Origin: Owenia fusiformis
Taxonomy: Eukaryota > Annelida > Polychaeta > Sabellida > Oweniidae
Length of the DNA stretch: 64,000 nucleotides
NCBI GenBank assembly: GCA_903813345.2
Contig: CAIIXF020000011.1
Coordinates: 8,652,842-8,716,841, forward strand
Direction of reading: 5' to 3'
Shown one piece after another: positions 1 through 64,000 of the stretch. The number at the start of each line of letters is the position of its first letter. The stretch's first letter is position 1. The notes under the pieces were generated by a model. The model had not been told where the DNA came from. It made no database searches and saw only the letters and a program-made list of their open reading frames with translations. The position numbers and the translations under genes were made by a program.

Positions 1-279
1 TGGATTTTGAAGCCCTGTGATCGAAGGATGATGAACATGTTATTTTACTGCTTTGTAACCACATTGACGGATGCTCCCTGTGCTTGGTCCCCATGTGGTC
101 ATCAGTCAATAATTTACATTTTGCTAGATGTACAGAATCAACCAATTAATAACAAGAGACAAATATTATGAGTTTTTCATTATCCATAATGAGTTCTTAA
201 AGAGTGCATGTACTGTATATATATTCTTACTGTATAATGCATAACGGGTTCTAAGGGTGCATGTACTATATATTCTTAC

Positions 280-401
280 TGTAACTGGAAAATGCTCCAT
301 TCTTTTTTGCCTCTGCATTATAAGCTTCATCAAACTTTTGCTTCAACCAGTGTTCACCTTCAGCCTTTTCTTCATCATTCATTTGGAATGACTTGATGGA
401 C
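280..401 (-). CDS. Minus gene exon nearest the left edge
   Basis: The exon completes an Arg codon and encodes SIKSFQMNDEEKAEGEHWLK followed by QKFDEAYNAEAKKNGAFSSY. It ends in phase 1 at donor GTAAGA (279-274). Read through, the frame meets a stop at 268-266, so a terminal-exon reading is also possible. Confidence 0.6.
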
Positions 402-3400
402 CTGTTACAAAACCAAGAAGGGTTACAATTTCTGTAACTTATGACACCAGTATGCCGGGCACATTGATTATATCTTTATAGCTCATTTGTTTTGATTTTC
501 TAGGTGACATTATTTTATTCTGAATTCTGATTTATCATCTCATACATTAATATACATGGGACACCCTGTACATATAAAGGGCCACAGTTATTCTGATTAA
601 ATTGAACCATGTAATGTATATAGCGAAATACATACTTTGAGCTCAATAAGGTAAGGTAGCATGAATATATAAATCTAAATCGAGTTAAGCCCCCGGGGTT
701 TATGAAAGGCTCTCACCTGATTATGCAGCGTTCATCTTCCGTAAGAGAGGAGTTGTCTATTGTGCTCCATGGTTTGGTTCTAGCTATTTTCAGATACACT
801 CGTGCTTCCTCTTCTGTCATTTGTTTCTGAAAAACATATGAGGATAGTAAAATATGAACCAGTTGGGTAATATCAACCAACCTTTTTAAATCGACTTGTA
901 GATGCTTTGACTTTTGGTTGTGTTTATTTGATGGGCTGCCTTGATAGTCTATCGAATATTGACCACTGCAAGTGAAAGCATTTATTAAACAATGAAATCT
1001 GGAGGGTGGCTGGCATTATCCACCTGGCTGATATTTGACATATAAATAGCATTCCCCTTGACATGATGTACTATTTTAGTGCAGCAGTGTGAATCCACAT
1101 GACTATACATATGATTTCAGCTGTGGGAATAGAATGGCCATGATACAACATATAATGAGTTGTAAGCCTGTACATGCTTATTCAAAAACTCTCAAGGTGA
1201 ATGGACTATTGGAATTTTTCTCTAAAAGTGTTAATTACATGTACATAACTGTTTACATAATTCATGGTCTTTCTAGAGAAGATGAATGCTTTATAGTTCA
1301 ACTATATTTTCAACTGAAATGTACATTGTGGGATCCACAGCCTTTACTATCCTTTTGGAATAGTTCAGACTGTGGGATACTGACTGTAATAAATGTTTCC
1401 TTAAACCCTAAAATGTACGGACCAATTAAATTATTTACAGAGTTCTATTGACCATGAGTATCATGGGAAGGCATTACCTGCAGTTACATGATTACATAAG
1501 CAGACAAAGCCTAATGAGTGTGACCAAACACAATGCCCTCCCAAATAATCCAAGTGTTGACATTTGCATGATAATTATTGTTTAAAATTATAAATTGGAA
1601 AACAATAAGAAAAAAGAAGTATGTCAACATTATCATAGTTATTAATTTTCAATATAAAAACAAGAACCATCAAGATAAGTAAAAGTTTTCCACATAATGA
1701 ATTCATTGAATTAAAGTTTACAAAGGGGAAAACAGGCCGGTGCATTCTTAGGTACTAATTTATTCCTCCATATACACTGATTTACTTGGAGAATGCACTG
1801 GCTAGGAACATGTTCTGCCTCATGATAAATCAGAGTCTCTCAAAAGCGTTAGGTAAAGAGGGACTCTGATAAATCAGAATGTGAAATGTATATTTTTTCA
1901 TTTTTCTGAAAGGTTATACATACCCTCATAGAAGGTGGCATCAGAGGCTTGATTACATTCCCTGCAGGGCCCTAAAAGTAAAGATAATGCCCTCATATGG
2001 TTAATGCCCTCATTTGATTAATGCTCTCACATGTTCGCTGCCCTCATACAGTTAATGTCCTAATAGGTTTAATGCCTTATATGGTTAATTCTCTTATGCA
2101 TAAGAAAATTACAAAGCAATTTGAGAGGTAAATCATCTATATTGACTTTATTATCTCACATACATGGATTAGAATAATGATTAATTAAGACACTAAATAA
2201 AATACATTCTTAACTCACCACACTACTTGGCCCTGCTCCTAGGAGGCCATCTTGTGTGACACGTGAGGCTGAAACAAAATTTTAAAAGACCTTGTTGAGG
2301 TAATTTACTATCCTGGATTATTCCAGAGGTCCTGAAGAAAATTTTAGTGTTAAATTTTTTTATCTTTATTACTTATATTATTCAATGCTTAATTTAAATG
2401 AAATACAATATGAAAGAATGGAGTAACTTTCTAATCAATATATTTTTTAAAATCTGAAATTGAGATTTAAAATAAACCTCCACTGAAGACATATCTGCAA
2501 AGATTTGTGTAGAATGCACATTTGGGGCATCAATAATCTGTAGACAAGGATGGAAATTATTCAGAATTTGAATGGAACTTTCACTTACGTGTTTTCCTCA
2601 AGATTCCCTTTATGGGTTTTGAAAGAGGCCCCTTTTCTACATTTTGCGATGTTTGGTTCATAACCCTTTGCCCTGAAGATGACATTATAGGTTCAAATGT
2701 TGCAGTTGGTGCTGTACGCCCATATATGGTAGCTGGAATATCACTGGTCTCTTCTTGTGCCAGTGGTTTTATATTAGTTACAGTCACACCTTTACTTGCT
2801 GTGTTCACTGGTTTAGCTTTACTGGCAGTAGTTGTTATCGGTTCACTTGTTCGGGTATAGTTACTATAGGAGTTAGGCAGGGTAGAAGGTGTAACAGGCT
2901 TAGTGGAATATGACTGTGGCTGGTTATATGATGTTGTGCTTTGGGAGTATGGTGTGCCCCCCACTGCCTGCCCTAGGCTCCCTCCAGCTAGACTGCTATA
3001 AGCATTGTAAGTGCTTGTAACTGTGGCAGCTCTGTATGTAGGGTTAGTTGTGTACATACTTTGGCTGCCTGATGACATCTGATAGTTGGCTTGATACCCT
3101 GCAATACATATGCAAACGGGGCTTGATAATATGTAAATAAAATGACCTCCAAGACTCATTCATTTTATCACTTTCTTAAACAATATCTGAGATCAAAATG
3201 GATGTATGAGGATTTTTTCCAGAGTTGAGAAAAACACATTCCAGATAAGGCGATACACCCATTTCCACTTATATATAAATCAATTCCTTTTGGTCCAAAA
3301 TCACCTTTTAAGGGTGCATATAGTCCATAATAATCATGAAATAACACATATGCATGTATATGTATATGCATGTCTTGAATACAGACCTTGTTGCCCAGGT

Positions 3401-3469
3401 GATGGAAACAGTCCTTGGTTCTGTGGGACAAACTGTCCCTGACGTCCGTACATGATTGCCCCTTGTATG
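280..3469 (-). CDS. Partial minus-strand gene: Tyr/Ser/Thr/Gln-rich protein with charged C-terminal part; not recognised
   Basis: Six exons on the minus strand join in consistent phase: 3469-3387 (start codon at 3453-3451), 3098-2589, 2268-2219, 1971-1924, 826-717 and 401-280, giving 302 codons plus one base. All junctions have AG acceptors and GT donors (for example GTAAGT after 2589, GTGAGT after 2219, GTATGT after 1924). The protein starts MYGRQGQFVPQNQ, continues through a low-complexity Tyr/Ser/Thr/Gln region, has a basic stretch KPIKGILRKTP, then a Glu/Lys-rich helical part with KPWSTIDNSSLTEDE and EHWLKQKFDEAYNAEAKK. The start has A at -3. The chain leaves the last exon in phase 1 through GTAAGA, so the gene probably runs off the left edge; if that donor is unused the frame stops at 268-266. 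The mix of disordered and charged segments fits a nuclear RNA-associated protein, but this is inference and no family is recognised. Confidence 0.7.
717..826 (-). CDS. Minus gene exon, charged helical segment
   Basis: This 110-bp exon encodes KQMTEEEARVYLKIARTKPW and continues STIDNSSLTEDERCII, entering in phase 0 and leaving in phase 2 through GTGAGA. The acidic/basic alternation suggests helix rather than disorder. Confidence 0.65.
1924..1971 (-). CDS. Minus gene small exon (48 bp)
   Basis: A phase-0 exon of 16 codons encoding GPAGNVIKPLMPPSMR, between acceptor TACTTTTAG and donor GTATGT. Confidence 0.65.
2219..2268 (-). CDS. Minus gene small exon (50 bp)
   Basis: The exon completes a split codon and then encodes SRVTQDGLLGAGPSSV. 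It is flanked by TTTGTTTCAG and GTGAGT, and leaves in phase 0. Confidence 0.65.
2589..3098 (-). CDS. Minus gene main low-complexity exon
   Basis: This 510-bp exon enters and leaves in phase 1. It encodes about 170 residues rich in Tyr, Ser, Thr, Gln and Pro (YQANYQMSSGSQSMY, TPYSQSTTSYNQPQSY) and ends in a basic stretch GILRKT. The acceptor TGTATTGCAG and donor GTAAGT are both strong. Confidence 0.75.
3387..3469 (-). CDS. Minus gene exon with probable start codon
   Basis: The acceptor reads ...CTGTAAACAG just above 3469 and the donor GTCTGT lies at 3386-3381. The likely start codon at 3453-3451 opens MYGRQGQFVPQNQGLFP. The frame is open back to the acceptor, so a further upstream coding exon cannot be excluded. 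Confidence 0.6.
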
Positions 3470-3623
3470 CTGTTTACAGGAACTGAGAGAGGACTCTGTC
3501 TTGACTGATTGAAAACTATGTATTTCCCATTTTATACTGCAAAACATTGAAAGATATTCTATAGATGATAGCAGCAGTAGATAATTAATGTCACAAGATA
3601 AATAGAGGATATTTAATGTGAGG

Positions 3624-3665
3624 GATGGAATATGAATTTTATCGAATAAAAATTCATATTCCATC
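3624..3665. repeat. Near-perfect 40-bp hairpin
   Basis: Two arms of about 19 bp (GATGGAATATGAATTTTAT and its complement) face each other across about 3 bases. It lies just upstream of the start exon of the minus-strand gene. It may be a very short MITE or a transcribed stem. Confidence 0.6.
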
Positions 3666-4797
3666 ACGACCATCAATAACCTATTTATTCCATAATATTT
3701 TTCAAATACATTTTTTGTATGTTGTCACCTACTGATGGTTAAATCAAATGATACAATTAAATATATTGAATGACATTTTCAACTATTATTTACAAGTCTT
3801 AAAAAAATAAATTATACACACAATTAAGTCTCATAGTCTCTGATAGTTCTGATACGGGATTTTGGCTGATATGGGATCTGATTTGGTATTTTTTGAATAT
3901 CAATTCTATTCAGTTTATTTCCCTGGGAAAACATGTTATTATGGAATAATGTGTCATACTCCCATTTATAAGTTTTTTTCAAGATGGCCAACATCATTTA
4001 TAATTATAAAGTTCTATCAAAAGTAAAATGGCCATTTTGAAAAATTGGCTTTTAGGGCAGAACATGCATTCTGGGCCAATTGTATTCTTTATATTCCCTC
4101 GATGAAATAACTGGATGTTGCCTGTTTACTAAGTTTTTTGTTTCCAATTCTTGGAAAAAATGGTAGAAAGTCTTACATAAGATATAGTTCTAAAGGCACT
4201 ATGTGTACAAAAGTTGACATATGCTTGGTCTCAGATGGCATTTTTGTATTAATGATAAGGAATTTTATAATTGATGCAAGTTTTACTGGATAAGTAGAAA
4301 TATCTCTACTAGACACTCAATTTTGATCCAATATAATATGGTTCCAGCACTGCAATAACTGCTTTTAAAGATGCATCCTTAATTCATATTCACATCATAA
4401 GTTTAAAAACTATCAAAAACTCCTGATCAATTGCATAAATTGTCAATCATAAACATTGAATTCTTTGTCAAACTTTTTCTTCTTCTGGCAACTGAGATGA
4501 GACTCTCTCTGGGCTTCTTTTGTTATCTATCAAGTCATCCAAATTATACACCTTTAAAAACATTGTTTTCTTCTATTGGGGGCCCTATTAGACAAACACC
4601 CATCTACTTACATGTAATCCCATCCATTTTGTTTTAAAATGTCATGACTATATGTTATATATGTCACTGTTAATGTCACATTGATGTATCCTGACTTTTA
4701 ATGTTTTGAATTTGAAATCACATTACAGCTCATAAATTAAATGAAACCCACTAAGAGGAGTATTGAATTAAATCAAGGAGTGGAAATCTTGGGGTTA
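3666..4797. other. AT-rich non-coding stretch, nothing recognised
   Basis: Only short open frames occur and none has splice-site support or family resemblance. Upstream non-coding exons of the minus-strand gene could lie here but cannot be seen. Confidence 0.5.
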
Positions 4798-4799
4798 TA

Positions 4800-5790
4800 C
4801 AGGGCGTATAAAAAAAACGCAACAAGTAGTTATCTCGTAAAATCACAAAACTAGTGATGACTACATCAATTTCATTCAATGTACCATAAAGCCACATCTC
4901 TCCTCTTTGCAATGATATGTCATTCAGTCACATGTGATAATGGTTGGGTGAGAAATCCTTCCATTTGCACAGTGGGTCAAAATCGGCTCTGCGCCAAGTT
5001 TTAGATATTGAAAAAATCAGTGCAAGGGCTAAGTGCCAAAGGAAGTTCCTCTTACTTGAATTGTTGTGACTTTTTCTTTTGTAGCTATCTCAGGAGCATC
5101 TGTGCTCACAATTTCTCTACCAGATATTGCAAAACCTCGAGAAAGAATTGCCCATGGGCTGCTTTTCTCTGCTTTAACCCACAGATGACTCAGGGCTAAA
5201 CCATGCATGACGTGGACAGATGAGCGCATCTTTATGTGCAAGGAAGTGGTGGCAATTTGGAGGGGTATAGGATGTCTTCTTGCAAGAGTATGAGTATGAA
5301 CACTTTACTGTCTATGCCACACCTGTCACACCTTCCTCCAATAGCCCCTATGCCCCTTGTACTGACTTTTGCAATGTTTAAAACTTGGGTCCGAGCTTAA
5401 TTTTGCCCCACTTTGCAAAATTAATGATTATTCGGCCAGAGATGACTCCCTGTGAATGAATGATATTCCATTGCAAAGAGGAGTAATTTATCTTTTTGGT
5501 ACATTGAATGAAAAGGATGCAGTCAGCATTCGTTTTATGTTTTCTTCCAATATTGCATCGGCCTCCGTACACTGACTTTTGCGATGTTTATTACTTGGCC
5601 CCAAGCTAATTTCGGCCCACTTTGCAAATGGAATGATTACTCGCCCAACCATGACCAAATATCAATGAATGATATATCATTGTAAAGAGGAGACACGTGG
5701 CTTTATGGTGCATTGAATTAATTCAATGCTGTTATCACTGGTTTTGAGCTTTTTCGAGATAATAATCTGTTGCGTTTTTTATACGCACTG
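4800..5790. mobile_element. Tc1/mariner-like non-autonomous element with ~200-bp inverted ends
   Basis: The ends read CAGGGCGTATAAAAAAAACG and, on the other strand, CAGTGCGTATAAAAAACGCA, flanked by TA on both sides (4798-4799, 5791-5792). Similarity between the arms continues for about 200 bp (4800-5010 against 5575-5790). The TA duplication and CAGTG-type tip fit Tc1/mariner. A second copy of the right-arm sequence lies inside at about 5366-5540. No transposase reading frame is recognisable, so it looks non-autonomous. Confidence 0.75.
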
Positions 5791-5838
5791 TATTACAATG
5801 ATGGTTGATCAACCTAATTGCTAAAAGTTGCTTGTTAA

Positions 5839-6328
5839 AGCTGGACTACGCTCCGAAACGCAATCTTGGGTTGTTTCGGGGGTGAACTTTATCATTTTGA
5901 GCTTAATGAAAGATTATAGAATGATGAACAAATGGGGCTAATCTTGTGTAGAAATACTTACGATAAATGTGTCATTTCAAAGATTTTTCATTGAATTTGC
6001 TTCGATCGGTGCCGGCGATATGATTTTGGAAAGGTTTCTAAATGAAGAACGTGACGTCACTTCCGAATCATAGCATTCAAAATAAGTAGCGTTTAATTAC
6101 TTCCTCCTTTCATAATAATACGTTGGTGTAGCGGGTAGAATCCTCGCTGAGCACGCGGGAGGCCCGGGTTCGAATCCCGCACCAGCCTTTTTATTTTTTT
6201 AACTAAATGATTGTTCTTTGATATTACGCAGAAAAAAACAATTTTTATTTACATAAACTTTATATTAGAGCTTGAAAATGTAAAAACAATATATGTCAAC
6301 ATATTGCGTTTCGGAGCGTAGTCCAGCT
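5839..6328. mobile_element. TTAA-target MITE (490 bp) carrying a tRNA-like sequence
   Basis: The ends are identical inverted repeats of at least 26 bp (AGCTGGACTACGCTCCGAAA and onward). TTAA flanks both sides (5835-5838, 6329-6332). The neighbouring tandem copy keeps the empty site GCTTGTTAATTTAAAC, proving a clean insertion with TTAA duplication. TTAA targeting is typical of the piggyBac group, but the end sequence is not one I recognise. There is no transposase frame. A tRNA-Gly-like sequence sits in the middle. Confidence 0.85.
6122..6187 (+). tRNA. tRNA-Gly-derived pseudogene or SINE-like head
   Basis: The 3' two thirds closely follow animal tRNA-Gly(GCC): GGTAGAAT, CTCGC...GCGGGAGGCCCGGG, and a consensus B box GGTTCGAATCC. 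The anticodon loop is TGAGCAC, lacking U33 and the GCC anticodon, and the D arm is short. A T-rich run follows, as at a pol III terminator. Loop changes and short length argue against a working tRNA. Confidence 0.6.
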
Positions 6329-6820
6329 TTAATTTAAACATAGGGAAGCAAACACATACAACCATTATCATACATTCAAGTTAGCATTTTAATAGAAAGT
6401 TGATTTAAAATGTATTGGTCATGGAAGAAAAGTTGGCTTTATGGTGCATTGAATTAATTCAATGCTGTTATCACTGGTTTTGAGCTTTTTCGAGATGACA
6501 ATCTGTTGCGTTTTTTTTGATACGCACTGTATTACAATGATGGTTGATCAACCTAATAGCTAAAAGTTGCTTGTTAATTTAAACATAGGGAAGCAAACAC
6601 ATACAACCATTATCATACATTCAAGTTAGCATTTTAATAGAAAGTTGATTTAAAATGTATTGGTCATGGAAGAAAAGTTCAATATCAAGCTTTAGGAATA
6701 TATAAAGTTTGAATTCTGTAAGCTTTCTCTTTGAACTATTGTTTTTCATATCATATCAGCAATAATCATGAGTTTAGAAGTAAGAAACTGAAATTTTTCT
6801 CAAAACAAGGTATATTATGT

Positions 6821-7150
6821 GGTCGCCGGGTTGGCCTAGTGGTTAAGGCATTGGTCTGAAAAGCAGGAAGTCTGGCTTCAAGCTGAAAAGTAGAGGTCTT
6901 GGGTTCAAACCCAGGTCACAGCACTTCTTGTGATTTGTCTTTGACCTATGACTGCTGACCTATACCGGCGATTACTAGAGTGCTGCTAACTCGATAAAAG
7001 GCTGGCACTGGCTAGAATTGTCTATGGTTCTAGCCAGGATAAAGATACCAGTTCTTCAACTCGACAATGGGAAGAACTGCTCTACCTAAGTGACTAATAT
7101 GTCAGGATATGACATCTAAAGAGTCGATAAAAGATATATAAAAGATATAT
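6821..7150 (+). mobile_element. tRNA-derived SINE
   Basis: The head has an A box TGGCCTAGTGG (6832-6842) and a B box GGGTTCAAACCC (6901-6912) spaced as in pol III promoters. An unrelated body of about 220 bp follows, ending in an AT-rich simple tail (GATAAAAGATATATAAAAG). This head-body-tail order is that of a tRNA-derived SINE. Flanking target duplications are not clear. Confidence 0.75.
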
Positions 7151-7349
7151 ATATACATATGTAGAATTACTCATTTTATTTACTGAGTTCATACAGGTAC
7201 TTCAAAATATTATTCGAACGAACCCCTGGTCAGGATTTCCCAAAATATTATTTTGAGGAAAAATCCATAGCAATAACCAGCTACATTAAATTACTTTGCT
7301 ATTTGAAAAATACATATATGACCATGGCCAGTAAATGAATTGATATTAA

Positions 7350-8305
7350 AATACACTTCTCTCAAAAAGTTAGGCACGGGGTAAGATCGTTTAATTTTAG
7401 GAAGACCCCATGGCATGAGATTTTACATTTAGAAATAACAATATTAATAATTTCGCGCAATTAACTTAAAAGCTGCTTTTTCTTGGACAAAATAAACCAT
7501 CTTGGGCAATGGCTAAATCAGTCTTTTGTAGGTTCTGGTCCAATACAAAGTTATTGAAAACAATGCAGAAGTCCCATACTCCGAAATATTTTTACAACAT
7601 TTACACGAACAGATATCTGGAATAGTCGTAATATTGGTGCAACACATGTTCTTTCAAATGTGTACATCTCTGTTTTGTTTTATTTCAATTAAAACCAAAT
7701 CAATTGCGTTGAGACCAACTTATTTGAATAACATATGTTTTCATGATGAATATCACGGTGTGAAAGAGATTATGGTCCCCCCTTTTAAAGGCCCTTACCG
7801 GCCCTGATTGTGTATAAGATAATAAGGGAAAGAGCACAAAGAGGTCACCATATAAATCAATGGAGAATAGGACCATAAATTAATAGGACCTCCAACCCCT
7901 TTACACCGGAGAGTTTAAAAAGCCTTCGTGTAAACTTTGTGAAAAATTATCATAGAAGAACGATCTTTCAGAGTATATAGAGTGTCTGCGCCATTATCAA
8001 TAACCAAGTGCATTTGATCCAAACTGGCTTCCAACAATATTCCTGCAAAATAATGATAAGCCATTGCATAGGGCGATTTATTTTGTCCTAGATGAAGTAG
8101 CTTTCAAGTTAAAGAATAAATTGTGTGAAATAGTTGATATTCCTTGGTAAAAATCATGCTCCAGGGTCTTCCCAAAATCAGACGAAATAATGGTGGAGTT
8201 GGGGCAAATCAGATTTCACTGGATAGATATTCAGTAAAATATTCACCGAAAAGTATTTCGATGCAGAAAATTTAATTGTCTAACCTTTTTGCACGCTGCG
8301 TGTTT
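7350..8305. mobile_element. Degenerate element with ~300-bp inverted arms
   Basis: The segment about 7355-7660 matches the reverse complement of about 7920-8300 imperfectly. Matching pieces include GGAAGACCCCATGGCATGA against GGAAGACCCTGGAGCATGA, and GGACAAAATAAACC against GGACAAAATAAATC. The tips contain CAAAAAGTTAGGCAC and, inverted, CAAAAAGGTTAGACA. No coding frame is seen inside. Superfamily unassigned. Confidence 0.55.
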
Positions 8306-8556
8306 ATTTTACTTTATAGACATTAAAGTTACAAAGTTACAAGGTCATTTTTGAAAATCATTTTTACGTCCTGTGTTATTTCAATAATTTTTTGTTAAAT
8401 AAAATTCAAATTCAAGTGTCTACTTACATGCAACTTATGAAGGTATTAAAATGATGTCAATTTATATTTTCACTCACAAAATAGTTTTTTTCTTTACAAA
8501 TTATGCAAATAAGAATTCAAACTTAAAGATACATTTAACACAAAATTCAATGGGTT

Positions 8557-9769
8557 CCCAGCCTATTGCCAGGTATAGTCAGTCTATACCAAAAGTATAC
8601 TAAAAGTATACCTTGTTGATAGGTCTATACTGATACCAGACTGATACCATACCAATTAATAGGTATATATACTGAATAAAGATCTGTAAATAGGTATGAA
8701 GATACTGAATATACTGAAAGTATACCTGTTTTACTTATGATTTTCAATAGTATACTGAAAGCATACCAAACAAACTCTGATAAATACTGAATATACTGAA
8801 AGCATACCAGTTTTACTTATGATTTTCAATAATATACTGAAAGCATACCAAATAAACTCTGATAAATAATGATTAGACTGAACGTATACCAGTTTTACTT
8901 TATCATTTTATAATATAAACGGCAAATGCAAAATTCATGATAAAACTATAAGTCAACAATTATTCATATGTAAGTTCTATTTTATGACCATTTGTTTCCA
9001 CAACCTGTCCTACCAGACTAGGTGGCAGGGAAGCATTCCTGCTCATAATTACATTGAATGTTTTATACATTGAAAACACAAAAAATGAGAGAAAGATATG
9101 AAAGATACAGTCATAGTAAAATTTAAAAAAGAAATACAGTTAAAATTTGCAAATTAAAACTTTGCATCAAAAATACATCATGAATAAAACTTGAATATAG
9201 TTAATATAAGAATATTAATTTATTTATGGTATGTCTTTAAGAAGTCTTCATAATCTTGCATCTAATTAATTAGATAAAGTAATGCTAGAAAATAAGACTG
9301 CTATCCAAATTACATGTACTAATTTTTCTCATCTGCAGAGTGATTTAAAATTTAAGGTATCTCATTGGTAGAGTCATATTCATCCATATCAGTCTACAGA
9401 CTGACATGTTAAGACTGTCAGTATAGACTAAATGACGACCTATAGGTATATACTGATACCATACTGAAAGTATACCTATACATATATACTGAATGTGTAC
9501 CCATTGGTATATACTGAAATTATACTGAAACCATACTGGTATGTATATACTGAAAGTATACTGAATGTATACCCATTGGTTTAAACTGAAAGTATACTGA
9601 AACCATACTGGTAGGTCTAATTACCATAATTGAAACATACCTGTCAATGGAAACATAACATGGGACATATACTGAAAGTATACTGTAACTAGACTAAAAG
9701 TTGACCTGTCAGTATAGACTGAAAGTATACCTGTCAGTATATACTGACCATACCTGGCAATGGGCTGGG
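8557..9769. mobile_element. Inverted-end element with arrays of TATACTGAAAG
   Basis: The left end CCCAGCCTATTGCCAGGTAT and the inverted right end CCCAGCCCATTGCCAGGTAT are near-identical. Each end is followed by dense degenerate repeats around ATACTGAAAGTATACC (about 8575-8900 and 9400-9750), themselves partly palindromic. The middle is AT-rich and non-coding. A convincing target duplication is not seen. Confidence 0.65.
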
Positions 9770-9779
9770 TTAGTTCGGA

Positions 9780-9903
9780 TTGCCAAAATCTTGGAGGGAG
9801 TGTAAATTGTACAAATTGCACAAAAATGTTTTTATTGGGGGGAGATTTTTGAATAACATAAAAAATAGAACCCCTGGTCACCAAATCCTGGCTACGCCAC
9901 TGT
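9780..9903 (-). mobile_element. Truncated hAT-like end fragment
   Basis: Read on the minus strand, the fragment begins CAGTGGCGTAGCCAGGATTT, an end typical of hAT-type MITEs in animals. The other end is missing against the adjoining element. Confidence 0.5.
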
Positions 9904-10180
9904 ACATTGGGGGACATAAAGAATTACAAAAGCTATGGAAATTACATGCTGTCGCACATGTAATAAATTCTTACCTCAGTGTATTCAGTGCTCTATTTTC
10001 TCTGTCCTAGTAAGTCCAGATATAGTGGAATTCGTGTTCATAATGATAAATAAGAACTTAAAAATTTGAAGTGGATATTCACATGTTAATGCTGAATCTT
10101 CAAATGTTGAGGTGATTTTGGAGCCCGATTACGCCGGGATGTGGATTGGCTCCTAGAATGCAACATGACATGTGTCAGCT
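9904..10180 (+). repeat. Dispersed repeat, copy 1 (partner at 14505-14775)
   Basis: About 270 bp beginning at the GGGGGACATAAAGAATTAC-like start and ending near GAATGCAACATGACATGTG match 14505-14775 at high identity in the same orientation. Further patchy similarity follows (TATGAAGCTTTGGA, GGGAGTTTG-type pieces). The family is unidentified. Confidence 0.75.
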
Positions 10181-10728
10181 TTCAAAATGCCGTTCTGCCA
10201 TTTTGAAAATTTGTCACGAGTGAATAAGGTTACCTGATGCTGCCATCTGTGAGTCAATCCTCCTTGAATCACAAACATGGCAATTCATGAAAACATTTGT
10301 TCGATTTGGTAGGGATTTATCCATCATTTGCAGGTATGAAGCTTTGGATCCATTTATTGTGCTACTAAAGTGAATGGGAATTATTTTTCTACCGCTTGGG
10401 AGAGTTTGAGAGAGCTTGGGAAATTTAGAATTAAGCTCACTGTGACAACTTTTGAGGGTTGAGGTTTATTTTTGTCCCCCAATTTACAAACACATCGGAT
10501 GTCTTGCGACCCTCCAGAGTCCAGACAACCCCTGTGGACTGAGTAAGTGCTGACTGTCATGGGACGTAGCGACCGGTACGCTGGGTACGCACAGGCGTAC
10601 CAGATGGTTGCAAATTCGCTCCAAATACAACCAAATTTCAAAATTCTCATGTGGGAGAACCCCCAGATCCCCCTGACATGCTCCTTTTTAAGATTCGCTC
10701 AACTCTTGTTCCTGTGGTGGTGACGTAC

Positions 10729-11547
10729 TAGAATTGTTTTCATGGCCTGACTTCGTCGCTAACATGCTAAATATAAGAGTTAGCTGACATTTGGGAGTCT
10801 GACTTACCTTCCTAAGGTTAGAACCCGAATCTTAATGAAACCATATCACCTTTGTTGCGTCGATGATGATGCATAAACACAGCATTTGATAGAAATTAGT
10901 GTAAATGCTTTTCGGACTTTTTCATTTTTCATCAATGTTGACTTCCGGGAAGGCGTTGTAGTTATCACGAAATAACGCATTGACCCTTGAACTTTACTTT
11001 GTTGACGTGTCAACCAAGCATGTCTGGTGTGAAAATTAAAAGAATATTAAGCAATGTTTTGCGGTCGTTTGCGGACGAATAGCCTGTTCTAGATTTCAAG
11101 TGAAGTACGCAACGAACGAAACTGCGTGATCTACACTCCCACTTTTGGTCTGAACGAAATGCTACGTAGAAATATGAGCCGTCTGCTGTATTAGTCGATT
11201 AATAGAGTAAGACCTGTTGGTGATGCTTTATAATCTAGACCAAAACATTGAAGAACAAACGAACCTTTAAATCGTGAAAACAACGAACAAATATTCGGTT
11301 TTCACATATGTTCGGTAATTTTTTGTATCGAAACTTCCGGAACTTACAAGGAAATCATTCATTTTCACGGTCCATGATTTACCTCTTGGATGTTGTGGCA
11401 AATGCTCCATGGTTGACGGATCAAAGGTGATATGGTTTCATTAAGATTCGTGTTCTAACCTTTAGAAGGTAAGTCAGACTCCCAAACGTCAGCTAACTTT
11501 TATATTTAGCATGTAAGCGACGAAGTCAGGCCATGAAAACAATTCTA
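10729..11547. mobile_element. Foldback element with ~127-bp inverted arms
   Basis: The arm 10729-10856 starting TAGAATTGTTTTCATGGCCT is mirrored at 11422-11547. The arms match nearly throughout, and about 565 bp of non-coding DNA separates them. No clear target duplication was found. Confidence 0.75.
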
Positions 11548-12160
11548 CTAAGAAAAAGGGAAAAAATAGCGCTACGCCCATGACTGTGACATGACCCCTA
11601 TATAGACCTTCTAGGGCAGACATTTTTCATGACAAGTTCTTAGAGAGTCCTAATGGGTAATTAAAAATGTATATATTTACCTAAGCATTGCTCACTGTGA
11701 ACGTAAACAACAGTAAATCGCAAATTGACTCATATTTATTTCCCTCGGCCGAATTTTTTATATTCGTGGTATGTACAAAAACTTTGAACATAATTAATCA
11801 TTTATTTTCCTTGTTTATACTAATATTGATTAAAATGATAATCACAAAGACACTTTAAAAAATTGAATATAGTCAACTATTGCCAGCAATCATCTTGTAT
11901 TGCTAATAAGCAATCTATTTTTGATTATTTTGAACTAGTAATTGATTACATCTTTAGAGTGTTTATGAAATGCCCGGATGTTCATGCAGGTATTTTTTGG
12001 TTTTTAAATTTCTTACATTTTTGATTATTTTTAGGCACTTTACAAAGCTGATTTCGTCTTCTCGTCATTCTCGCCATGAAGCCCTGCCTAAATGTATTCT
12101 CTGTAAAAAATAAAATTGCATAATGAGACTAAAATTTTTGGCAAAAAGTATTTGTCTTGG
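11548..12160. other. Non-coding stretch, nothing recognised
   Basis: AT-rich DNA between two inverted-repeat elements. No supported exon, RNA gene or repeat is visible. Confidence 0.5.
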
Positions 12161-13851
12161 CACACCACAGCACAGGAAGTTGTTCATCTGTTGTGTGAGA
12201 TTGGGGGAGGGTAACCAAACCCGTCTGGCCCAGTTATCTACTCCTGACATCGTAGATCTGGGCCAGACAATGTCCAATGCAAAAAAGGGGGATTTACTCC
12301 GGAAAAAACATGTCGCTGAATCATCACTTATTATTCATTTCCTATTAGCCATCCAACCAAAACATCGGGCTCGATGTAAACCCAAGTATTTATTTGAAAT
12401 AAAGAGTATATTACTTACACGTTAAGGTCTCATGGAAGTTAACAGGAAATGACAAAACAAAAAATGACAAAGCCATGCTGGATTTTGAAAATTTTTTGAA
12501 CCAAGATAACAGAGTTCTGTTTGGACCTCCAGTCAGTTTAACTAGTTCCACATATCATTTACATGACTGGGAACACAATTGAAATGGTCAGAATGACCAT
12601 AAACATGATAAAATAACCTTTTCAGCCCTCTGAAAATGTGACTGAAAAATAGCTAAAAGTAGGTGCTCAGGAAAGGTCAATCAACAGAATCTTTTGATTT
12701 TTTCAGAAAATGTGTCCAATATATTGCTCTAAATGACACAATCTTTGAAATTTAAAAAAATTGTCTGAAACAATAATGGCTGTAGTAAAAAGGAAAATAG
12801 ATCGATTTTCAATTCAGTTTTTTTAAATTTTTTCTTTTTCTAAGAATGATATCAAATTTGTTTAAATTGTATCATTTAGAGCAATATATTGGGCACATTT
12901 TCTGAAAAAGTCAAAAGATTCTGTTCAGTGACCTTTCCTGAGCACAGACTCTTAGCTATTTTTTAGTCACATTTTCAGAAGGCTGAAAAGGTTATTCTAT
13001 CATGTTTATGGTCATTCTGACCATTTCCATTGTGTTCCCGGTCATGTAAATGATATGTGGAACTAGTTAAACTGACTGGAGGTCCAAACAGAACTCTGTT
13101 ATCTTGGTTCAAAAAATTTTCAAAATCCAGCATGGCTTTGTCATTTTTTGTTTTGTCATTTCCTGTTAACTTCCATGAGACCTTAATGTGGTGTTTTGTT
13201 TGTTATATTGATGTTGAAATGGGCACAACATTTCGTCAATATTTTCGTCAACTCTCCGCACCGAATAAAGTCACGTGATGTGACGTAACATAAGTGTGAC
13301 GCGATAATTTTTTAACTTTCATGGAACGAAAATACATTTCCCGGGAATCAATACATTCCAAATATTACGATTTTTCAGCAGATTTGTTATCAAAGTGTAG
13401 ATTTCTTTATAAAACAGACGTATCTGTGTTGTATTTAGACTTGAAAGAAATATTGTGGACATTAAATACGATTTTTCGATTTGTTGAACTGACCGAATGT
13501 AGAACTGAACGAAATATGCAGCCGAGACTTCTCGATATCCTACGAGATCATGAACAGATTGCAGAAGAATTTTTCTTTTTGCTGCGTTTAATCGTTTCGT
13601 TCTTATTTATTAGCCGTCATCCAGCGATGGAAACCTAATATAAATACAAAGTTTGATACAAGGAACAAACACGTAAGTGTTTTTTATGATGTTTATTCAT
13701 TTATCAGCACGTATTATACATTGAAAAACCAGTGTGTTTTTTCCGGAGTAAATACCCCAGATAACTGGGCCAGACGGGTTTGGTTAGGGGGAGGGCAGAA
13801 GGCTCCGTTAGGGCCCAACAAGGACTTAATACAACTTCCTGTGCACCACAG
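12161..13851. mobile_element. Composite element: outer inverted ends enclosing a TTAA foldback
   Basis: The outer arms are 12161-12243 and 13745-13851; shared parts include CAAACCCGTCTGGCCCAGTT, GGAAGTTGT and GCACAGGAAGTTG. They enclose the perfect-arm foldback at 12422-13186 and about 550 bp of other non-coding DNA. The foldback appears to be a later insertion into the outer element. Confidence 0.6.
12422..13186. mobile_element. Large palindromic foldback flanked by TTAA
   Basis: The two arms, about 12426-12765 and 12845-13182, are nearly exact reverse complements over some 330 bp, with a loop of about 80 bp. The tips read GGTCTCATGGAAGTTAACAG and lie directly inside TTAA on both sides (12422-12425, 13183-13186). 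A transcript through it would form a long duplex. Confidence 0.8.
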
Positions 13852-14504
13852 TCCCAGGTCCATGTCTCACAGTTTCATAACTGTGCACCATAAAATAAAA
13901 TCTATATTGTTCTCAGTCTTCACCTAATCACTAAACCTTACTTGCATACTGATACGGATCACAACCTAATCAAGCATTTTGAGTTTGTAGCAATGTAGCA
14001 CGGACATGAAGTACAATTTCTGCGAAACTCCAAGTCTTTATATGGGCAACCAGATCAAAGATGGCTGACTCTTGTAGGGCTATTCATCCATTTTACCATC
14101 ATTTTACATAATTAGAGGTATAAGGGGGGGGGGGGTAAGGGGGTAGGTATGAAATATTTCAAGGAAAATGCGTGACGTATACGGTATCCACGTGAAAAGT
14201 CCAATCAGAATTTTTTGATTATTTTGCGCACAGGAATTATTTGCTTCTGAGCACTAAATGAAAGCTAACCACATTAAACAAACCTGGCGGGGATTACCCT
14301 TATTTCATTTTAGTGAAATTTCAGCTCAAACTGACAAATGCATTATGCATACGCTGGTATGAAGCTTTGGAGACACTCATTTTGGTAATTTACAGTGTAT
14401 ACTTTTCTGCAGTTTGTGGGAGTTTGGGACATTAAATGTTAAAATTAAAGAAAAATTGCCAACTTATACAACTTATCAATTAATTTGTATCAGCATTGTA
14501 ACTA
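13852..14504. other. Non-coding stretch with a poly-G run
   Basis: Contains a GGGGG run near 14126-14145 and patchy similarity (TATGAAGCTTTGGAGACACT) to sequence downstream of 10330. No gene is seen. Confidence 0.45.
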
Positions 14505-14775
14505 CAGTGGGGAACATAAAGAATTACTATAGCTATGAAAATTACATGCTGTCGCACATATAATAAATTCTTACCTCAGTGTATTCAGTGCTCTATTTTC
14601 TCTGTCTTAGTAAGTCCAGATATAGTGGAATTTGTGTATATAATAATGACAAATAAGAACTTAACATATTCACATGTTAATGCTGACTCTTCAAATGTTG
14701 AGGTGATTTTGGAGCCCGATTACGCCGTAATGAAGATTGGCTCCCAGAATGCAACATGACACGTGCCAGCTCTCC
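14505..14775 (+). repeat. Dispersed repeat, copy 2 (partner at 9904-10180)
   Basis: Same-orientation copy of the repeat at 9904-10180. Short frames across it differ between the copies, so it is not a conserved gene. Confidence 0.75.
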
Positions 14776-15422
14776 AAGAGCAAAAATGGCCCCAAAACTT
14801 TATAATACATATAGTTTGGATGTCCAGTTATGTCTGTGGATTATATTTTATACTACAAACACTTTATAAATACCTGAAAAGTGCCCAAAAATTTTAAATT
14901 CCCCATTTTTCCTGTATGCTGCTAGTCACTTGACCATTACGTGTAGCAATGCAATGCCAATGTGACAATATTCATGAAGATCATCAAAGTAACAAAAGCA
15001 AGGGACTAAATATGCAAATTGCATCTTTGTTAATATACCAAACATCACCCTTGGTATACGCAGCTAACGAAAATTGACTGGTATGGGTCAAAAGCTGGAC
15101 CGGTACGGGTTAACGGTTTTATTTGAATTTAAAACAGCCATAACTTGCTCAACATTGACTTCCTCATGTCTAATTTGAAATATATGATGCCTCCCGATGC
15201 TTTTAAGCACCCCAATTTTTTACAGATTTTTAAACGGACCAAAACTCTCTAAATGCGCATTTATGCTCTTTTCTCTCGAGAACGACTGTCTCATTTTCAC
15301 GATAACTTTTATTTAGTACTTCTAACATATAAGATCTATTTTTCCCCATCAAGGTATGATGTAAATGACATGCTATTTACATCTTGTGAGTTTCAATGAC
15401 GCGCATTTAATTTTATAAAAAA

Positions 15423-15595
15423 TGCCAAACTTTGTGACAAAGAATTTCATCAGCTATTGCCCCGAACCGGTCCGTCTTCTCGCTGCAAGAAGATTGCCCC
15501 GAACCGGTCCGTCTTCTCGCTGCAAGCAGATTGCCCCGAACCGGTCCGTCTTCTCGCTGCAAGCAGGATGAAATTCTTTGTCACAAAGTTTGGCA
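15423..15595. repeat. Perfect 29-bp inverted arms enclosing 3 x 37-bp tandem repeat
   Basis: The arms 15423-15451 and 15567-15595 (TGCCAAACTTTGTGACAAAG and its complement) are identical over 29 bp. Between them lie three near-identical 37-bp units starting at 15456, 15493 and 15530, each with GCCCCGAACCGGTCCGTC. The GC-rich core contrasts with the AT-rich surroundings. Confidence 0.85.
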
Positions 15596-16342
15596 GTGAT
15601 ATTTAGAAAATATGATGTGACGCTATTGAGCATTGCATCAAAATTCTGAAGATGCAGACTTACCGTTTGCAATTGATAATGTTGAAGTGAATGTAACTGC
15701 CATTTATAGCTCTTGGAAAACGTGTGCTTGTGATTGATCACGTGAACATCCTGCTATTTTTTTTTAATAAAACAAATTGATCCAAAAATAGTGTGAAATG
15801 CCTAGCAAAGAATGAAGCATGATTACAATTTTTTTAACAATTTGAATGTTCATATATTAGCGAAAAATGCAATGTTGCAACTGCGAGCTATTTTTTACTT
15901 GAAGTTTAGATTTACTGTATTCACTGTAAAAAGCACCCAGGGCACTTTTGAAATTGAAATTCCCATTGTAACCCATTACAAAGAGCGCCCATATATGAGA
16001 GAAGTCAAAAATCCCCGGGAATTTCATGTATGGGAATTTTTCTTGCAAAAAATGCCTTATTTGCAACAAAAGTGACAGTAATTATTTTGACAATAATTAT
16101 ATGTATCGTTATTGGAGAGAATACGGTAAAGATCGCTAAAATAAAGCAAGAATCTAACTATATTGACGTGATTGAAGAACTCCCCAGCAGAGCCCCTCGA
16201 GGTGAAGGAATTTTTTCCGCGATTATCTTCAATATTTCTACTATAGACTGTTAGATATCGGTCTAAAGTTATACCTTGTTTTTTAATTTGATGAGAGATC
16301 ATAATTTTTCATGTAAAAGTCATGTAAAAGTTGAGAAATCTT
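15596..16342. other. Non-coding stretch, nothing recognised
   Basis: Short open frames on both strands overlap one another and none resembles a known protein. Confidence 0.45.
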
Positions 16343-16775
16343 AATTTACACAAATGATAGAGGATATCAAGTACTAGAGCTGATTAACTTTTGGGTGGCC
16401 ATCTTGTTTTCTGGCAGCCATTTTGAAGATTTTTCGAAAAATCTTGTCATCGCCATTTCAGAAAATCCGCTCATCGGATTTCCTTCAAATTTACACACAT
16501 GATAGAGGATATCAAGTACTAGAGCTGATTAACTTTTGGGTGGCCATCTTGTTTTCTAGTGGCCATTTTGAAGGTTTTTGAAAAATCTTGTCATCGCCAT
16601 TTCAGGAAAACCGCTCATTGGATTTCCTTCAAATTTACACAAATGATAGAGGATATCAAGTACTAGAGCTGATTAACTTTTGGGCAGCCATCTTGTCTCT
16701 GGTGGCCATTTTGAAGGTTTTTGAAAAATCTTGTCATTGCCGTTTCAGGAAAACCGCTCATCGGATTTCCGTAAA
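16343..16775 (+). repeat. Three tandem units of ~145 bp
   Basis: Units begin near 16343, 16488 and 16632 with TTTACACAAATGATAGAGGA. Each holds paired GGCCATCTTGTTTTC and GGCCATTTTGAAG blocks. This GGCCATTTTG style recurs in the intronic families at 26766 and 29176. Confidence 0.8.
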
Positions 16776-17425
16776 CATAATAGGAGAACAGTTTTCCTGG
16801 TTCATAGTGTCTGCCTATTTGATGGTGTGATCTCGTTCACGTCCTGTGCCTTGTTCTTTTTATGTTGACCTTTTTCGATTTCTAACTTATGATTGCTATT
16901 AGTCTTAATTTTGCATAATATATTTCTAAGTTTGCCATTTTTTATCATTAAACATGATTCTTTCTTTAAGTCCTCATCTAAAATTTGAAAATATTTTTTT
17001 ATCATTCTTCATTTACTATTTGTCATGACTTAAAAAGATATTTTACAGATTTTTGAAAAAAAAAAATAGAAAAAAAAGTTGTGAGCATTTCATTTCTCAA
17101 ATATTCAAATTTCAAGCTATTTTTCAAAAAAAGTTGAAATCTTTTTTTTAATCATCAAATATTTCTTAATGCATTTCAAAAAAAAAATCTTTTTAACACC
17201 AATGCAAAGATTGGACTAAGGACACACTATTTTAATAATAAGATGCCATATTTAATGGGCCACTTCAATGTTTTAGCATATCAAAAATATTAGGTCAGAG
17301 AAAAAGCCCAAGGCCCAGCCCCCGTGACCTCTAAAAGTTAGTTTTAAATAAATTCACAAATTTTTGAACAAAAAGTCCTTAAAAAAGGTTTCACATATCA
17401 CACTTTGATAACATTGGGTAAGACT

Positions 17426-17958
17426 ACCCTGTCCCTCCCCCCCCCGGTCCTTCCCCCCGGTCCCTCCCCCTGGTCCTTCCCCCGGTCCCTCCCCCAGTCC
17501 CTCCCCCTGTCCCTCCCCCCTGTCCCTCCCCCCTGTCCCTCCCCCCTGTCCCTCCCCCCTGTCCCTCCCCCCTGTCCCTCCCCCTGTCCCTCCCCCCTGT
17601 CCCTCCCCCCTGTCCCTCCCCCCGGTCCCTCCCCCTGTCCCTCCCCCGGTCCCTCCCCCCCGGTCCCTCCCCCCGGACCCTCCCCCAGTCCCTCCCCCGG
17701 TCCCTCCCCCGGTCCCTCCCCCGGTCCCTCCCCCCGGTCCCTCCCCCCCGGTCCCTCCCCCCCGGTCCCCCTGTCCCTCCCCCTGTCCCTCCCCCTGTCC
17801 CTCCCCCTGTCCCTCCCCCTGTCCCATCCCCCTGTCCCTCCCCCCTGGCCCTCCCCCCTGGCCCTCTCCCCTGGCCCTCTCCCCTGGCCCTCTCCCCTGG
17901 CCCTCTCCCCTGGCCCTCTCCCCTGGCCCTCCCCCCTAGCCCTCCCCTGGCCCACCCT
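17426..17958 (+). repeat. C-rich (CCCTCCCCC) minisatellite, G-quadruplex type
   Basis: About 530 bp of almost pure pyrimidine built on GTCCCTCCCCCC variants, changing to GGCCCTCTCCCCT at the right end. The minus strand carries long runs of G separated by short loops. Long open frames on both strands arise only because the unit lacks stops. Confidence 0.9.
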
Positions 17959-18449
17959 AGAGGAGGGTCAGGGGGAGGGAAAGGGAGAGGGACAGGGGAA
18001 GGGACGGGGGGAGGGGGAGAGGGGAGGAGGGAAAAGTGATTTACAGGGAGAGTTAAATTGGGTAAAGGGGTAGTTTGGGAGAGTTGTCCAAGGAAAGATA
18101 TGATCTATATAGACAGCTCTCCACAATTACTCCTGTAGCCAATGACCCAAACCCTGTAAGACATCTTCTTCCAATGGCAGGGAAAGTTCTCCCCCCCCAT
18201 CCTTCCCCTGTCCCTCCCCCTATCCCTCGCCCTATACCTCCCCCTAAAGGAGGGTCAGGAGGAGGGTCAGGGGGATGGACAGGGGATAGGGGGGAGAACT
18301 TTCCCTGCCATTGGAAGTAGGTGTCTTGCAGGGTTTGGGTCATTGGCTACAGGAGTAATTGTGGAGAGCTGTCTATATAGGTCATATCTTTCCTTGGACA
18401 ACTCTCCCAAACTACCCCTTTACCCAATTTGACTTTCCCTGTAAATCAC
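17959..18449. repeat. Palindrome with ~200-bp arms beside a G-rich block
   Basis: A purine-rich block (17959-18035) complements the preceding C-rich array. Next, 18036-18240 is mirrored by 18250-18449, with matches such as GTTTGGGAGAGTTGTCC and CTGTAGCCAATGACCCAAAC. The loop region repeats CCCTCCCCCT and its complement, so the whole could form one long cruciform. Confidence 0.85.
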
Positions 18450-18509
18450 CTTCCCCTTGGACACCTAAATCCCAGACACGGGAACACAAGCTATGACTAG
18501 ATCCAAGTC

Positions 18510-18830
18510 AAGGTCCAGAACACCTCATAAAACAATCATTGGTGTTCTGAGCTATGTCTAGACCCCAGTCAAACTCCAAAACACCTCATAAAACAATCAT
18601 TGGTGTTCAGAGCTGCTGTGTTCCCGTCACCCTCCCCAGTGGACTCCCCAATCCCAGACACGAGCAGTGTCAGGTCAAAAGACAAGGTTGGTTTTACCCA
18701 GCCACTGTCAGTGATCCGACATATCAACCATGTCTAAGCTCTGCCCAGCCTGACACAAGCTCTGACTAGACCCTAGTCGAGCTCCAGAACACCTCATAAA
18801 ACAATCATTGGTATACTGAGTTGTAGGCTT
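18510..18830 (+). repeat. Short dispersed repeats around CACCTCATAAAACAATCATT
   Basis: The 32-base block occurs at about 18519, 18580 and 18790, each followed by GGTGTTC or GGTATAC. Shared pieces such as AATCCCAGACACG also recur. Confidence 0.65.
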
Positions 18831-20028
18831 CATACAGGACTGTTTGGAGACAAGGTAAATACAAAATTCAGAAGTAATGGTTTTAACTTTTTAACATTTA
18901 GATATGTTTTTCAGCTTTTTAGTTAGAAGCACTGAAAAATATAATCATTAAAAAACACAAATTTTAACATTGCAATTTCTGAATGTGATGAATCACTTTA
19001 TTCGTTAAAATGTAATAGGATTGATTTAATAATATCATTTATTGCTTGCTTGGTCATTCAATCTGGGTGATTTAGCAGGGTACATGTTTCTTGTATCAAT
19101 ATGAAGAGGTGAAGAATTACACTAATAAACTTGTTCTTAAATTGGCTAATTTCATACTTTAAATGAAAGTGTGAAAAATATCCAATAACTGAGTGTACAA
19201 ATTGGTTGTAACTTTTCTGTATTAAATATCTAAAAGGAACATTTTGCATTGAAAATCTTCAGTCCTGAACAGTAAACAAACTAAAAAGTAGGTACTGTGC
19301 TGTGATTTTTCACTATTGCAAGTAAGAATGATCAGATTCAGATTGATATCTTATGTCTGGAACTGAAGTTAATGACATCACTAAGGAGTTGTTCTTTTGT
19401 TAAGTTTAGTTTTAATTCCTGACTGATTTCACAAATGATGTCTACCATTTTGCAAGAATTTATGATGAACTCACAGATGATGTCATAATTTGATAGTCCA
19501 GTGTTTCATAAATAATGATAATTCGCATTGTATCTGTATCACATCAGAGATATTAGCACTGGGGCCAACCATTTCTGAGTGTCTCTTTCAAACTAAAACC
19601 GCCTGCTAGTTTGTCTGCAGTGAAATTGTTCTTCCACACAGCACGTCATGCTGTTACATTGTTTCGCACAGAACCATCTTTGGCAATAACATGTGTCGGT
19701 GATGCTTCCTCAAGATGTATCATAACTGCTACCTGATTGAAAACATTATTTCTTTGCAGCTTCTATATTACAATCATATTGATTTTCAGTGTCTTCTTGT
19801 GGTAGTTATCCCATGAATCTGCCCCAATGTCTTCTGATGGGATAACATTCTCCACAGTTTAAATGGCTAAATACAGTCCAGGGTGACAGAATTTTCAGAT
19901 TTTCACAGATTCACATTACACATAACAGAAAATTCTTGAATCTGGACAGTATGCACATGTATTTCTATTACAGTGGAAATCTGAAATTTGATAACTATTC
20001 AAACCAAATTATGAGTCATGACCATATA
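18831..20028. other. Non-coding stretch, nothing recognised
   Basis: AT-rich DNA without a supported exon, RNA gene or element end. Confidence 0.45.
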
Positions 20029-23000
20029 GACAGGTTCCAATTCTAATAATTCAAGTTTTTGAGGCATTTTTTAGAAAAAGCAACAGACCTATTTTTACTG
20101 GATCAGTTTTTCATGCTGATAAAGATATTAAAAGATGACAGCTCTACGGGGTGGTCACGACACTGAATTTTGGCATGTTTACCCCCCTAGGAAAATATTC
20201 TAGGGGGTACTATGAAACTAGTTCATAACTCAAAGGATATATGAGCTATTGTTCTGTGTTGTACACCATACATTGCTAGTACAAATATGAATACTATCCT
20301 AAAGTTATAGGTTGATACCCTTATTGGTCTCAGAAAAATACAATAAACAGGAAAAAGATACGTAATTTTTGTCTTGCCAATTTTATATTTGTAGCTTCAA
20401 GCAAAATATGACAGCTTTAACAGCTCATAGTAGTATTCTAAAAGCATTTCCAGGCTATATGGGGTATTGTAATACATCTATTTTAGTTATGAAGTACTAT
20501 TTTGTAATTTTAATATGACTTTATAGTGCCCTACCCCTGGAAAATTGAAGAAAGTGGATGTGGTGAATTTAATCATTTTGCAGCATTAAGTTAGAAACGT
20601 GTATTTATAGACACCAAATCAATAAATTCATGCCATCATCAAATGTTAGGTGACATTCTAATTCATTTATTACTAGAATATAGGACTTAAGATATTTTAT
20701 ATGTAAGTTTTCAATTTAGTACATGTATCATAATGAAATCTAGTGTAATCACATACTAGAGAGGTTGGCATACAGTCTAAACATTATAATCATCAATTGA
20801 TCTCATTTGAGCAACTAGACTATGGTGGTCATCATGCACAAGTAATGTACTACAGTGCCCCATGTACTAGGGCACGAGTCATTTGAGCCATATATACCTC
20901 CTGGTGTATACCTTTACAACCCATTCAGAAGGGTCATTTACAATGTGCAAAACATGGCAAAAGTTCTGTAAAACTGTTAGTTCTCCACATAGATCTGATT
21001 CTGCATTTAAATACCAAGACTTCAGTTTACTTCAACTGTCATGACTAAAGCATTTGATAGTATTTACATAATAATGTTATAAAGGAGCATGTAGGTTATT
21101 GCAAACAACTTGAATTATGAATATTTTCTGGCCATGAACATAGGTATATCTTTTAGATCTATTTATTATTTTCAAGAAAAGTAAATATAATGATTAATCA
21201 GACCTAAGTGATATTAAAGGGAATGGCCCAATCAACATACTTTTTACTAAAAATGATAACCTAGTTTTTACCAAAGATGCAACCTTTAATTATATTGTTG
21301 AATGCATAATTAGAATATGCTTTGAGACATGTTCTATTTCCTAAGAGGAAAAGTGGATTGCTCCAGGGACTTTAAAGACACTGAATTTGGATGACCAAAA
21401 TGAACTGAAACCAATGGATAGCATGGGAACACTAATCTTAGGGGAATTCAGTTTTCATTTCAAGAGCTATTTGATATATTAAAATAAAGAATAGTAATGC
21501 ATTAAACATTGTTAAAATGATTGCATTTTTGGTGAAAATGAGGTCAACAACTTTGAAAAAATATATTGATGGGTTGATTGCTAGTGAAATATCTCCGAGT
21601 CGGATTGACTTTATTATCCCTGTCTTCATGGTTAGGAAATAGTCATAATCAAAGATATAACTGTCTGAAATTGTTTGTGATAACTTACCTGAACATTTGC
21701 AGGTCAAATCAGGATTTTATTTATTTCCACCAAATTTTTGACATGTCTTCAAATATACGATAGTATTTTCTTCATAAGATAGAGTGTCACTTGTGAAATT
21801 TATTGATTGACCTGAGATCATATCATATCTTTATGACATAGAAGCGAAATAGCCATATTGAACTTTAATGAATGTTGTTTGCCACTTTTCGACAATTTCG
21901 TCAAAATTTGGGGGTTTCGGGGAGGGGTACAATTAAGTTAAAAAAATTAACCTGATTCAGACTATCCTTAAATGAGCATTGATTCACCCGAGAGCATAAC
22001 TTTTCCAAAACATGTTAGTGTTATTTTTGGACCACTCACATTAATGTTTCGTCTAATTTTCCCTCAGAGTTTCCTCATCATTGTCTTAGGCCATATTTGT
22101 TGAGATATATGAATGTTCATTATTAAAATCTTGCCTTCCTTTGCAGTTTGAGAAGACTCGGCATTAGATGTTATAAGTCCCAGACCACGATAAATAGAAA
22201 ATAACAACACAATGACATAGAACTGATAAACGTTTTCTCTTGTGTGTGTCAGCCATGGTCTACCAAATTAATTGCTATTCAGTGGGAAGAAACTCATTTT
22301 TCAGTTTCCGTTTTAATTTCCTGACATATAGAGCGATCATCCCAGCATTTTTTCTATGATCTATATATCTATGTGCCTTAGCAACTTCTGTTTTAGAGAA
22401 CAATAAAACAATAGAAAAGATTACTTTACCATAATTCTAATCATCCCACATTGTAGACATATTTAGAATTAAAAATATGAAGAGAATGACAAAACCTCTT
22501 AAAACACATGTCTTAGGAAACAAATAGTGTGGTATTCTTGTTACTATGGCAACAGAGTTTTTTCTTTTTGTCATTTTTGTCATACAGATTACCTATCATA
22601 CCAGGACCAAATCCTGAAAATTTGAATTCAGTATCTTCATTAGTATCTTAGATATATAGGTGTCTTATAGTATCCCCTGCAGATTTCATCGAAGTATAAG
22701 GAAAATGCTCTGAAGAGGGATGCCCAAGGATGCCACTTAACAGTTCTGGTATTTTTGAGGTCCCAACCCTCTATTCATGGGAATAGTTAACCATTGTAAA
22801 GTTACTCATGGTTAACTGACAGAATTGATTGTATCTTCAACTAAGAAGTCAATAAAATGTTAAAACCAGAAGAAAACCACACCAACTTTCTTCTATTTAC
22901 CAGGGGTAGGGCATTATAAAGTCATATTAAAAGTACAAAATAGTACTTCATCACTGTAATAGATGTATTACAATATCAAACATAGCTTGGGAATGTTGTT

Positions 23001-23429
23001 AGAATACTACTTTGAGCTGTTAAAGTTATCATATTTTGCTCGAAGCTACAAATATAAAATAAGCGAGAAAAAAATGACAAAAATTGCATATTTTTTCTAA
23101 TTAATTGTATTTTTCCGAAACCAACAAAGATATCAACCTATAACTTTAGGATACTATTCATCTCTGTACTAACAATGTATGCTGTAGAACTCAGAACAAT
23201 AGTTTATATATCCTTTGAGTTATGAACTAATATTATAGTACCCCCTAAGATAATTTCCTAGGGGGGTAAAAATGCTAAAATGCAGTGTCGTGACCACCCC
23301 GCTGAGCTGTCATCTTTTAATATCTTTATCAGCATGAAAAACTGATCCAGAAAAAATAGGTCTGTTGCTTTTTCTAAAAAATGCCTCAAAAAGTCTTTCC
23401 CTTGAGATATTCTGAAATTGGAACCTGTC
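20029..23429. mobile_element. 3.4-kb element with ~540-bp inverted ends and TA flanks
   Basis: Left arm 20029-20563 and right arm about 22880-23429 are reverse complements along nearly their whole length. Both tips read GACAGGTTCCAATT and both are flanked by TA. The 2.3-kb middle has only short unrelated frames, so no transposase is recognised. Long arms with a TA duplication suggest a non-autonomous Tc1/mariner-like or unclassified DNA element. Confidence 0.75.
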
Positions 23430-23757
23430 TAATACTCATTTTTATACTGATATCCAAGGGAAAAGATTAGCAGGCTAGGGATCTGTAAACCATTGAAGAA
23501 CCACTTACAATTCTATAAATAAGCTAGAGTGGGAAACATATAACTTCATCAAGATTTCATTATAAGCAATTTAAATGAAGGTCCATCTTACAAATAGCTG
23601 GACTTGTAATCTTGGATTCTAAGCCTCTCAAGAAGAGTCCTCAAATCACTAGAAATAATCTTTTTAGGTCACTACACCCTTTTGCCACTGAATTATGTAA
23701 CTCTAATTTGAATTCTTCTGACCTTTTTATTTCATGAAGTATTGTAATTTGTTTCAG

Positions 23758-24897
23758 ATTCTGAAGACGAAGTACTATTAAAACAAGACCATGTATAGGC
23801 AACAGAATCCCTATAGTAACCAGAACCAAAACAGCTATCAAGCACAGAATAATTTTGGTGACCAAGCACAAGGAAGCTATGCCAACCAAGCCCAAAGTAG
23901 TTATGGCAACCAAGCACAAGGTAGCAATGGATACCAAGGACAAGGTACCCATGGCAACCAAGCCCCCAATAATTATGGAAACCAAACACAAGTAAGCTAT
24001 GACAACCAAGCACAAAATAGCTATGGGAGTCAAACAAAAGGTAGCTTTGACAACCAAGGACATGGTAGCTTTGGCAACCAAGGACAAGGTAACTATGGCA
24101 ACCAAGGACAAGGTAGCTATAGCAACCAAGGACAAAGTAGCTATGATAACATGGCACAAAACACTGGTAGTTATAACAGTGGTAGTAGACCATCTAATAC
24201 TGGAAATATTTACCAGGGCGGTGATAGAATACAGAATCAAGACCAAGGTTATCAGAGTACACAGGGCCAGCATGGCCAGTACCAAAACACACAACAAAAT
24301 AGACCAGTATCAGGAAATTCATATCCAAGGGATGGCCAGGGATCTTACCAACACCAAAATCAGAATGATCCCCGTCTAGGCCCCTCTGCAGGCCCAAATA
24401 ATCGCAGTAACAAAGCTTTTTATCAAGATGAGACCGATGTAGAGCTAGAAAGACTACGTGCTCTCAAGGGAAGTGGTGGGGTTAGAGTTAAGACAAAACA
24501 GTCTCCAAAAACTCAAACAAGAAATATATCAGAACACAATCAGTACGCTGCAGAGGCGTCCCCCAGGCAGAGCTTGGGCCAGCACAATAAAAGTATGGAT
24601 ATGTACGCATTGTACCAAAGACATAAGTTTGAACCTTTTGAATATGTTATGGATTTGATTTCACTTTACAATGCATATGAGAAGGATTACAATAGTTTAA
24701 CTGCTGGGAAATTCTTCGAAAAATACACACATGCATACGTCGATGACCTAAAAAGGCGATATAAAAGAAATGAACGAACAAGGGATACATTTATGAAATA
24801 CAAACATTTGAAGGATGACCAGAACACTATGACAGCGAGAGACTTTGATAGGAAATACCCAAAGTTGAAACAAGAAGAGATCGTCACTCAGTACAAG
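23758..24897 (+). CDS. Exon 1 (coding): start codon, SYGQ-like tract and first helical repeats
   Basis: The acceptor TTTGTTTCAG ends at 23757, so a further 5' non-coding exon lies upstream. Coding runs 23791-24897 (369 codons, phase 0). The tract 23850-24160 is built on an eight-residue unit like GNQAQGSY. Later residues are rich in Arg, Lys, Tyr and Asp, with NSLTAGKFFEKYTHAYVDDL and NTMTARDFDRKY marking helical repeats one and two. Donor is AAG/GTAATT. The repetitive DNA gives long but meaningless antisense frames. Confidence 0.85.
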
Positions 24898-27800
24898 GTA
24901 ATTCTCATTGTTAGATTTATAACAGATCATATCTATTTCAGTGATGTAATTGACAGGATACCCTGATTCCCAATTAGTCATACTGGCCTCTGACCAATAC
25001 AGAAGATTCTAGTTTATAAATACTGTCAAATAATCATACAATCATACATGGAATAATAAAATGGTTGGAACTATACATTAATGATACATTGTTCTTTGTG
25101 TCAGGTACCTTGTTTCCTTAGTTATGGAATTGCATTTCCAGGTTGTCTCTATCCATCTTTTGACACAACTCACAAACACAGATCTACATCCTTCACATAT
25201 CAATAAAATCCAGAACCATTTTGTAATGGTTTTGGTCTCACATTTTACAAGACCTTACCTATCATATTTCTGTTTTGGACATTTAAGGATGGTGATATAC
25301 ATAATTATCACTGGTGATCCGCTCGATTATGCTGGTTACCGAAACGGTTCGTTTTAGTAACAAAATGTCGGAACGTCGAAGGTACGATTTTTCTTTTTTC
25401 CTTATTTCATGCGTTGTAGGCAGAATCCCAACGACGATTTTTCTCACAAACGTGTATCAGCATCATATGTTTTAGAAAATGTACATGTTTGCGAAAAATA
25501 GCTCAGAAGACAACAGAATCTTCGATTTAATTCCTCACTTAAGTTACATAAACGGTTTGGGTTAAAAGTGCAGATCTTAACTGTTTTTCGAAAAACCATT
25601 TATGTAACTTAAGTGAGGAATTAAATCAACGATTCTGTTGTCTTCTGAACTATTTGTTCGCAAATATGTACATTTTCTTAAACATATGATACTGATACAC
25701 GTTTGTGTTAAAAATGTTGTGGGAATTCTGCCTACAACGTGTGAAATAAGGAAAAAAGAAAAATCATACCTTCGATGTTCCGACATTTTGTTACCAAAAC
25801 GAATCGTTTCGGTAACCAGCGTAATCGAGTGGACCACCAGCGATTATAATGAAGGCGATATTTATCCAGTTACCATTATTTATTTTTTGCAGGCTATTCG
25901 GGACCATACTGAGCTGGAGGATCGTTACCACAGGTACTCTACTGATAAAGAAAGTCTTACAGCCAAAGAGTTCAATGAACGCTATGAATCAAGGTAAAAT
26001 ATGAGTGTTATGCATTATAATGTACAAATATCTTAACCTCTTGAATTCCAGGCTCTAAAATCAGTTGAAACCAGAGAATTTTTCATTTTTGCTACCTTTT
26101 GACATTTTACTACATACCTATACAATTTTAGATGCCTATCTTAGTAAAATTAGATGGCAGAGATCATTTCTACACAATTGTTGTGTAAATTGGATAAAAA
26201 TTGTTCAAAAACGACCAATTTTAGTGAAAAATTTTGTGACCGAATTCCCCCGTTTTCTGCTTATCCATGACTTTTGTTGAATTTTGAAAAAAATTTCAAA
26301 ATATTTTTGTTTTCGTACCGAAGCCCAACATATAACGTGACTTTCGATTGGCTGTTGTTGTTTGTTGAAATTACGGTGATTTTGATTGGCTATGAATGAC
26401 TCATTTCTTCATCGTCGTTTGCAAATCGAGTGCATTATCAGTATGCCGGATGCAGGAAAGAAATTGAAAAATCGAGCCGGCATCTAAGTCGAAAAAGTCA
26501 GCATGTTGAAAGTATTTTGGGACTCCGATATCACAAGGTAAACGAATTGGTGATAGTACACTATGCAGACTATGTGAAATGCCGATCACATTCGCGGCAG
26601 ATGCTTTATATTCGTTTTTAATTGACGTATTTCTGAATATGATTTTGAAAAGTGAAACTGTCATCAGACAACTGTATCATTTTTATCGCACCCTAAGGTG
26701 CTATATTGTAATCAGTTTGCCGGGCAGGCGGGCAGTTGGGCGGGCGGCGGGCGTCCCGAATAATCTTGTCTACAGGTTTCCAGCCAAACCGTTTGAGGGA
26801 TTCATTTGAAATTCTCAGGGATGTTTATACCTATGAAAGTTTAGAACTGATCAGTTTTTCGGCATTCCGGGTAAATGTTAAGGTGGCCATTTTGGATTTT
26901 CTGTCCTAATTAAATCTCGTCTGTCAAGGCTTGTCTACAGGTTTCCAGCCAAACCGTTTGAGGTATTCATTTGAAATTCTCAGGGATGTTTCTTATTAAT
27001 GAAAGTTTAGAACTGATTAGTTTTTCGGCATTCTCGGTAAATGTTAAGGTGGCCATTTTGGATTTTCTGTCCTAATTAAATCTTGTCTGTCAAGGCTTGT
27101 CTACAGGTTTCCAGCCAAACCGTTTGAGGGATTCATTTGAAATTCTCAGGGATGTTTCTTATTAATGAAAGTTTAGAACTGATTAGTTTTTCGGCATTCT
27201 CGGTAAATGTTAAGGCGGCCATTTTGGATTTTCTGTCCTAATTAAATCTTGTCTGTCAAGGCTTGTCTACAGGTTTCCAGCCAAACCGTTTGAGGGATTC
27301 ATTTGAAATTCTCAGGGATGTTCCTTATTAATGAAAGTTAAGAACTGATTAGTTTTTCGGCATTCTCGGTAAATGTTAAGGTGGCCATTTTTGATTTTCC
27401 GTCCTAAAATCATGTCTGTCAAGGCTTGTCTACAGGTTTCCAGCCAAACCGTTTGAGAGATTCATTTGAAATTCTCAGGGACATTTCTACCTCTGAAAGT
27501 TTAGAACTGATTAGTTTTTCGGCATCCTTGGTGAATGTTAAGGTGGCCATTTTGGATTTTCCGTCCTAAAATCTTGTCTGTCAAGGCTTGTCTACAGGTT
27601 TCCAGCCAAACCGTTTGAGGAATTCATTTGAAATTCTCAGGGATGTTTGTACCTATGAAAGTTTAGAACTAATTAGTTTTTCGGCATTCTGGGTAAATGT
27701 TAAGGCGGCCATTTTGGATTTTCCGTCCTAAAATCTTGTCTGTCAAGGCTTGTCTACAGGTTTCCAGCCAAACTGTTTGAGGGATTCATTTGAAATTCTC

Positions 27801-30800
27801 AGGGATATTTCTACCTATGAAAATTTAGAACTGATTAGTTTTTGACATTCTGGATAAATGTTAAAACGGCCATTTTGGATTTTTCATCCTAAAATCTTGT
27901 CTGTCAAGGCTTGTCTACAGGTTTCCAGCCAAACCGTTTGAGGGATTCATTTGAAATTCTCAGGGATGTTTCTGCCTATAAAAGTTTATAACTCATTAGT
28001 TTTTCGGCATTCTGGGTAAATGTTAAGGTGGCCATTTTGGATTTTCTGTCCTAAAATCTTGTCTGATAAATGTTAAGGTGGCCATTTTGGATTTTCCGTC
28101 CTAAAATCTTGTCTGTCGAGGCTTGTCTACAGTTTCCAGCCAAACCGTTTGAAACTGATTCGTTTTTTGGCATTCTGGGTAAAAGTTAAGGTGGCCATTT
28201 TTGATATTACGTCCTAAATCATGTCTGTTAAGGCTTGTCTACAGGTTTCCAGCCAAACCGTTTGACGGATGCATTTGAAATTTTCAGGGATGTTTCTAAT
28301 ATTATAGTCCTCCCTAAACCATCATTCTGCAGAAATAGTCTTGCTACTTGTAGAGATTGTTTAGTGAACATTCAAGGCTATATCTCATGTATGACCAGAT
28401 CATGTGCAAATCTTCCAGCAGCTACAAAGTATCTACAATCTCTATTTTGCATTTGGACACCATTTATACATCAATATACTTAAAATCCCCATATCCCTGA
28501 TCCAAGCATAGGTTGAAATCCCCCTACCAGTTATCCCTGATGATCTTTGTTAATATTGTACTAAACTAAATCTCATTTAAGAGTGGTTGTGGAGAAATAT
28601 GGTAAATGAAAAAAAAATTGGCCTGAGAAAAAATGATATGGATGGTTTAAATCTGGCTGGCCTGCCAAAATGTCTAGGTTAAAAAATCCTTAATTCACGC
28701 ACTGGAATACTCTGCCTAGCTATGATCAATCTTTGATTTTGAAATTGATTGTAGCTTTATCAGTCAAATATCTCTTTGATTTAATGCCTTTGTTATCTGG
28801 CAGGGAAACTCCAAGGTCAGGATTATTTAAGATTTAGGCCGTTTCACCAAATAGCTTTTAATAAAAACTTTCTATTCCTGAACCTTGAAATGCAATGGCT
28901 TAATGATTGTTCTAATGACTATTCTCTGTGTACTAGATACATAGATGACTTGGAGAAGCGCTACCAGGCATACCTATATGATCAAGACTTGAGACCTGTA
29001 GATGAACTGGACCATGTTGAACGTGAAACATTCTCCACAGCTCTCCCTAACCCTGCAGAACAGCCTAGTAATAGAGAAAAGGGACTACCTGGGTAAGGCT
29101 TTAATTTACATATAATCTTATTGCATACAGAACTTATAATAGCTGGTTTTAAAAAGCACTGATCTTGTCTAATTATCCCATCGAACGAAGTTCGGAGGGA
29201 TATAGGGAATGCGTCCGTCTGTCCGTCCGTCCGTACGTCCGTCCGTCCGTCCGGGCAATAACTCAAATACCGTTGGCCCGATTTTATTCATATTTTTTTG
29301 TACACATATACCCTATGGGGGTAGAAGTTCTGCTTGAAAGCTGATTTTCAAAATGGCTGCTCATTTCAAAATGGCGGCCATTTTAGTGCCGATTTTACAG
29401 TAATTTAGGTGCAATATGTAAAACTGTAATAGCAATATGTTTTAAATGTAAAAAAATTATAAAGGACATTAATAAAGCTACTAATGTAGATATTAAAAAA
29501 GCACATGGCAGCCATCTTGAAAAACGGCGGCCTTTTCTCGTTATTTTACGATTTTTGCTGTAACTCGAAAAGTAGTAGAGCGATTTTGTTCATATTTGGT
29601 ATGTGAATACTATAAGCATGGCACACTGTCCTATGATAGTTTTGGTAGAAGGTGGCCATTTTGAAAAAAATTTGAAAAATGGCCGCCATTTTAACATATT
29701 TTACTATAACTCGAAAAGTAGTGACGCGATTTTGTTCATATTTGGTATGTGAATACTATAAGCATGGCACACTGTCTAAAGACACTTTTGGTAGAAGGTG
29801 GCCATTTTGAAAAATGGCCGCCATTTTAACGTATTTTACTATAACTCGAAAAGTAGTGGAGCGATTTTGTTTATATTTGGTATGTGAATACTAAAAGCAT
29901 GGCACACTGTCTAATGACACTTTTGGTAGAAGGTGGCCATTTTTAAAAATGGCCCCATTTTAACTTTATTTACTATAACTTGAAAAGTAGTGAAGCGATT
30001 TTGTTCATATTTGATTTGTGAATACTCATGAGCCTTGCACACTGTCTCGTGACACTTCGGATAGTGTGTTATTTTACAAGTACATGTGTGCGATTTTTCA
30101 AAAATTTTATAGGTGGCTTCTTAAAAGCATATTATTTCTTCTGATGACAACTTGGCTAGTGAGCAACCATTTTGAAAATGGTGGCCTTTGTGGTGTGTTG
30201 TTTTATGATATTTGCTATATATTTTGTTTGTAAAAATGCCAGCCATTTCTGTTCGATGGGATTCGCTACGCTTTGGCGTTGCCGTTGTTCTGGTTATATT
30301 CAAAAAAGTATACTCCATCATATGGAGTGGAACACTTTTCAAAGTCCCAAGACCAACTGATTTAATGTTAAATAATCCTGTATAGGTCCTCTATACAGCT
30401 TTTAATCAGTACATATACTTGTAAAATTCAGATCGTAAACTTGATAAAATAGGTATATATTGATGATTCTGCTTCCACAACATGTAACAATACTTACTAA
30501 ATATATGATGAATGCCATTCTCTGAAAGGAATTTATTATCATGAATTGTATAGTTTTTTCATGATGAGAAGGAAATAGTCCTAATTTTCTCATTCTGTTT
30601 TAGCACATACTTGTTGGATGACCCTGTTGGCAATGGTAGACGTAAATCTGAACATGTTATGCCATCTCGGGAGCGAGAAAGGTCAAGGTCTTCTCATGAT
30701 GCAAATATTCCAAGCTTATCTCGTGATAGAGATCAATCCCAATCATCTCGGGACAGAGAGAGGTCCCTGTCATCACGAGATAGAGAGAGGTCCCAGTCAT

Positions 30801-33800
30801 CACGAGACAGAGAGAGATCCCAACCATCTCGAGACAGAGAGAGATCCCATTCAGCCCGAGAGAGAGATGGACCTTCAAGGCAAAATGATAACATAGTGAG
30901 CCCAAGGGTTGGAGGAGCTATTATAAGGGATAGAACTGGAGATGCTTGGTAGGTTTCTATAGTTCCAGTCTATGGTAATAACTTATCATCCCATTGAAAC
31001 TCTAGTAGTATGAATATTGAGAAGCTGTCCATTCATCCATATGTTCATTTATCCATTTGTAAAGTTGTTTGACTGATAACCCTGATAACCCTACAAGCTT
31101 TACACTGTTTCAGGCCACCTAGAAAACGTGTAATTGATCCAATTCTGGATTATGATGAACCAAGTGCTAAAAGGTCAGCCCAAAGTCAAAATGCGGACTT
31201 CTTAGGTGAATGTAAAACCCTCGAGCAGTCCATGCGTCCCCCCAAGAGTCAAGCAAACATACAGATGGGATTAAATGAGGCCCAAATGTCTAAATTGCGC
31301 CAAATTGAGAAGTCTGTGAAGCAGCATAAGGAGACAGAGAACCCAAATGTGCCCTCTTCAGTGAAACGTATCATTGATGATACAATGAAGTCTTTAGTTA
31401 GCCAACCCCTACAGGGTGAAGACCTGTCCCATGTTATGGGTACAGCCATGTTGAAGATAGCAAAGGAGCTGCAGGTTTGTGCAAATTTCTGAGAAAACAA
31501 ACTACAGTATTCTCTCTAATGAGCTCACAATTTCAATGAGCACACATGCAACCTTTATGTTGAATATGTTGTCAAAAACACAGATTTTGAACATAAGAAA
31601 AACAAAATATTGATTGATGATTATATTTAATGCGAAGAAAGAAATACAGTAGCTGAAGAGAATGTAAACCTTAGTGGAAAAACTAATGAAAATTTTTTTT
31701 TTCGGAATATTTTTTTTCTCAATTTTTGATATCTGACACTTTATAAAGGACAGGTGGCGGTAAACCCCTCTTTTAGCCCCCCTACAAAACAAGTATATAT
31801 TGACATGGAATTGAAGAGGAAGTATGACTTATTACTTAAAATGTGATTTCTGAGAATTTTGACATTTGACCTTGACATTAGGGTGGTTTAAAGGTCAACT
31901 TTGAGAGATGCTATTTTTGTCAAAATTTTGCCATTTTCTAATACAAGAAATGAAAGCTATTGGCTTTATTTTCATTGTGACTGATAATAAGACATGTGAA
32001 TGGAAATAAAAATATTCTTAATAAATTCTCACGGGCAATTACAAGAAAATCTTGAGAATAAATCCCCATATGGGCATTTTTAGGGGGACTAAATTTTCCT
32101 GTTTCAAAAATGAATGTTCTTGTTGCCTTTTGAGACTCCAACAGTATCTTAAGCATGTTTTAAGAGTTGGGATGTGATTACTGATTATTGTTTTAATGCC
32201 CATGGGCAATTAGGATAAAATGACTGCAATTAAATGCACACAAGGGCACTTCCATGAGAATGGATTTTCTTATTTCAATTGCATCTCACCAGTTTTCTAA
32301 ACATGTTTGCCATATTCTAAATAGTTATAGGGTTACTTTTAATAAATGCCCATTGGCATTTGCTTTGGAATTTGAAATTAAATGTCTATATGGACACTTA
32401 ATTTATAGTTATTTGCCGGTTTGCAGTTCCCATATTTGAAACACAAATAATTCAGAGAAATCCTCTTTCAATATATATCATAAAATATAAGGCAGCATCA
32501 TGTATAAATGGCATGACACTCAAAGGATTGCTTAAAATTCTCTACTTATACACGATTTAGAAAAACACTTAGGCCATTCAAAGATGTTTTTATAATTAAT
32601 GTCACTAAATTCTATGTTTTCAGAAAAAACAAAATGTTCCCATGTACGCTGTACTTGTAATGCATATAAATGACAAAGGGAATTGTGATCTTGGATTATA
32701 TTGTAGTGAAATGAGTTCCAAGATTGATTAAAAACTATGTGTATATAGGCTTCAGTATTGTCTTAATTAACAAGGTCATCTGAATCAAGAGGTGTGTTAC
32801 TTGCCTTCCCACAGTGTGTTATTGTATTTTCACTATCAAATAATATAAAAAAAACTTTAAATAAATAAAGGTTTTGTAGTTTTTAATATAAGGCCCTTCA
32901 TCAGAATGCCAACATATAATTAATTTTGAATGGCCTAATCTGTACATGTAGTTATGTAGTGTACATTTATGCCCAGGTTAGCAGCCATATTGAAAACATA
33001 AACCAGTCAGCCTTATTTTCATCACAAAATTTAAGTTTTAGTGGTGAGCCCACACTCCCACAACAATGATATTTGCAGGGAAGCTACCTCACAGTCTCTG
33101 CATTATACAGTTTCAATATCTTTTTTGTGGGAGTTTGGGCTGATGGTTAAATTTTCAATGAAAGGGAATGCGCATGATGCTAAAACTTGATAACAAAGTG
33201 AACAAAAATGACAATGTTTTCCAGATTTGCATTAGTAAACTTCATATATAGCTGGATTTTGTTAATGTTCTACTCCGAATGCTTGTATGCTATATGTTCC
33301 ATATAATAAATTCTATATAATGATAAATTTTAATATTATTCTTAGGGTAAACATAGTGTGTACCCATATTCAGACAGTCTTGTGATAGGGGTTCTTACTG
33401 CCAATTTTTCAAAGAATCTGAAAACTAATGCCACTTTTTGAAATTGCACATTTCAAGAAAAAAGGTTTATCTACAATTTGCAATCGGTTTTAAAAGTAAA
33501 TGGAAGAATGAGTTTTTTGGAAAAAGTCTAAGTGGACCAACAGTCTGTTAAATGGACCTGTTCTTTGAATTTGGAAATTGCACTGTGCGCTCATTTAAGA
33601 GAATATGGTATGCTCAGATATAATACATTTGCCTTTCATATAGCTGTATTTATGTGCTTAGATAAATAATGTTACTGGAGCCTCCCTAAAATGCTTGAAT
33701 AAACCAATTTGTCAATGTACAAAAAACAAATCCAACATTTATTTTGAATATCCTTTGACATGTTCATTGTCGAGTACTCAATTCCTTTTAATTGTGCCAC

Positions 33801-36800
33801 GCATTTTCAAGATATTTCAGAGTTCGACCTTTATCATCGAGTCCTTTTTGGTTCACACAGTGAGCCTATGGGATCGACCAGGCGTCCGTTGGTTGGTCCG
33901 TCCGTCCGTCCGTTGGTCCGTCCGTCAACATTGGCCGCACAAATTAAAACTGCTATTCGGATTGAGTCATATCCACAGTCGTTTTATGCATATCCATGAT
34001 GCCTATTTGACCTATCATCGCCATTTCCCAAGTTCGCCCGGTTTCCGAGAAATTGCTGATTTTGACGTCAAAAAGTCAAGTTTTCTGTAAATACTAGATG
34101 CTTTGTTGAAGTAGAACTTTCAAATAACTTGTAGTAGTTGCTGTATATGCAACTTATGTCCTCTGAAGATTTCAAAGCTCTTGGAAATACAGTTTTTGGT
34201 GTTTACTCTATAAAATTTGACAAAAAGTAGGACTTGGTCATTTTCAGGAAACTTTCTTATGTATAAAGTCAATGGCAGGTTTTGTGATTGACAAGTTTCT
34301 CAAAGTTTGCCTTATACTTGATCATTTCTTGCAATGAATTACATCATAACTAGATTTAAGCATTCCCTACATATTGCTCAATATATGTCAGCATCAAATT
34401 TTGACAGTTTTTGAGATATTTGACGTCAAAAAACAGTAAAAATAGTTTATTTTTCAACTTGCTTCAATTTGACGAAATTTTTTTTGAAAATCATCTACAA
34501 GTAACCAGGAGTTCAAATCTGACATTAGTTTTAGGATTTGACCTTTACTTGACCTTCAGTGACCTTTAAAGGGTCAAAAAAGTTGATTTTCAAATTGATT
34601 TTTGGATGTAAATTTTGGTCAGCTTAATCACAAAATACCTTACTGAGCTCTAAATAAGTAAAATTTTCAAGGTCAAAGGTCATAAAACTAGGTCACACAA
34701 CTGTGCTGTCTAAGTTTCTCAAAGTTCAAGACTACAAATCCAAATCAATATTTTTGTTTGAAAGTCTGGATATACATTCCTCTGAAGGTTCCAAACTGTG
34801 TGAGCACAGGACCGTGGGTCCTATTTTTTTATTTATATATGGAACTTCCATACTGAACATTTCAAAATTCTAAAATGGTGAAAAGTTGTGTATTTTGTCT
34901 GTATATGTAGGTAAAATCTCTGATATTTTAAAGCTGGTTCAAGAAATTACACATTAAACATAAACAGTTTATTTTCATACCATCAAAAGTTGTTAAGATT
35001 GCTTTCCATTTGAAATGTCTATACCTATATTGGGATCCAGGCCACTTTGAGCTAAGCATCTGCTCTTCACTCAGCGATTACATACTCTTTTTATTACTGG
35101 CTTCTGGATCGAAAGGCTCTGACCAACAATCCACCATTGACCCAGTGCCAACAAATATTATACGTGTAAATGATTGCGTGCTCTTTTTATTACAGGCTTC
35201 TGGAGGGAAAGACTCTGACCAACAATCCACCATTGACCCAGTGCCAACAAATATCATACGTGTAAGCAAGCAAGACCCAAAGGTAAGGAGAAATAATGGC
35301 ATTTTATATGAATTTAAAATGAATTTTTGTATATAGCCTTTGATCCATCCCACAATTTTGAAATCTAGTAGGGCACATTTACTGAAAGTCACATTATGTT
35401 TGCTTTGTTTTCAAAGAATCAGTTTAACAATATACCATACATTTACCAAACATGTGCACATATAGCTCAAATAAAAAGAAGTTTCAGTGCATCTGGAAAT
35501 ACGTTGACATAATACACTGCAAAGCAGCACACAAGCCATTATGTTTGTTTAACCACTTCTTAAAATATGTCTTGTACACAGATCTTACCTTTCCTTAAAA
35601 TACAAAAGATTCGCTAAATTATTCAAAAGAAGTTCATTTGACCTGTTTAGTAACATCATTCACAATTGTTTATTCGCTTTTAAAAAATTAATGCAGACCA
35701 TATTCAGATTGACAGTGGAAATATGGTCGAACGTTTGACTGTGAACGAGCAATAAAGTACAGAATATTGAAGGAATAATTTTATAACTAACTGATCCATT
35801 CCCTCTTATGCAATGACCATATTGTCCTGCAAATTGTGAATTGCTTCTGCTTAAAGTATGTTCCACTTGAAAAACACAAAATCCAAATTACTCAAAAATC
35901 CTTAAACATTATGTGTAATAATTGATTAAATTACATAGAAAGAATACTTTGTAATTTCTTATCTGTGGAGTTGCATGGGAAACAAACATAATATTAGCTT
36001 TGTCTGGCACTGTACTCTGTCTGATGTATTTCCAGATCACTGGAGACACAGAACCTTGGGGAAAATACACATATATTCTGAAAGACATTTTAACTATGAA
36101 GTGCTCAAGGAAACGAGAAAAGGCTACATCAGTACTTGTATATAAGCTGACCAAGCAACTAAGACATTTAAATAAACATTATCAAAGAACTAGTAGTAGA
36201 CAATCTGAGAGTTCCACCTCAAAGTATCCATTATTCCCCCCAGTATCTATTGAGTCAATACACCCTAAACAGACAGATCCAAGATCAAAGGTCTATGATT
36301 CTAAATCCTTATGGGGTAAAGAAAAACATGTATCCACTGTACAGTTAGGTAAGGTTAGTAGCAGTAGAAAGTATAATGATAGTGAATTGGAAGATGGTGA
36401 GATTAGAATAGATAGTGATTTTAGATCAGATAGAAGGTATAGTAGAGAGCATAGTAGAGATAGAGCAGATGGTGAAATTAGGAGAGGAGATGGTGATACA
36501 AGATATAGCGGAGAACATAGTAAAGAGAGAACAGAAAGATCTAAAAGTCCAGATATAGGTAGTCACCAACAACAGTCAGAAAATGATGTCCCCAAAGTAA
36601 AGTTCTACATGCCAAAGCCTGCTGGGGTTACAGAAAAACAAAGTCCTCGCAAGGAAAAGTCAAAACCTGCGAGGGTGGAGAATGCAGATACAAGTTTGAT
36701 AACTGAGACAAACATATCAAACCTGCTGAAATGGTTTGGTGTGAACACAAAAGGAGAAAGGGTGACATCAACTGGTAAAGACAGGCGTGAAAAGATTCCA

Positions 36801-39800
36801 GGCACAGATCGAGAGAAACAAACAGAACCTGCTATCAATCCAGTCAATCAGATTCAGCAAAAGGATTCAACCCGCAAGCCAAAGAATGTTAAGAGTTTGA
36901 ATGTTACTCATAATGTACTTCAGGTATTCAATGTTAAAGATGGGCCACCTGACCAGGATGTATCAGATGCCAAGGTCTTACCAAACAGCCAGAATGTTAT
37001 GCCCCCGGTTCAGAATAGTCAACAAGTTCAATACACTAATGTAATGCCACACAGACAAATGGTATCACAAAGTCAAATGATGATAATGGGACAACACAAT
37101 AGGAATGAGCAAGGTCAAATGATAGTACAAAGGCCAATGTGGCCACAAAATCAAATGATGGCAAATCCACAAATGTCTCCTCAATGTCAAATGATGCCAT
37201 TTAGACAGATGACACATCAAAGTCAGAATAGACCTTTTGGACCAATGGGACCCCTTGGAACAATGGGACCCTCAGGACCCATGAGACCCCCTGGACCCAT
37301 GAGACCCCCTGGACCAATGGGACCCTCTGGACCAATGGCACCCCCTGGATCAATGGGACCCTCTGGACCAATGGGACCCCCTGGATCAATGGGACCCTCT
37401 GGACCAATAGGACCCCCTGGATCAATGGGACCCCCTGGAACAATGAGACCCCCTAGATCAATGGGACCCCCTGGAACAATGAGACCCTCTGGACCAGTTA
37501 ATTTACGAGGCAGATTGATACCTAATAAGCAAATGGCTTCACAACAAATTAGACCTCTTTTGAATATAAATGAACAAAGTAAATCTATGCAACAAGGACC
37601 AATGGGTCCCAAAGATGGAAATAGGTTCCCAGGACAAGTTAAACCAGGCATGGTAACTTCAAGGGCAGAAGCTATGGAAACAAAATCACAAATAGCATTC
37701 TTGAAGGAACAAAGAAAACATTATGACACCTTTCAGCAAGTGAAATATGAGTTCCTTAGATCAGGTGGAGGGGACAATGTGTTCAATAAGCTGAGTGAGG
37801 CTTTTTTCAAATTAGCATCCCATATCCAGGCTAGTGAGATAAAGCAAGCTTCAAGTCACCAAAATACAAAACTTTTGACTGTTTTAACTAAAGCCATGGA
37901 TATGCAGAAAGCAAATCCCAAAATTGCATTGAGGGCATTTAATAGGTATGTAACTAAAATCACTACTGCTTTGGAAGACTTCACAAATGATACCATATTG
38001 AAAAAAATGTTTAAAGATCTGGGCCCACTTGAACAGAAAAAAGCCATTGAGCTTGTATCAATTCAAGAAATGACTGAACTTGAATCACATTTGATCAAAT
38101 TACAACAACTGGACCAATCTGAGGAAAGTATTTCAAATAGAAAAAGAAAAGGGCTTGGGATGAAGGAGGAAAGCCTTTCAAAGAAACTGAAGGGATATAA
38201 TGAAACTGCCAACTTTGACCAAGAGTGCCAAGCTTTAAATGTAATGAAGAAGCAGGATATATCTGGAAAAACAAAAAGAGGGGTAAGAGCAGGGAAAAAT
38301 GTTCAAGAAAAAAGGAAGAAAAAAATGGCCACGAAACTACAAGAAAGTAATGAAACTGCCAAGTTTGGCCAAGAAGAATCAGTGTCAACTACAAATACCA
38401 GACCTGTTGTTCCTTTAATGGATGTGATACTCAACGCTGAAGACGTTCCTGTCCCTGGCAATAATTGCGACAGTGACACTTTAGAACTGCAGGAGAGGGA
38501 TATCAAGACTAACATTGGATTCAATCCAGCCCCTGCCAATGGAGGTAATAGTAACATTAATAGTAACATCAATACTGAGAATGTTGTTCCTTTGATGGGC
38601 TTAATTTTCAAGGAAGATGATATATCAGTTGCTGACGGGGAGGTTGGCAATGGTAGCCTGCCAGTAGAACTGAAGAGGAAGACTTTCAAAACCAAGAGGG
38701 AACCAACACACAACAATAAAGTTGTTCTTGCTGATGAGTGTGACAGAGACACTTTAGGACTGGAGAAGAGAAATGTAAAAACTAATGTGAAATTGGAATC
38801 CCCATCTGACAATGAAGATGATAGTAAAATTAATACTGAATGTGTTGTTCCTTTAATGGACATAATTGTCAAACCTAGACATGCAGATGATGAATGCCCT
38901 CCGAGAACTAAAAGAGAAGAAGTTGGAGAATACAAAAAAAGGAAGTTCTATATTTTACGATTAATTAGACAAAAGGGAAGTAAATGTATACCAACAACGA
39001 TGTTAAAGCCTTTTAGGAGTAGCTTTTCAAAGTTGCCCCCAGTAAAGCAAAAAATTGAAATCAAAAAGTGTTCAAAAAAGTATCCAAAACTTGCAGAAAT
39101 CCTTAGAGCATTTGAAGAACACACACAGGAGCAAATGAAAGATAAATCTCTGAGTGATACATCAACTTTAACAAGTAATAGATGCCTAGTTGATGACAAA
39201 CAAGAGTCTGATAGTCATTCTCCTAGTGAAAATACAAAGTTAACAGGAAAGGAAAAACAAACTGTTGAACCTTCTGTTCACCAAACTTTCAGCAATGATA
39301 ATGAAGATGATGATAACAATGAAGACAAAGAGGATGAAAGTCTAGATGGTGAATGCACTCAGAAAAAAGAAATTGGTGCAGAGAAAAAAATGAAGAAAAG
39401 AATGAAGCATAAGCTAAAGTTGTTCAATAGAAAAAGGTTTAAATGTTTAAAGTTCATAAATAGTGGTCATAGCATTCCAACTTCTAAATTAAGCCAGTTG
39501 GGGTATGCGTTTTCTAAGCTGGGTCCAACAAAGCAAGATATTGAAATTGACAGAGATTCAAAGATTCCAAATATGGCACCAATTCTGGAAGTATATATGA
39601 AACACAGAAAGATGAGATCTGAAATTATTTCAGATAGAGCAGATCATGAGGATATACCACAAGTTGAACCACAGTCTGTTGATGATAGTTTGTTGAAAGA
39701 ATCAGATGAGGGAAATGTCAAAATAAAGATAGAAACCCCATCAGACAATATTAACATTGATCACAATGAAGAGTCTGATAGTCATTTTCCTATTGAAAAT

Positions 39801-42800
39801 ACAGATTTAGGAGGAAAGAAAAAACAAACTGTTGAGCTTTCTGTTCACCAAATATTCAGCAATGATAATGATGATGATAACAATGAAAACATGGAGGCTG
39901 AAAGTCTAGATGGTGAATGCATTCAGAAAAAAGATTTTGTTAGAACTGAGAGAAGAATGAGGCAAAATGTGAATTTGTTCAATAGAAATAGGCATAAATG
40001 TTTAAAGTTCATAAATAGTGGTCATAGCATTCCATTTCATAAATTAAGCCAGTTGGGGTATGCATTTTCTAAACTTACTCCAACAAAGCAAAATATTGAA
40101 ATTGATAGCTATTCAAAGATTCCAAAAATGGCACCAATTCTAGAAGTATATATGAAACGCAGACAGATGAGATCTGAAGATATTTCAGATAAAGCAGATC
40201 ATGAGGATATACCGCAAGTTGAATCACAGTCTGTTGATGATATTTTGGTGGGAGAATCAGACAAGGGAAATGTCAAAATAAAAATGGAAACAACAATTGA
40301 CAATGGAGACAATATTAACATTAATGCAGAACAAATTGCGTCTCTAAATTGTGACTATGAAGATCATAGTAACAGTAATACTGAATGTGTTGTTCCTTTG
40401 ATGGACATCATTGTCAAGCCTAAGGAAGCATATGGTGAATGTTCTGAGAGAACACAAAGAAAAATAGATGTGAACTTGACTAAAATATATTATGATGTCA
40501 AGCACCAATGTTTAGAATATATTAATAAATATGGAAGTATTTCAAATACCAAGTTAAAACGTTTGAAGTATAGGTTTTCCCAGCTGACCCGAGTAAAGCA
40601 AAATAGTGAAATTAAAAAGTGTTCACAGGATCCTAAACTGGCTTTAATTCTTAAAGCATTTGAAGATTGCATACAAGTGCAAATGAGAGATAAGCCTCCG
40701 AGTGATACAACCACTGTAACAAGTAATAGATGCCTAGTTGATGACAAACAAGAGTCTGATAGTCATTCTCCTAGTGAAAATACAGAGTTAGTTGGAAAGA
40801 AAAAACAAACTGTTGAACCTTCTGTTCACCAAACTTTCAGCAATGATAATGAAGATGATGATAACAATGAAGACAAGGAGGATGAAAGTCTAGATGGTGA
40901 ATGCACTCAGAAAAAAGAAATTGATGCAGAGAAAAAAATGAAGAAAAGAATTAATTTGTTCATTAAAAGAAGGCGTCAATATGGAAAGTCTCTGAAACAA
41001 GGTCGTAGCATTTCAAAATTAAATGCTAAGTTGAAACAGTTGGAGGATGCGTTTTCTAAACTGACTCCAACAATGCAAAATCATGAAATTGACAAATATG
41101 CAAAGCTTCCAAAAATGGCACCAATTTTAAAAGTATATATGAAATGCAAACAGATGAAATCTGAAAGTATTCTGGATAAAGCAGATCATGAGGATATACC
41201 ACACGTTGAATCACAGTCTGTTGATGATATTTTGCTGAGAGAATCAGATGAGGGAAATGTCAAAATAAAGATTGAAACCCCATCAGACAATATTAACATT
41301 GATCACAATGAAGAGTCTGATAGTAATTCTCCTAGTGAAAATACAGAGTTAGGAGGAAAGGAAAAACAAACTGTTGTCTCTTCAGTACACCGGTCATTCA
41401 GTAATGATAATGTTAATAATAATGAAGACACAGAGACTGTAAGTCTCCATGGTGAATGCATTCAGAAAAATGAATTTGATGCAAAGAAAAAAAAGAAGAA
41501 AAATTTGTTCTTAAATAGAAAGCGTCAATGTGTGAAGTTTATAAAACGTGGTCATAGCATTCCAACTTCTAAATTAAAACAGTTGGAGGATGCGTTTTCT
41601 AAGCTGGGTCCATCAAAGCAAAATTATGAAATTGACAGATATTCAAAGTGTCCAAAAATGGCACCAATTTTAAAAGTATATATGAAATGCAAACAGATGA
41701 AATCTGAAGATATTTCAGATAGAGCAGATCATGAGGATATACCAAACGTTGAATCACAGTCTGTTGATGAAAGTTTGCTGAAAGAATCAGATGAGGGAAA
41801 TGTCAAAATAAAAATAGAAACAGCATCTGACAATGACGTTGAATCACAGTCTGTTGATGATATTTTGCTTCGAGAATCAGATGAGGGAAATGTCAAAAGG
41901 AAAATAGAAACAACATCTGACAATGAAGACAATATGAACATTAATGCAGAACAAATTGTGTCTCTAAATGCAGAATGCAAACAGATGGAATGTGAAGAGG
42001 GTCCAGATGATGAAACCTTTGATGAAACAGAAGCAACTCCTGAAGGTGATATCAAAAAGGATTTTGCCAGTGGTTCACCTGTAGGAACTGAAACTGCAAA
42101 AGGTGGCATTAACATGTTTTTACAACAAGGCAAAGATGTTCCTCTGAGTGATTCATCTAATGTTAGTGCACCTTTAAGCGATATCAATGTGAAGACTGGC
42201 AGTGATTATCCCATCGAAGCTACTGAAGGAAGTGAATGTCAAACGGTTGAGGTTTCTGTGAAACCTGACTTTGAATTATCTGATTTTGAAAAGAATAAAC
42301 AAGTCTATACACAGATGGAGGAGAAACAATCCAAAGCAACTATTGATGACAAGTGTGATTTTGAGCATTCAGAGGATGAAGTGAATGCACGTAAATATGT
42401 AGAGCGACCTGGATTGTGGAAAACGCTCGCAATCTTAAGACATGAAATATGCGGTAATCCTATTGAAAAGTCAGATTTAGGAGCATTTGAAAATGAAGTT
42501 AAAGAGAAACTTTGTGTTGATGAAAGAGCTGTTGTTGAGCAAATGCGCATCAGTAGTGAAGAAACTGTTGTTGAGGAAATGGGCACTGATAAAGAAGCAG
42601 CTTTAGCTGTTGAGGAAATGGGCTCTGACAATGGAGATACTATAGCTGTTAAAGACAGTGAAGTTGTTGAGCAAATGCGCATCAGTAGTGAAGAAACTGT
42701 TGTTGAGGAAATGGGCACTGATAAAGAAGCAGCTTTAGCTGTTGAGGAACTGGGCTCTAACAATGGAGATACTATAGCTGTTAAAGACAGTGAAGTTGTT

Positions 42801-45800
42801 GAGCAAATGCGCATCAGTAGTGAAGAAATTGTTGTTGAGGAAATGGGCACTGATAAAGAAGCAGCTTTAGCTGTTGAGGAAATGGGCTCTGACAATGGAG
42901 ATACTATAGCTGTTAAAGACAGTGAAGTTGTTGAGCAAATGCGCATCAGTAGTAAAGAAATTGTTGTTGAGGAAATGGGCACTGATAAAGAAGCAGCTTT
43001 AGCTGTTGAGGAAATGGGCTCTAACAATGGAGATACTATAGCTGTTAAAGACAGTGAAGTTGTTGAGCAAATGCGCATCAGTAGTGAAGAAACTGTTGTT
43101 GAGGAAATGGGCACTGATAAAGAAGCAGCTTTAGCTGTTGAGGAAATGGGCTCTGACAATGGAGATACTATAGCTGTTAAAGACAGTGAAGTTGTTGAGC
43201 AAATGCGCATCAGTAGTGAAGAAACTGTTGTTGAGGAAATGGGCACTGATAAAGAAGCAGCTTTAGCTGTTGAGGAAATGGGCTCTGACAATGGAGATAC
43301 TATAGTTGTTAAGGACAGTGAAGTTGTTGAGCAAATGCGCATCAGTAGTGAAGAAACTGTTGTTGAGGAAATGGGCACTGATAAAGAAGCAGCTTTAGCT
43401 GTTGAGGAAATGGGCTCTGACAATGGAGATACTATAGTTGTTAAGGACAGTGAAGTTGTTGAGCAAATGCGCATCAGTAGTGAAGAAACTGTTGTTGAGG
43501 AAATGGGCACTGATAAAGAAGCAGCTTTAGCTGATAGGGAACTGGGCTCTGACAATGAAGATGCTATAGCTGATAAGGAACTGGCCATTGACAATGTAGG
43601 CAGTAAAGTTGTTGGGGGACTGGACACCAATGGTGAACAAACTGTTATTGTTGTTGAGGAAATGGGTACTGATAAAGAAGGAGCTTTAGCTGTTGGGGAA
43701 CAGGGCATTGATAATGAAGATGCTATTGTTGTTAAAGAACTGAACATTGACAATGTCGGCAGTGAGGTTGTTGGGGGACTGGACACCAATAGTGAACAAA
43801 CTGTTGTAGTTGTTGTTGAGGAAATGGGCCCTGATAAAGAAGGAGCTTTAGCTGTTGGGGAACAGGGCATTGATAATGAAGATGCTATTGTTGTTAAAGA
43901 ACTGAACATTGACAATGTCGGCAGTGAGGTTGTTGGGGGACTGGACACCAATAGTGAACAAACTGTTGTAGTTGTTGTTGAGGAAATGGGCCGTGATAAA
44001 GAAGGAGCTTTAGCTGTTGGGGAACAAGGCATTGATAATGAAGAAACTATTGTGGTTGGGGAACAGGACTCTGACAATGAAGATGCTATTGCTGTGAAAG
44101 AACTGGGCATTGACAATGTAGGCAGTGAAATTGGGGGACTGGACACCAATGGTGAACAATCTGATGTTGTTGAGGAATTGGGCTCTGACAATGAAGATGC
44201 TATAGCTGTTAGGGAACTGGGCATTGACCAAGTATGCAGTAAAGTTGTTGGGGCACTGGACACCAACAATGAAGAAACTGTTGTGGTTGGGGAACAGCGT
44301 ATTGATAAAAAAGGAGCTTTAGCTGTTGGGGAACAGGGCATTGATAATGAAGAAACTATTGTGGTTTGGGAACAGGTTTCTGATAATGAAGATGCTATTG
44401 CTGTGAAAGACCTGGGCACTGACAGTGGAGGCACTGAAGTTGTTGGGGAACAGGGCACTGACAATCAAGAAACTGTAACTGTTGAGGAACTTAGCACTGA
44501 CAAAGAAGCTCTAGATGATAATATAATTGCTTTAGTTGTTGAGGAACAAGACAATACGACTGCTGTAGAAAAGACTGGTGTAATTGAGTGGATGTTAGTG
44601 GATGAGGAGGATAATGAGGGAGTTGAATGTGAATTGACTTTGGAGGAAGAGGATATTAACCTTGACTCATCAGATGATTAAAATGCTTACTTTAAAAACA
44701 TAGGAGTGCAATGACATGTTTTACTAAGAGGAGGGAAAACCCCAGAGTTTAAGAGTTAAAAGATGTAATTACGTCTCTTGCGTACCACCTTCGTTTGCGC
44801 AAATTCTCACCAGTTTTCGAATATAACACGTCATTGTTTAATCAATGTAGGCATATTCCTTTCACAAGCTATGATATTGGTTAATATGCTCATAATTTGA
44901 AGCATGTTTAGAACATTTTGAAACCACTATGTTTGTCTGTTGATTTTACCAATCAGCACGATGTCATCTCAATACAGATTTACATTATAAGGTCTGTCAT
45001 CTTTGAACTGTGGGGTTATTCCCCCTCTTTGTTTTACTAAACTATTTAAAATTCCAAAAGGTTCTTGTTTGCTATTTAAAGCAGAAGCTTCAGCCTGAGT
45101 TCTAAGGCACATAAGAATCCTGTGCAATAATTCACCTATAGCATTTATCAACTTAACAGTATTATTAAAATAATCAACTTGAAACTTTACAAGGGATTTA
45201 TCTGATGTCAAACTGAGCATCAATCATTTCAATGCTTAATATTTATATGAATATATGCAAGTAGTTATTCATACAAGGTCTTAAGTTTCCATTTTTTAAC
45301 CATGCTTAGTTATCTGATAGAGCATGGTCATACTGTGGTCTGATTGGCCAGAAAGTGGTAATGCATGACTAGCTGTGTGGATGATTGTGGGGTTGATGAC
45401 TTAGAAAATGTGCTGAGACAGGATATGAGCAAAATTAGTATATGAGTATGAAGGGTGCATTCATGCATGCAAACTTGTAGTTTAAATGTATAGAAGAGGT
45501 TGTAGAGTGGATGGCAATATATAACTTAAAAGCAGATTGGAGTCTTGCTAGAAATACAGTTACTCTGCCATTTGCAAGCACATGTAATAAGTTCAATCAA
45601 CCTACGAGTCAATTACTTTCAGATCGCCCCTCATATTTTATACAGAAAAAATCATAGCAATCAAGCAATAGTCAATGAAAGAGCAAGTTTATCAGTTTGT
45701 ATCAATTTATCTCTATGGCACTATATGCATATGTTATGACTCAAGGAACAATTATTGTTGTTATGACTCAAGGAACAATTATTGTTATGACTCAAGGGAC

Positions 45801-48800
45801 AAGACATAACATCAAGTTAATTATTAACCCTGTACTGCCTTATGTAATATGACTTGAATTTTGACAACAATATCAGGGGCATAGCCAGCTTTCAGTCAGG
45901 GGGGTAGGGATCGCCCAAAAATTTCGGTTATCAGTTAGGGGGGTGCGATCACCAAAAATTGGCAGTTTTCAGTCAGGTGGGGGGGGGGTGCGATTGTGTC
46001 ATAAACAAACCAAATGATGAAGATTTCATTTGAATTTAACAAAAAGCGATGTAACTTCCTTCAAAATTGAGCTAGAAGCTTCAAATTAAAAGCATTTTAA
46101 AGCTCCCCCCCTGGCTATGCCTATGAATATATAGACTTATTTGGCTATTAACTTGCTGTGATGCACTCTGGGAGCCAACCCGCCTTGAACACTTTAACTT
46201 TCCTAAGGCGCTGGCCATTCAGACCAAAACTATATGTAAAACAACGGGAGCTGGACTCTCAATGATTATTCGACTACAGCAACACAGAGATCAGATCTAA
46301 TGTAATTGCATGTTTGTATATTTAATTTAAACGCAGTTAAGACTTGAGATTAATTTGATTTACATTTTGGTTTAAGTCGTCTAAATTCTGAGTCAGTTCA
46401 GAAGATTGTAACCACCAGAAATGGGGTTACAACACATGCCTGTATGTGTATATGTATTATAAGTATAGAAAAAATACAGTAGATTGTGTAGATTTATATA
46501 TAAATTACTTATGTCACTTATATTATTAGTGTGTCACTTATAGAGAAGGCCATACAAATCCTCCAAAACTGATAAGCTGCAAAAATAACCCTTTGTTTTT
46601 GTCCTATAGAAAAATGCATACAAAAAGGCAATACATCATTTGAAAAGTGAGATTCTATTCTGCACCATGGAATTCTTGATTTGGTACTTCATGAGAGATC
46701 AAATATTGAATATTTTGCTTAGAGTTGTCCACTGTTGTTTCCATATCTTATCCATAGAGATAGAAATACACCTCTGCCTTATTCAAGAGATATATACTTG
46801 AAAAACTATGATATCCAAATTCTTTCATAGGTTAAATATTTCATTATGCAGTGCAGTAAATCATATAAGCAATGACATTGAATTGTGAAGACACTTTCAA
46901 GAGGATCGGAGAACTGAAATTGTAAAACATCAATTTTAAGTTTTTATAACACTTTTTCAAAGTTGTCTTGTGCTGCTGGGTGAGAGGGTTCGCAGGTAGG
47001 CTCCATATAAATCTTGTCATCGAGATTCCAGGAAAACCACTTACCTGTTAGACAGGTGCCAAGATCTCATTAGGTTTTTGGCATGCTGGATAAATTACTT
47101 GGTTGCAATTTTAAAGGACAAGTCTTGGTTTGGAGAACAGTCTCATGGGCTAATAATTTCTTAATGAAAAAAATAGAAATTTCACCCAAATTATACCTCT
47201 TTACAATACCACAATATCCGGTTACATGAGACTATTCAAAAAATCTACAAGATGTAAAAATATCAAAATTTTCCAAAGCAGGCGTAACATGCAGTTAGAC
47301 TGATGAACTTTGTTCTCCAAACAGAGAATAGTGCTTTTTCTATAAAAAACAATAACAATACTTGGATCTTTAATGTTAGGGAGGTACATGTACATGAGCA
47401 TGTAGTATTTCGACCCCCATGGATTACTATCCCACTCTCAATTCACTTTCCAGGGGACCTAATTACAATTATTTTCTGTTCAATTGGTAAAGTAAACAGT
47501 ACAAATGTGAGAACTATAATCAACAGAGGACCATAGTTATACACGTTCATATGCACTTTTAAAAACATATAACTTAACATCCCTTTTATCTCTATTTTCA
47601 GTGGAAGGTCCCTCTACTTTTCCAATTCTTTGATAAATTTGTCGCCCTTGACCACTCAGATCCACTTTTTTACGTGAAACTACGGAAACAGAGCAAGTAA
47701 GTAAATTGAATTGCAATATCACATTTTTAAAGACATATTACTCAGGCCAGTAGCAAGCTTTTGCCAAGGGAGGTTTTCCTTTTGAAAAATTCTAGGTGGG
47801 TTCACATTTGACAACTTTGGTACAGAAATCGCCCAAATCACTTGAAAAATGCTCAGAATGGAGAAAAGCTGCATGATTTTGAATGAATTTTTAGCTGGGG
47901 AGAGGAGGGGGGTTGGTTTGAACTCCCCCTTGCTACAGGGCTGTACTACTAATTAAGTTTGCTTCAATTATTTTCATTAGAAAGTATACAAATGAAATGT
48001 CATGATTTAGTGATACATTGGGCACAATTGCATATGTAACATGGTCAATGTTTCTTTTATGAAGAAATACTTAGATTCTTGTACAGTCAGCATTGATGAG
48101 TTTTACTTGAAACCACACCATACATTTCAATTTATATGATCTGGGAATGTGATAAATGATTTATAGTCTCTGGTAGTACATTTTACACAGCAGGGTTTTC
48201 TGCCTGTGTGACACATCAAAATCGTTCCATATGAATTTTTTGTCTGAATGCTTTGTAACTAAGCAGTTAACCTCTTGACTAGCAAGAGTGACGAGATTTC
48301 TTGTCATCGAAGAAATGACCCTGAGACCTAGAGTGATGAGATAATATGTCCCAGAATTTTAGAGCTTTGGAGGTTAAATCAGCTGTGTTACCCTAACCAG
48401 TATGAAGTTTAATTAATAATATTCATTTACTTTGTAGTGTTGTATATATGAAACTTAAAAGTGCAAAAGAAGTTGATGAACTGTTGAGAAAACATCATGT
48501 AAGTATAAAGTTTGTGTAATCATATAGTTTGTGCTATCATACAGTTTATGTGATCATATAGTCTGTGCAATCATACAGTTTGTGCAATCATACAGTTTGT
48601 GCAATCAGGCAGCTTGTGCAATCATACAGTTTTAACAATCATATAGTTTGTGCAATCGTACAGTTTGTGCAATCATACAGTTTGTGCAATCAGACAGCTT
48701 GTGCAATCATACAGTTTTAACAATCATATAGTTTGTACAATCATACAGTTTGTGCAATCATATAGTTCGTGCAATCATACAGTTTGTGCAACCATACAGT

Positions 48801-51800
48801 TTGTGTGATCAGACAGCTTGTGCAATCATACAGTTTTAACAATCATATAGTTAGTGCAATCATACAGTTTGTGCAATCATATATTTTTTGCAACCAGACA
48901 GTTTGTGCAATCATATAGTTTGTGCAATTGTACAGTTTGTGCAATCATACAGTTTGTGCAATCATACTATTTAGTGGCAATAATGCAGAGTTTCACTCTG
49001 CCTGTACAGATCCCTTGAGCATACACACATTAGAACAGATACATGTAATGGTCAATTTGAACAGACACACATTGTCAATTTTAAGATTAGTGTCAGTACA
49101 GTTAGAAAACACTCTTAAAAGTCAATTTGTAACTGCATTTAATCATTTGACTTCTGACAATACCCTAATAATATATGTATGTGGCATATGTTACAAATTC
49201 TTACAACTTCCAATAACTTAACAAATACTGTTCTGTTTAGACTGCCTTCAATTTTTTCTAAATCCTCTACAAGTTCTCAGAAGTTCAAATCTGACTTTAG
49301 ATTTGAGATTTGACCTTCAATGGTGTTCTTAAGGTCAAAAAGGTCTTTTCAACTTGCTTCAAATGAACTAAATGTATTTCAAAATCATCTACAAGTTTGC
49401 AGAAGTTCAAATCTGACTTTAGGTTTGACATCTGACCCTCTCAAGGTAAAAAAAGGTCAACATTTTTTTCAACTTGCTTTACATTTACCAAACTTTTTTA
49501 GGTGGTGACATTTTGTCATGTTAATGCCTTGTCTCATTAAGCAGAAGCCAGTCTCAGATTGATATGTAGTCCCTGTACTTCTAATTGTTTTGTTTTAGGC
49601 AAATCCAATCCAATACAAAGGGGTAAAGTTGAACATAAGCATGGCTTCAAAGGATGACTTTATGGTACGTCCCACCCCTAGTGTGAGCTCAGGCCCAGCA
49701 ATAGCAGAGAGCAGCCAAGCCTCCAAGCAGGGAGGTGTTGTCTCACCCAATGTATTTCCACTATACATGAAGGCGAAGGGAACTATGGTGAGTTCAAACT
49801 GTGTTCATACCTATAAATGGGAAACTTAATTGTAATTCTAGAGATTTATTTTATTTAGAATTGTATATATATACATTGATGGAAAAATAGATATGGAGAA
49901 TATCCAGCAGTTGTGTACATTTACTGTAAATGTATTCTTTTAGCATCTATGGCAAAACTGATCTGCCATCATTTGATTAAAAAATGTAGATTGCATTGCA
50001 TACTACTTCATATAGCTATACTTCTTTATTTATCTTTTATTGATTTTGAGCAAATAAAATAAAAAACATGTACATACTCAGCTATTTACCAAAAATATGT
50101 CTTATTTCATTTAGGGCAAATTGTAAAAACCCGGGAAAAGGGTTTTACAAAAACCGATCGGTATAACACTGCACTCGCCAAAAGATTTAAGGCATATTTT
50201 AGTGACTGGGGTTCTAGGAGTATTGGTATTGTAAAACTGCAATCGTGATTACACCTATTTTTCAAACTGGGTTAAAACCTTAGGTGCCTTTCCAAAACAA
50301 CTGGTGTAATTCCAGCAATTCTGACCTGCAAAAAGTGTGAATGTGCATTTCTATTTGTCAACTAAAATCTTTGGATGTCCCTGAGTAAAGATGCTGATAC
50401 TATAAGTTATTGAATGCAATACAGGATATATTTTGCTCAAGAAATTCTGTATTGGAACGAGACGAAGTCGAGACAGAATATATACTGATGATCAAGGGGG
50501 ACAATCTCATTAGCAATACAGACTGGTACAGCACAAAAACTGACCAATCAAAGAGCTTCAGTTCATGTTCACATCTTGTATTTTATATCCTTTTTATTAT
50601 TATATTTTATTCTTGTCTTACAGGAAAGGATTTATAACTGACTAGTTTAACATCAAACTGATTGAGAGAATTTACACGTCATGTCATTTTACTTTCAGTC
50701 TAGCCCTTGTAGCATTCGGAATTTCTTTGTTAATCAAATCGGCACCTGTATTGTGGAGAAGAAATGGTGCAATAGATCAGTCAGGTTAGTAGAAATTGTG
50801 ACTTATTGTTATAGTCTCCAAAACTTTTGTGTACTGTGATCCACTGTCAGTGATCGGTGGTCAGCGTCTTCAAAATATCACTTCCTTGAGCATATACTGT
50901 TTCATAATATTTTGCTTGTCTGCTAGCTGGTGTACAGTTTTTTTGCTGAATACAAGAAACTTGTGATTAAAATCATCCCCAAACCACTGAATCAGATTCA
51001 GCTCTCACTAATAGTAAATTACTGTTACAGATATGCCAAGGTGAACTTTGAAAGAAGAGAAGACCGGAATGCCGTATTTACTAAATTCGTAAGTATTTCA
51101 GAATTAAATAACTTGGGAATTTTAGAGTCTTCTAGAAAAAGATTTATGGGGTAATATGTTGAACACATTGGTGAGAAAATATAGTATAAGTTTGTTATAT
51201 TTTCAGGGCAAGGTAGTGCATATTCAGCACCAGGAGTATGAAGTCAGCGTAGAGAACTTTGACAAGAGTGCTACAACTGAAAAGCAGGTAGGTCAGGCCC
51301 ATTTGTCAAAGGTTTCTGGAATTATCATTTGAATTGTGAAGTTTAATTGTCTTTCACTATATTACCCTTGTCATACCTAAAGACACCACTCCTCAAAGAA
51401 CTTTGTCAATCCCCTTATGAAACAACATACAGCACTGTATTCTGAATGTGAATATGTTTTAGCTACAAAATGTTTGGTGTTCTAAACACTTAAACGACAT
51501 ACATTTTTTTAATGTTTATTTACTGTATCTTTTGTGATATTATATTTTCAGAGCAAACAATCACAGAATTCAAGAAAGCCTGAAACTACTGTGACTACTG
51601 GATCTAGGTCTGGTCATACCCCCAGGTCAGGCCCTATTGTCCCCCTCATGTCAGGCTCTGTTTCCGCCCCCAGAACAGAAGATAGGGCCAACTCTAATTT
51701 AGGGCAAAACACTCCAAAACTTGGTGGTGGTCCCAATGCTGAGTCGAAGATGGCTGGAGGAGGGAAATATGACTTATATGTTATGGGGCCACTGAATGTG

Positions 51801-54800
51801 AGTAGTAGCCATTCCATAGGCTATAATGGCGAAATGCTCTTATTATTAGTATGTCTATCAAACATATTCTCTAAGAGTACTCTTTATTAGTATGTCAATC
51901 AATCATATACTCTAAGAGTACTCTTTATTAGTATGTCAATCAAACATATTCTCTAAGAGTACTCTTTATTAGTATGTCAATCAAACATATACTCTAATAG
52001 TCCTCTTTATTAGTATGTCAATCAAACATATTCTCTAAGAGAACTCTTTATTAGTATGTCAATCAAACATATACTCTAAGAGTACTCTTTATTAGTATGT
52101 CAATCAAACATATTCTCTAAGAGTACTCTTTATTAGTATGTCAATCAAACATATATTCTAAAAGTACTCTTTATTAGTATATCAATCAAACATATGTTCT
52201 AAGAGTACTCTTTATTAGTATGTCAATCAAACATATACTCTAAGAGTACTCTTTATTAGTATGTCAATCAAACATATTCTCTAAGAGTACTCTTTATTAG
52301 TATGTCAATCAAACATATATTCTAAAAGTACTCTTTATTATCCCATCGAACGAAGTTCGGAGGGATATAGGGAACGCCTCCGTCCGTCCGTCCGTCCGTC
52401 CGTACGTACGTCCGTACGTACGTCCGTCTGTCCGTCCGTCCGGGCAATAACTCAAATACCGTTCGCCCGATTTTATTCATATTTTGTACACATATACCCT
52501 ATGGGGGTAGAAGTTCTGCTCGAAAGCCAATTTTCAAAATGGCCGCTCATTTAAAAATGGCGGCCATTTTAGTGCCGATTTTACAGTAATTTAGGTGCAA
52601 TATGTAAAACTGTAATAGCAATATGTTTTAAATGTAAAAAAATTATATAGGACATTAATAAAGCTGGAAATGTAGATATTAAAAAAGCACATGGCAGCCA
52701 TCTTGAAAAATGGCGGCCTTTACTCGTTGTTTTACGATTTTTCCTGTAACTCGAAAAGTGGTAGAGCGATTTTGTTCATATTTGGTATGTGAATACGTAT
52801 AAGCATGGCACACTGTCCAATGACACTTTTGGTAGAGGGCGGTCATTTTTCAAAATGGCCGCCATTTTAACGTATTTTACTATAACTCGAAAAGTAGTGG
52901 AGCGATTTTTTTCATATTCGGTATGTGAATACTGTAAGCATGGGACACTGTCTAATGACACTTTTGTTTGAAGGTGGCCATTTTGAAAAATGGCGGACAT
53001 TTTGAAAAATGGCTGCCATTTTGATAAATGGCTGCCATTTTAACTTATTTTACTATAACTCGAAAAGTAGTGGAGCGATTTTGTTCATATTTGGTACGTG
53101 AATACGTATAAGCATGGCACACTGTCTAATGACACTTTTGGTAGAAGGCGGCCATTTTTCAAAATGGCCGCCATTTTAACGTATTTTACTATAACTGGAA
53201 AAGTAGTGGAGCGATTTTGTTCATATTTGGTATGTGAATACTATAAGCATGGCACACTGTCTAATGAGACTTTTGGTAGAAGGCGGCCATTTTGAAAAAT
53301 GGCCGCCATTTTAACGTATTTTACTATAACTCGAAAAGTAGTAGAGCGATTTTGTTCATATTTGGTATGTGAATATTATAAGCATGGCACACTGTCTTAT
53401 GACACTTTTGGTAGAAGGTGCCCGTTTTGAAAAATGTTCGATGGGATTCGCTACGCTTTGGCGTTGCCGTTGTTCTGGTTAGTATATCAATCAAACATAT
53501 GTTCTAAGAGTACTCTTTATTAGTATGTCAATCAAACATATTCTCTAAGAGAACTCTTTATTAGTATGTCAATCAAACATATACTCTAAGAGTACTCTTT
53601 ATTAGTATGTCAATCAAACATATTCTCTAAGAGTACTCTTTATTAGTATGTCAATCAAACATATATTCTAAAAGTACTCTTTATTAGTATATCAATCAAA
53701 CATATGTTCTAAGAGTACTCTTTATTAGTATGTCAATCAAACATATATTCTAAAAGTACTCTTTATTAGTATATCAATCAAACATATGTTCTAAGAGTAC
53801 TCTTTATTAGTATGTCAATCAAACATATATTCTAAAAGTACTCTTTATTAGTATATCAATCAAACATATGTTCTAAGAGTACTCTTTATTAGTATGTCAA
53901 TCAAACATATTCTTCTTAAATAGAACATAACACACACAGCCTTTGAATCATCTGACATGAGTGTTCCCAAGTGTATCAAATGAAGCCATGTCCTATGAAA
54001 CTATCTGAAGGTTTTCAAATTAACCATGAAGCAAAGAAATGAGACATTACAATGTATTTGGACAGGCATATGGCTGAATTGATTATTTTCTACTTTCCAT
54101 TCAGGTGAGCACAAGTGAACTGAGGAAGATATTTGAGAAGTTTGGCTCTATGACAATAGCAAGACGTTGGGGAAGACAGCAGGATAAGTTTGCCCATGTA
54201 CTATTTGAGACACAGGAGGGGAGAGACCTCGTCTTTAAGCAACATGTAAGTTCATATACACCATGGTACAGGTGACCGGAAAAAAAGGAGACCATTGAAG
54301 TAATCAATTTCTCCTAAACTAGACAAGTGCCATCAATGAAATTTTGCATACACTGGAACAGTTATATGGAAATTTGTTACTGAAGGTTTCAATACAAGCA
54401 TTCAACTGGTTCAGGAGCTATGATCATTTACATAACATGCTCCAAATAGGCACAATTGAGACCAACGCAGAGTTGGATTCATATGGCAAACTACCCTTAC
54501 ATGTTCTGCCCTCTATGGCATTATTATGGCATTACATATAGCAGTGATTGCCTTCTTTAGGTCAACAATAGTCTGAGGATTGTTTTGGTATAGATTGTCT
54601 TTCAAATATCCATACAAAAAGAAATCAGCAGGATTCAAGTCTAGGCTGTAATGGCAATGAAGGGTTATCTGACATGTGGTTCATCATCCTGTTGCCAAAG
54701 TGCTGATTTACCAAATCTTAAGAGTCACTTTAGGTATTGGGCATAGTGCCATGTTACTAAAACCACTATATGGCACAATTAAATCCCATATGAAAACCAA

Positions 54801-57800
54801 GGGCTGCCCAAAACCTCCTTAGGATGATACTGTAACTGAGTGGGACCACTGAGTCAGAAGCCATAGGTCAGATAAGCTTCGTCTCCATACACCTCAAATT
54901 TGAATCCACCTGATTTCTTTTTGTGGGGCAATTTGAAAGACAATGTGTACCAAAACAATCCTGAGACAATTGCTGACCTAAAGGTGGCAATAAATGCTAA
55001 ATGTAATGCCATAACAAGGTCGGAATATGTAAGGGTATTTGCCAAATGTATCCAGCTCTGCGTTGGTCTCAATTGCGCCTATTTGGAGCATGTTATGTAA
55101 ATGATCATAGCTCCTGAACCAGTTGACTGCTTGTATTGACACTTTCAGGAACAAATTTCATAGAACTGTCCTGATGTATGCAAAATTTCATTGATGTCAC
55201 TAGTCTATTTTAGGAGATATTGCCTATTTCAATGGTCTCCTTTTTTTCCGGTATATAGAATACAAGAACAAAATTATGAACCCTTTCGAACAATGTCCAA
55301 CACATTGATTTTTTTCTTCCTGTACAATGTCCTGCTTTATGTGAAATATGCAAACACATTCTCTCCTCTCATACAAGCTCCTACATATCCAACCTGCAAC
55401 AATACCATATTGTACCAGTACTGTTTTGGCTTTAGGACCATTACGGTACCATTATATATGGTACTGTGCACTCAAACAGTACCATATGGTACCTTGAATC
55501 CGTTACGGTGTTGTATGTTACCTTACATCACCATGATTTTAGAGAGCGGATTGAGGGTGTATTATACGTGAAATATTTAAGAAATATAGACCAAAAAGCA
55601 GGGGTTATATCGTCGAATAGACCCCGCAGGGCTAGGCACAAACGTTTTTGTTTTTGTGCCTAGCCCCAAGGAGTGTATTCGACGATATTACCCCTGCTCT
55701 GAGGTCTATATTACGATTCGAACATGAAAACTCTCCAAATTGTTTCGAATATTCATCATGATCCGCCATTACTACGACCCACCGTTATGACGTCACACAT
55801 TACACGCATTAACTGGGTTATTGATCTTGAATATAACCCAGCTGAAGCATTGACTTTGTTTACAGTTTGTAGAAGGCGTGAATACAGTCATGTTCGAATT
55901 ATCATTAATTCATTCTTATTTCGACGATATTACCCCTGCTCTGAGCTCTATATTACGATTCGAACATGAAAACTCTCCAAATTGTTTCGAATATTCATCA
56001 TGGTCCGCCATTACTACGACCCACCGTTATGACGTCACACATTACACATATTAACTGGGTTATTGATCTCGAATATAACCCAGCTGAAGCATTGACTTTG
56101 TTTACAGTTTGTAGAAGGCGTGAATACAGTCATGTTCGAATTATCATTAATTCATTCTTATTTCGACGATATTACCCCTGCTCTGAGGTCTATATTACGA
56201 TTCGAACATGAAAACTCTCCAAATTGTTTCGAATATTCATCATGGTCCGCCATTACTACGACCTACCGTTATGACGTCACACATTACACGTATTAACTGG
56301 GTTATTGATCTCGAATATAACCCAGCTGAAGCATTGACTTTGTTTACAGTTTGTAGAAGGCTTGAATACAGTCATGTTCGAATCTCATTTAATCAATCTT
56401 TTACATTTTCAGCCGGGTAAGATGTTTATTAAAAACCAGACACATAAAATCAGTAAACGTATGTTGGATCCACATGAACCAGACTACCAGCCGAAGCATG
56501 TAAGTATTAGCTTATATAATGCACTTTTATGGGACTCTTAATGCACTTATTGTATAAGTAGTCATTTTGCCTAATCATTTAATTTGCCTACAGTGTATTT
56601 CCTAATTTTTGCCAGGTTTCGAAAAATTAAATGTTGGAAATATTATCTTCATAACGTTATCCAATGGGAAGTTTCTTGTCATTAGGAAAATTAGAATTAG
56701 GAAAATTATAAAAGACCATTCGGCAAATTAAGCACTTGGATAAAATACCACTTATATAGTATGTCTTTATTAAATTCAACTCAAATGTATTTAAGTACAG
56801 ATTGCAACATTTATTTTCAAATGAAAACCTGATTTAGGAAAACATATTTTTGTTGGGATTTGTGACTTCCAGCTGTTGAAAACAAACAAGAACTTATTGG
56901 ATGAAGAATGCAGTGATTGCAATGCATTGGGTGCTTGCAAATGCATCAAGTGATTGCAAATGCATTGGTTGATTGCAATGCATTTGGTGCTTGCAAATGC
57001 ATTGAGTGTTTGCAAATGGATTGGGTGATTGTTTTTTTGTTTAAGTTCTTTATTTTCTGAACAGTATAGTTTATGTCAGTGATGTTTGGACATCATGCTG
57101 AACTTTAACCCTTTGCTTCCCACATTGTTTTCAGCAATATATTGCTTATTCCCGTATTGTTTTGGTTCAGAGTAAATTTGAACCAAAGCGCTTAATTAAA
57201 TTATTTAATTGTTTTGTAGCGCTTCAGTTCAGTTTATATACAGTTGAAAAAGGATCCAGACAGGATCCGAAACGTCCTGTTTAGTAAAATAAAGGTTGTG
57301 AAAAGAAGAAAAAATAGTTTTGTGATCATCACAATGGCCCTGGTTAAAGATTTTGTGTGATGAGATGAGGCCCTCCCAGGTTTCTCATATACATATTTTC
57401 ACAATCAAATGTGAAAATAAATGTCTGGATTCTTTGGAATGAATAAGAAATGAATGAAACAAGCATATGATATCATATTTAATAAGGGTATGACATGTGA
57501 CTTTTTAGAAACATATTCAGGAGGTTGGAGCGGGGACATCTCAGAGAGCATCTGCAGCTATAGCAGGGCCCAGTGCTAGCAACCAGTACAGAGGTCTGAC
57601 CACCAGTGTCAATGACATCATCAACAAGCTGCGCTCGCACCCTCAGTTCAGCCCCTTGGTGTCAGGTATGAGTCCAGAGAGCCTGGGAATAGCTGCTGGG
57701 GTGCTACATAACCTGGGGGCAGACAGTCTGGAGAGACTGGCACAAGGGGACACAGAGATCCTCGGACACATCCAATTAAGTATGGCAGAACTAGAGAAGA

Positions 57801-60258
57801 AACAGGTATGTTTTCTCCAAGGTCTGAAGGTATGCAAAGGTGTACATAAGGATGTAGGGTTTATCCTTAGAGGTATTTCTATATCCTCTTATGGACCTCA
57901 ACATTACATTACACAAAATATTAGACTCATATTCCTGGGAACAAGCATATAATACAACATCTGCCTGATATTTTATCTTCAGAACGCTGTGAATATGATA
58001 GACTCGTCCTTTAATCTATTCACAGCAATAATCAAAAGAGCATTAACGAATCCTGTGATGCATTGTCATCGATCATTAAGGATGCTGCAAACACAACATT
58101 GAAATTCAAATCATTTCCATTTTTCATTTACTTTTTGACATATCTTTTCCAAATGAATGTTTATATCCTCTATTTTATTGGTGCATTTAGCAAGTAATCC
58201 AAGAGATGAGGGGGGTTTCACCTTGAATGTACTAAGAGTATAGTAGTTCACTAACAATACCATAGTATGTATGTATACCATGGTTTGTATCAACCTATGT
58301 GATTGTTCATACTGCAGAGGACTGCAAAGTTGGAATGAACTCTGTGTATAGGTACACCGTATATGCATCAGTACATTGTATATGCGTATGTACAACATGT
58401 ATACATAGGAACTCTGTGCATTCTCATTGAACATGAATGTTCAAAAACAGCTCAACTTCAAGAAAACTTTATATTAACAATCTTGTTGTATTTCACATTT
58501 TACATTAGCTATTACTCCCAGCTTTATTGAACTTCAAAGATAAGTGAAGGTTTCCCGCAAATGATATACCCATTGCAGTTGCATGGAGTAGGTCATTTTC
58601 TTTTGTATAAAGAAACAAATGAGTTCAAAAATATATTGGGAAGTTCTTGATGAATTGCATGCTCCACCGTAGTGGACAAATCTTTTGATCCCAACTTGTG
58701 ATGATAAACATGTACTAAGTGCAGAACTATGACATTGTCTGATTGGCCAATGTTAGAAATGTGTTGGTCATTTGGTGTGCTCAATAAGGACTATGAAATT
58801 GTGTGATTGGCCAATATTGAAAGTGTGATGGCCATTTAGTATCCTAAATAATGGACTAAGAAATTGTCTGGTTGGCCAGTTTTGAAAGGGTGATAGTCTT
58901 TTCGTGCACGAAAAGAAGAACTAAGGAATCATCAGGATGGCCATTATAAGAAGTGTGGTGGTCATTTGATGTCATAAATGAAGGACTGAAAAATTGGCCA
59001 ATTGGCCAGTTTGAGAAGTGTGGTGTGGTGGTTATTTGGTTGCCTTAATGCAGAACTAAGAAATTGTCTGATTGGCCAAAAATGGAAGTGTGATGGTGGT
59101 GTCCTCAAAAGGACGAAAAAATCTTCTAATTGGCCAATATTAAAAGTGTGATGATCATTTGGAGTCCTTAATGACTTAATGAAGGACTAAGAAATTGGCT
59201 GAAAGGGTGATGGTCATTTGGTATCTCTAAATAAAGGACTTAGAAATCATCTGATTGACCAGTATTGTAAGTGTGGTGGTGATTTCGTATCCTAAATGAA
59301 GAATTAAGAAATCATCTGATTTGTCAATATTGGAAGTGTGATGGTCATTTTGTATTCTAAATGAGGAACTAAGAAATCTTCAGGATGGCCAATATTGGAT
59401 ATCATGGTCATTTGTTATCCTAAATTAGGAACTAGGAAATCAATCGTTTGGCCAGTATTGGCCATTATTGGAAGTAAGATTGACATTTTGTATTCTAATT
59501 CTGGAACTAAAAGTCAGCTGATTGGCGAATATTGAAAGTGTCCTAAGTGAAGAAGTAAGAAATCATCTGTACTGATTTGTTTGCCAATATTGGAATTTAT
59601 GGTCATTTCCAAAATGAGGAACTAAGAAATTATGTGAATGGAAAATATTGGCCATTTGTTTCCGCGGTGGAGAACTATAAAATGAATTGATTGGCCAATA
59701 TTGTAAGTGGGGTTGTCATTTGGTATCATAAGAACAGTTGGCCAACATTGGAAATGTGATTGTTATATTCCTTACCGAGGAACTAATAAAAATCATTTGA
59801 TTGTTCAATGTTGGAAGTGTGATGGCCATTTGGTATCCTTATTAAGGAGCTAAGAAATGGTTTGATTGGCCCATTTCTTAAGTGTTAAGTACAAAACCTA
59901 AATTAGAATTTAGCCTTACCTACCCCCATTGTATGAATTGAAGAACAAATCTTTGATGACACTATACTTTCAGAGAGCTACAGCAATGAGTGTTGATGGA
60001 AGACAACTGCCAATGCCAGTTCAACAAGCTGTAAGTCCTGGAATAGCACAGGCCAGCTTCAATCAAGATGACATCCTGGCACAGCTCAACAGAAACCCAC
60101 AGCTGCGCAACATGTTTGCAAATGTTGATCCAGGAGCATTTGAGGTGGCTATGAAGATGTTAAGCCAAATGGATCCTGTCATGCTGGGTCGTTTGGCCAG
60201 CGGAGACACCTCCATTTTGACCCAGATGTGTGCCAAAGCTGGCATAGACTTGCTGTAA
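23758..60258 (+). CDS. Multi-RRM low-complexity nuclear protein, 17-exon form (1,260 residues)
   Basis: Seventeen exons with GT/AG junctions keep one frame from ATG 23791 to TAA 60258: 23791-24897, 25893-25993, 28937-29092, 30604-30948, 31114-31474, 35196-35282, 47602-47696, 48438-48498, 49599-49787, 50699-50784, 51031-51088, 51207-51287, 51552-51797, 54105-54245, 56413-56499, 57509-57805 and 59974-60258; total 3,783 nt. Order of parts: SYGQ-type low-complexity tract (1-~150), threefold Tyr-rich helical repeat (~271-425), Arg/Asp/Ser tract (~495-545), helical segment (~590-690), three RRM-like folds (~706-786, ~823-903, ~980-1055) and a ~53-residue module twice (1103-1155, 1199-1251). An in-frame TAA lies just upstream of the ATG, whose -3 base is A. 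Role inferred: RNA binding in nuclear condensates or splicing. No named orthologue recognised. Confidence 0.85.
25304..25847. mobile_element. Intronic foldback, 534 bp, ATTAT target duplication
   Basis: Arms of about 245 bp are reverse complements from CACTGGTGATCCGCTCGATT (25309) to its inverted partner ending at 25842, with a loop of about 40 bp. ATTAT flanks both sides (25304-25308, 25843-25847). It lies in the intron between coding exons 1 and 2. Confidence 0.8.
25893..25993 (+). CDS. Exon 2: third helical repeat
   Basis: Encodes AIRDHTELEDRYHRY and then ESLTAKEFNERYESR, the third copy of the LTAxxFxxxY motif. Acceptor TTTTTTGCAG, donor AAG/GTAAAA, 101 bp, leaves in phase 2. Confidence 0.85.
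26690..28300 (+). repeat. ~160-bp tandem repeat, about ten units, with a GC-rich head
   Basis: Units contain GTCTACAGGTTTCCAGCCAA, TTGAAATTCTCAGGGATGTT and GGTGGCCATTTTGGATTTTC, near 26770, 26931, 27097, 27265, 27425, 27587, 27746, 27907, 28119 and 28231. A head at 26690-26765 (CACCCTAAGGTGCTATATTG then GGCGGGCGG) precedes them, so the array is probably the core of one mobile element. Confidence 0.8.
28937..29092 (+). CDS. Exon 3: end of helical repeat region
   Basis: Encodes RYIDDLEKRYQAYLYDQDLR and an acidic/polar stretch ending NREKGLPG. YIDDLEKRY echoes YVDDLKRRY of exon 1. The 156-bp exon enters and leaves in phase 2, with donor GG/GTAAGG. Confidence 0.85.
29176..30293 (+). mobile_element. 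Helentron/HINE-like element, copy 1 (1,118 bp)
   Basis: Starts TCCCATCGAACGAAGTTCGG, has a GTCCGTCCG microsatellite near the start, then ~125-bp tandem core units (GGCCATTTTGAAAAATGGCC, AACTCGAAAAGTAGTGGAGC), then subterminal GTTCGATGGGA, the complement of the start, and ends GCCGTTGTTCTGG. TTA flanks both sides. This layout (subterminal inverted repeats, microsatellite, tandem core) resembles non-autonomous helentron-associated elements, but the family is not proven. It lies in the intron after exon 3. Confidence 0.7.
30604..30948 (+). CDS. Exon 4: Arg/Asp/Ser-rich (RS-like) tract
   Basis: After TYLLDDPVGNGRRKS the exon encodes repeats of SSRDRERS (30723-30870). RD/RS tracts are common in splicing and transcription-coupled factors and are usually phosphorylated. 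Acceptor CTGTTTTAG, donor TG/GTAGGT; 345 bp, phase 2 at both ends. Confidence 0.85.
31114..31474 (+). CDS. Exon 5: basic motif and helical segment
   Basis: Opens with PPRKRVIDPILDYDEPSAKR, a possible nuclear localisation signal, then Gln/Lys/Glu-rich helix (NEAQMSKLRQIEKSVKQHKE) ending MGTAMLKIAKELQ. Donor CAG/GTTTGT leaves in phase 0. Confidence 0.85.
31475..33834 (+). other. Intron 5, first part: nothing recognised
   Basis: AT-rich intronic DNA. Short degenerate repeats around GCCCATGGGCAATT / GGGCAC occur near 31990-32400, but no element end or extra exon is supported. Confidence 0.5.
33835..34827 (+). mobile_element. Subterminal-inverted-repeat element with GTCCGTCCG tract
   Basis: The head (ATCATCGAGTCCTTTTTGGT, then TTCACACAG) is partly inverted at the tail (CTGTGTGAGCACAGGACC), which ends in a hairpin GGACCGTGGGTCC. 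A GTTGGTCCGTCCG tract follows the head and AAGGTCAAA/TTGACC pieces fill the core. A core fragment recurs at 49240-49505. Ends are approximate. Confidence 0.6.
34828..35099 (+). other. Intron 5, end
   Basis: Short intronic stretch leading to the duplicated exon 6 region; nothing else is seen. Confidence 0.5.
35100..35186 (+). pseudogene. Dead tandem copy of exon 6
   Basis: A 96-bp tandem duplication places a near-identical copy of exon 6 and its polypyrimidine tract directly upstream. Here the acceptor reads TTATTACTG instead of TTATTACAG, so the copy lacks the AG needed for splicing. The frame remains open through it. Confidence 0.75.
35196..35282 (+). CDS. Exon 6: linker and first strand of RRM1; branch point for two isoforms
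   Basis: Twenty-nine codons, phase 0 at both ends: Ser/Asp-rich linker then PVPTNIIRVSKQDPK, where NIIRV is a plausible first strand of RRM1. Donor AAG/GTAAGG is strong. It can join in frame either to 36036 (giant terminal exon) or 47602 (rest of RRM1). Confidence 0.8.
35283..36035 (+). other. Intron between exon 6 and the giant exon
   Basis: About 750 bp of AT-rich intron ending in CTGATGTATTTCCAG. No further exon is seen. Confidence 0.5.
36036..44681 (+). CDS. Giant alternative terminal exon, 2,881 codons
   Basis: An uninterrupted frame follows acceptor GATGTATTTCCAG (ends 36035), in phase 0 after exon 6, and ends at TAA 44679-44681 after an acidic tail. Joined to exons 1-6 (719 residues) it gives about 3,600 residues and omits all RRMs. 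In order: basic and Arg/Asp/Ser-rich start (to ~36660), Met/Gln-rich tract (37040-37230), Gly-Pro-Met collagen-like repeats (37230-37500), helical block (37660-38130), VVPLMD-type motifs and six basic modules (38395-41710), 44-residue acidic repeats (42531-43590), a second acidic repeat family (43600-44480). An ATTAAA signal lies at 45164-45169. Alternatively it could be an intronless nested gene starting at ATG 36096. That this frame survives over 8.6 kb shows selection; function is unknown. Confidence 0.75.
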   Translation: MTGDTEPWGKYTYILKDILTMKCSRKREKATSVLVYKLTKQLRHLNKHYQRTSSRQSESSTSKYPLFPPVSIESIHPKQTDPRSKVYDSKSLWGKEKHVSTVQLGKVSSSRKYNDSELEDGEIRIDSDFRSDRRYSREHSRDRADGEIRRGDGDTRYSGEHSKERTERSKSPDIGSHQQQSENDVPKVKFYMPKPAGVTEKQSPRKEKSKPARVENADTSLITETNISNLLKWFGVNTKGERVTSTGKDRREKIPGTDREKQTEPAINPVNQIQQKDSTRKPKNVKSLNVTHNVLQVFNVKDGPPDQDVSDAKVLPNSQNVMPPVQNSQQVQYTNVMPHRQMVSQSQMMIMGQHNRNEQGQMIVQRPMWPQNQMMANPQMSPQCQMMPFRQMTHQSQNRPFGPMGPLGTMGPSGPMRPPGPMRPPGPMGPSGPMAPPGSMGPSGPMGPPGSMGPSGPIGPPGSMGPPGTMRPPRSMGPPGTMRPSGPVNLRGRLIPNKQMASQQIRPLLNINEQSKSMQQGPMGPKDGNRFPGQVKPGMVTSRAEAMETKSQIAFLKEQRKHYDTFQQVKYEFLRSGGGDNVFNKLSEAFFKLASHIQASEIKQASSHQNTKLLTVLTKAMDMQKANPKIALRAFNRYVTKITTALEDFTNDTILKKMFKDLGPLEQKKAIELVSIQEMTELESHLIKLQQLDQSEESISNRKRKGLGMKEESLSKKLKGYNETANFDQECQALNVMKKQDISGKTKRGVRAGKNVQEKRKKKMATKLQESNETAKFGQEESVSTTNTRPVVPLMDVILNAEDVPVPGNNCDSDTLELQERDIKTNIGFNPAPANGGNSNINSNINTENVVPLMGLIFKEDDISVADGEVGNGSLPVELKRKTFKTKREPTHNNKVVLADECDRDTLGLEKRNVKTNVKLESPSDNEDDSKINTECVVPLMDIIVKPRHADDECPPRTKREEVGEYKKRKFYILRLIRQKGSKCIPTTMLKPFRSSFSKLPPVKQKIEIKKCSKKYPKLAEILRAFEEHTQEQMKDKSLSDTSTLTSNRCLVDDKQESDSHSPSENTKLTGKEKQTVEPSVHQTFSNDNEDDDNNEDKEDESLDGECTQKKEIGAEKKMKKRMKHKLKLFNRKRFKCLKFINSGHSIPTSKLSQLGYAFSKLGPTKQDIEIDRDSKIPNMAPILEVYMKHRKMRSEIISDRADHEDIPQVEPQSVDDSLLKESDEGNVKIKIETPSDNINIDHNEESDSHFPIENTDLGGKKKQTVELSVHQIFSNDNDDDNNENMEAESLDGECIQKKDFVRTERRMRQNVNLFNRNRHKCLKFINSGHSIPFHKLSQLGYAFSKLTPTKQNIEIDSYSKIPKMAPILEVYMKRRQMRSEDISDKADHEDIPQVESQSVDDILVGESDKGNVKIKMETTIDNGDNININAEQIASLNCDYEDHSNSNTECVVPLMDIIVKPKEAYGECSERTQRKIDVNLTKIYYDVKHQCLEYINKYGSISNTKLKRLKYRFSQLTRVKQNSEIKKCSQDPKLALILKAFEDCIQVQMRDKPPSDTTTVTSNRCLVDDKQESDSHSPSENTELVGKKKQTVEPSVHQTFSNDNEDDDNNEDKEDESLDGECTQKKEIDAEKKMKKRINLFIKRRRQYGKSLKQGRSISKLNAKLKQLEDAFSKLTPTMQNHEIDKYAKLPKMAPILKVYMKCKQMKSESILDKADHEDIPHVESQSVDDILLRESDEGNVKIKIETPSDNINIDHNEESDSNSPSENTELGGKEKQTVVSSVHRSFSNDNVNNNEDTETVSLHGECIQKNEFDAKKKKKKNLFLNRKRQCVKFIKRGHSIPTSKLKQLEDAFSKLGPSKQNYEIDRYSKCPKMAPILKVYMKCKQMKSEDISDRADHEDIPNVESQSVDESLLKESDEGNVKIKIETASDNDVESQSVDDILLRESDEGNVKRKIETTSDNEDNMNINAEQIVSLNAECKQMECEEGPDDETFDETEATPEGDIKKDFASGSPVGTETAKGGINMFLQQGKDVPLSDSSNVSAPLSDINVKTGSDYPIEATEGSECQTVEVSVKPDFELSDFEKNKQVYTQMEEKQSKATIDDKCDFEHSEDEVNARKYVERPGLWKTLAILRHEICGNPIEKSDLGAFENEVKEKLCVDERAVVEQMRISSEETVVEEMGTDKEAALAVEEMGSDNGDTIAVKDSEVVEQMRISSEETVVEEMGTDKEAALAVEELGSNNGDTIAVKDSEVVEQMRISSEEIVVEEMGTDKEAALAVEEMGSDNGDTIAVKDSEVVEQMRISSKEIVVEEMGTDKEAALAVEEMGSNNGDTIAVKDSEVVEQMRISSEETVVEEMGTDKEAALAVEEMGSDNGDTIAVKDSEVVEQMRISSEETVVEEMGTDKEAALAVEEMGSDNGDTIVVKDSEVVEQMRISSEETVVEEMGTDKEAALAVEEMGSDNGDTIVVKDSEVVEQMRISSEETVVEEMGTDKEAALADRELGSDNEDAIADKELAIDNVGSKVVGGLDTNGEQTVIVVEEMGTDKEGALAVGEQGIDNEDAIVVKELNIDNVGSEVVGGLDTNSEQTVVVVVEEMGPDKEGALAVGEQGIDNEDAIVVKELNIDNVGSEVVGGLDTNSEQTVVVVVEEMGRDKEGALAVGEQGIDNEETIVVGEQDSDNEDAIAVKELGIDNVGSEIGGLDTNGEQSDVVEELGSDNEDAIAVRELGIDQVCSKVVGALDTNNEETVVVGEQRIDKKGALAVGEQGIDNEETIVVWEQVSDNEDAIAVKDLGTDSGGTEVVGEQGTDNQETVTVEELSTDKEALDDNIIALVVEEQDNTTAVEKTGVIEWMLVDEEDNEGVECELTLEEEDINLDSSDD
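37230..37500 (+). repeat. Collagen-like Gly-Pro-Met coding repeats
   Basis: About 30 Gly-X-X or Pro-rich triplets such as GPMGPSGPM and PPGSMGPSG, coded by 18- and 36-bp DNA units. There is no signal peptide in the protein, so secretion as a collagen is unlikely; it is better read as a flexible low-complexity tract. Confidence 0.8.
38395..41710 (+). repeat. Six-copy basic helical module with acidic linkers
   Basis: Copies begin near 38930, 39405, 39955, 40460, 40935 and 41495. Each is about 65-75 residues with a conserved core such as SKLxQLxxAFSKLxPxKQ, then EID, then PKMAPILxVYMK. Linkers repeat ESDSHSPSENT, VEPSVHQTFSNDN and ADHEDIPQVESQSVDD. The DNA units are about 550 bp, so domain and linker were duplicated together. 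Copies 1 and 4 are the most divergent. Confidence 0.8.
42531..43590 (+). repeat. 132-bp coding tandem repeat, eight copies
   Basis: The unit VVEQMRISSEETVVEEMGTD plus KEAALAVEEMGSDNGDTIAV and KDSE (44 residues) recurs eight times at an exact 132-bp period from 42531. Most copies differ by one to three residues; the last diverges after KEAALA. The product is strongly acidic. Confidence 0.9.
43600..44480 (+). repeat. Second acidic coding repeat family
   Basis: Degenerate units of about 54 residues contain VVGGLDTN, KEGALAVGEQGIDNEDAI and KELNIDNVGSE. The first two or three copies (162-bp period) are near identical, later ones decay. The elements GxDNEDAI also occur at the end of the 44-residue array, suggesting a shared origin. 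Confidence 0.8.
44682..47601 (+). other. 3' flank of giant exon / intron before exon 7
   Basis: For the giant isoform this is 3' UTR and flank, with ATTAAA at 45164-45169 as a possible poly(A) signal. For the 17-exon form it is intron. It contains a small hAT-like element; nothing else is recognised. Confidence 0.5.
45874..46125. mobile_element. Small hAT-like MITE
   Basis: The ends CAGGGGCATAGCCAG and, inverted, CATAGGCATAGCCAG match the common hAT-type tip. The interior has degenerate GGGGGGTGCGATC repeats and no coding frame. An 8-bp target duplication is not clear. Confidence 0.6.
47602..47696 (+). CDS. Exon 7: first helix and second strand of RRM1
   Basis: Encodes WKVPLLFQFFDKFVAL and DPLFYVKLRKQS. 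After NIIRV of exon 6 this supplies helix 1 and strand 2 of an RRM. Acceptor TCTATTTTCAG, donor CAA/GTAAGT, phase 0 to 2. Confidence 0.85.
47743..47943. mobile_element. Small inverted-end element in intron 7
   Basis: Ends read CAGGCCAGTAGCAAGC and, inverted, CAGCCCTGTAGCAAGG. It is about 200 bp and non-coding, probably another hAT-like MITE, but the target duplication is unclear. Confidence 0.5.
48438..48498 (+). CDS. Exon 8: RNP1-like strand and helix 2 of RRM1
   Basis: Encodes VVYMKLKSAKEVDELLRKHH, which has the pattern of RRM strand 3 and helix 2. The usual aromatic RNP1 residues are reduced to a single Tyr, so RNA binding may be weak. Donor CAT/GTAAGT. Confidence 0.85.
48505..48970 (+). 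repeat. 18-bp minisatellite in intron 8
   Basis: About 25 units of TTTGTGCAATCATACAG with scattered changes start immediately after exon 8. Confidence 0.85.
49240..49505 (+). repeat. Fragment of the 33835-34827 family
   Basis: Shares ATCATCTACAAGT, AGTTCAAATCTGACTTTAG and TCAACTTGCTTC with the core of the intron 5 element. Two internal units are visible. Confidence 0.6.
49599..49787 (+). CDS. Exon 9: end of RRM1, linker, start of RRM2
   Basis: Begins ANPIQYKGVKLNISMASK, the last loop and strand of RRM1. A Ser/Ala/Gly linker follows, then VFPLYMKAKGTM as probable first strand of RRM2. 63 codons, phase 0 at both ends, donor ATG/GTGAGT. Confidence 0.85.
49788..50698 (+). other. Intron 9, nothing recognised
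   Basis: Intronic DNA with one short open frame (50410-50637) that lacks splice-site or family support. Confidence 0.45.
50699..50784 (+). CDS. Exon 10: RRM2 helix 1 and strand 2
   Basis: Encodes SSPCSIRNFFVNQIGTCIVE and KKWCNRSV. Acceptor TTACTTTCAG, donor CAG/GTTAGT, leaves in phase 2. Confidence 0.8.
51031..51088 (+). CDS. Exon 11: RRM2 strand 3 and helix 2
   Basis: Encodes RYAKVNFERREDRNAVFTKF; YAKVNFE matches the RNP1 position of an RRM. Donor TTC/GTAAGT. Confidence 0.85.
51207..51287 (+). CDS. Exon 12: end of RRM2
   Basis: Encodes GKVVHIQHQEYEVSVENFDK then SATTEKQ. The strand EYEVSVENF closes the fold. 27 codons, donor CAG/GTAGGT. Confidence 0.85.
51552..51797 (+). CDS. Exon 13: disordered linker and first strand of RRM3
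   Basis: A Ser/Thr/Pro/Gly/Arg linker of about 70 residues ends in KYDLYVMGPLN, an RNP2-type strand. 82 codons, donor AAT/GTGAGT. A 41-bp satellite follows within the intron. Confidence 0.85.
51843..53925 (+). repeat. 41-bp satellite split by a later insertion
   Basis: Units of TTAGTATGTCAATCAAACAT plus ATACTCTAAGAGTACTCTTTA repeat at a 41-bp period from 51843 to 52340 and again from 53479 to about 53925. The element at 52341-53478 sits between the halves. Confidence 0.85.
52341..53478 (+). mobile_element. Helentron/HINE-like element, copy 2 (1,138 bp)
   Basis: Same family and orientation as 29176-30293, starting TCCCATCGAACGAAGTTCGG and ending GCCGTTGTTCTGG. Because it interrupts a 41-bp satellite whose intact units read CTTTATTAGTAT, the empty site is known: TTA (or TA) is present on both sides after insertion. 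Confidence 0.75.
54105..54245 (+). CDS. Exon 14: core of RRM3
   Basis: Encodes VSTSELRKIFEKFGSMTIAR and DKFAHVLFETQEGRDLVFKQ. ELRKIFEKFGSM is a textbook RRM helix 1, and FAHVLFET fits RNP1. This is the clearest RRM in the protein. Donor CAT/GTAAGT. Confidence 0.9.
54269..55256. mobile_element. Mariner-like relic made of two inverted transposase tails
   Basis: Both ends carry ACCGGAAAAAAAGGAGACCA (one inverted) and matching arms of about 370 bp. The right arm reads, on the plus strand, PPDFFLWGNLKDNVYQNN, and the left arm reads, on the minus strand, NPADFFLYGYLKDNLYQNN. Both are the C-terminal part of a mariner/IS630-type transposase. The two copies face each other tail to tail, with no N-terminal part, so the element cannot be autonomous. 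It lies in the intron after exon 14. Confidence 0.8.
55583..56402 (+). repeat. 242-bp tandem repeat, three units, with inverted leader
   Basis: Units start at 55678, 55920 and 56162 with TCGACGATATTACCCCTGCT. A preceding segment (55583-55677) is an inverted partial copy with a hairpin around GTGCCTAGCCC / GGGCTAGGCAC. The units differ by only a few bases. Identical 81-codon frames in them are a by-product of the repeat. Confidence 0.85.
56413..56499 (+). CDS. Exon 15: end of RRM3
   Basis: Encodes PGKMFIKNQTHKISKRM and DPHEPDYQPKH: the last loop and strand of RRM3 and a short tail. The acceptor TTACATTTTCAG lies only about 10 bp past the last 242-bp satellite unit. Confidence 0.85.
56880..57030 (+). 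repeat. Short tandem repeats of TGCAAATGCATTGGGTGATT
   Basis: Several degenerate ~20-bp units within the intron between exons 15 and 16. Confidence 0.65.
57190..57300 (+). other. GGATCC stem followed by GAAACGTCCTG
   Basis: GGATCCAGACAGGATCC forms a short stem-loop directly followed by GAAACGTC, the arrangement of stem II and the GAAAC core of a hammerhead ribozyme. The other core strand (CTGATGA) is not present upstream, where GTTGAAAA stands instead. Probably a decayed retroelement tail or chance. Confidence 0.25.
57509..57805 (+). CDS. Exon 16: first C-terminal module
   Basis: After a disordered Ala/Ser/Gln linker, the module runs from DIINKLRSHPQFSPLVSGM through LERLAQGDTEILGHI. It aligns to exon 17 residue by residue (see findings) and vaguely recalls STI1-like helical repeats. 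99 codons, donor CAG/GTATGT. Confidence 0.85.
58690..59880 (+). repeat. Degenerate ~65-bp repeats in the last intron
   Basis: About 18 units contain variants of GGACTAAGAAATTGTCTGAT, TGGCCAATATTGGAAGTGTG and ATGGTCATTTGGTATCC. They are far more diverged than the other satellites here and so older. Confidence 0.75.
59974..60258 (+). CDS. Exon 17: second C-terminal module and stop
   Basis: The module runs from DILAQLNRNPQLRNMFANVD through LGRLASGDTSILTQM, and the protein ends CAKAGIDLL then TAA. Acceptor CTATACTTTCAG. Confidence 0.9.
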   Translation, partial: RATAMSVDGRQLPMPVQQAVSPGIAQASFNQDDILAQLNRNPQLRNMFANVDPGAFEVAMKMLSQMDPVMLGRLASGDTSILTQMCAKAGIDLL

Positions 60259-63200
60259 TTTGGTGACATTTATAAATACCTGACATGATTTAGGTTTGTA
60301 ATCTTCACCAAGTTTACGATAAGACATTTAACAGATACCTGACATGAGTTCGGTTTGTTACTCGAGTTTACAATATTGAAGCTGATACCATTATCGTAAT
60401 GTACATAGGCCGATAGTGATACTGTATGCATATGGTGCATTGGTAGGCTGGCAAAGACTTCGGGAAATGCCAGGATGAGGTACCTTACTCTGGTCAGTCT
60501 AGTGAAATTAGGGGGTGACCCATGGAATATTTGCCACCCATGAAATCAAGGAACATTTATGTTTCAAATTATCTTATCTATCTTAATAGAAATTAAGAAA
60601 ATTCCATGAAATGTGTGGCCTCTTTGGCCCCACATTCAATGGGTGTACCATATGTCAACCTAAAAGACACAGAGGCCTTTCCTGAGACTGTAAATACGTG
60701 TTAATATTTTTAGTTTGAATTATGTTTCCCATAACAACGTGCACTAGCAGTGTTACTAGCAGTGATGTGTGAAACTGAACCGCAAAGTTGCTTGATCATT
60801 CTTTAGCTTGAAAAGGGGAAATGTATTAGTTATTTCCAGACAGACTCATCCATAGTTGAAATGTTTTTGTTTTCTCACTGATTGGTTGATGTTCATTTTA
60901 CATTTCAAAAGCAAGTAAACAACCAGTCTACTGCAGGAACACAGAATCCCTTGTGCTTTGCAGTTGTTATACCACTTGGAGATACTTTTGGATAAGTTAT
61001 TTTTGACTTTGACACCTGAGGTACGGGCCTGCCAGGAAATCTCACCATGTACTTTTATTATGATTTGTTAATCCGAGGCATCATCATTGATCATCCGCAA
61101 ATTTTGGTTTGTGATTGCAATTTGCACATTTGCGCCACCACCCGGTACATCTTGCGTCGCATCATATCGTGCATTTGTTGTACAATTGGTAGTTTGCCAC
61201 GTGCGTTTCACAAAGCAGTAAAGTTCAAATTAATTTTTATTAGCTTTCTAACAGGGGTGTTACAATAGAGATGCTGGTATTGGAAGAAACCTCAGATTTA
61301 ATGGTCAGCCAAGTTTCTTTTTTTCTTTATTTAAATTCAAATAATACATGTAAATGTCCAATAACAAGTTTGCAACTGCATTTATGAAGACGAGAGATGA
61401 CGACATGTCATCTGCTGGAAATGATTACAAAGTGTAATATTTGCTGTAAAGGCCAACGACCGATTCCGGTCTCAAAACCAATGAAAAACACTATATCATC
61501 ACTCAATGATAGTGATATGAAAATGATATGTCCCGGTTGTCCCTGTGTGTACCATAACACAGGAATCTCAAATAGAGGTATGTTTTCCATGATTACATGC
61601 GTAAATCAAACCCGATAATACTGGATATATACTCAAGATGACAGGTCACCTCTATTTGTCGTAAAAAATGATAAAGCAACAACAATTCTTGGAGAAATAG
61701 TCTTGCAGAACTTAACATCACGAGAAACTAGTATCTTCAAGAAAGAATGACACACTCATGACCGTTTGCCTTACCTTATTTTAAGGTACTTTGTCATTTT
61801 TCGGTGAACATTTTCAGTGCAATCGATAATGCACAAATTGGATGTTAAATGGCCAAATATCCGTAATTTGCTCAGTTATCAAGTCAATGACGAGAGGCCA
61901 CTATACCTTCTGTGTATCTCCTCAGCACAGGCCGTGAAGCAGTTGATGTCTATTGTGAAATATTTTGGTTTACCGCCGATTTCTTGACAGATTTGTTCTA
62001 AGAATTTATTTTAATTTACAAAATCCAACAACCTTTAGTAAAAACGTAAACTTTATTTTTTTAGACAGTTGCCTGCAAAAATAAACATATTAACCCAATA
62101 AATTAAAATAAATTAGGATTGACATAATCGAATAAGTTAACAAGTGTCACAAAGATGGGTAATTCTTGTGATTTGCGGCAGGGGAAAATCTATTGCAACT
62201 GTTTGGTCAGTTGCATTAGCAATATCCTTCAATTTGCGTCACTGTTGCATTGTGCTCAGTAAATGGTTCTGTGTGGAATTCGCAAAACATTTCCAGGTGC
62301 GTTGTGGATCTGCGTTGCGGATGGTCGATGATGAGGGCTTCGAGTCAAACTATGCTACTGTCGAAAGATTGTGCCCTAAATGCTTTTAATTCTGAAACGT
62401 GTACATATTGTATGTTGACCATTGATTTACATATATGAAAAGTTGAATATTACACGCAAGACAAATTCTTCATAGTAAGACAGTCCAAGCATCCTGCAGT
62501 CTGTAAAAGTAAAATGGATTTAAAATGGTTCAGAGCTGAACAAGACTTGTTGCAACTTTTACATTGCATTGCAACTTATTTCGTACTGTCATTCATACCG
62601 ATTTAGACTTTCGACTTGTTTAGCCTTACAAAGGCCTTATATAATATTCAGGACATTATATATAACTTTAAGTAACTAAGATGGCATTAAATTGATGAAT
62701 CGATTCAGGAGAGTACATGCCCGACAACAGAAGATGACCGAGCGAAATCCAGATTCATATATAGGTTGAGTGTGAAGTATGTTCGGCCGCCGTTGGTTGC
62801 AGACCAAAAAACTTTACCCAAATCAATTCACAGGCAATATCCTTCACATGTTATGAATTTGCAGACAACTCGGATAATATTAAAATATCCATTACTGGAA
62901 TGAAAGTGAAAAAACAAAAGTTAAATTGAAACTGAATTCAACTTCGAACCTTGGTATCCGAAGTCCAAAGTGCTGCCATTGAGCTACGGCTATGTCTTAA
63001 TTGCCATTGCTAACAGGAAATAAATAAAGTACCATAGTCATAACAAAAGAGTGAATTGCGACTTATGCAGCTTGATACTGAAGTATGCTGTTGTTAAAAT
63101 CATAGGTCAACACTTTATGAAGGCAATGATTCAATCAGTTGTAATCATAATCAGTTTTTGCGAAAAACAATGGATTGTGTTAATGCATTGGAAGCCTGTA

Positions 63201-64000
63201 CTCTGGAAAGATAGGTGCCTGGACTGAGCTATCAGGCATTAACAAAAAAGTTTTGAATCTGGATTTCTGTTAAAAATCAGACGTCTCCAAAAGGTAATGC
63301 TCACTGATGCTTGTCCTGATTTAAATCCCATTTAGATCCCATCTTCTCTATTTGTTGATACCGTTCGTCATTGAATGTCTGATTTAGGTCTGATCTAGTT
63401 CCACGGCACAAGCAGTGTGTTGAACTAATTCATTTCTCACAAATTGAAGATACATGATTTCTAATGATCTCATCCTATTTCATACTAATGACACCATGTT
63501 TCAAAAACAAGAGCCTTAATAGAAGTCTTGAGATCACAAACAAAATGTGCAGCAAAGTAAACAATCAAGATCTTCACAGCTGCTTGCATGACGATGGATG
63601 TTTTATAATGTACACATATTGTAGTATATACATATTACCCTTTACTTTCCTTATATATACTTATCCATACTAGTTAAAGATGTTTCACGTACATCTGAAT
63701 TATCAGTGATTTCACCCTCAATTACAAGGACAACAGATTCTATCAGACCATCATGGATTACGACCATGTGGTCTTATTGGTGGTCTAAAAAAGGCGGGGC
63801 AGATATTATGTTCCAAACTTCATAATCCACCTATGATAGATATCTGATATATAACCAGAAGCCTCGGAATGAGGTGAATCTGTATAAAGCTTTACAAGTA
63901 GTTCAAATATGTTTGTTTTAAAATATGTTTATTCCAAAAGTGTTTTATCCAACATATTTTATGTAGTAGCAGTTGTAGATTGATAAATAAAATAGTTTCT
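60259..64000. other. 3' UTR and downstream flank; no gene supported
   Basis: The 3' UTR of the plus-strand gene begins here. AATAAA occurs at about 62096 and 62106 and again near the right edge (about 63983), but the poly(A) site cannot be fixed. Short frames, some Cys-rich (61397-61618, 62144-62389), have no recognised domain. Confidence 0.5.
62935..62997 (-). tRNA. Degenerate tRNA-like sequence, Arg(TCG)-type anticodon arm
   Basis: On the minus strand an A-box-like TAGCTCAATGGCAGC is followed by TTGGACTTCGGATACCAA, an anticodon arm with the CTTCGGA loop of tRNA-Arg(TCG) and one extra base, and a partial B box GGTTCGAAGTT. The variable loop is missing and the acceptor stem does not pair. 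Best read as a tRNA-derived fossil. Confidence 0.35.

Follow-up and report, generated by a model that had tools for sequence, protein, structure and literature searches.

The usual effect of an alternative last exon is to shorten a protein or exchange a brief tail, and 2,881 codons would, to our knowledge, be an exceptional coding content for such an exon. The giant exons of ankyrin-G and ankyrin-B are single, very large exons that are subject to choice and encode a long unstructured stretch; they are internal, with the remainder of the protein encoded downstream. Titin Novex-3, as described in excerpts of PMC5852582, is exon 48 of TTN, an alternative terminal exon that lies in an intron of the longer form and brings its own stop. 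Excerpts of PMC8904962 describe ELAV-regulated isoforms of ewg and nrg that arise by alternative last exons or intronic polyadenylation, as well as intronic polyadenylation in pcf11 and cstf3, which generates truncated isoforms that lower activity.

We analyzed a window of 64,000 nt of the annelid Owenia fusiformis (GCA_903813345.2, CAIIXF020000011.1:8,652,842–8,716,841, forward strand, on which all features described for it below lie), in which a frame of 8.6 kb stands open downstream of six coding exons, within what reads as a single intron of a gene for a predicted RNA-binding protein. On balance, we lean toward reading this frame as a terminal exon that the upstream gene uses alternatively, in the manner of Novex-3, and alternative-last-exon use by that gene would be the most economical reading of the sequence. 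As in Novex-3 (excerpts of PMC5852582), a common N-terminal part would be kept and C-terminal domains lost; unlike in Novex-3, the alternative product would be about three times the size of the RNA recognition motif (RRM) form, the model of which is incomplete, rather than shorter, its host is a predicted RNA-binding protein, its tail is an orphan, and use of the exon is something that we infer. As in ewg and nrg (excerpts of PMC8904962), an upstream 3' end would be set against splicing to downstream exons, giving different C-termini. Our literature search, narrowly worded and hence not proof of absence, found no giant exons associated with an RRM and no RRM-lacking alternative last exons of RNA-binding proteins. 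The locus would have in common with the ankyrin genes one very large, optional exon, which would be terminal here and is internal there. It also resembles FUS, EWS, and TAF15 in combining an SYGQ-like low-complexity N-terminus, RRM-like domains, and RS/RD-rich stretches, although the repeat domain and weak RRMs, in a comparison made without profiles, do not assign the protein to that family.

Upstream exons and the giant open frame

Joined together, the six upstream exons comprise 2,157 nt and encode 719 residues without a stop, ending in phase 0 at 35282, as the earlier note had claimed for exon 6. The first coding exon (ATG at 23791 to a phase 0 donor at 24897, with an open frame) encodes a low-complexity region rich in S, Y, G, N, and Q, followed by the start of a repeat domain that we call the YK repeat; the sole Pfam match to this exon was a sub-threshold one to Suf (18.5 versus a cut-off of 24.7 bits). 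Coding exons 3 (25893–25993) and 4 (28937–29092), both placed by splice sites and frame and both top-ranked in our exon scan, continue the repeat domain, and RS/RD-rich coding exon 5 (30604–30948), likewise placed by splice sites and frame, and coding exon 5b (31114–31474) follow. A PDB sequence search with the 719-residue half returned no match. Exon 6 (35196–35282) has the best donor among eight scored and reached 29.3 in the scan of 31480–36030, against 7.3 for the runner-up, which does not exceed the best candidates in two control introns (7.9 and 8.2), a result that we count in favor of the terminal-exon reading; applied to known exons, the scan ranked three of four first, the one missed being exon 7. 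Phase 0 donors other than that of exon 6 are those of exons 2 (24897) and 5b (31474). Since exon 5b ends in phase 0, making a direct join to 36036 possible, and exon 6 is symmetric (87 bp, phase 0-0), the long form may skip exon 6.

An AG at 36034–36035 provides an acceptor that opens 2,881 codons and a stop (36036–44681; 8,646 nt), and translation to 44681 bears out the open frame described in the earlier note, as phase does its pairing of 36036 with a second acceptor, 47602, that also fits the end of exon 6. Joined to the upstream exons at 36036, the frame would give a protein of 3,600 residues, or 3,571 without exon 6. Measured from stop to stop, it extends over 35955–44681 (2,908 codons), for which an intronic stop frequency of 0.0616 per codon yields a log10 P of about −80, a rough value because repeats make the codons non-independent; the other two forward frames contain 183 and 479 stops. 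Between three pairs of diverged repeat blocks (81%–83% identical), all nine gaps are multiples of three, and the blocks hold no stops versus about 10 expected. Pooled internal pN/pS values of the repeats are moderately below 1 (0.80, 0.62, 0.59, and 0.49), although individual pairs include several above 1 (such as H2/H6 at 1.74 and V2/V4 at 2.86), and substitutions display no third-position bias. The 8.6-kb frame is a genuine protein-coding unit, and, given moderate pN/pS and no third-position bias, the evidence for coding consists of frame preservation and not of strong amino-acid constraint.

Content and homology of the long protein

At its start, the long protein has an RS-like stretch that, on direct reading, resembles exon 5 in character; next come collagen-like GPM repeats, six helical modules of 60 aa and their acidic linkers, and acidic 44-aa repeats. 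The collagen-like GPM/GPS part is encoded by an 18-bp tandem repeat (37238–37496), the six diverged modules H1–H6 and their linkers were delimited by alignment (38937–41699), and the 44-aa repeats are encoded by a 132-bp tandem array of 7.9 copies with 97% matches (42531–43576). Four helices are predicted for the 60-aa module (mean pLDDT 73.2), and the predicted structure of a 161-aa helical piece is poor (pLDDT 56.7).

Neither the long frame nor its pieces matched anything above cut-off in Pfam and NCBIfam, with Pfam Collagen scoring 20.9 bits on residues 411–468, below its gathering score of 27.2. A PDB sequence search gave six matches (E 0.0029–1), all on residues 402–489 in the GPM-repeat part. 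When the O. fusiformis genome was searched with the whole frame, the frame itself and four other stretches, aligned to the GPM-repeat part, were recovered, and the one of these four that was inspected (L006) is collagen-like; since 16 of 989 candidates were scored, repeats elsewhere in the genome could be missed. Two pieces of the frame used as queries returned only self-matches below E 0.001. In Pfam, PDB, and the O. fusiformis genome, the long protein thus appears to be matched solely through its collagen-like repeats. A transposon-derived frame was rejected, as no further genome copies were found beyond the GPM-repeat matches among the candidates scored and the two pieces matched only themselves. 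Three weak matches of the 161-aa piece (E 0.35–0.83), two of them glutathione-transferase-like by eye, were regarded as chance. The structure of the 60-aa module had 19 matches in PDB, all with E above 0.001, and its likeness to RbcX, where the best matches fell (E ≥ 3.7), was likewise taken as chance.

Alternative terminal exon or nested gene

Scored with hand-entered splice-site matrices, the acceptor at 36036 (4.49) ranks fourth of nine when set against the eight other acceptors of the gene, a level reached by 16 of 707 intronic AGs. A codon model of the long frame gives −14.8 bits for 35955–36035, −1.1 for 36036–36095, and positive values from 36096 onward, and an exon codon model is negative on both 36036–36095 (−4.3) and 36096–36155 (−4.9). 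Of 4,006 overlapping stop-free intronic 60-mers, 9% reach the score of 36036–36095 when the long-frame model is applied, and 18% do so when the exon model is. The frame upstream of 36036 looks non-coding, the first 20 codons beyond it are only weakly coding-like, and an in-phase acceptor of ordinary strength, placed where the non-coding character stops, is supported. Because those 20 codons are only weakly coding-like, a nested gene beginning at the ATG at 36096 fits the codon test nearly as well.

Nested genes in introns are common, and the frame could be a separate, essentially single-exon gene on the same strand that has a promoter of its own before 36096 and starts at that ATG, the acceptor at 36036 being either a chance occurrence or joined to a non-coding 5' exon. 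The ATG is in frame, has an adequate start context, and coincides with the first positive long-frame codon score, and our exon scan would not see a non-coding first exon; a CpG-rich stretch lies at about 33.4–34.2 kb, 2 kb upstream of the long frame. However, only about 0.16 acceptors as good as 36036, and about 0.05 in phase, are expected by chance in the 141-base interval, and the genome searches described above, with the whole frame and two of its pieces, found no relative that would mark the frame as a retrocopy. CpG is low throughout the long frame and has no peak in the 750 bases upstream, which speaks weakly against a promoter there. Of 30 chaperonin loci, 16 were examined as CpG controls, and five of these match from profile position 1–13; CpG reached 0.7 in a 400-base window within the 1.5 kb upstream in just three of the five (L027, L029, and L033, not L028 or L038), making it unreliable as a promoter sign, and a sixth control (L030, matching from position 23) had no upstream CpG peak. 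At the other end, AATAAA does not occur in 44672–47600, which counts against a terminal exon and an independent gene alike. We consider a nested gene unlikely overall. Within the same interval, ATTAAA is present at 44677, 45164, and 46085, and that at 45164–45169 is a weak candidate poly(A) signal for the giant exon.

Downstream exons and the predicted RRM-like form

Exon 7 (47602–47696) is in phase, with an acceptor score of 5.46 and a donor score of 4.69, and encodes the second part of an RRM-like pattern; exon 8 (48438–48498) continues the frame in the joined translation, and exon 9 (49599–49787), supported by exon chaining and frame, completes the pattern and adds a linker. Chaining predicts further exons at 51207–51287, 51552–51797, 54105–54245 (RRM-like), 56413–56499, 57521–57805, and 59974–60258, where the best chain has its stop; the next two chains have different ends and nearly equal scores. 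By eye, a stretch at about 51030–51090, absent from the exon chain, is also coding-like. When chaining was started from 47500, the best chains began at 49599 and omitted exons 7 and 8, so both exons rest on splice sites and phase. At least one exon is probably missing from the chain between 49787 and 51207.

The RRM1 that the earlier note placed across exons 6 and 7 is supported only by a pattern of strand, helix, strand, strand, helix, strand, followed by eye. Pfam gives no RRM match for the spliced piece at either length (85 or 109 aa), and of the four entries that the 109-aa piece matched in PDB at E up to 10, none carries an RRM name. Against Pfam RRM_1 (gathering cut-off 20.7), a third RRM-like piece reaches 20.0 bits. 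The proposal that the giant exon replaces all RNA-binding domains depends on domains called RRM, which Pfam either does not recognize or places at the borderline. Given the lack of a Pfam RRM1 and the omission of exons 7 and 8 by chaining, the join of exon 6 to 47602 in the RRM form is itself putative.

Those same results, together with the failure of exon 7 to rank first in the scan, would suit two genes without any switch, the first comprising exons 1–6 and the giant exon and the second the exons from 47602 (or 49599). However, phases fit across 35282, 47602, 48438, and 49599 to give a continuous frame with the RRM-like pattern, and the acceptor at 47602 outscores that at 36036, and we regard two genes as improbable. 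More doubtful still is that splicing to 36036 occurs chiefly as a brake on the RNA-binding form, through an unproductive or low-level terminal exon serving autoregulation with the giant protein rarely made, for which pcf11 and cstf3 offer precedent (excerpts of PMC8904962) and with which the weak poly(A) signals agree, whereas the frame stayed open across diverged repeats, which argues that the giant protein itself matters.

Proposed mechanism and implications

If the upstream gene does use the frame as an alternative last exon, its pre-mRNA would have one of two fates. Either exon 6 (or exon 5b) would be joined to 36036 and cleavage would follow past 44681, at a weak poly(A) site, or transcription would read through and exon 6 would be joined to 47602. 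The first path would yield a protein of 3,600 residues in which an N-terminal half made up of SYGNQ-rich, repeat, and RS-like parts precedes a helical and acidic tail rich in repeats, and the second a protein with RRM-like domains. As the low-complexity half would be common to both forms, the giant form might serve as a scaffold, or compete with the RNA-binding form, within shared assemblies. The full proposal is more tentative: one gene may make two proteins with a common prion-like/RS N-terminal half, one bearing RNA-binding domains and the other a helical and acidic tail of 2,881 residues, lineage-specific and encoded by a single terminal exon, a giant scaffold that would join or compete in the assemblies of the RNA-binding form. 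If true, the exchange of the RNA-binding half for nearly 2,900 residues of orphan tail would be among the largest known to us by choice of 3' end, and the locus would provide a natural pair of proteins, with and without RNA-binding domains, from which it may be learned what a low-complexity N-terminus does alone.

The giant exon as a probable alternative end of the host gene

Window positions are given as bare coordinates; in the searched assembly (498.26 Mb in 525 contigs; large contigs seen, 35–62 Mb) the window lies at G000:C11:8652842-8716841, G000:C11 being the handle of the genome and contig. The genome appears to be of animal type. The host gene lies on the + strand; its ATG is at 23791 and its predicted stop at 60258. 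Its six upstream coding exons, all on the + strand (exon 2, 23791-24897; exon 3, 25893-25993; exon 4, 28937-29092; exon 5, 30604-30948; exon 5b, 31114-31474; exon 6, 35196-35282), splice into 719 stop-free codons ending in phase 0. Joined to an AG acceptor at 36034-36035, they open 2,881 further codons up to a stop at 44681, for a total of 3,600 residues; joined to the acceptor of exon 7 (47602-47696), they carry the frame on via exon 8 (48438-48498) and exon 9 (49599-49787). The coordinates and phases claimed in the earlier note proved correct. A simple exon-chaining script linked exon 9 to six later exons, the last ending at 60258; between 49787 and 51207 this chain probably lacks one or more exons.

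The long frame (36036-44681) appears somewhat more probable as an alternative terminal exon of the host gene than as anything else. Scored with a splice-site matrix, its acceptor reaches 4.49, fourth of nine when set beside eight other acceptors of the host gene, a value matched by 16 of 707 intronic AGs; 0.16 such acceptors, and 0.05 in phase, would be expected by chance in the 141-base usable interval. A codon model of the long frame gives the 27 codons before 36036 a non-coding character (−14.8 bits), the next 20 a neutral one (−1.1) and later codons positive scores, while under a codon model of exons the first 40 codons after 36036 are still negative (−4.3, −4.9). In a candidate-exon scan of 31480-36030, exon 6 alone stands out (29.3; runner-up, 7.3), the best candidates in two control introns scoring 7.9 and 8.2; the scan put three of four known exons first, exon 7 not among them. 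The exon-chaining script omitted exons 7 and 8, which are placed by splice sites and phase, and this slightly lowers our confidence in the terminal-exon reading.

A separate nested gene is a less likely alternative. An ATG at 36096 stands in adequate context, and codon scores favor neither 36036 nor 36096 as the coding start. The lack of AATAAA in 44672-47600, set against a density of 1.27 per kb in the window's introns, counts against a terminal exon. ATTAAA occurs at 44677, 45164 and 46085, and a poly(A) site this weak is equally compatible with a regulated 3′ end in the intron and with there being no site. CpG is depleted across the long frame with no peak directly before it, and a CpG-rich stretch lies ~2 kb upstream (33.4–34.2 kb); since only three of five chaperonin N-terminal control loci show an upstream peak, the CpG argument on a promoter carries little weight.

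Exon 6 is symmetric (87 bp), and phase 0 is also where exons 2 and 5b end, so the giant form could do without exon 6 and its putative RRM part; the computed product would then have 3,571 residues. Directly upstream of exon 6, at 35100-35170, lies a partial tandem duplication of it that looks like a dead duplicate exon, having TG in place of the acceptor AG and, by eye, no counterpart of the exon 6 donor. Immediately after exon 8, 48500-48970 holds, by eye, a short imperfect repeat, caatcatacagtttgtg, and variants. The top-scoring donor-like site within the long frame (5.69) is at 36348, 313 bases past the acceptor; a cassette exon ending at this donor would put exon 7 out of frame.

RRM labels of the host gene

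The first RRM that had been proposed across exons 6–9 is RRM-like by eye in its order of strands and helices, but Pfam did not recognize an RRM in this piece. A third RRM-like piece scored 20.0 bits against a Pfam cut-off of 20.7, and we regard the RRM labels of this gene as weak.

Coding status and make-up of the giant frame

Sequence evidence gives us good confidence that the giant frame is truly coding. Stops occur at 0.0616 per codon in the introns, which puts a chance origin of the run of 2,908 open codons out of question (log10 P ~ −80, repeat dependence ignored). Internal repeats are more telling than this length: in three pairs of large duplicated blocks with 81–83% DNA identity, all nine gaps (6, 3, 9; 6, 3, 3, 15; 6, 6) are multiples of three, and there are no stops where equal random substitution predicts 4.3, 3.4 and 2.0 (the three no-stop probabilities multiply to 4.6e-5). 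Amino-acid constraint is modest: pN/pS, pooled within each of four module sets, is 0.80, 0.62, 0.59 and 0.49, several single pairs lie above 1, and substitutions in the blocks are about even across the three codon positions. This is a protein kept open yet free to evolve, in the manner of low-complexity scaffolds.

Read from 36036, the protein has an RS-like stretch that contains DGEI, then one rich in M and Q, then GPM/GPS repeats (encoded by an 18-bp tandem repeat, 14.4 copies; collagen similarity below the Pfam threshold), a helical segment, six modules and an acidic region with 7.9 tandem copies of a 132-bp unit (97% matches). In alignment, the six modules are diverged, 60 amino acids long and separated by acidic linkers; one was predicted to form four helices (mean pLDDT 73.2), and none of the 19 matches listed in a fold search reached E ≤ 0.001. 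Pfam and NCBIfam gave nothing above their cut-offs for the long frame, and six weak matches to PDB sequences all fell within the GPM-repeat part. Against its own genome, the whole frame gave at least five matches, namely itself and four on the GPM-repeat part (16 of 989 candidates scored), with no retrocopy or transposon signs in these searches; two unique pieces found only themselves below E 0.001. Within the range of these searches, the giant protein is an orphan.

Genomic neighborhood

Elsewhere on the contig, the repeat domain of exons 2–4 is found at two further sites (30% and 25% identity). The first is a 319-codon open stretch (L010, G000:C11:7997387-7997677; 30% identical). The other, on the minus strand 10–16 kb left of the window, is an RS-rich open stretch of 1,844 codons (loci L011, L013 and L014; G000:C11:8637246-8642777) that holds, by eye, several copies of the domain. 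Because it points away from the host gene, a head-to-head pair of paralogs is possible, and the stretch is possibly another giant exon. A possibly related C-terminal exon accompanies it by eye, with no tblastn match there; tblastn of the host RRM part found no match in its surroundings at E ≤ 0.1. An S/Y/T/Q-rich open stretch of 192 codons (2584-3159, minus strand) is possibly an upstream exon of this minus-strand neighbor.

At 17350-18100 there is a GC-rich proline-coding repeat with several frames open on both strands, and GC skew is −0.30 at 16001-18000. CpG is low over much of the gene body (~17000-61000 and beyond), with CpG-rich interruptions and a rise near 61000, and ~17000-61000 looks like a gene-body methylation domain. 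Beyond this rise lies a 586-codon frame (L019, G000:C11:8719647-8721404), which we take to be Frizzled-like.

Possible function of the proposed switch

If the giant frame is a terminal exon, early use of acceptor 36036 and of a weak poly(A) site would put the 3′ end of the transcript at ~44.7–45.2 kb, while read-through and splicing to 47602 would yield the RRM-like form. More broadly, such an exon would fall among the alternative last exons (PMC8904962). The closest precedent is titin Novex-3, where inclusion of exon 48 introduces a stop and yields a truncated isoform of ~700 kDa (PMC5852582). If true, the case would be unusual in the exon's size and orphan nature, and in that the swap deletes predicted RNA-binding domains; given the large neighboring frame, RS-rich and carrying that repeat domain too, a giant isoform without RRMs is less surprising. 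Both proteins would share the SYGNQ-rich, repeat and RS-like half, and the giant form could enter the same assemblies, as scaffold or competitor.
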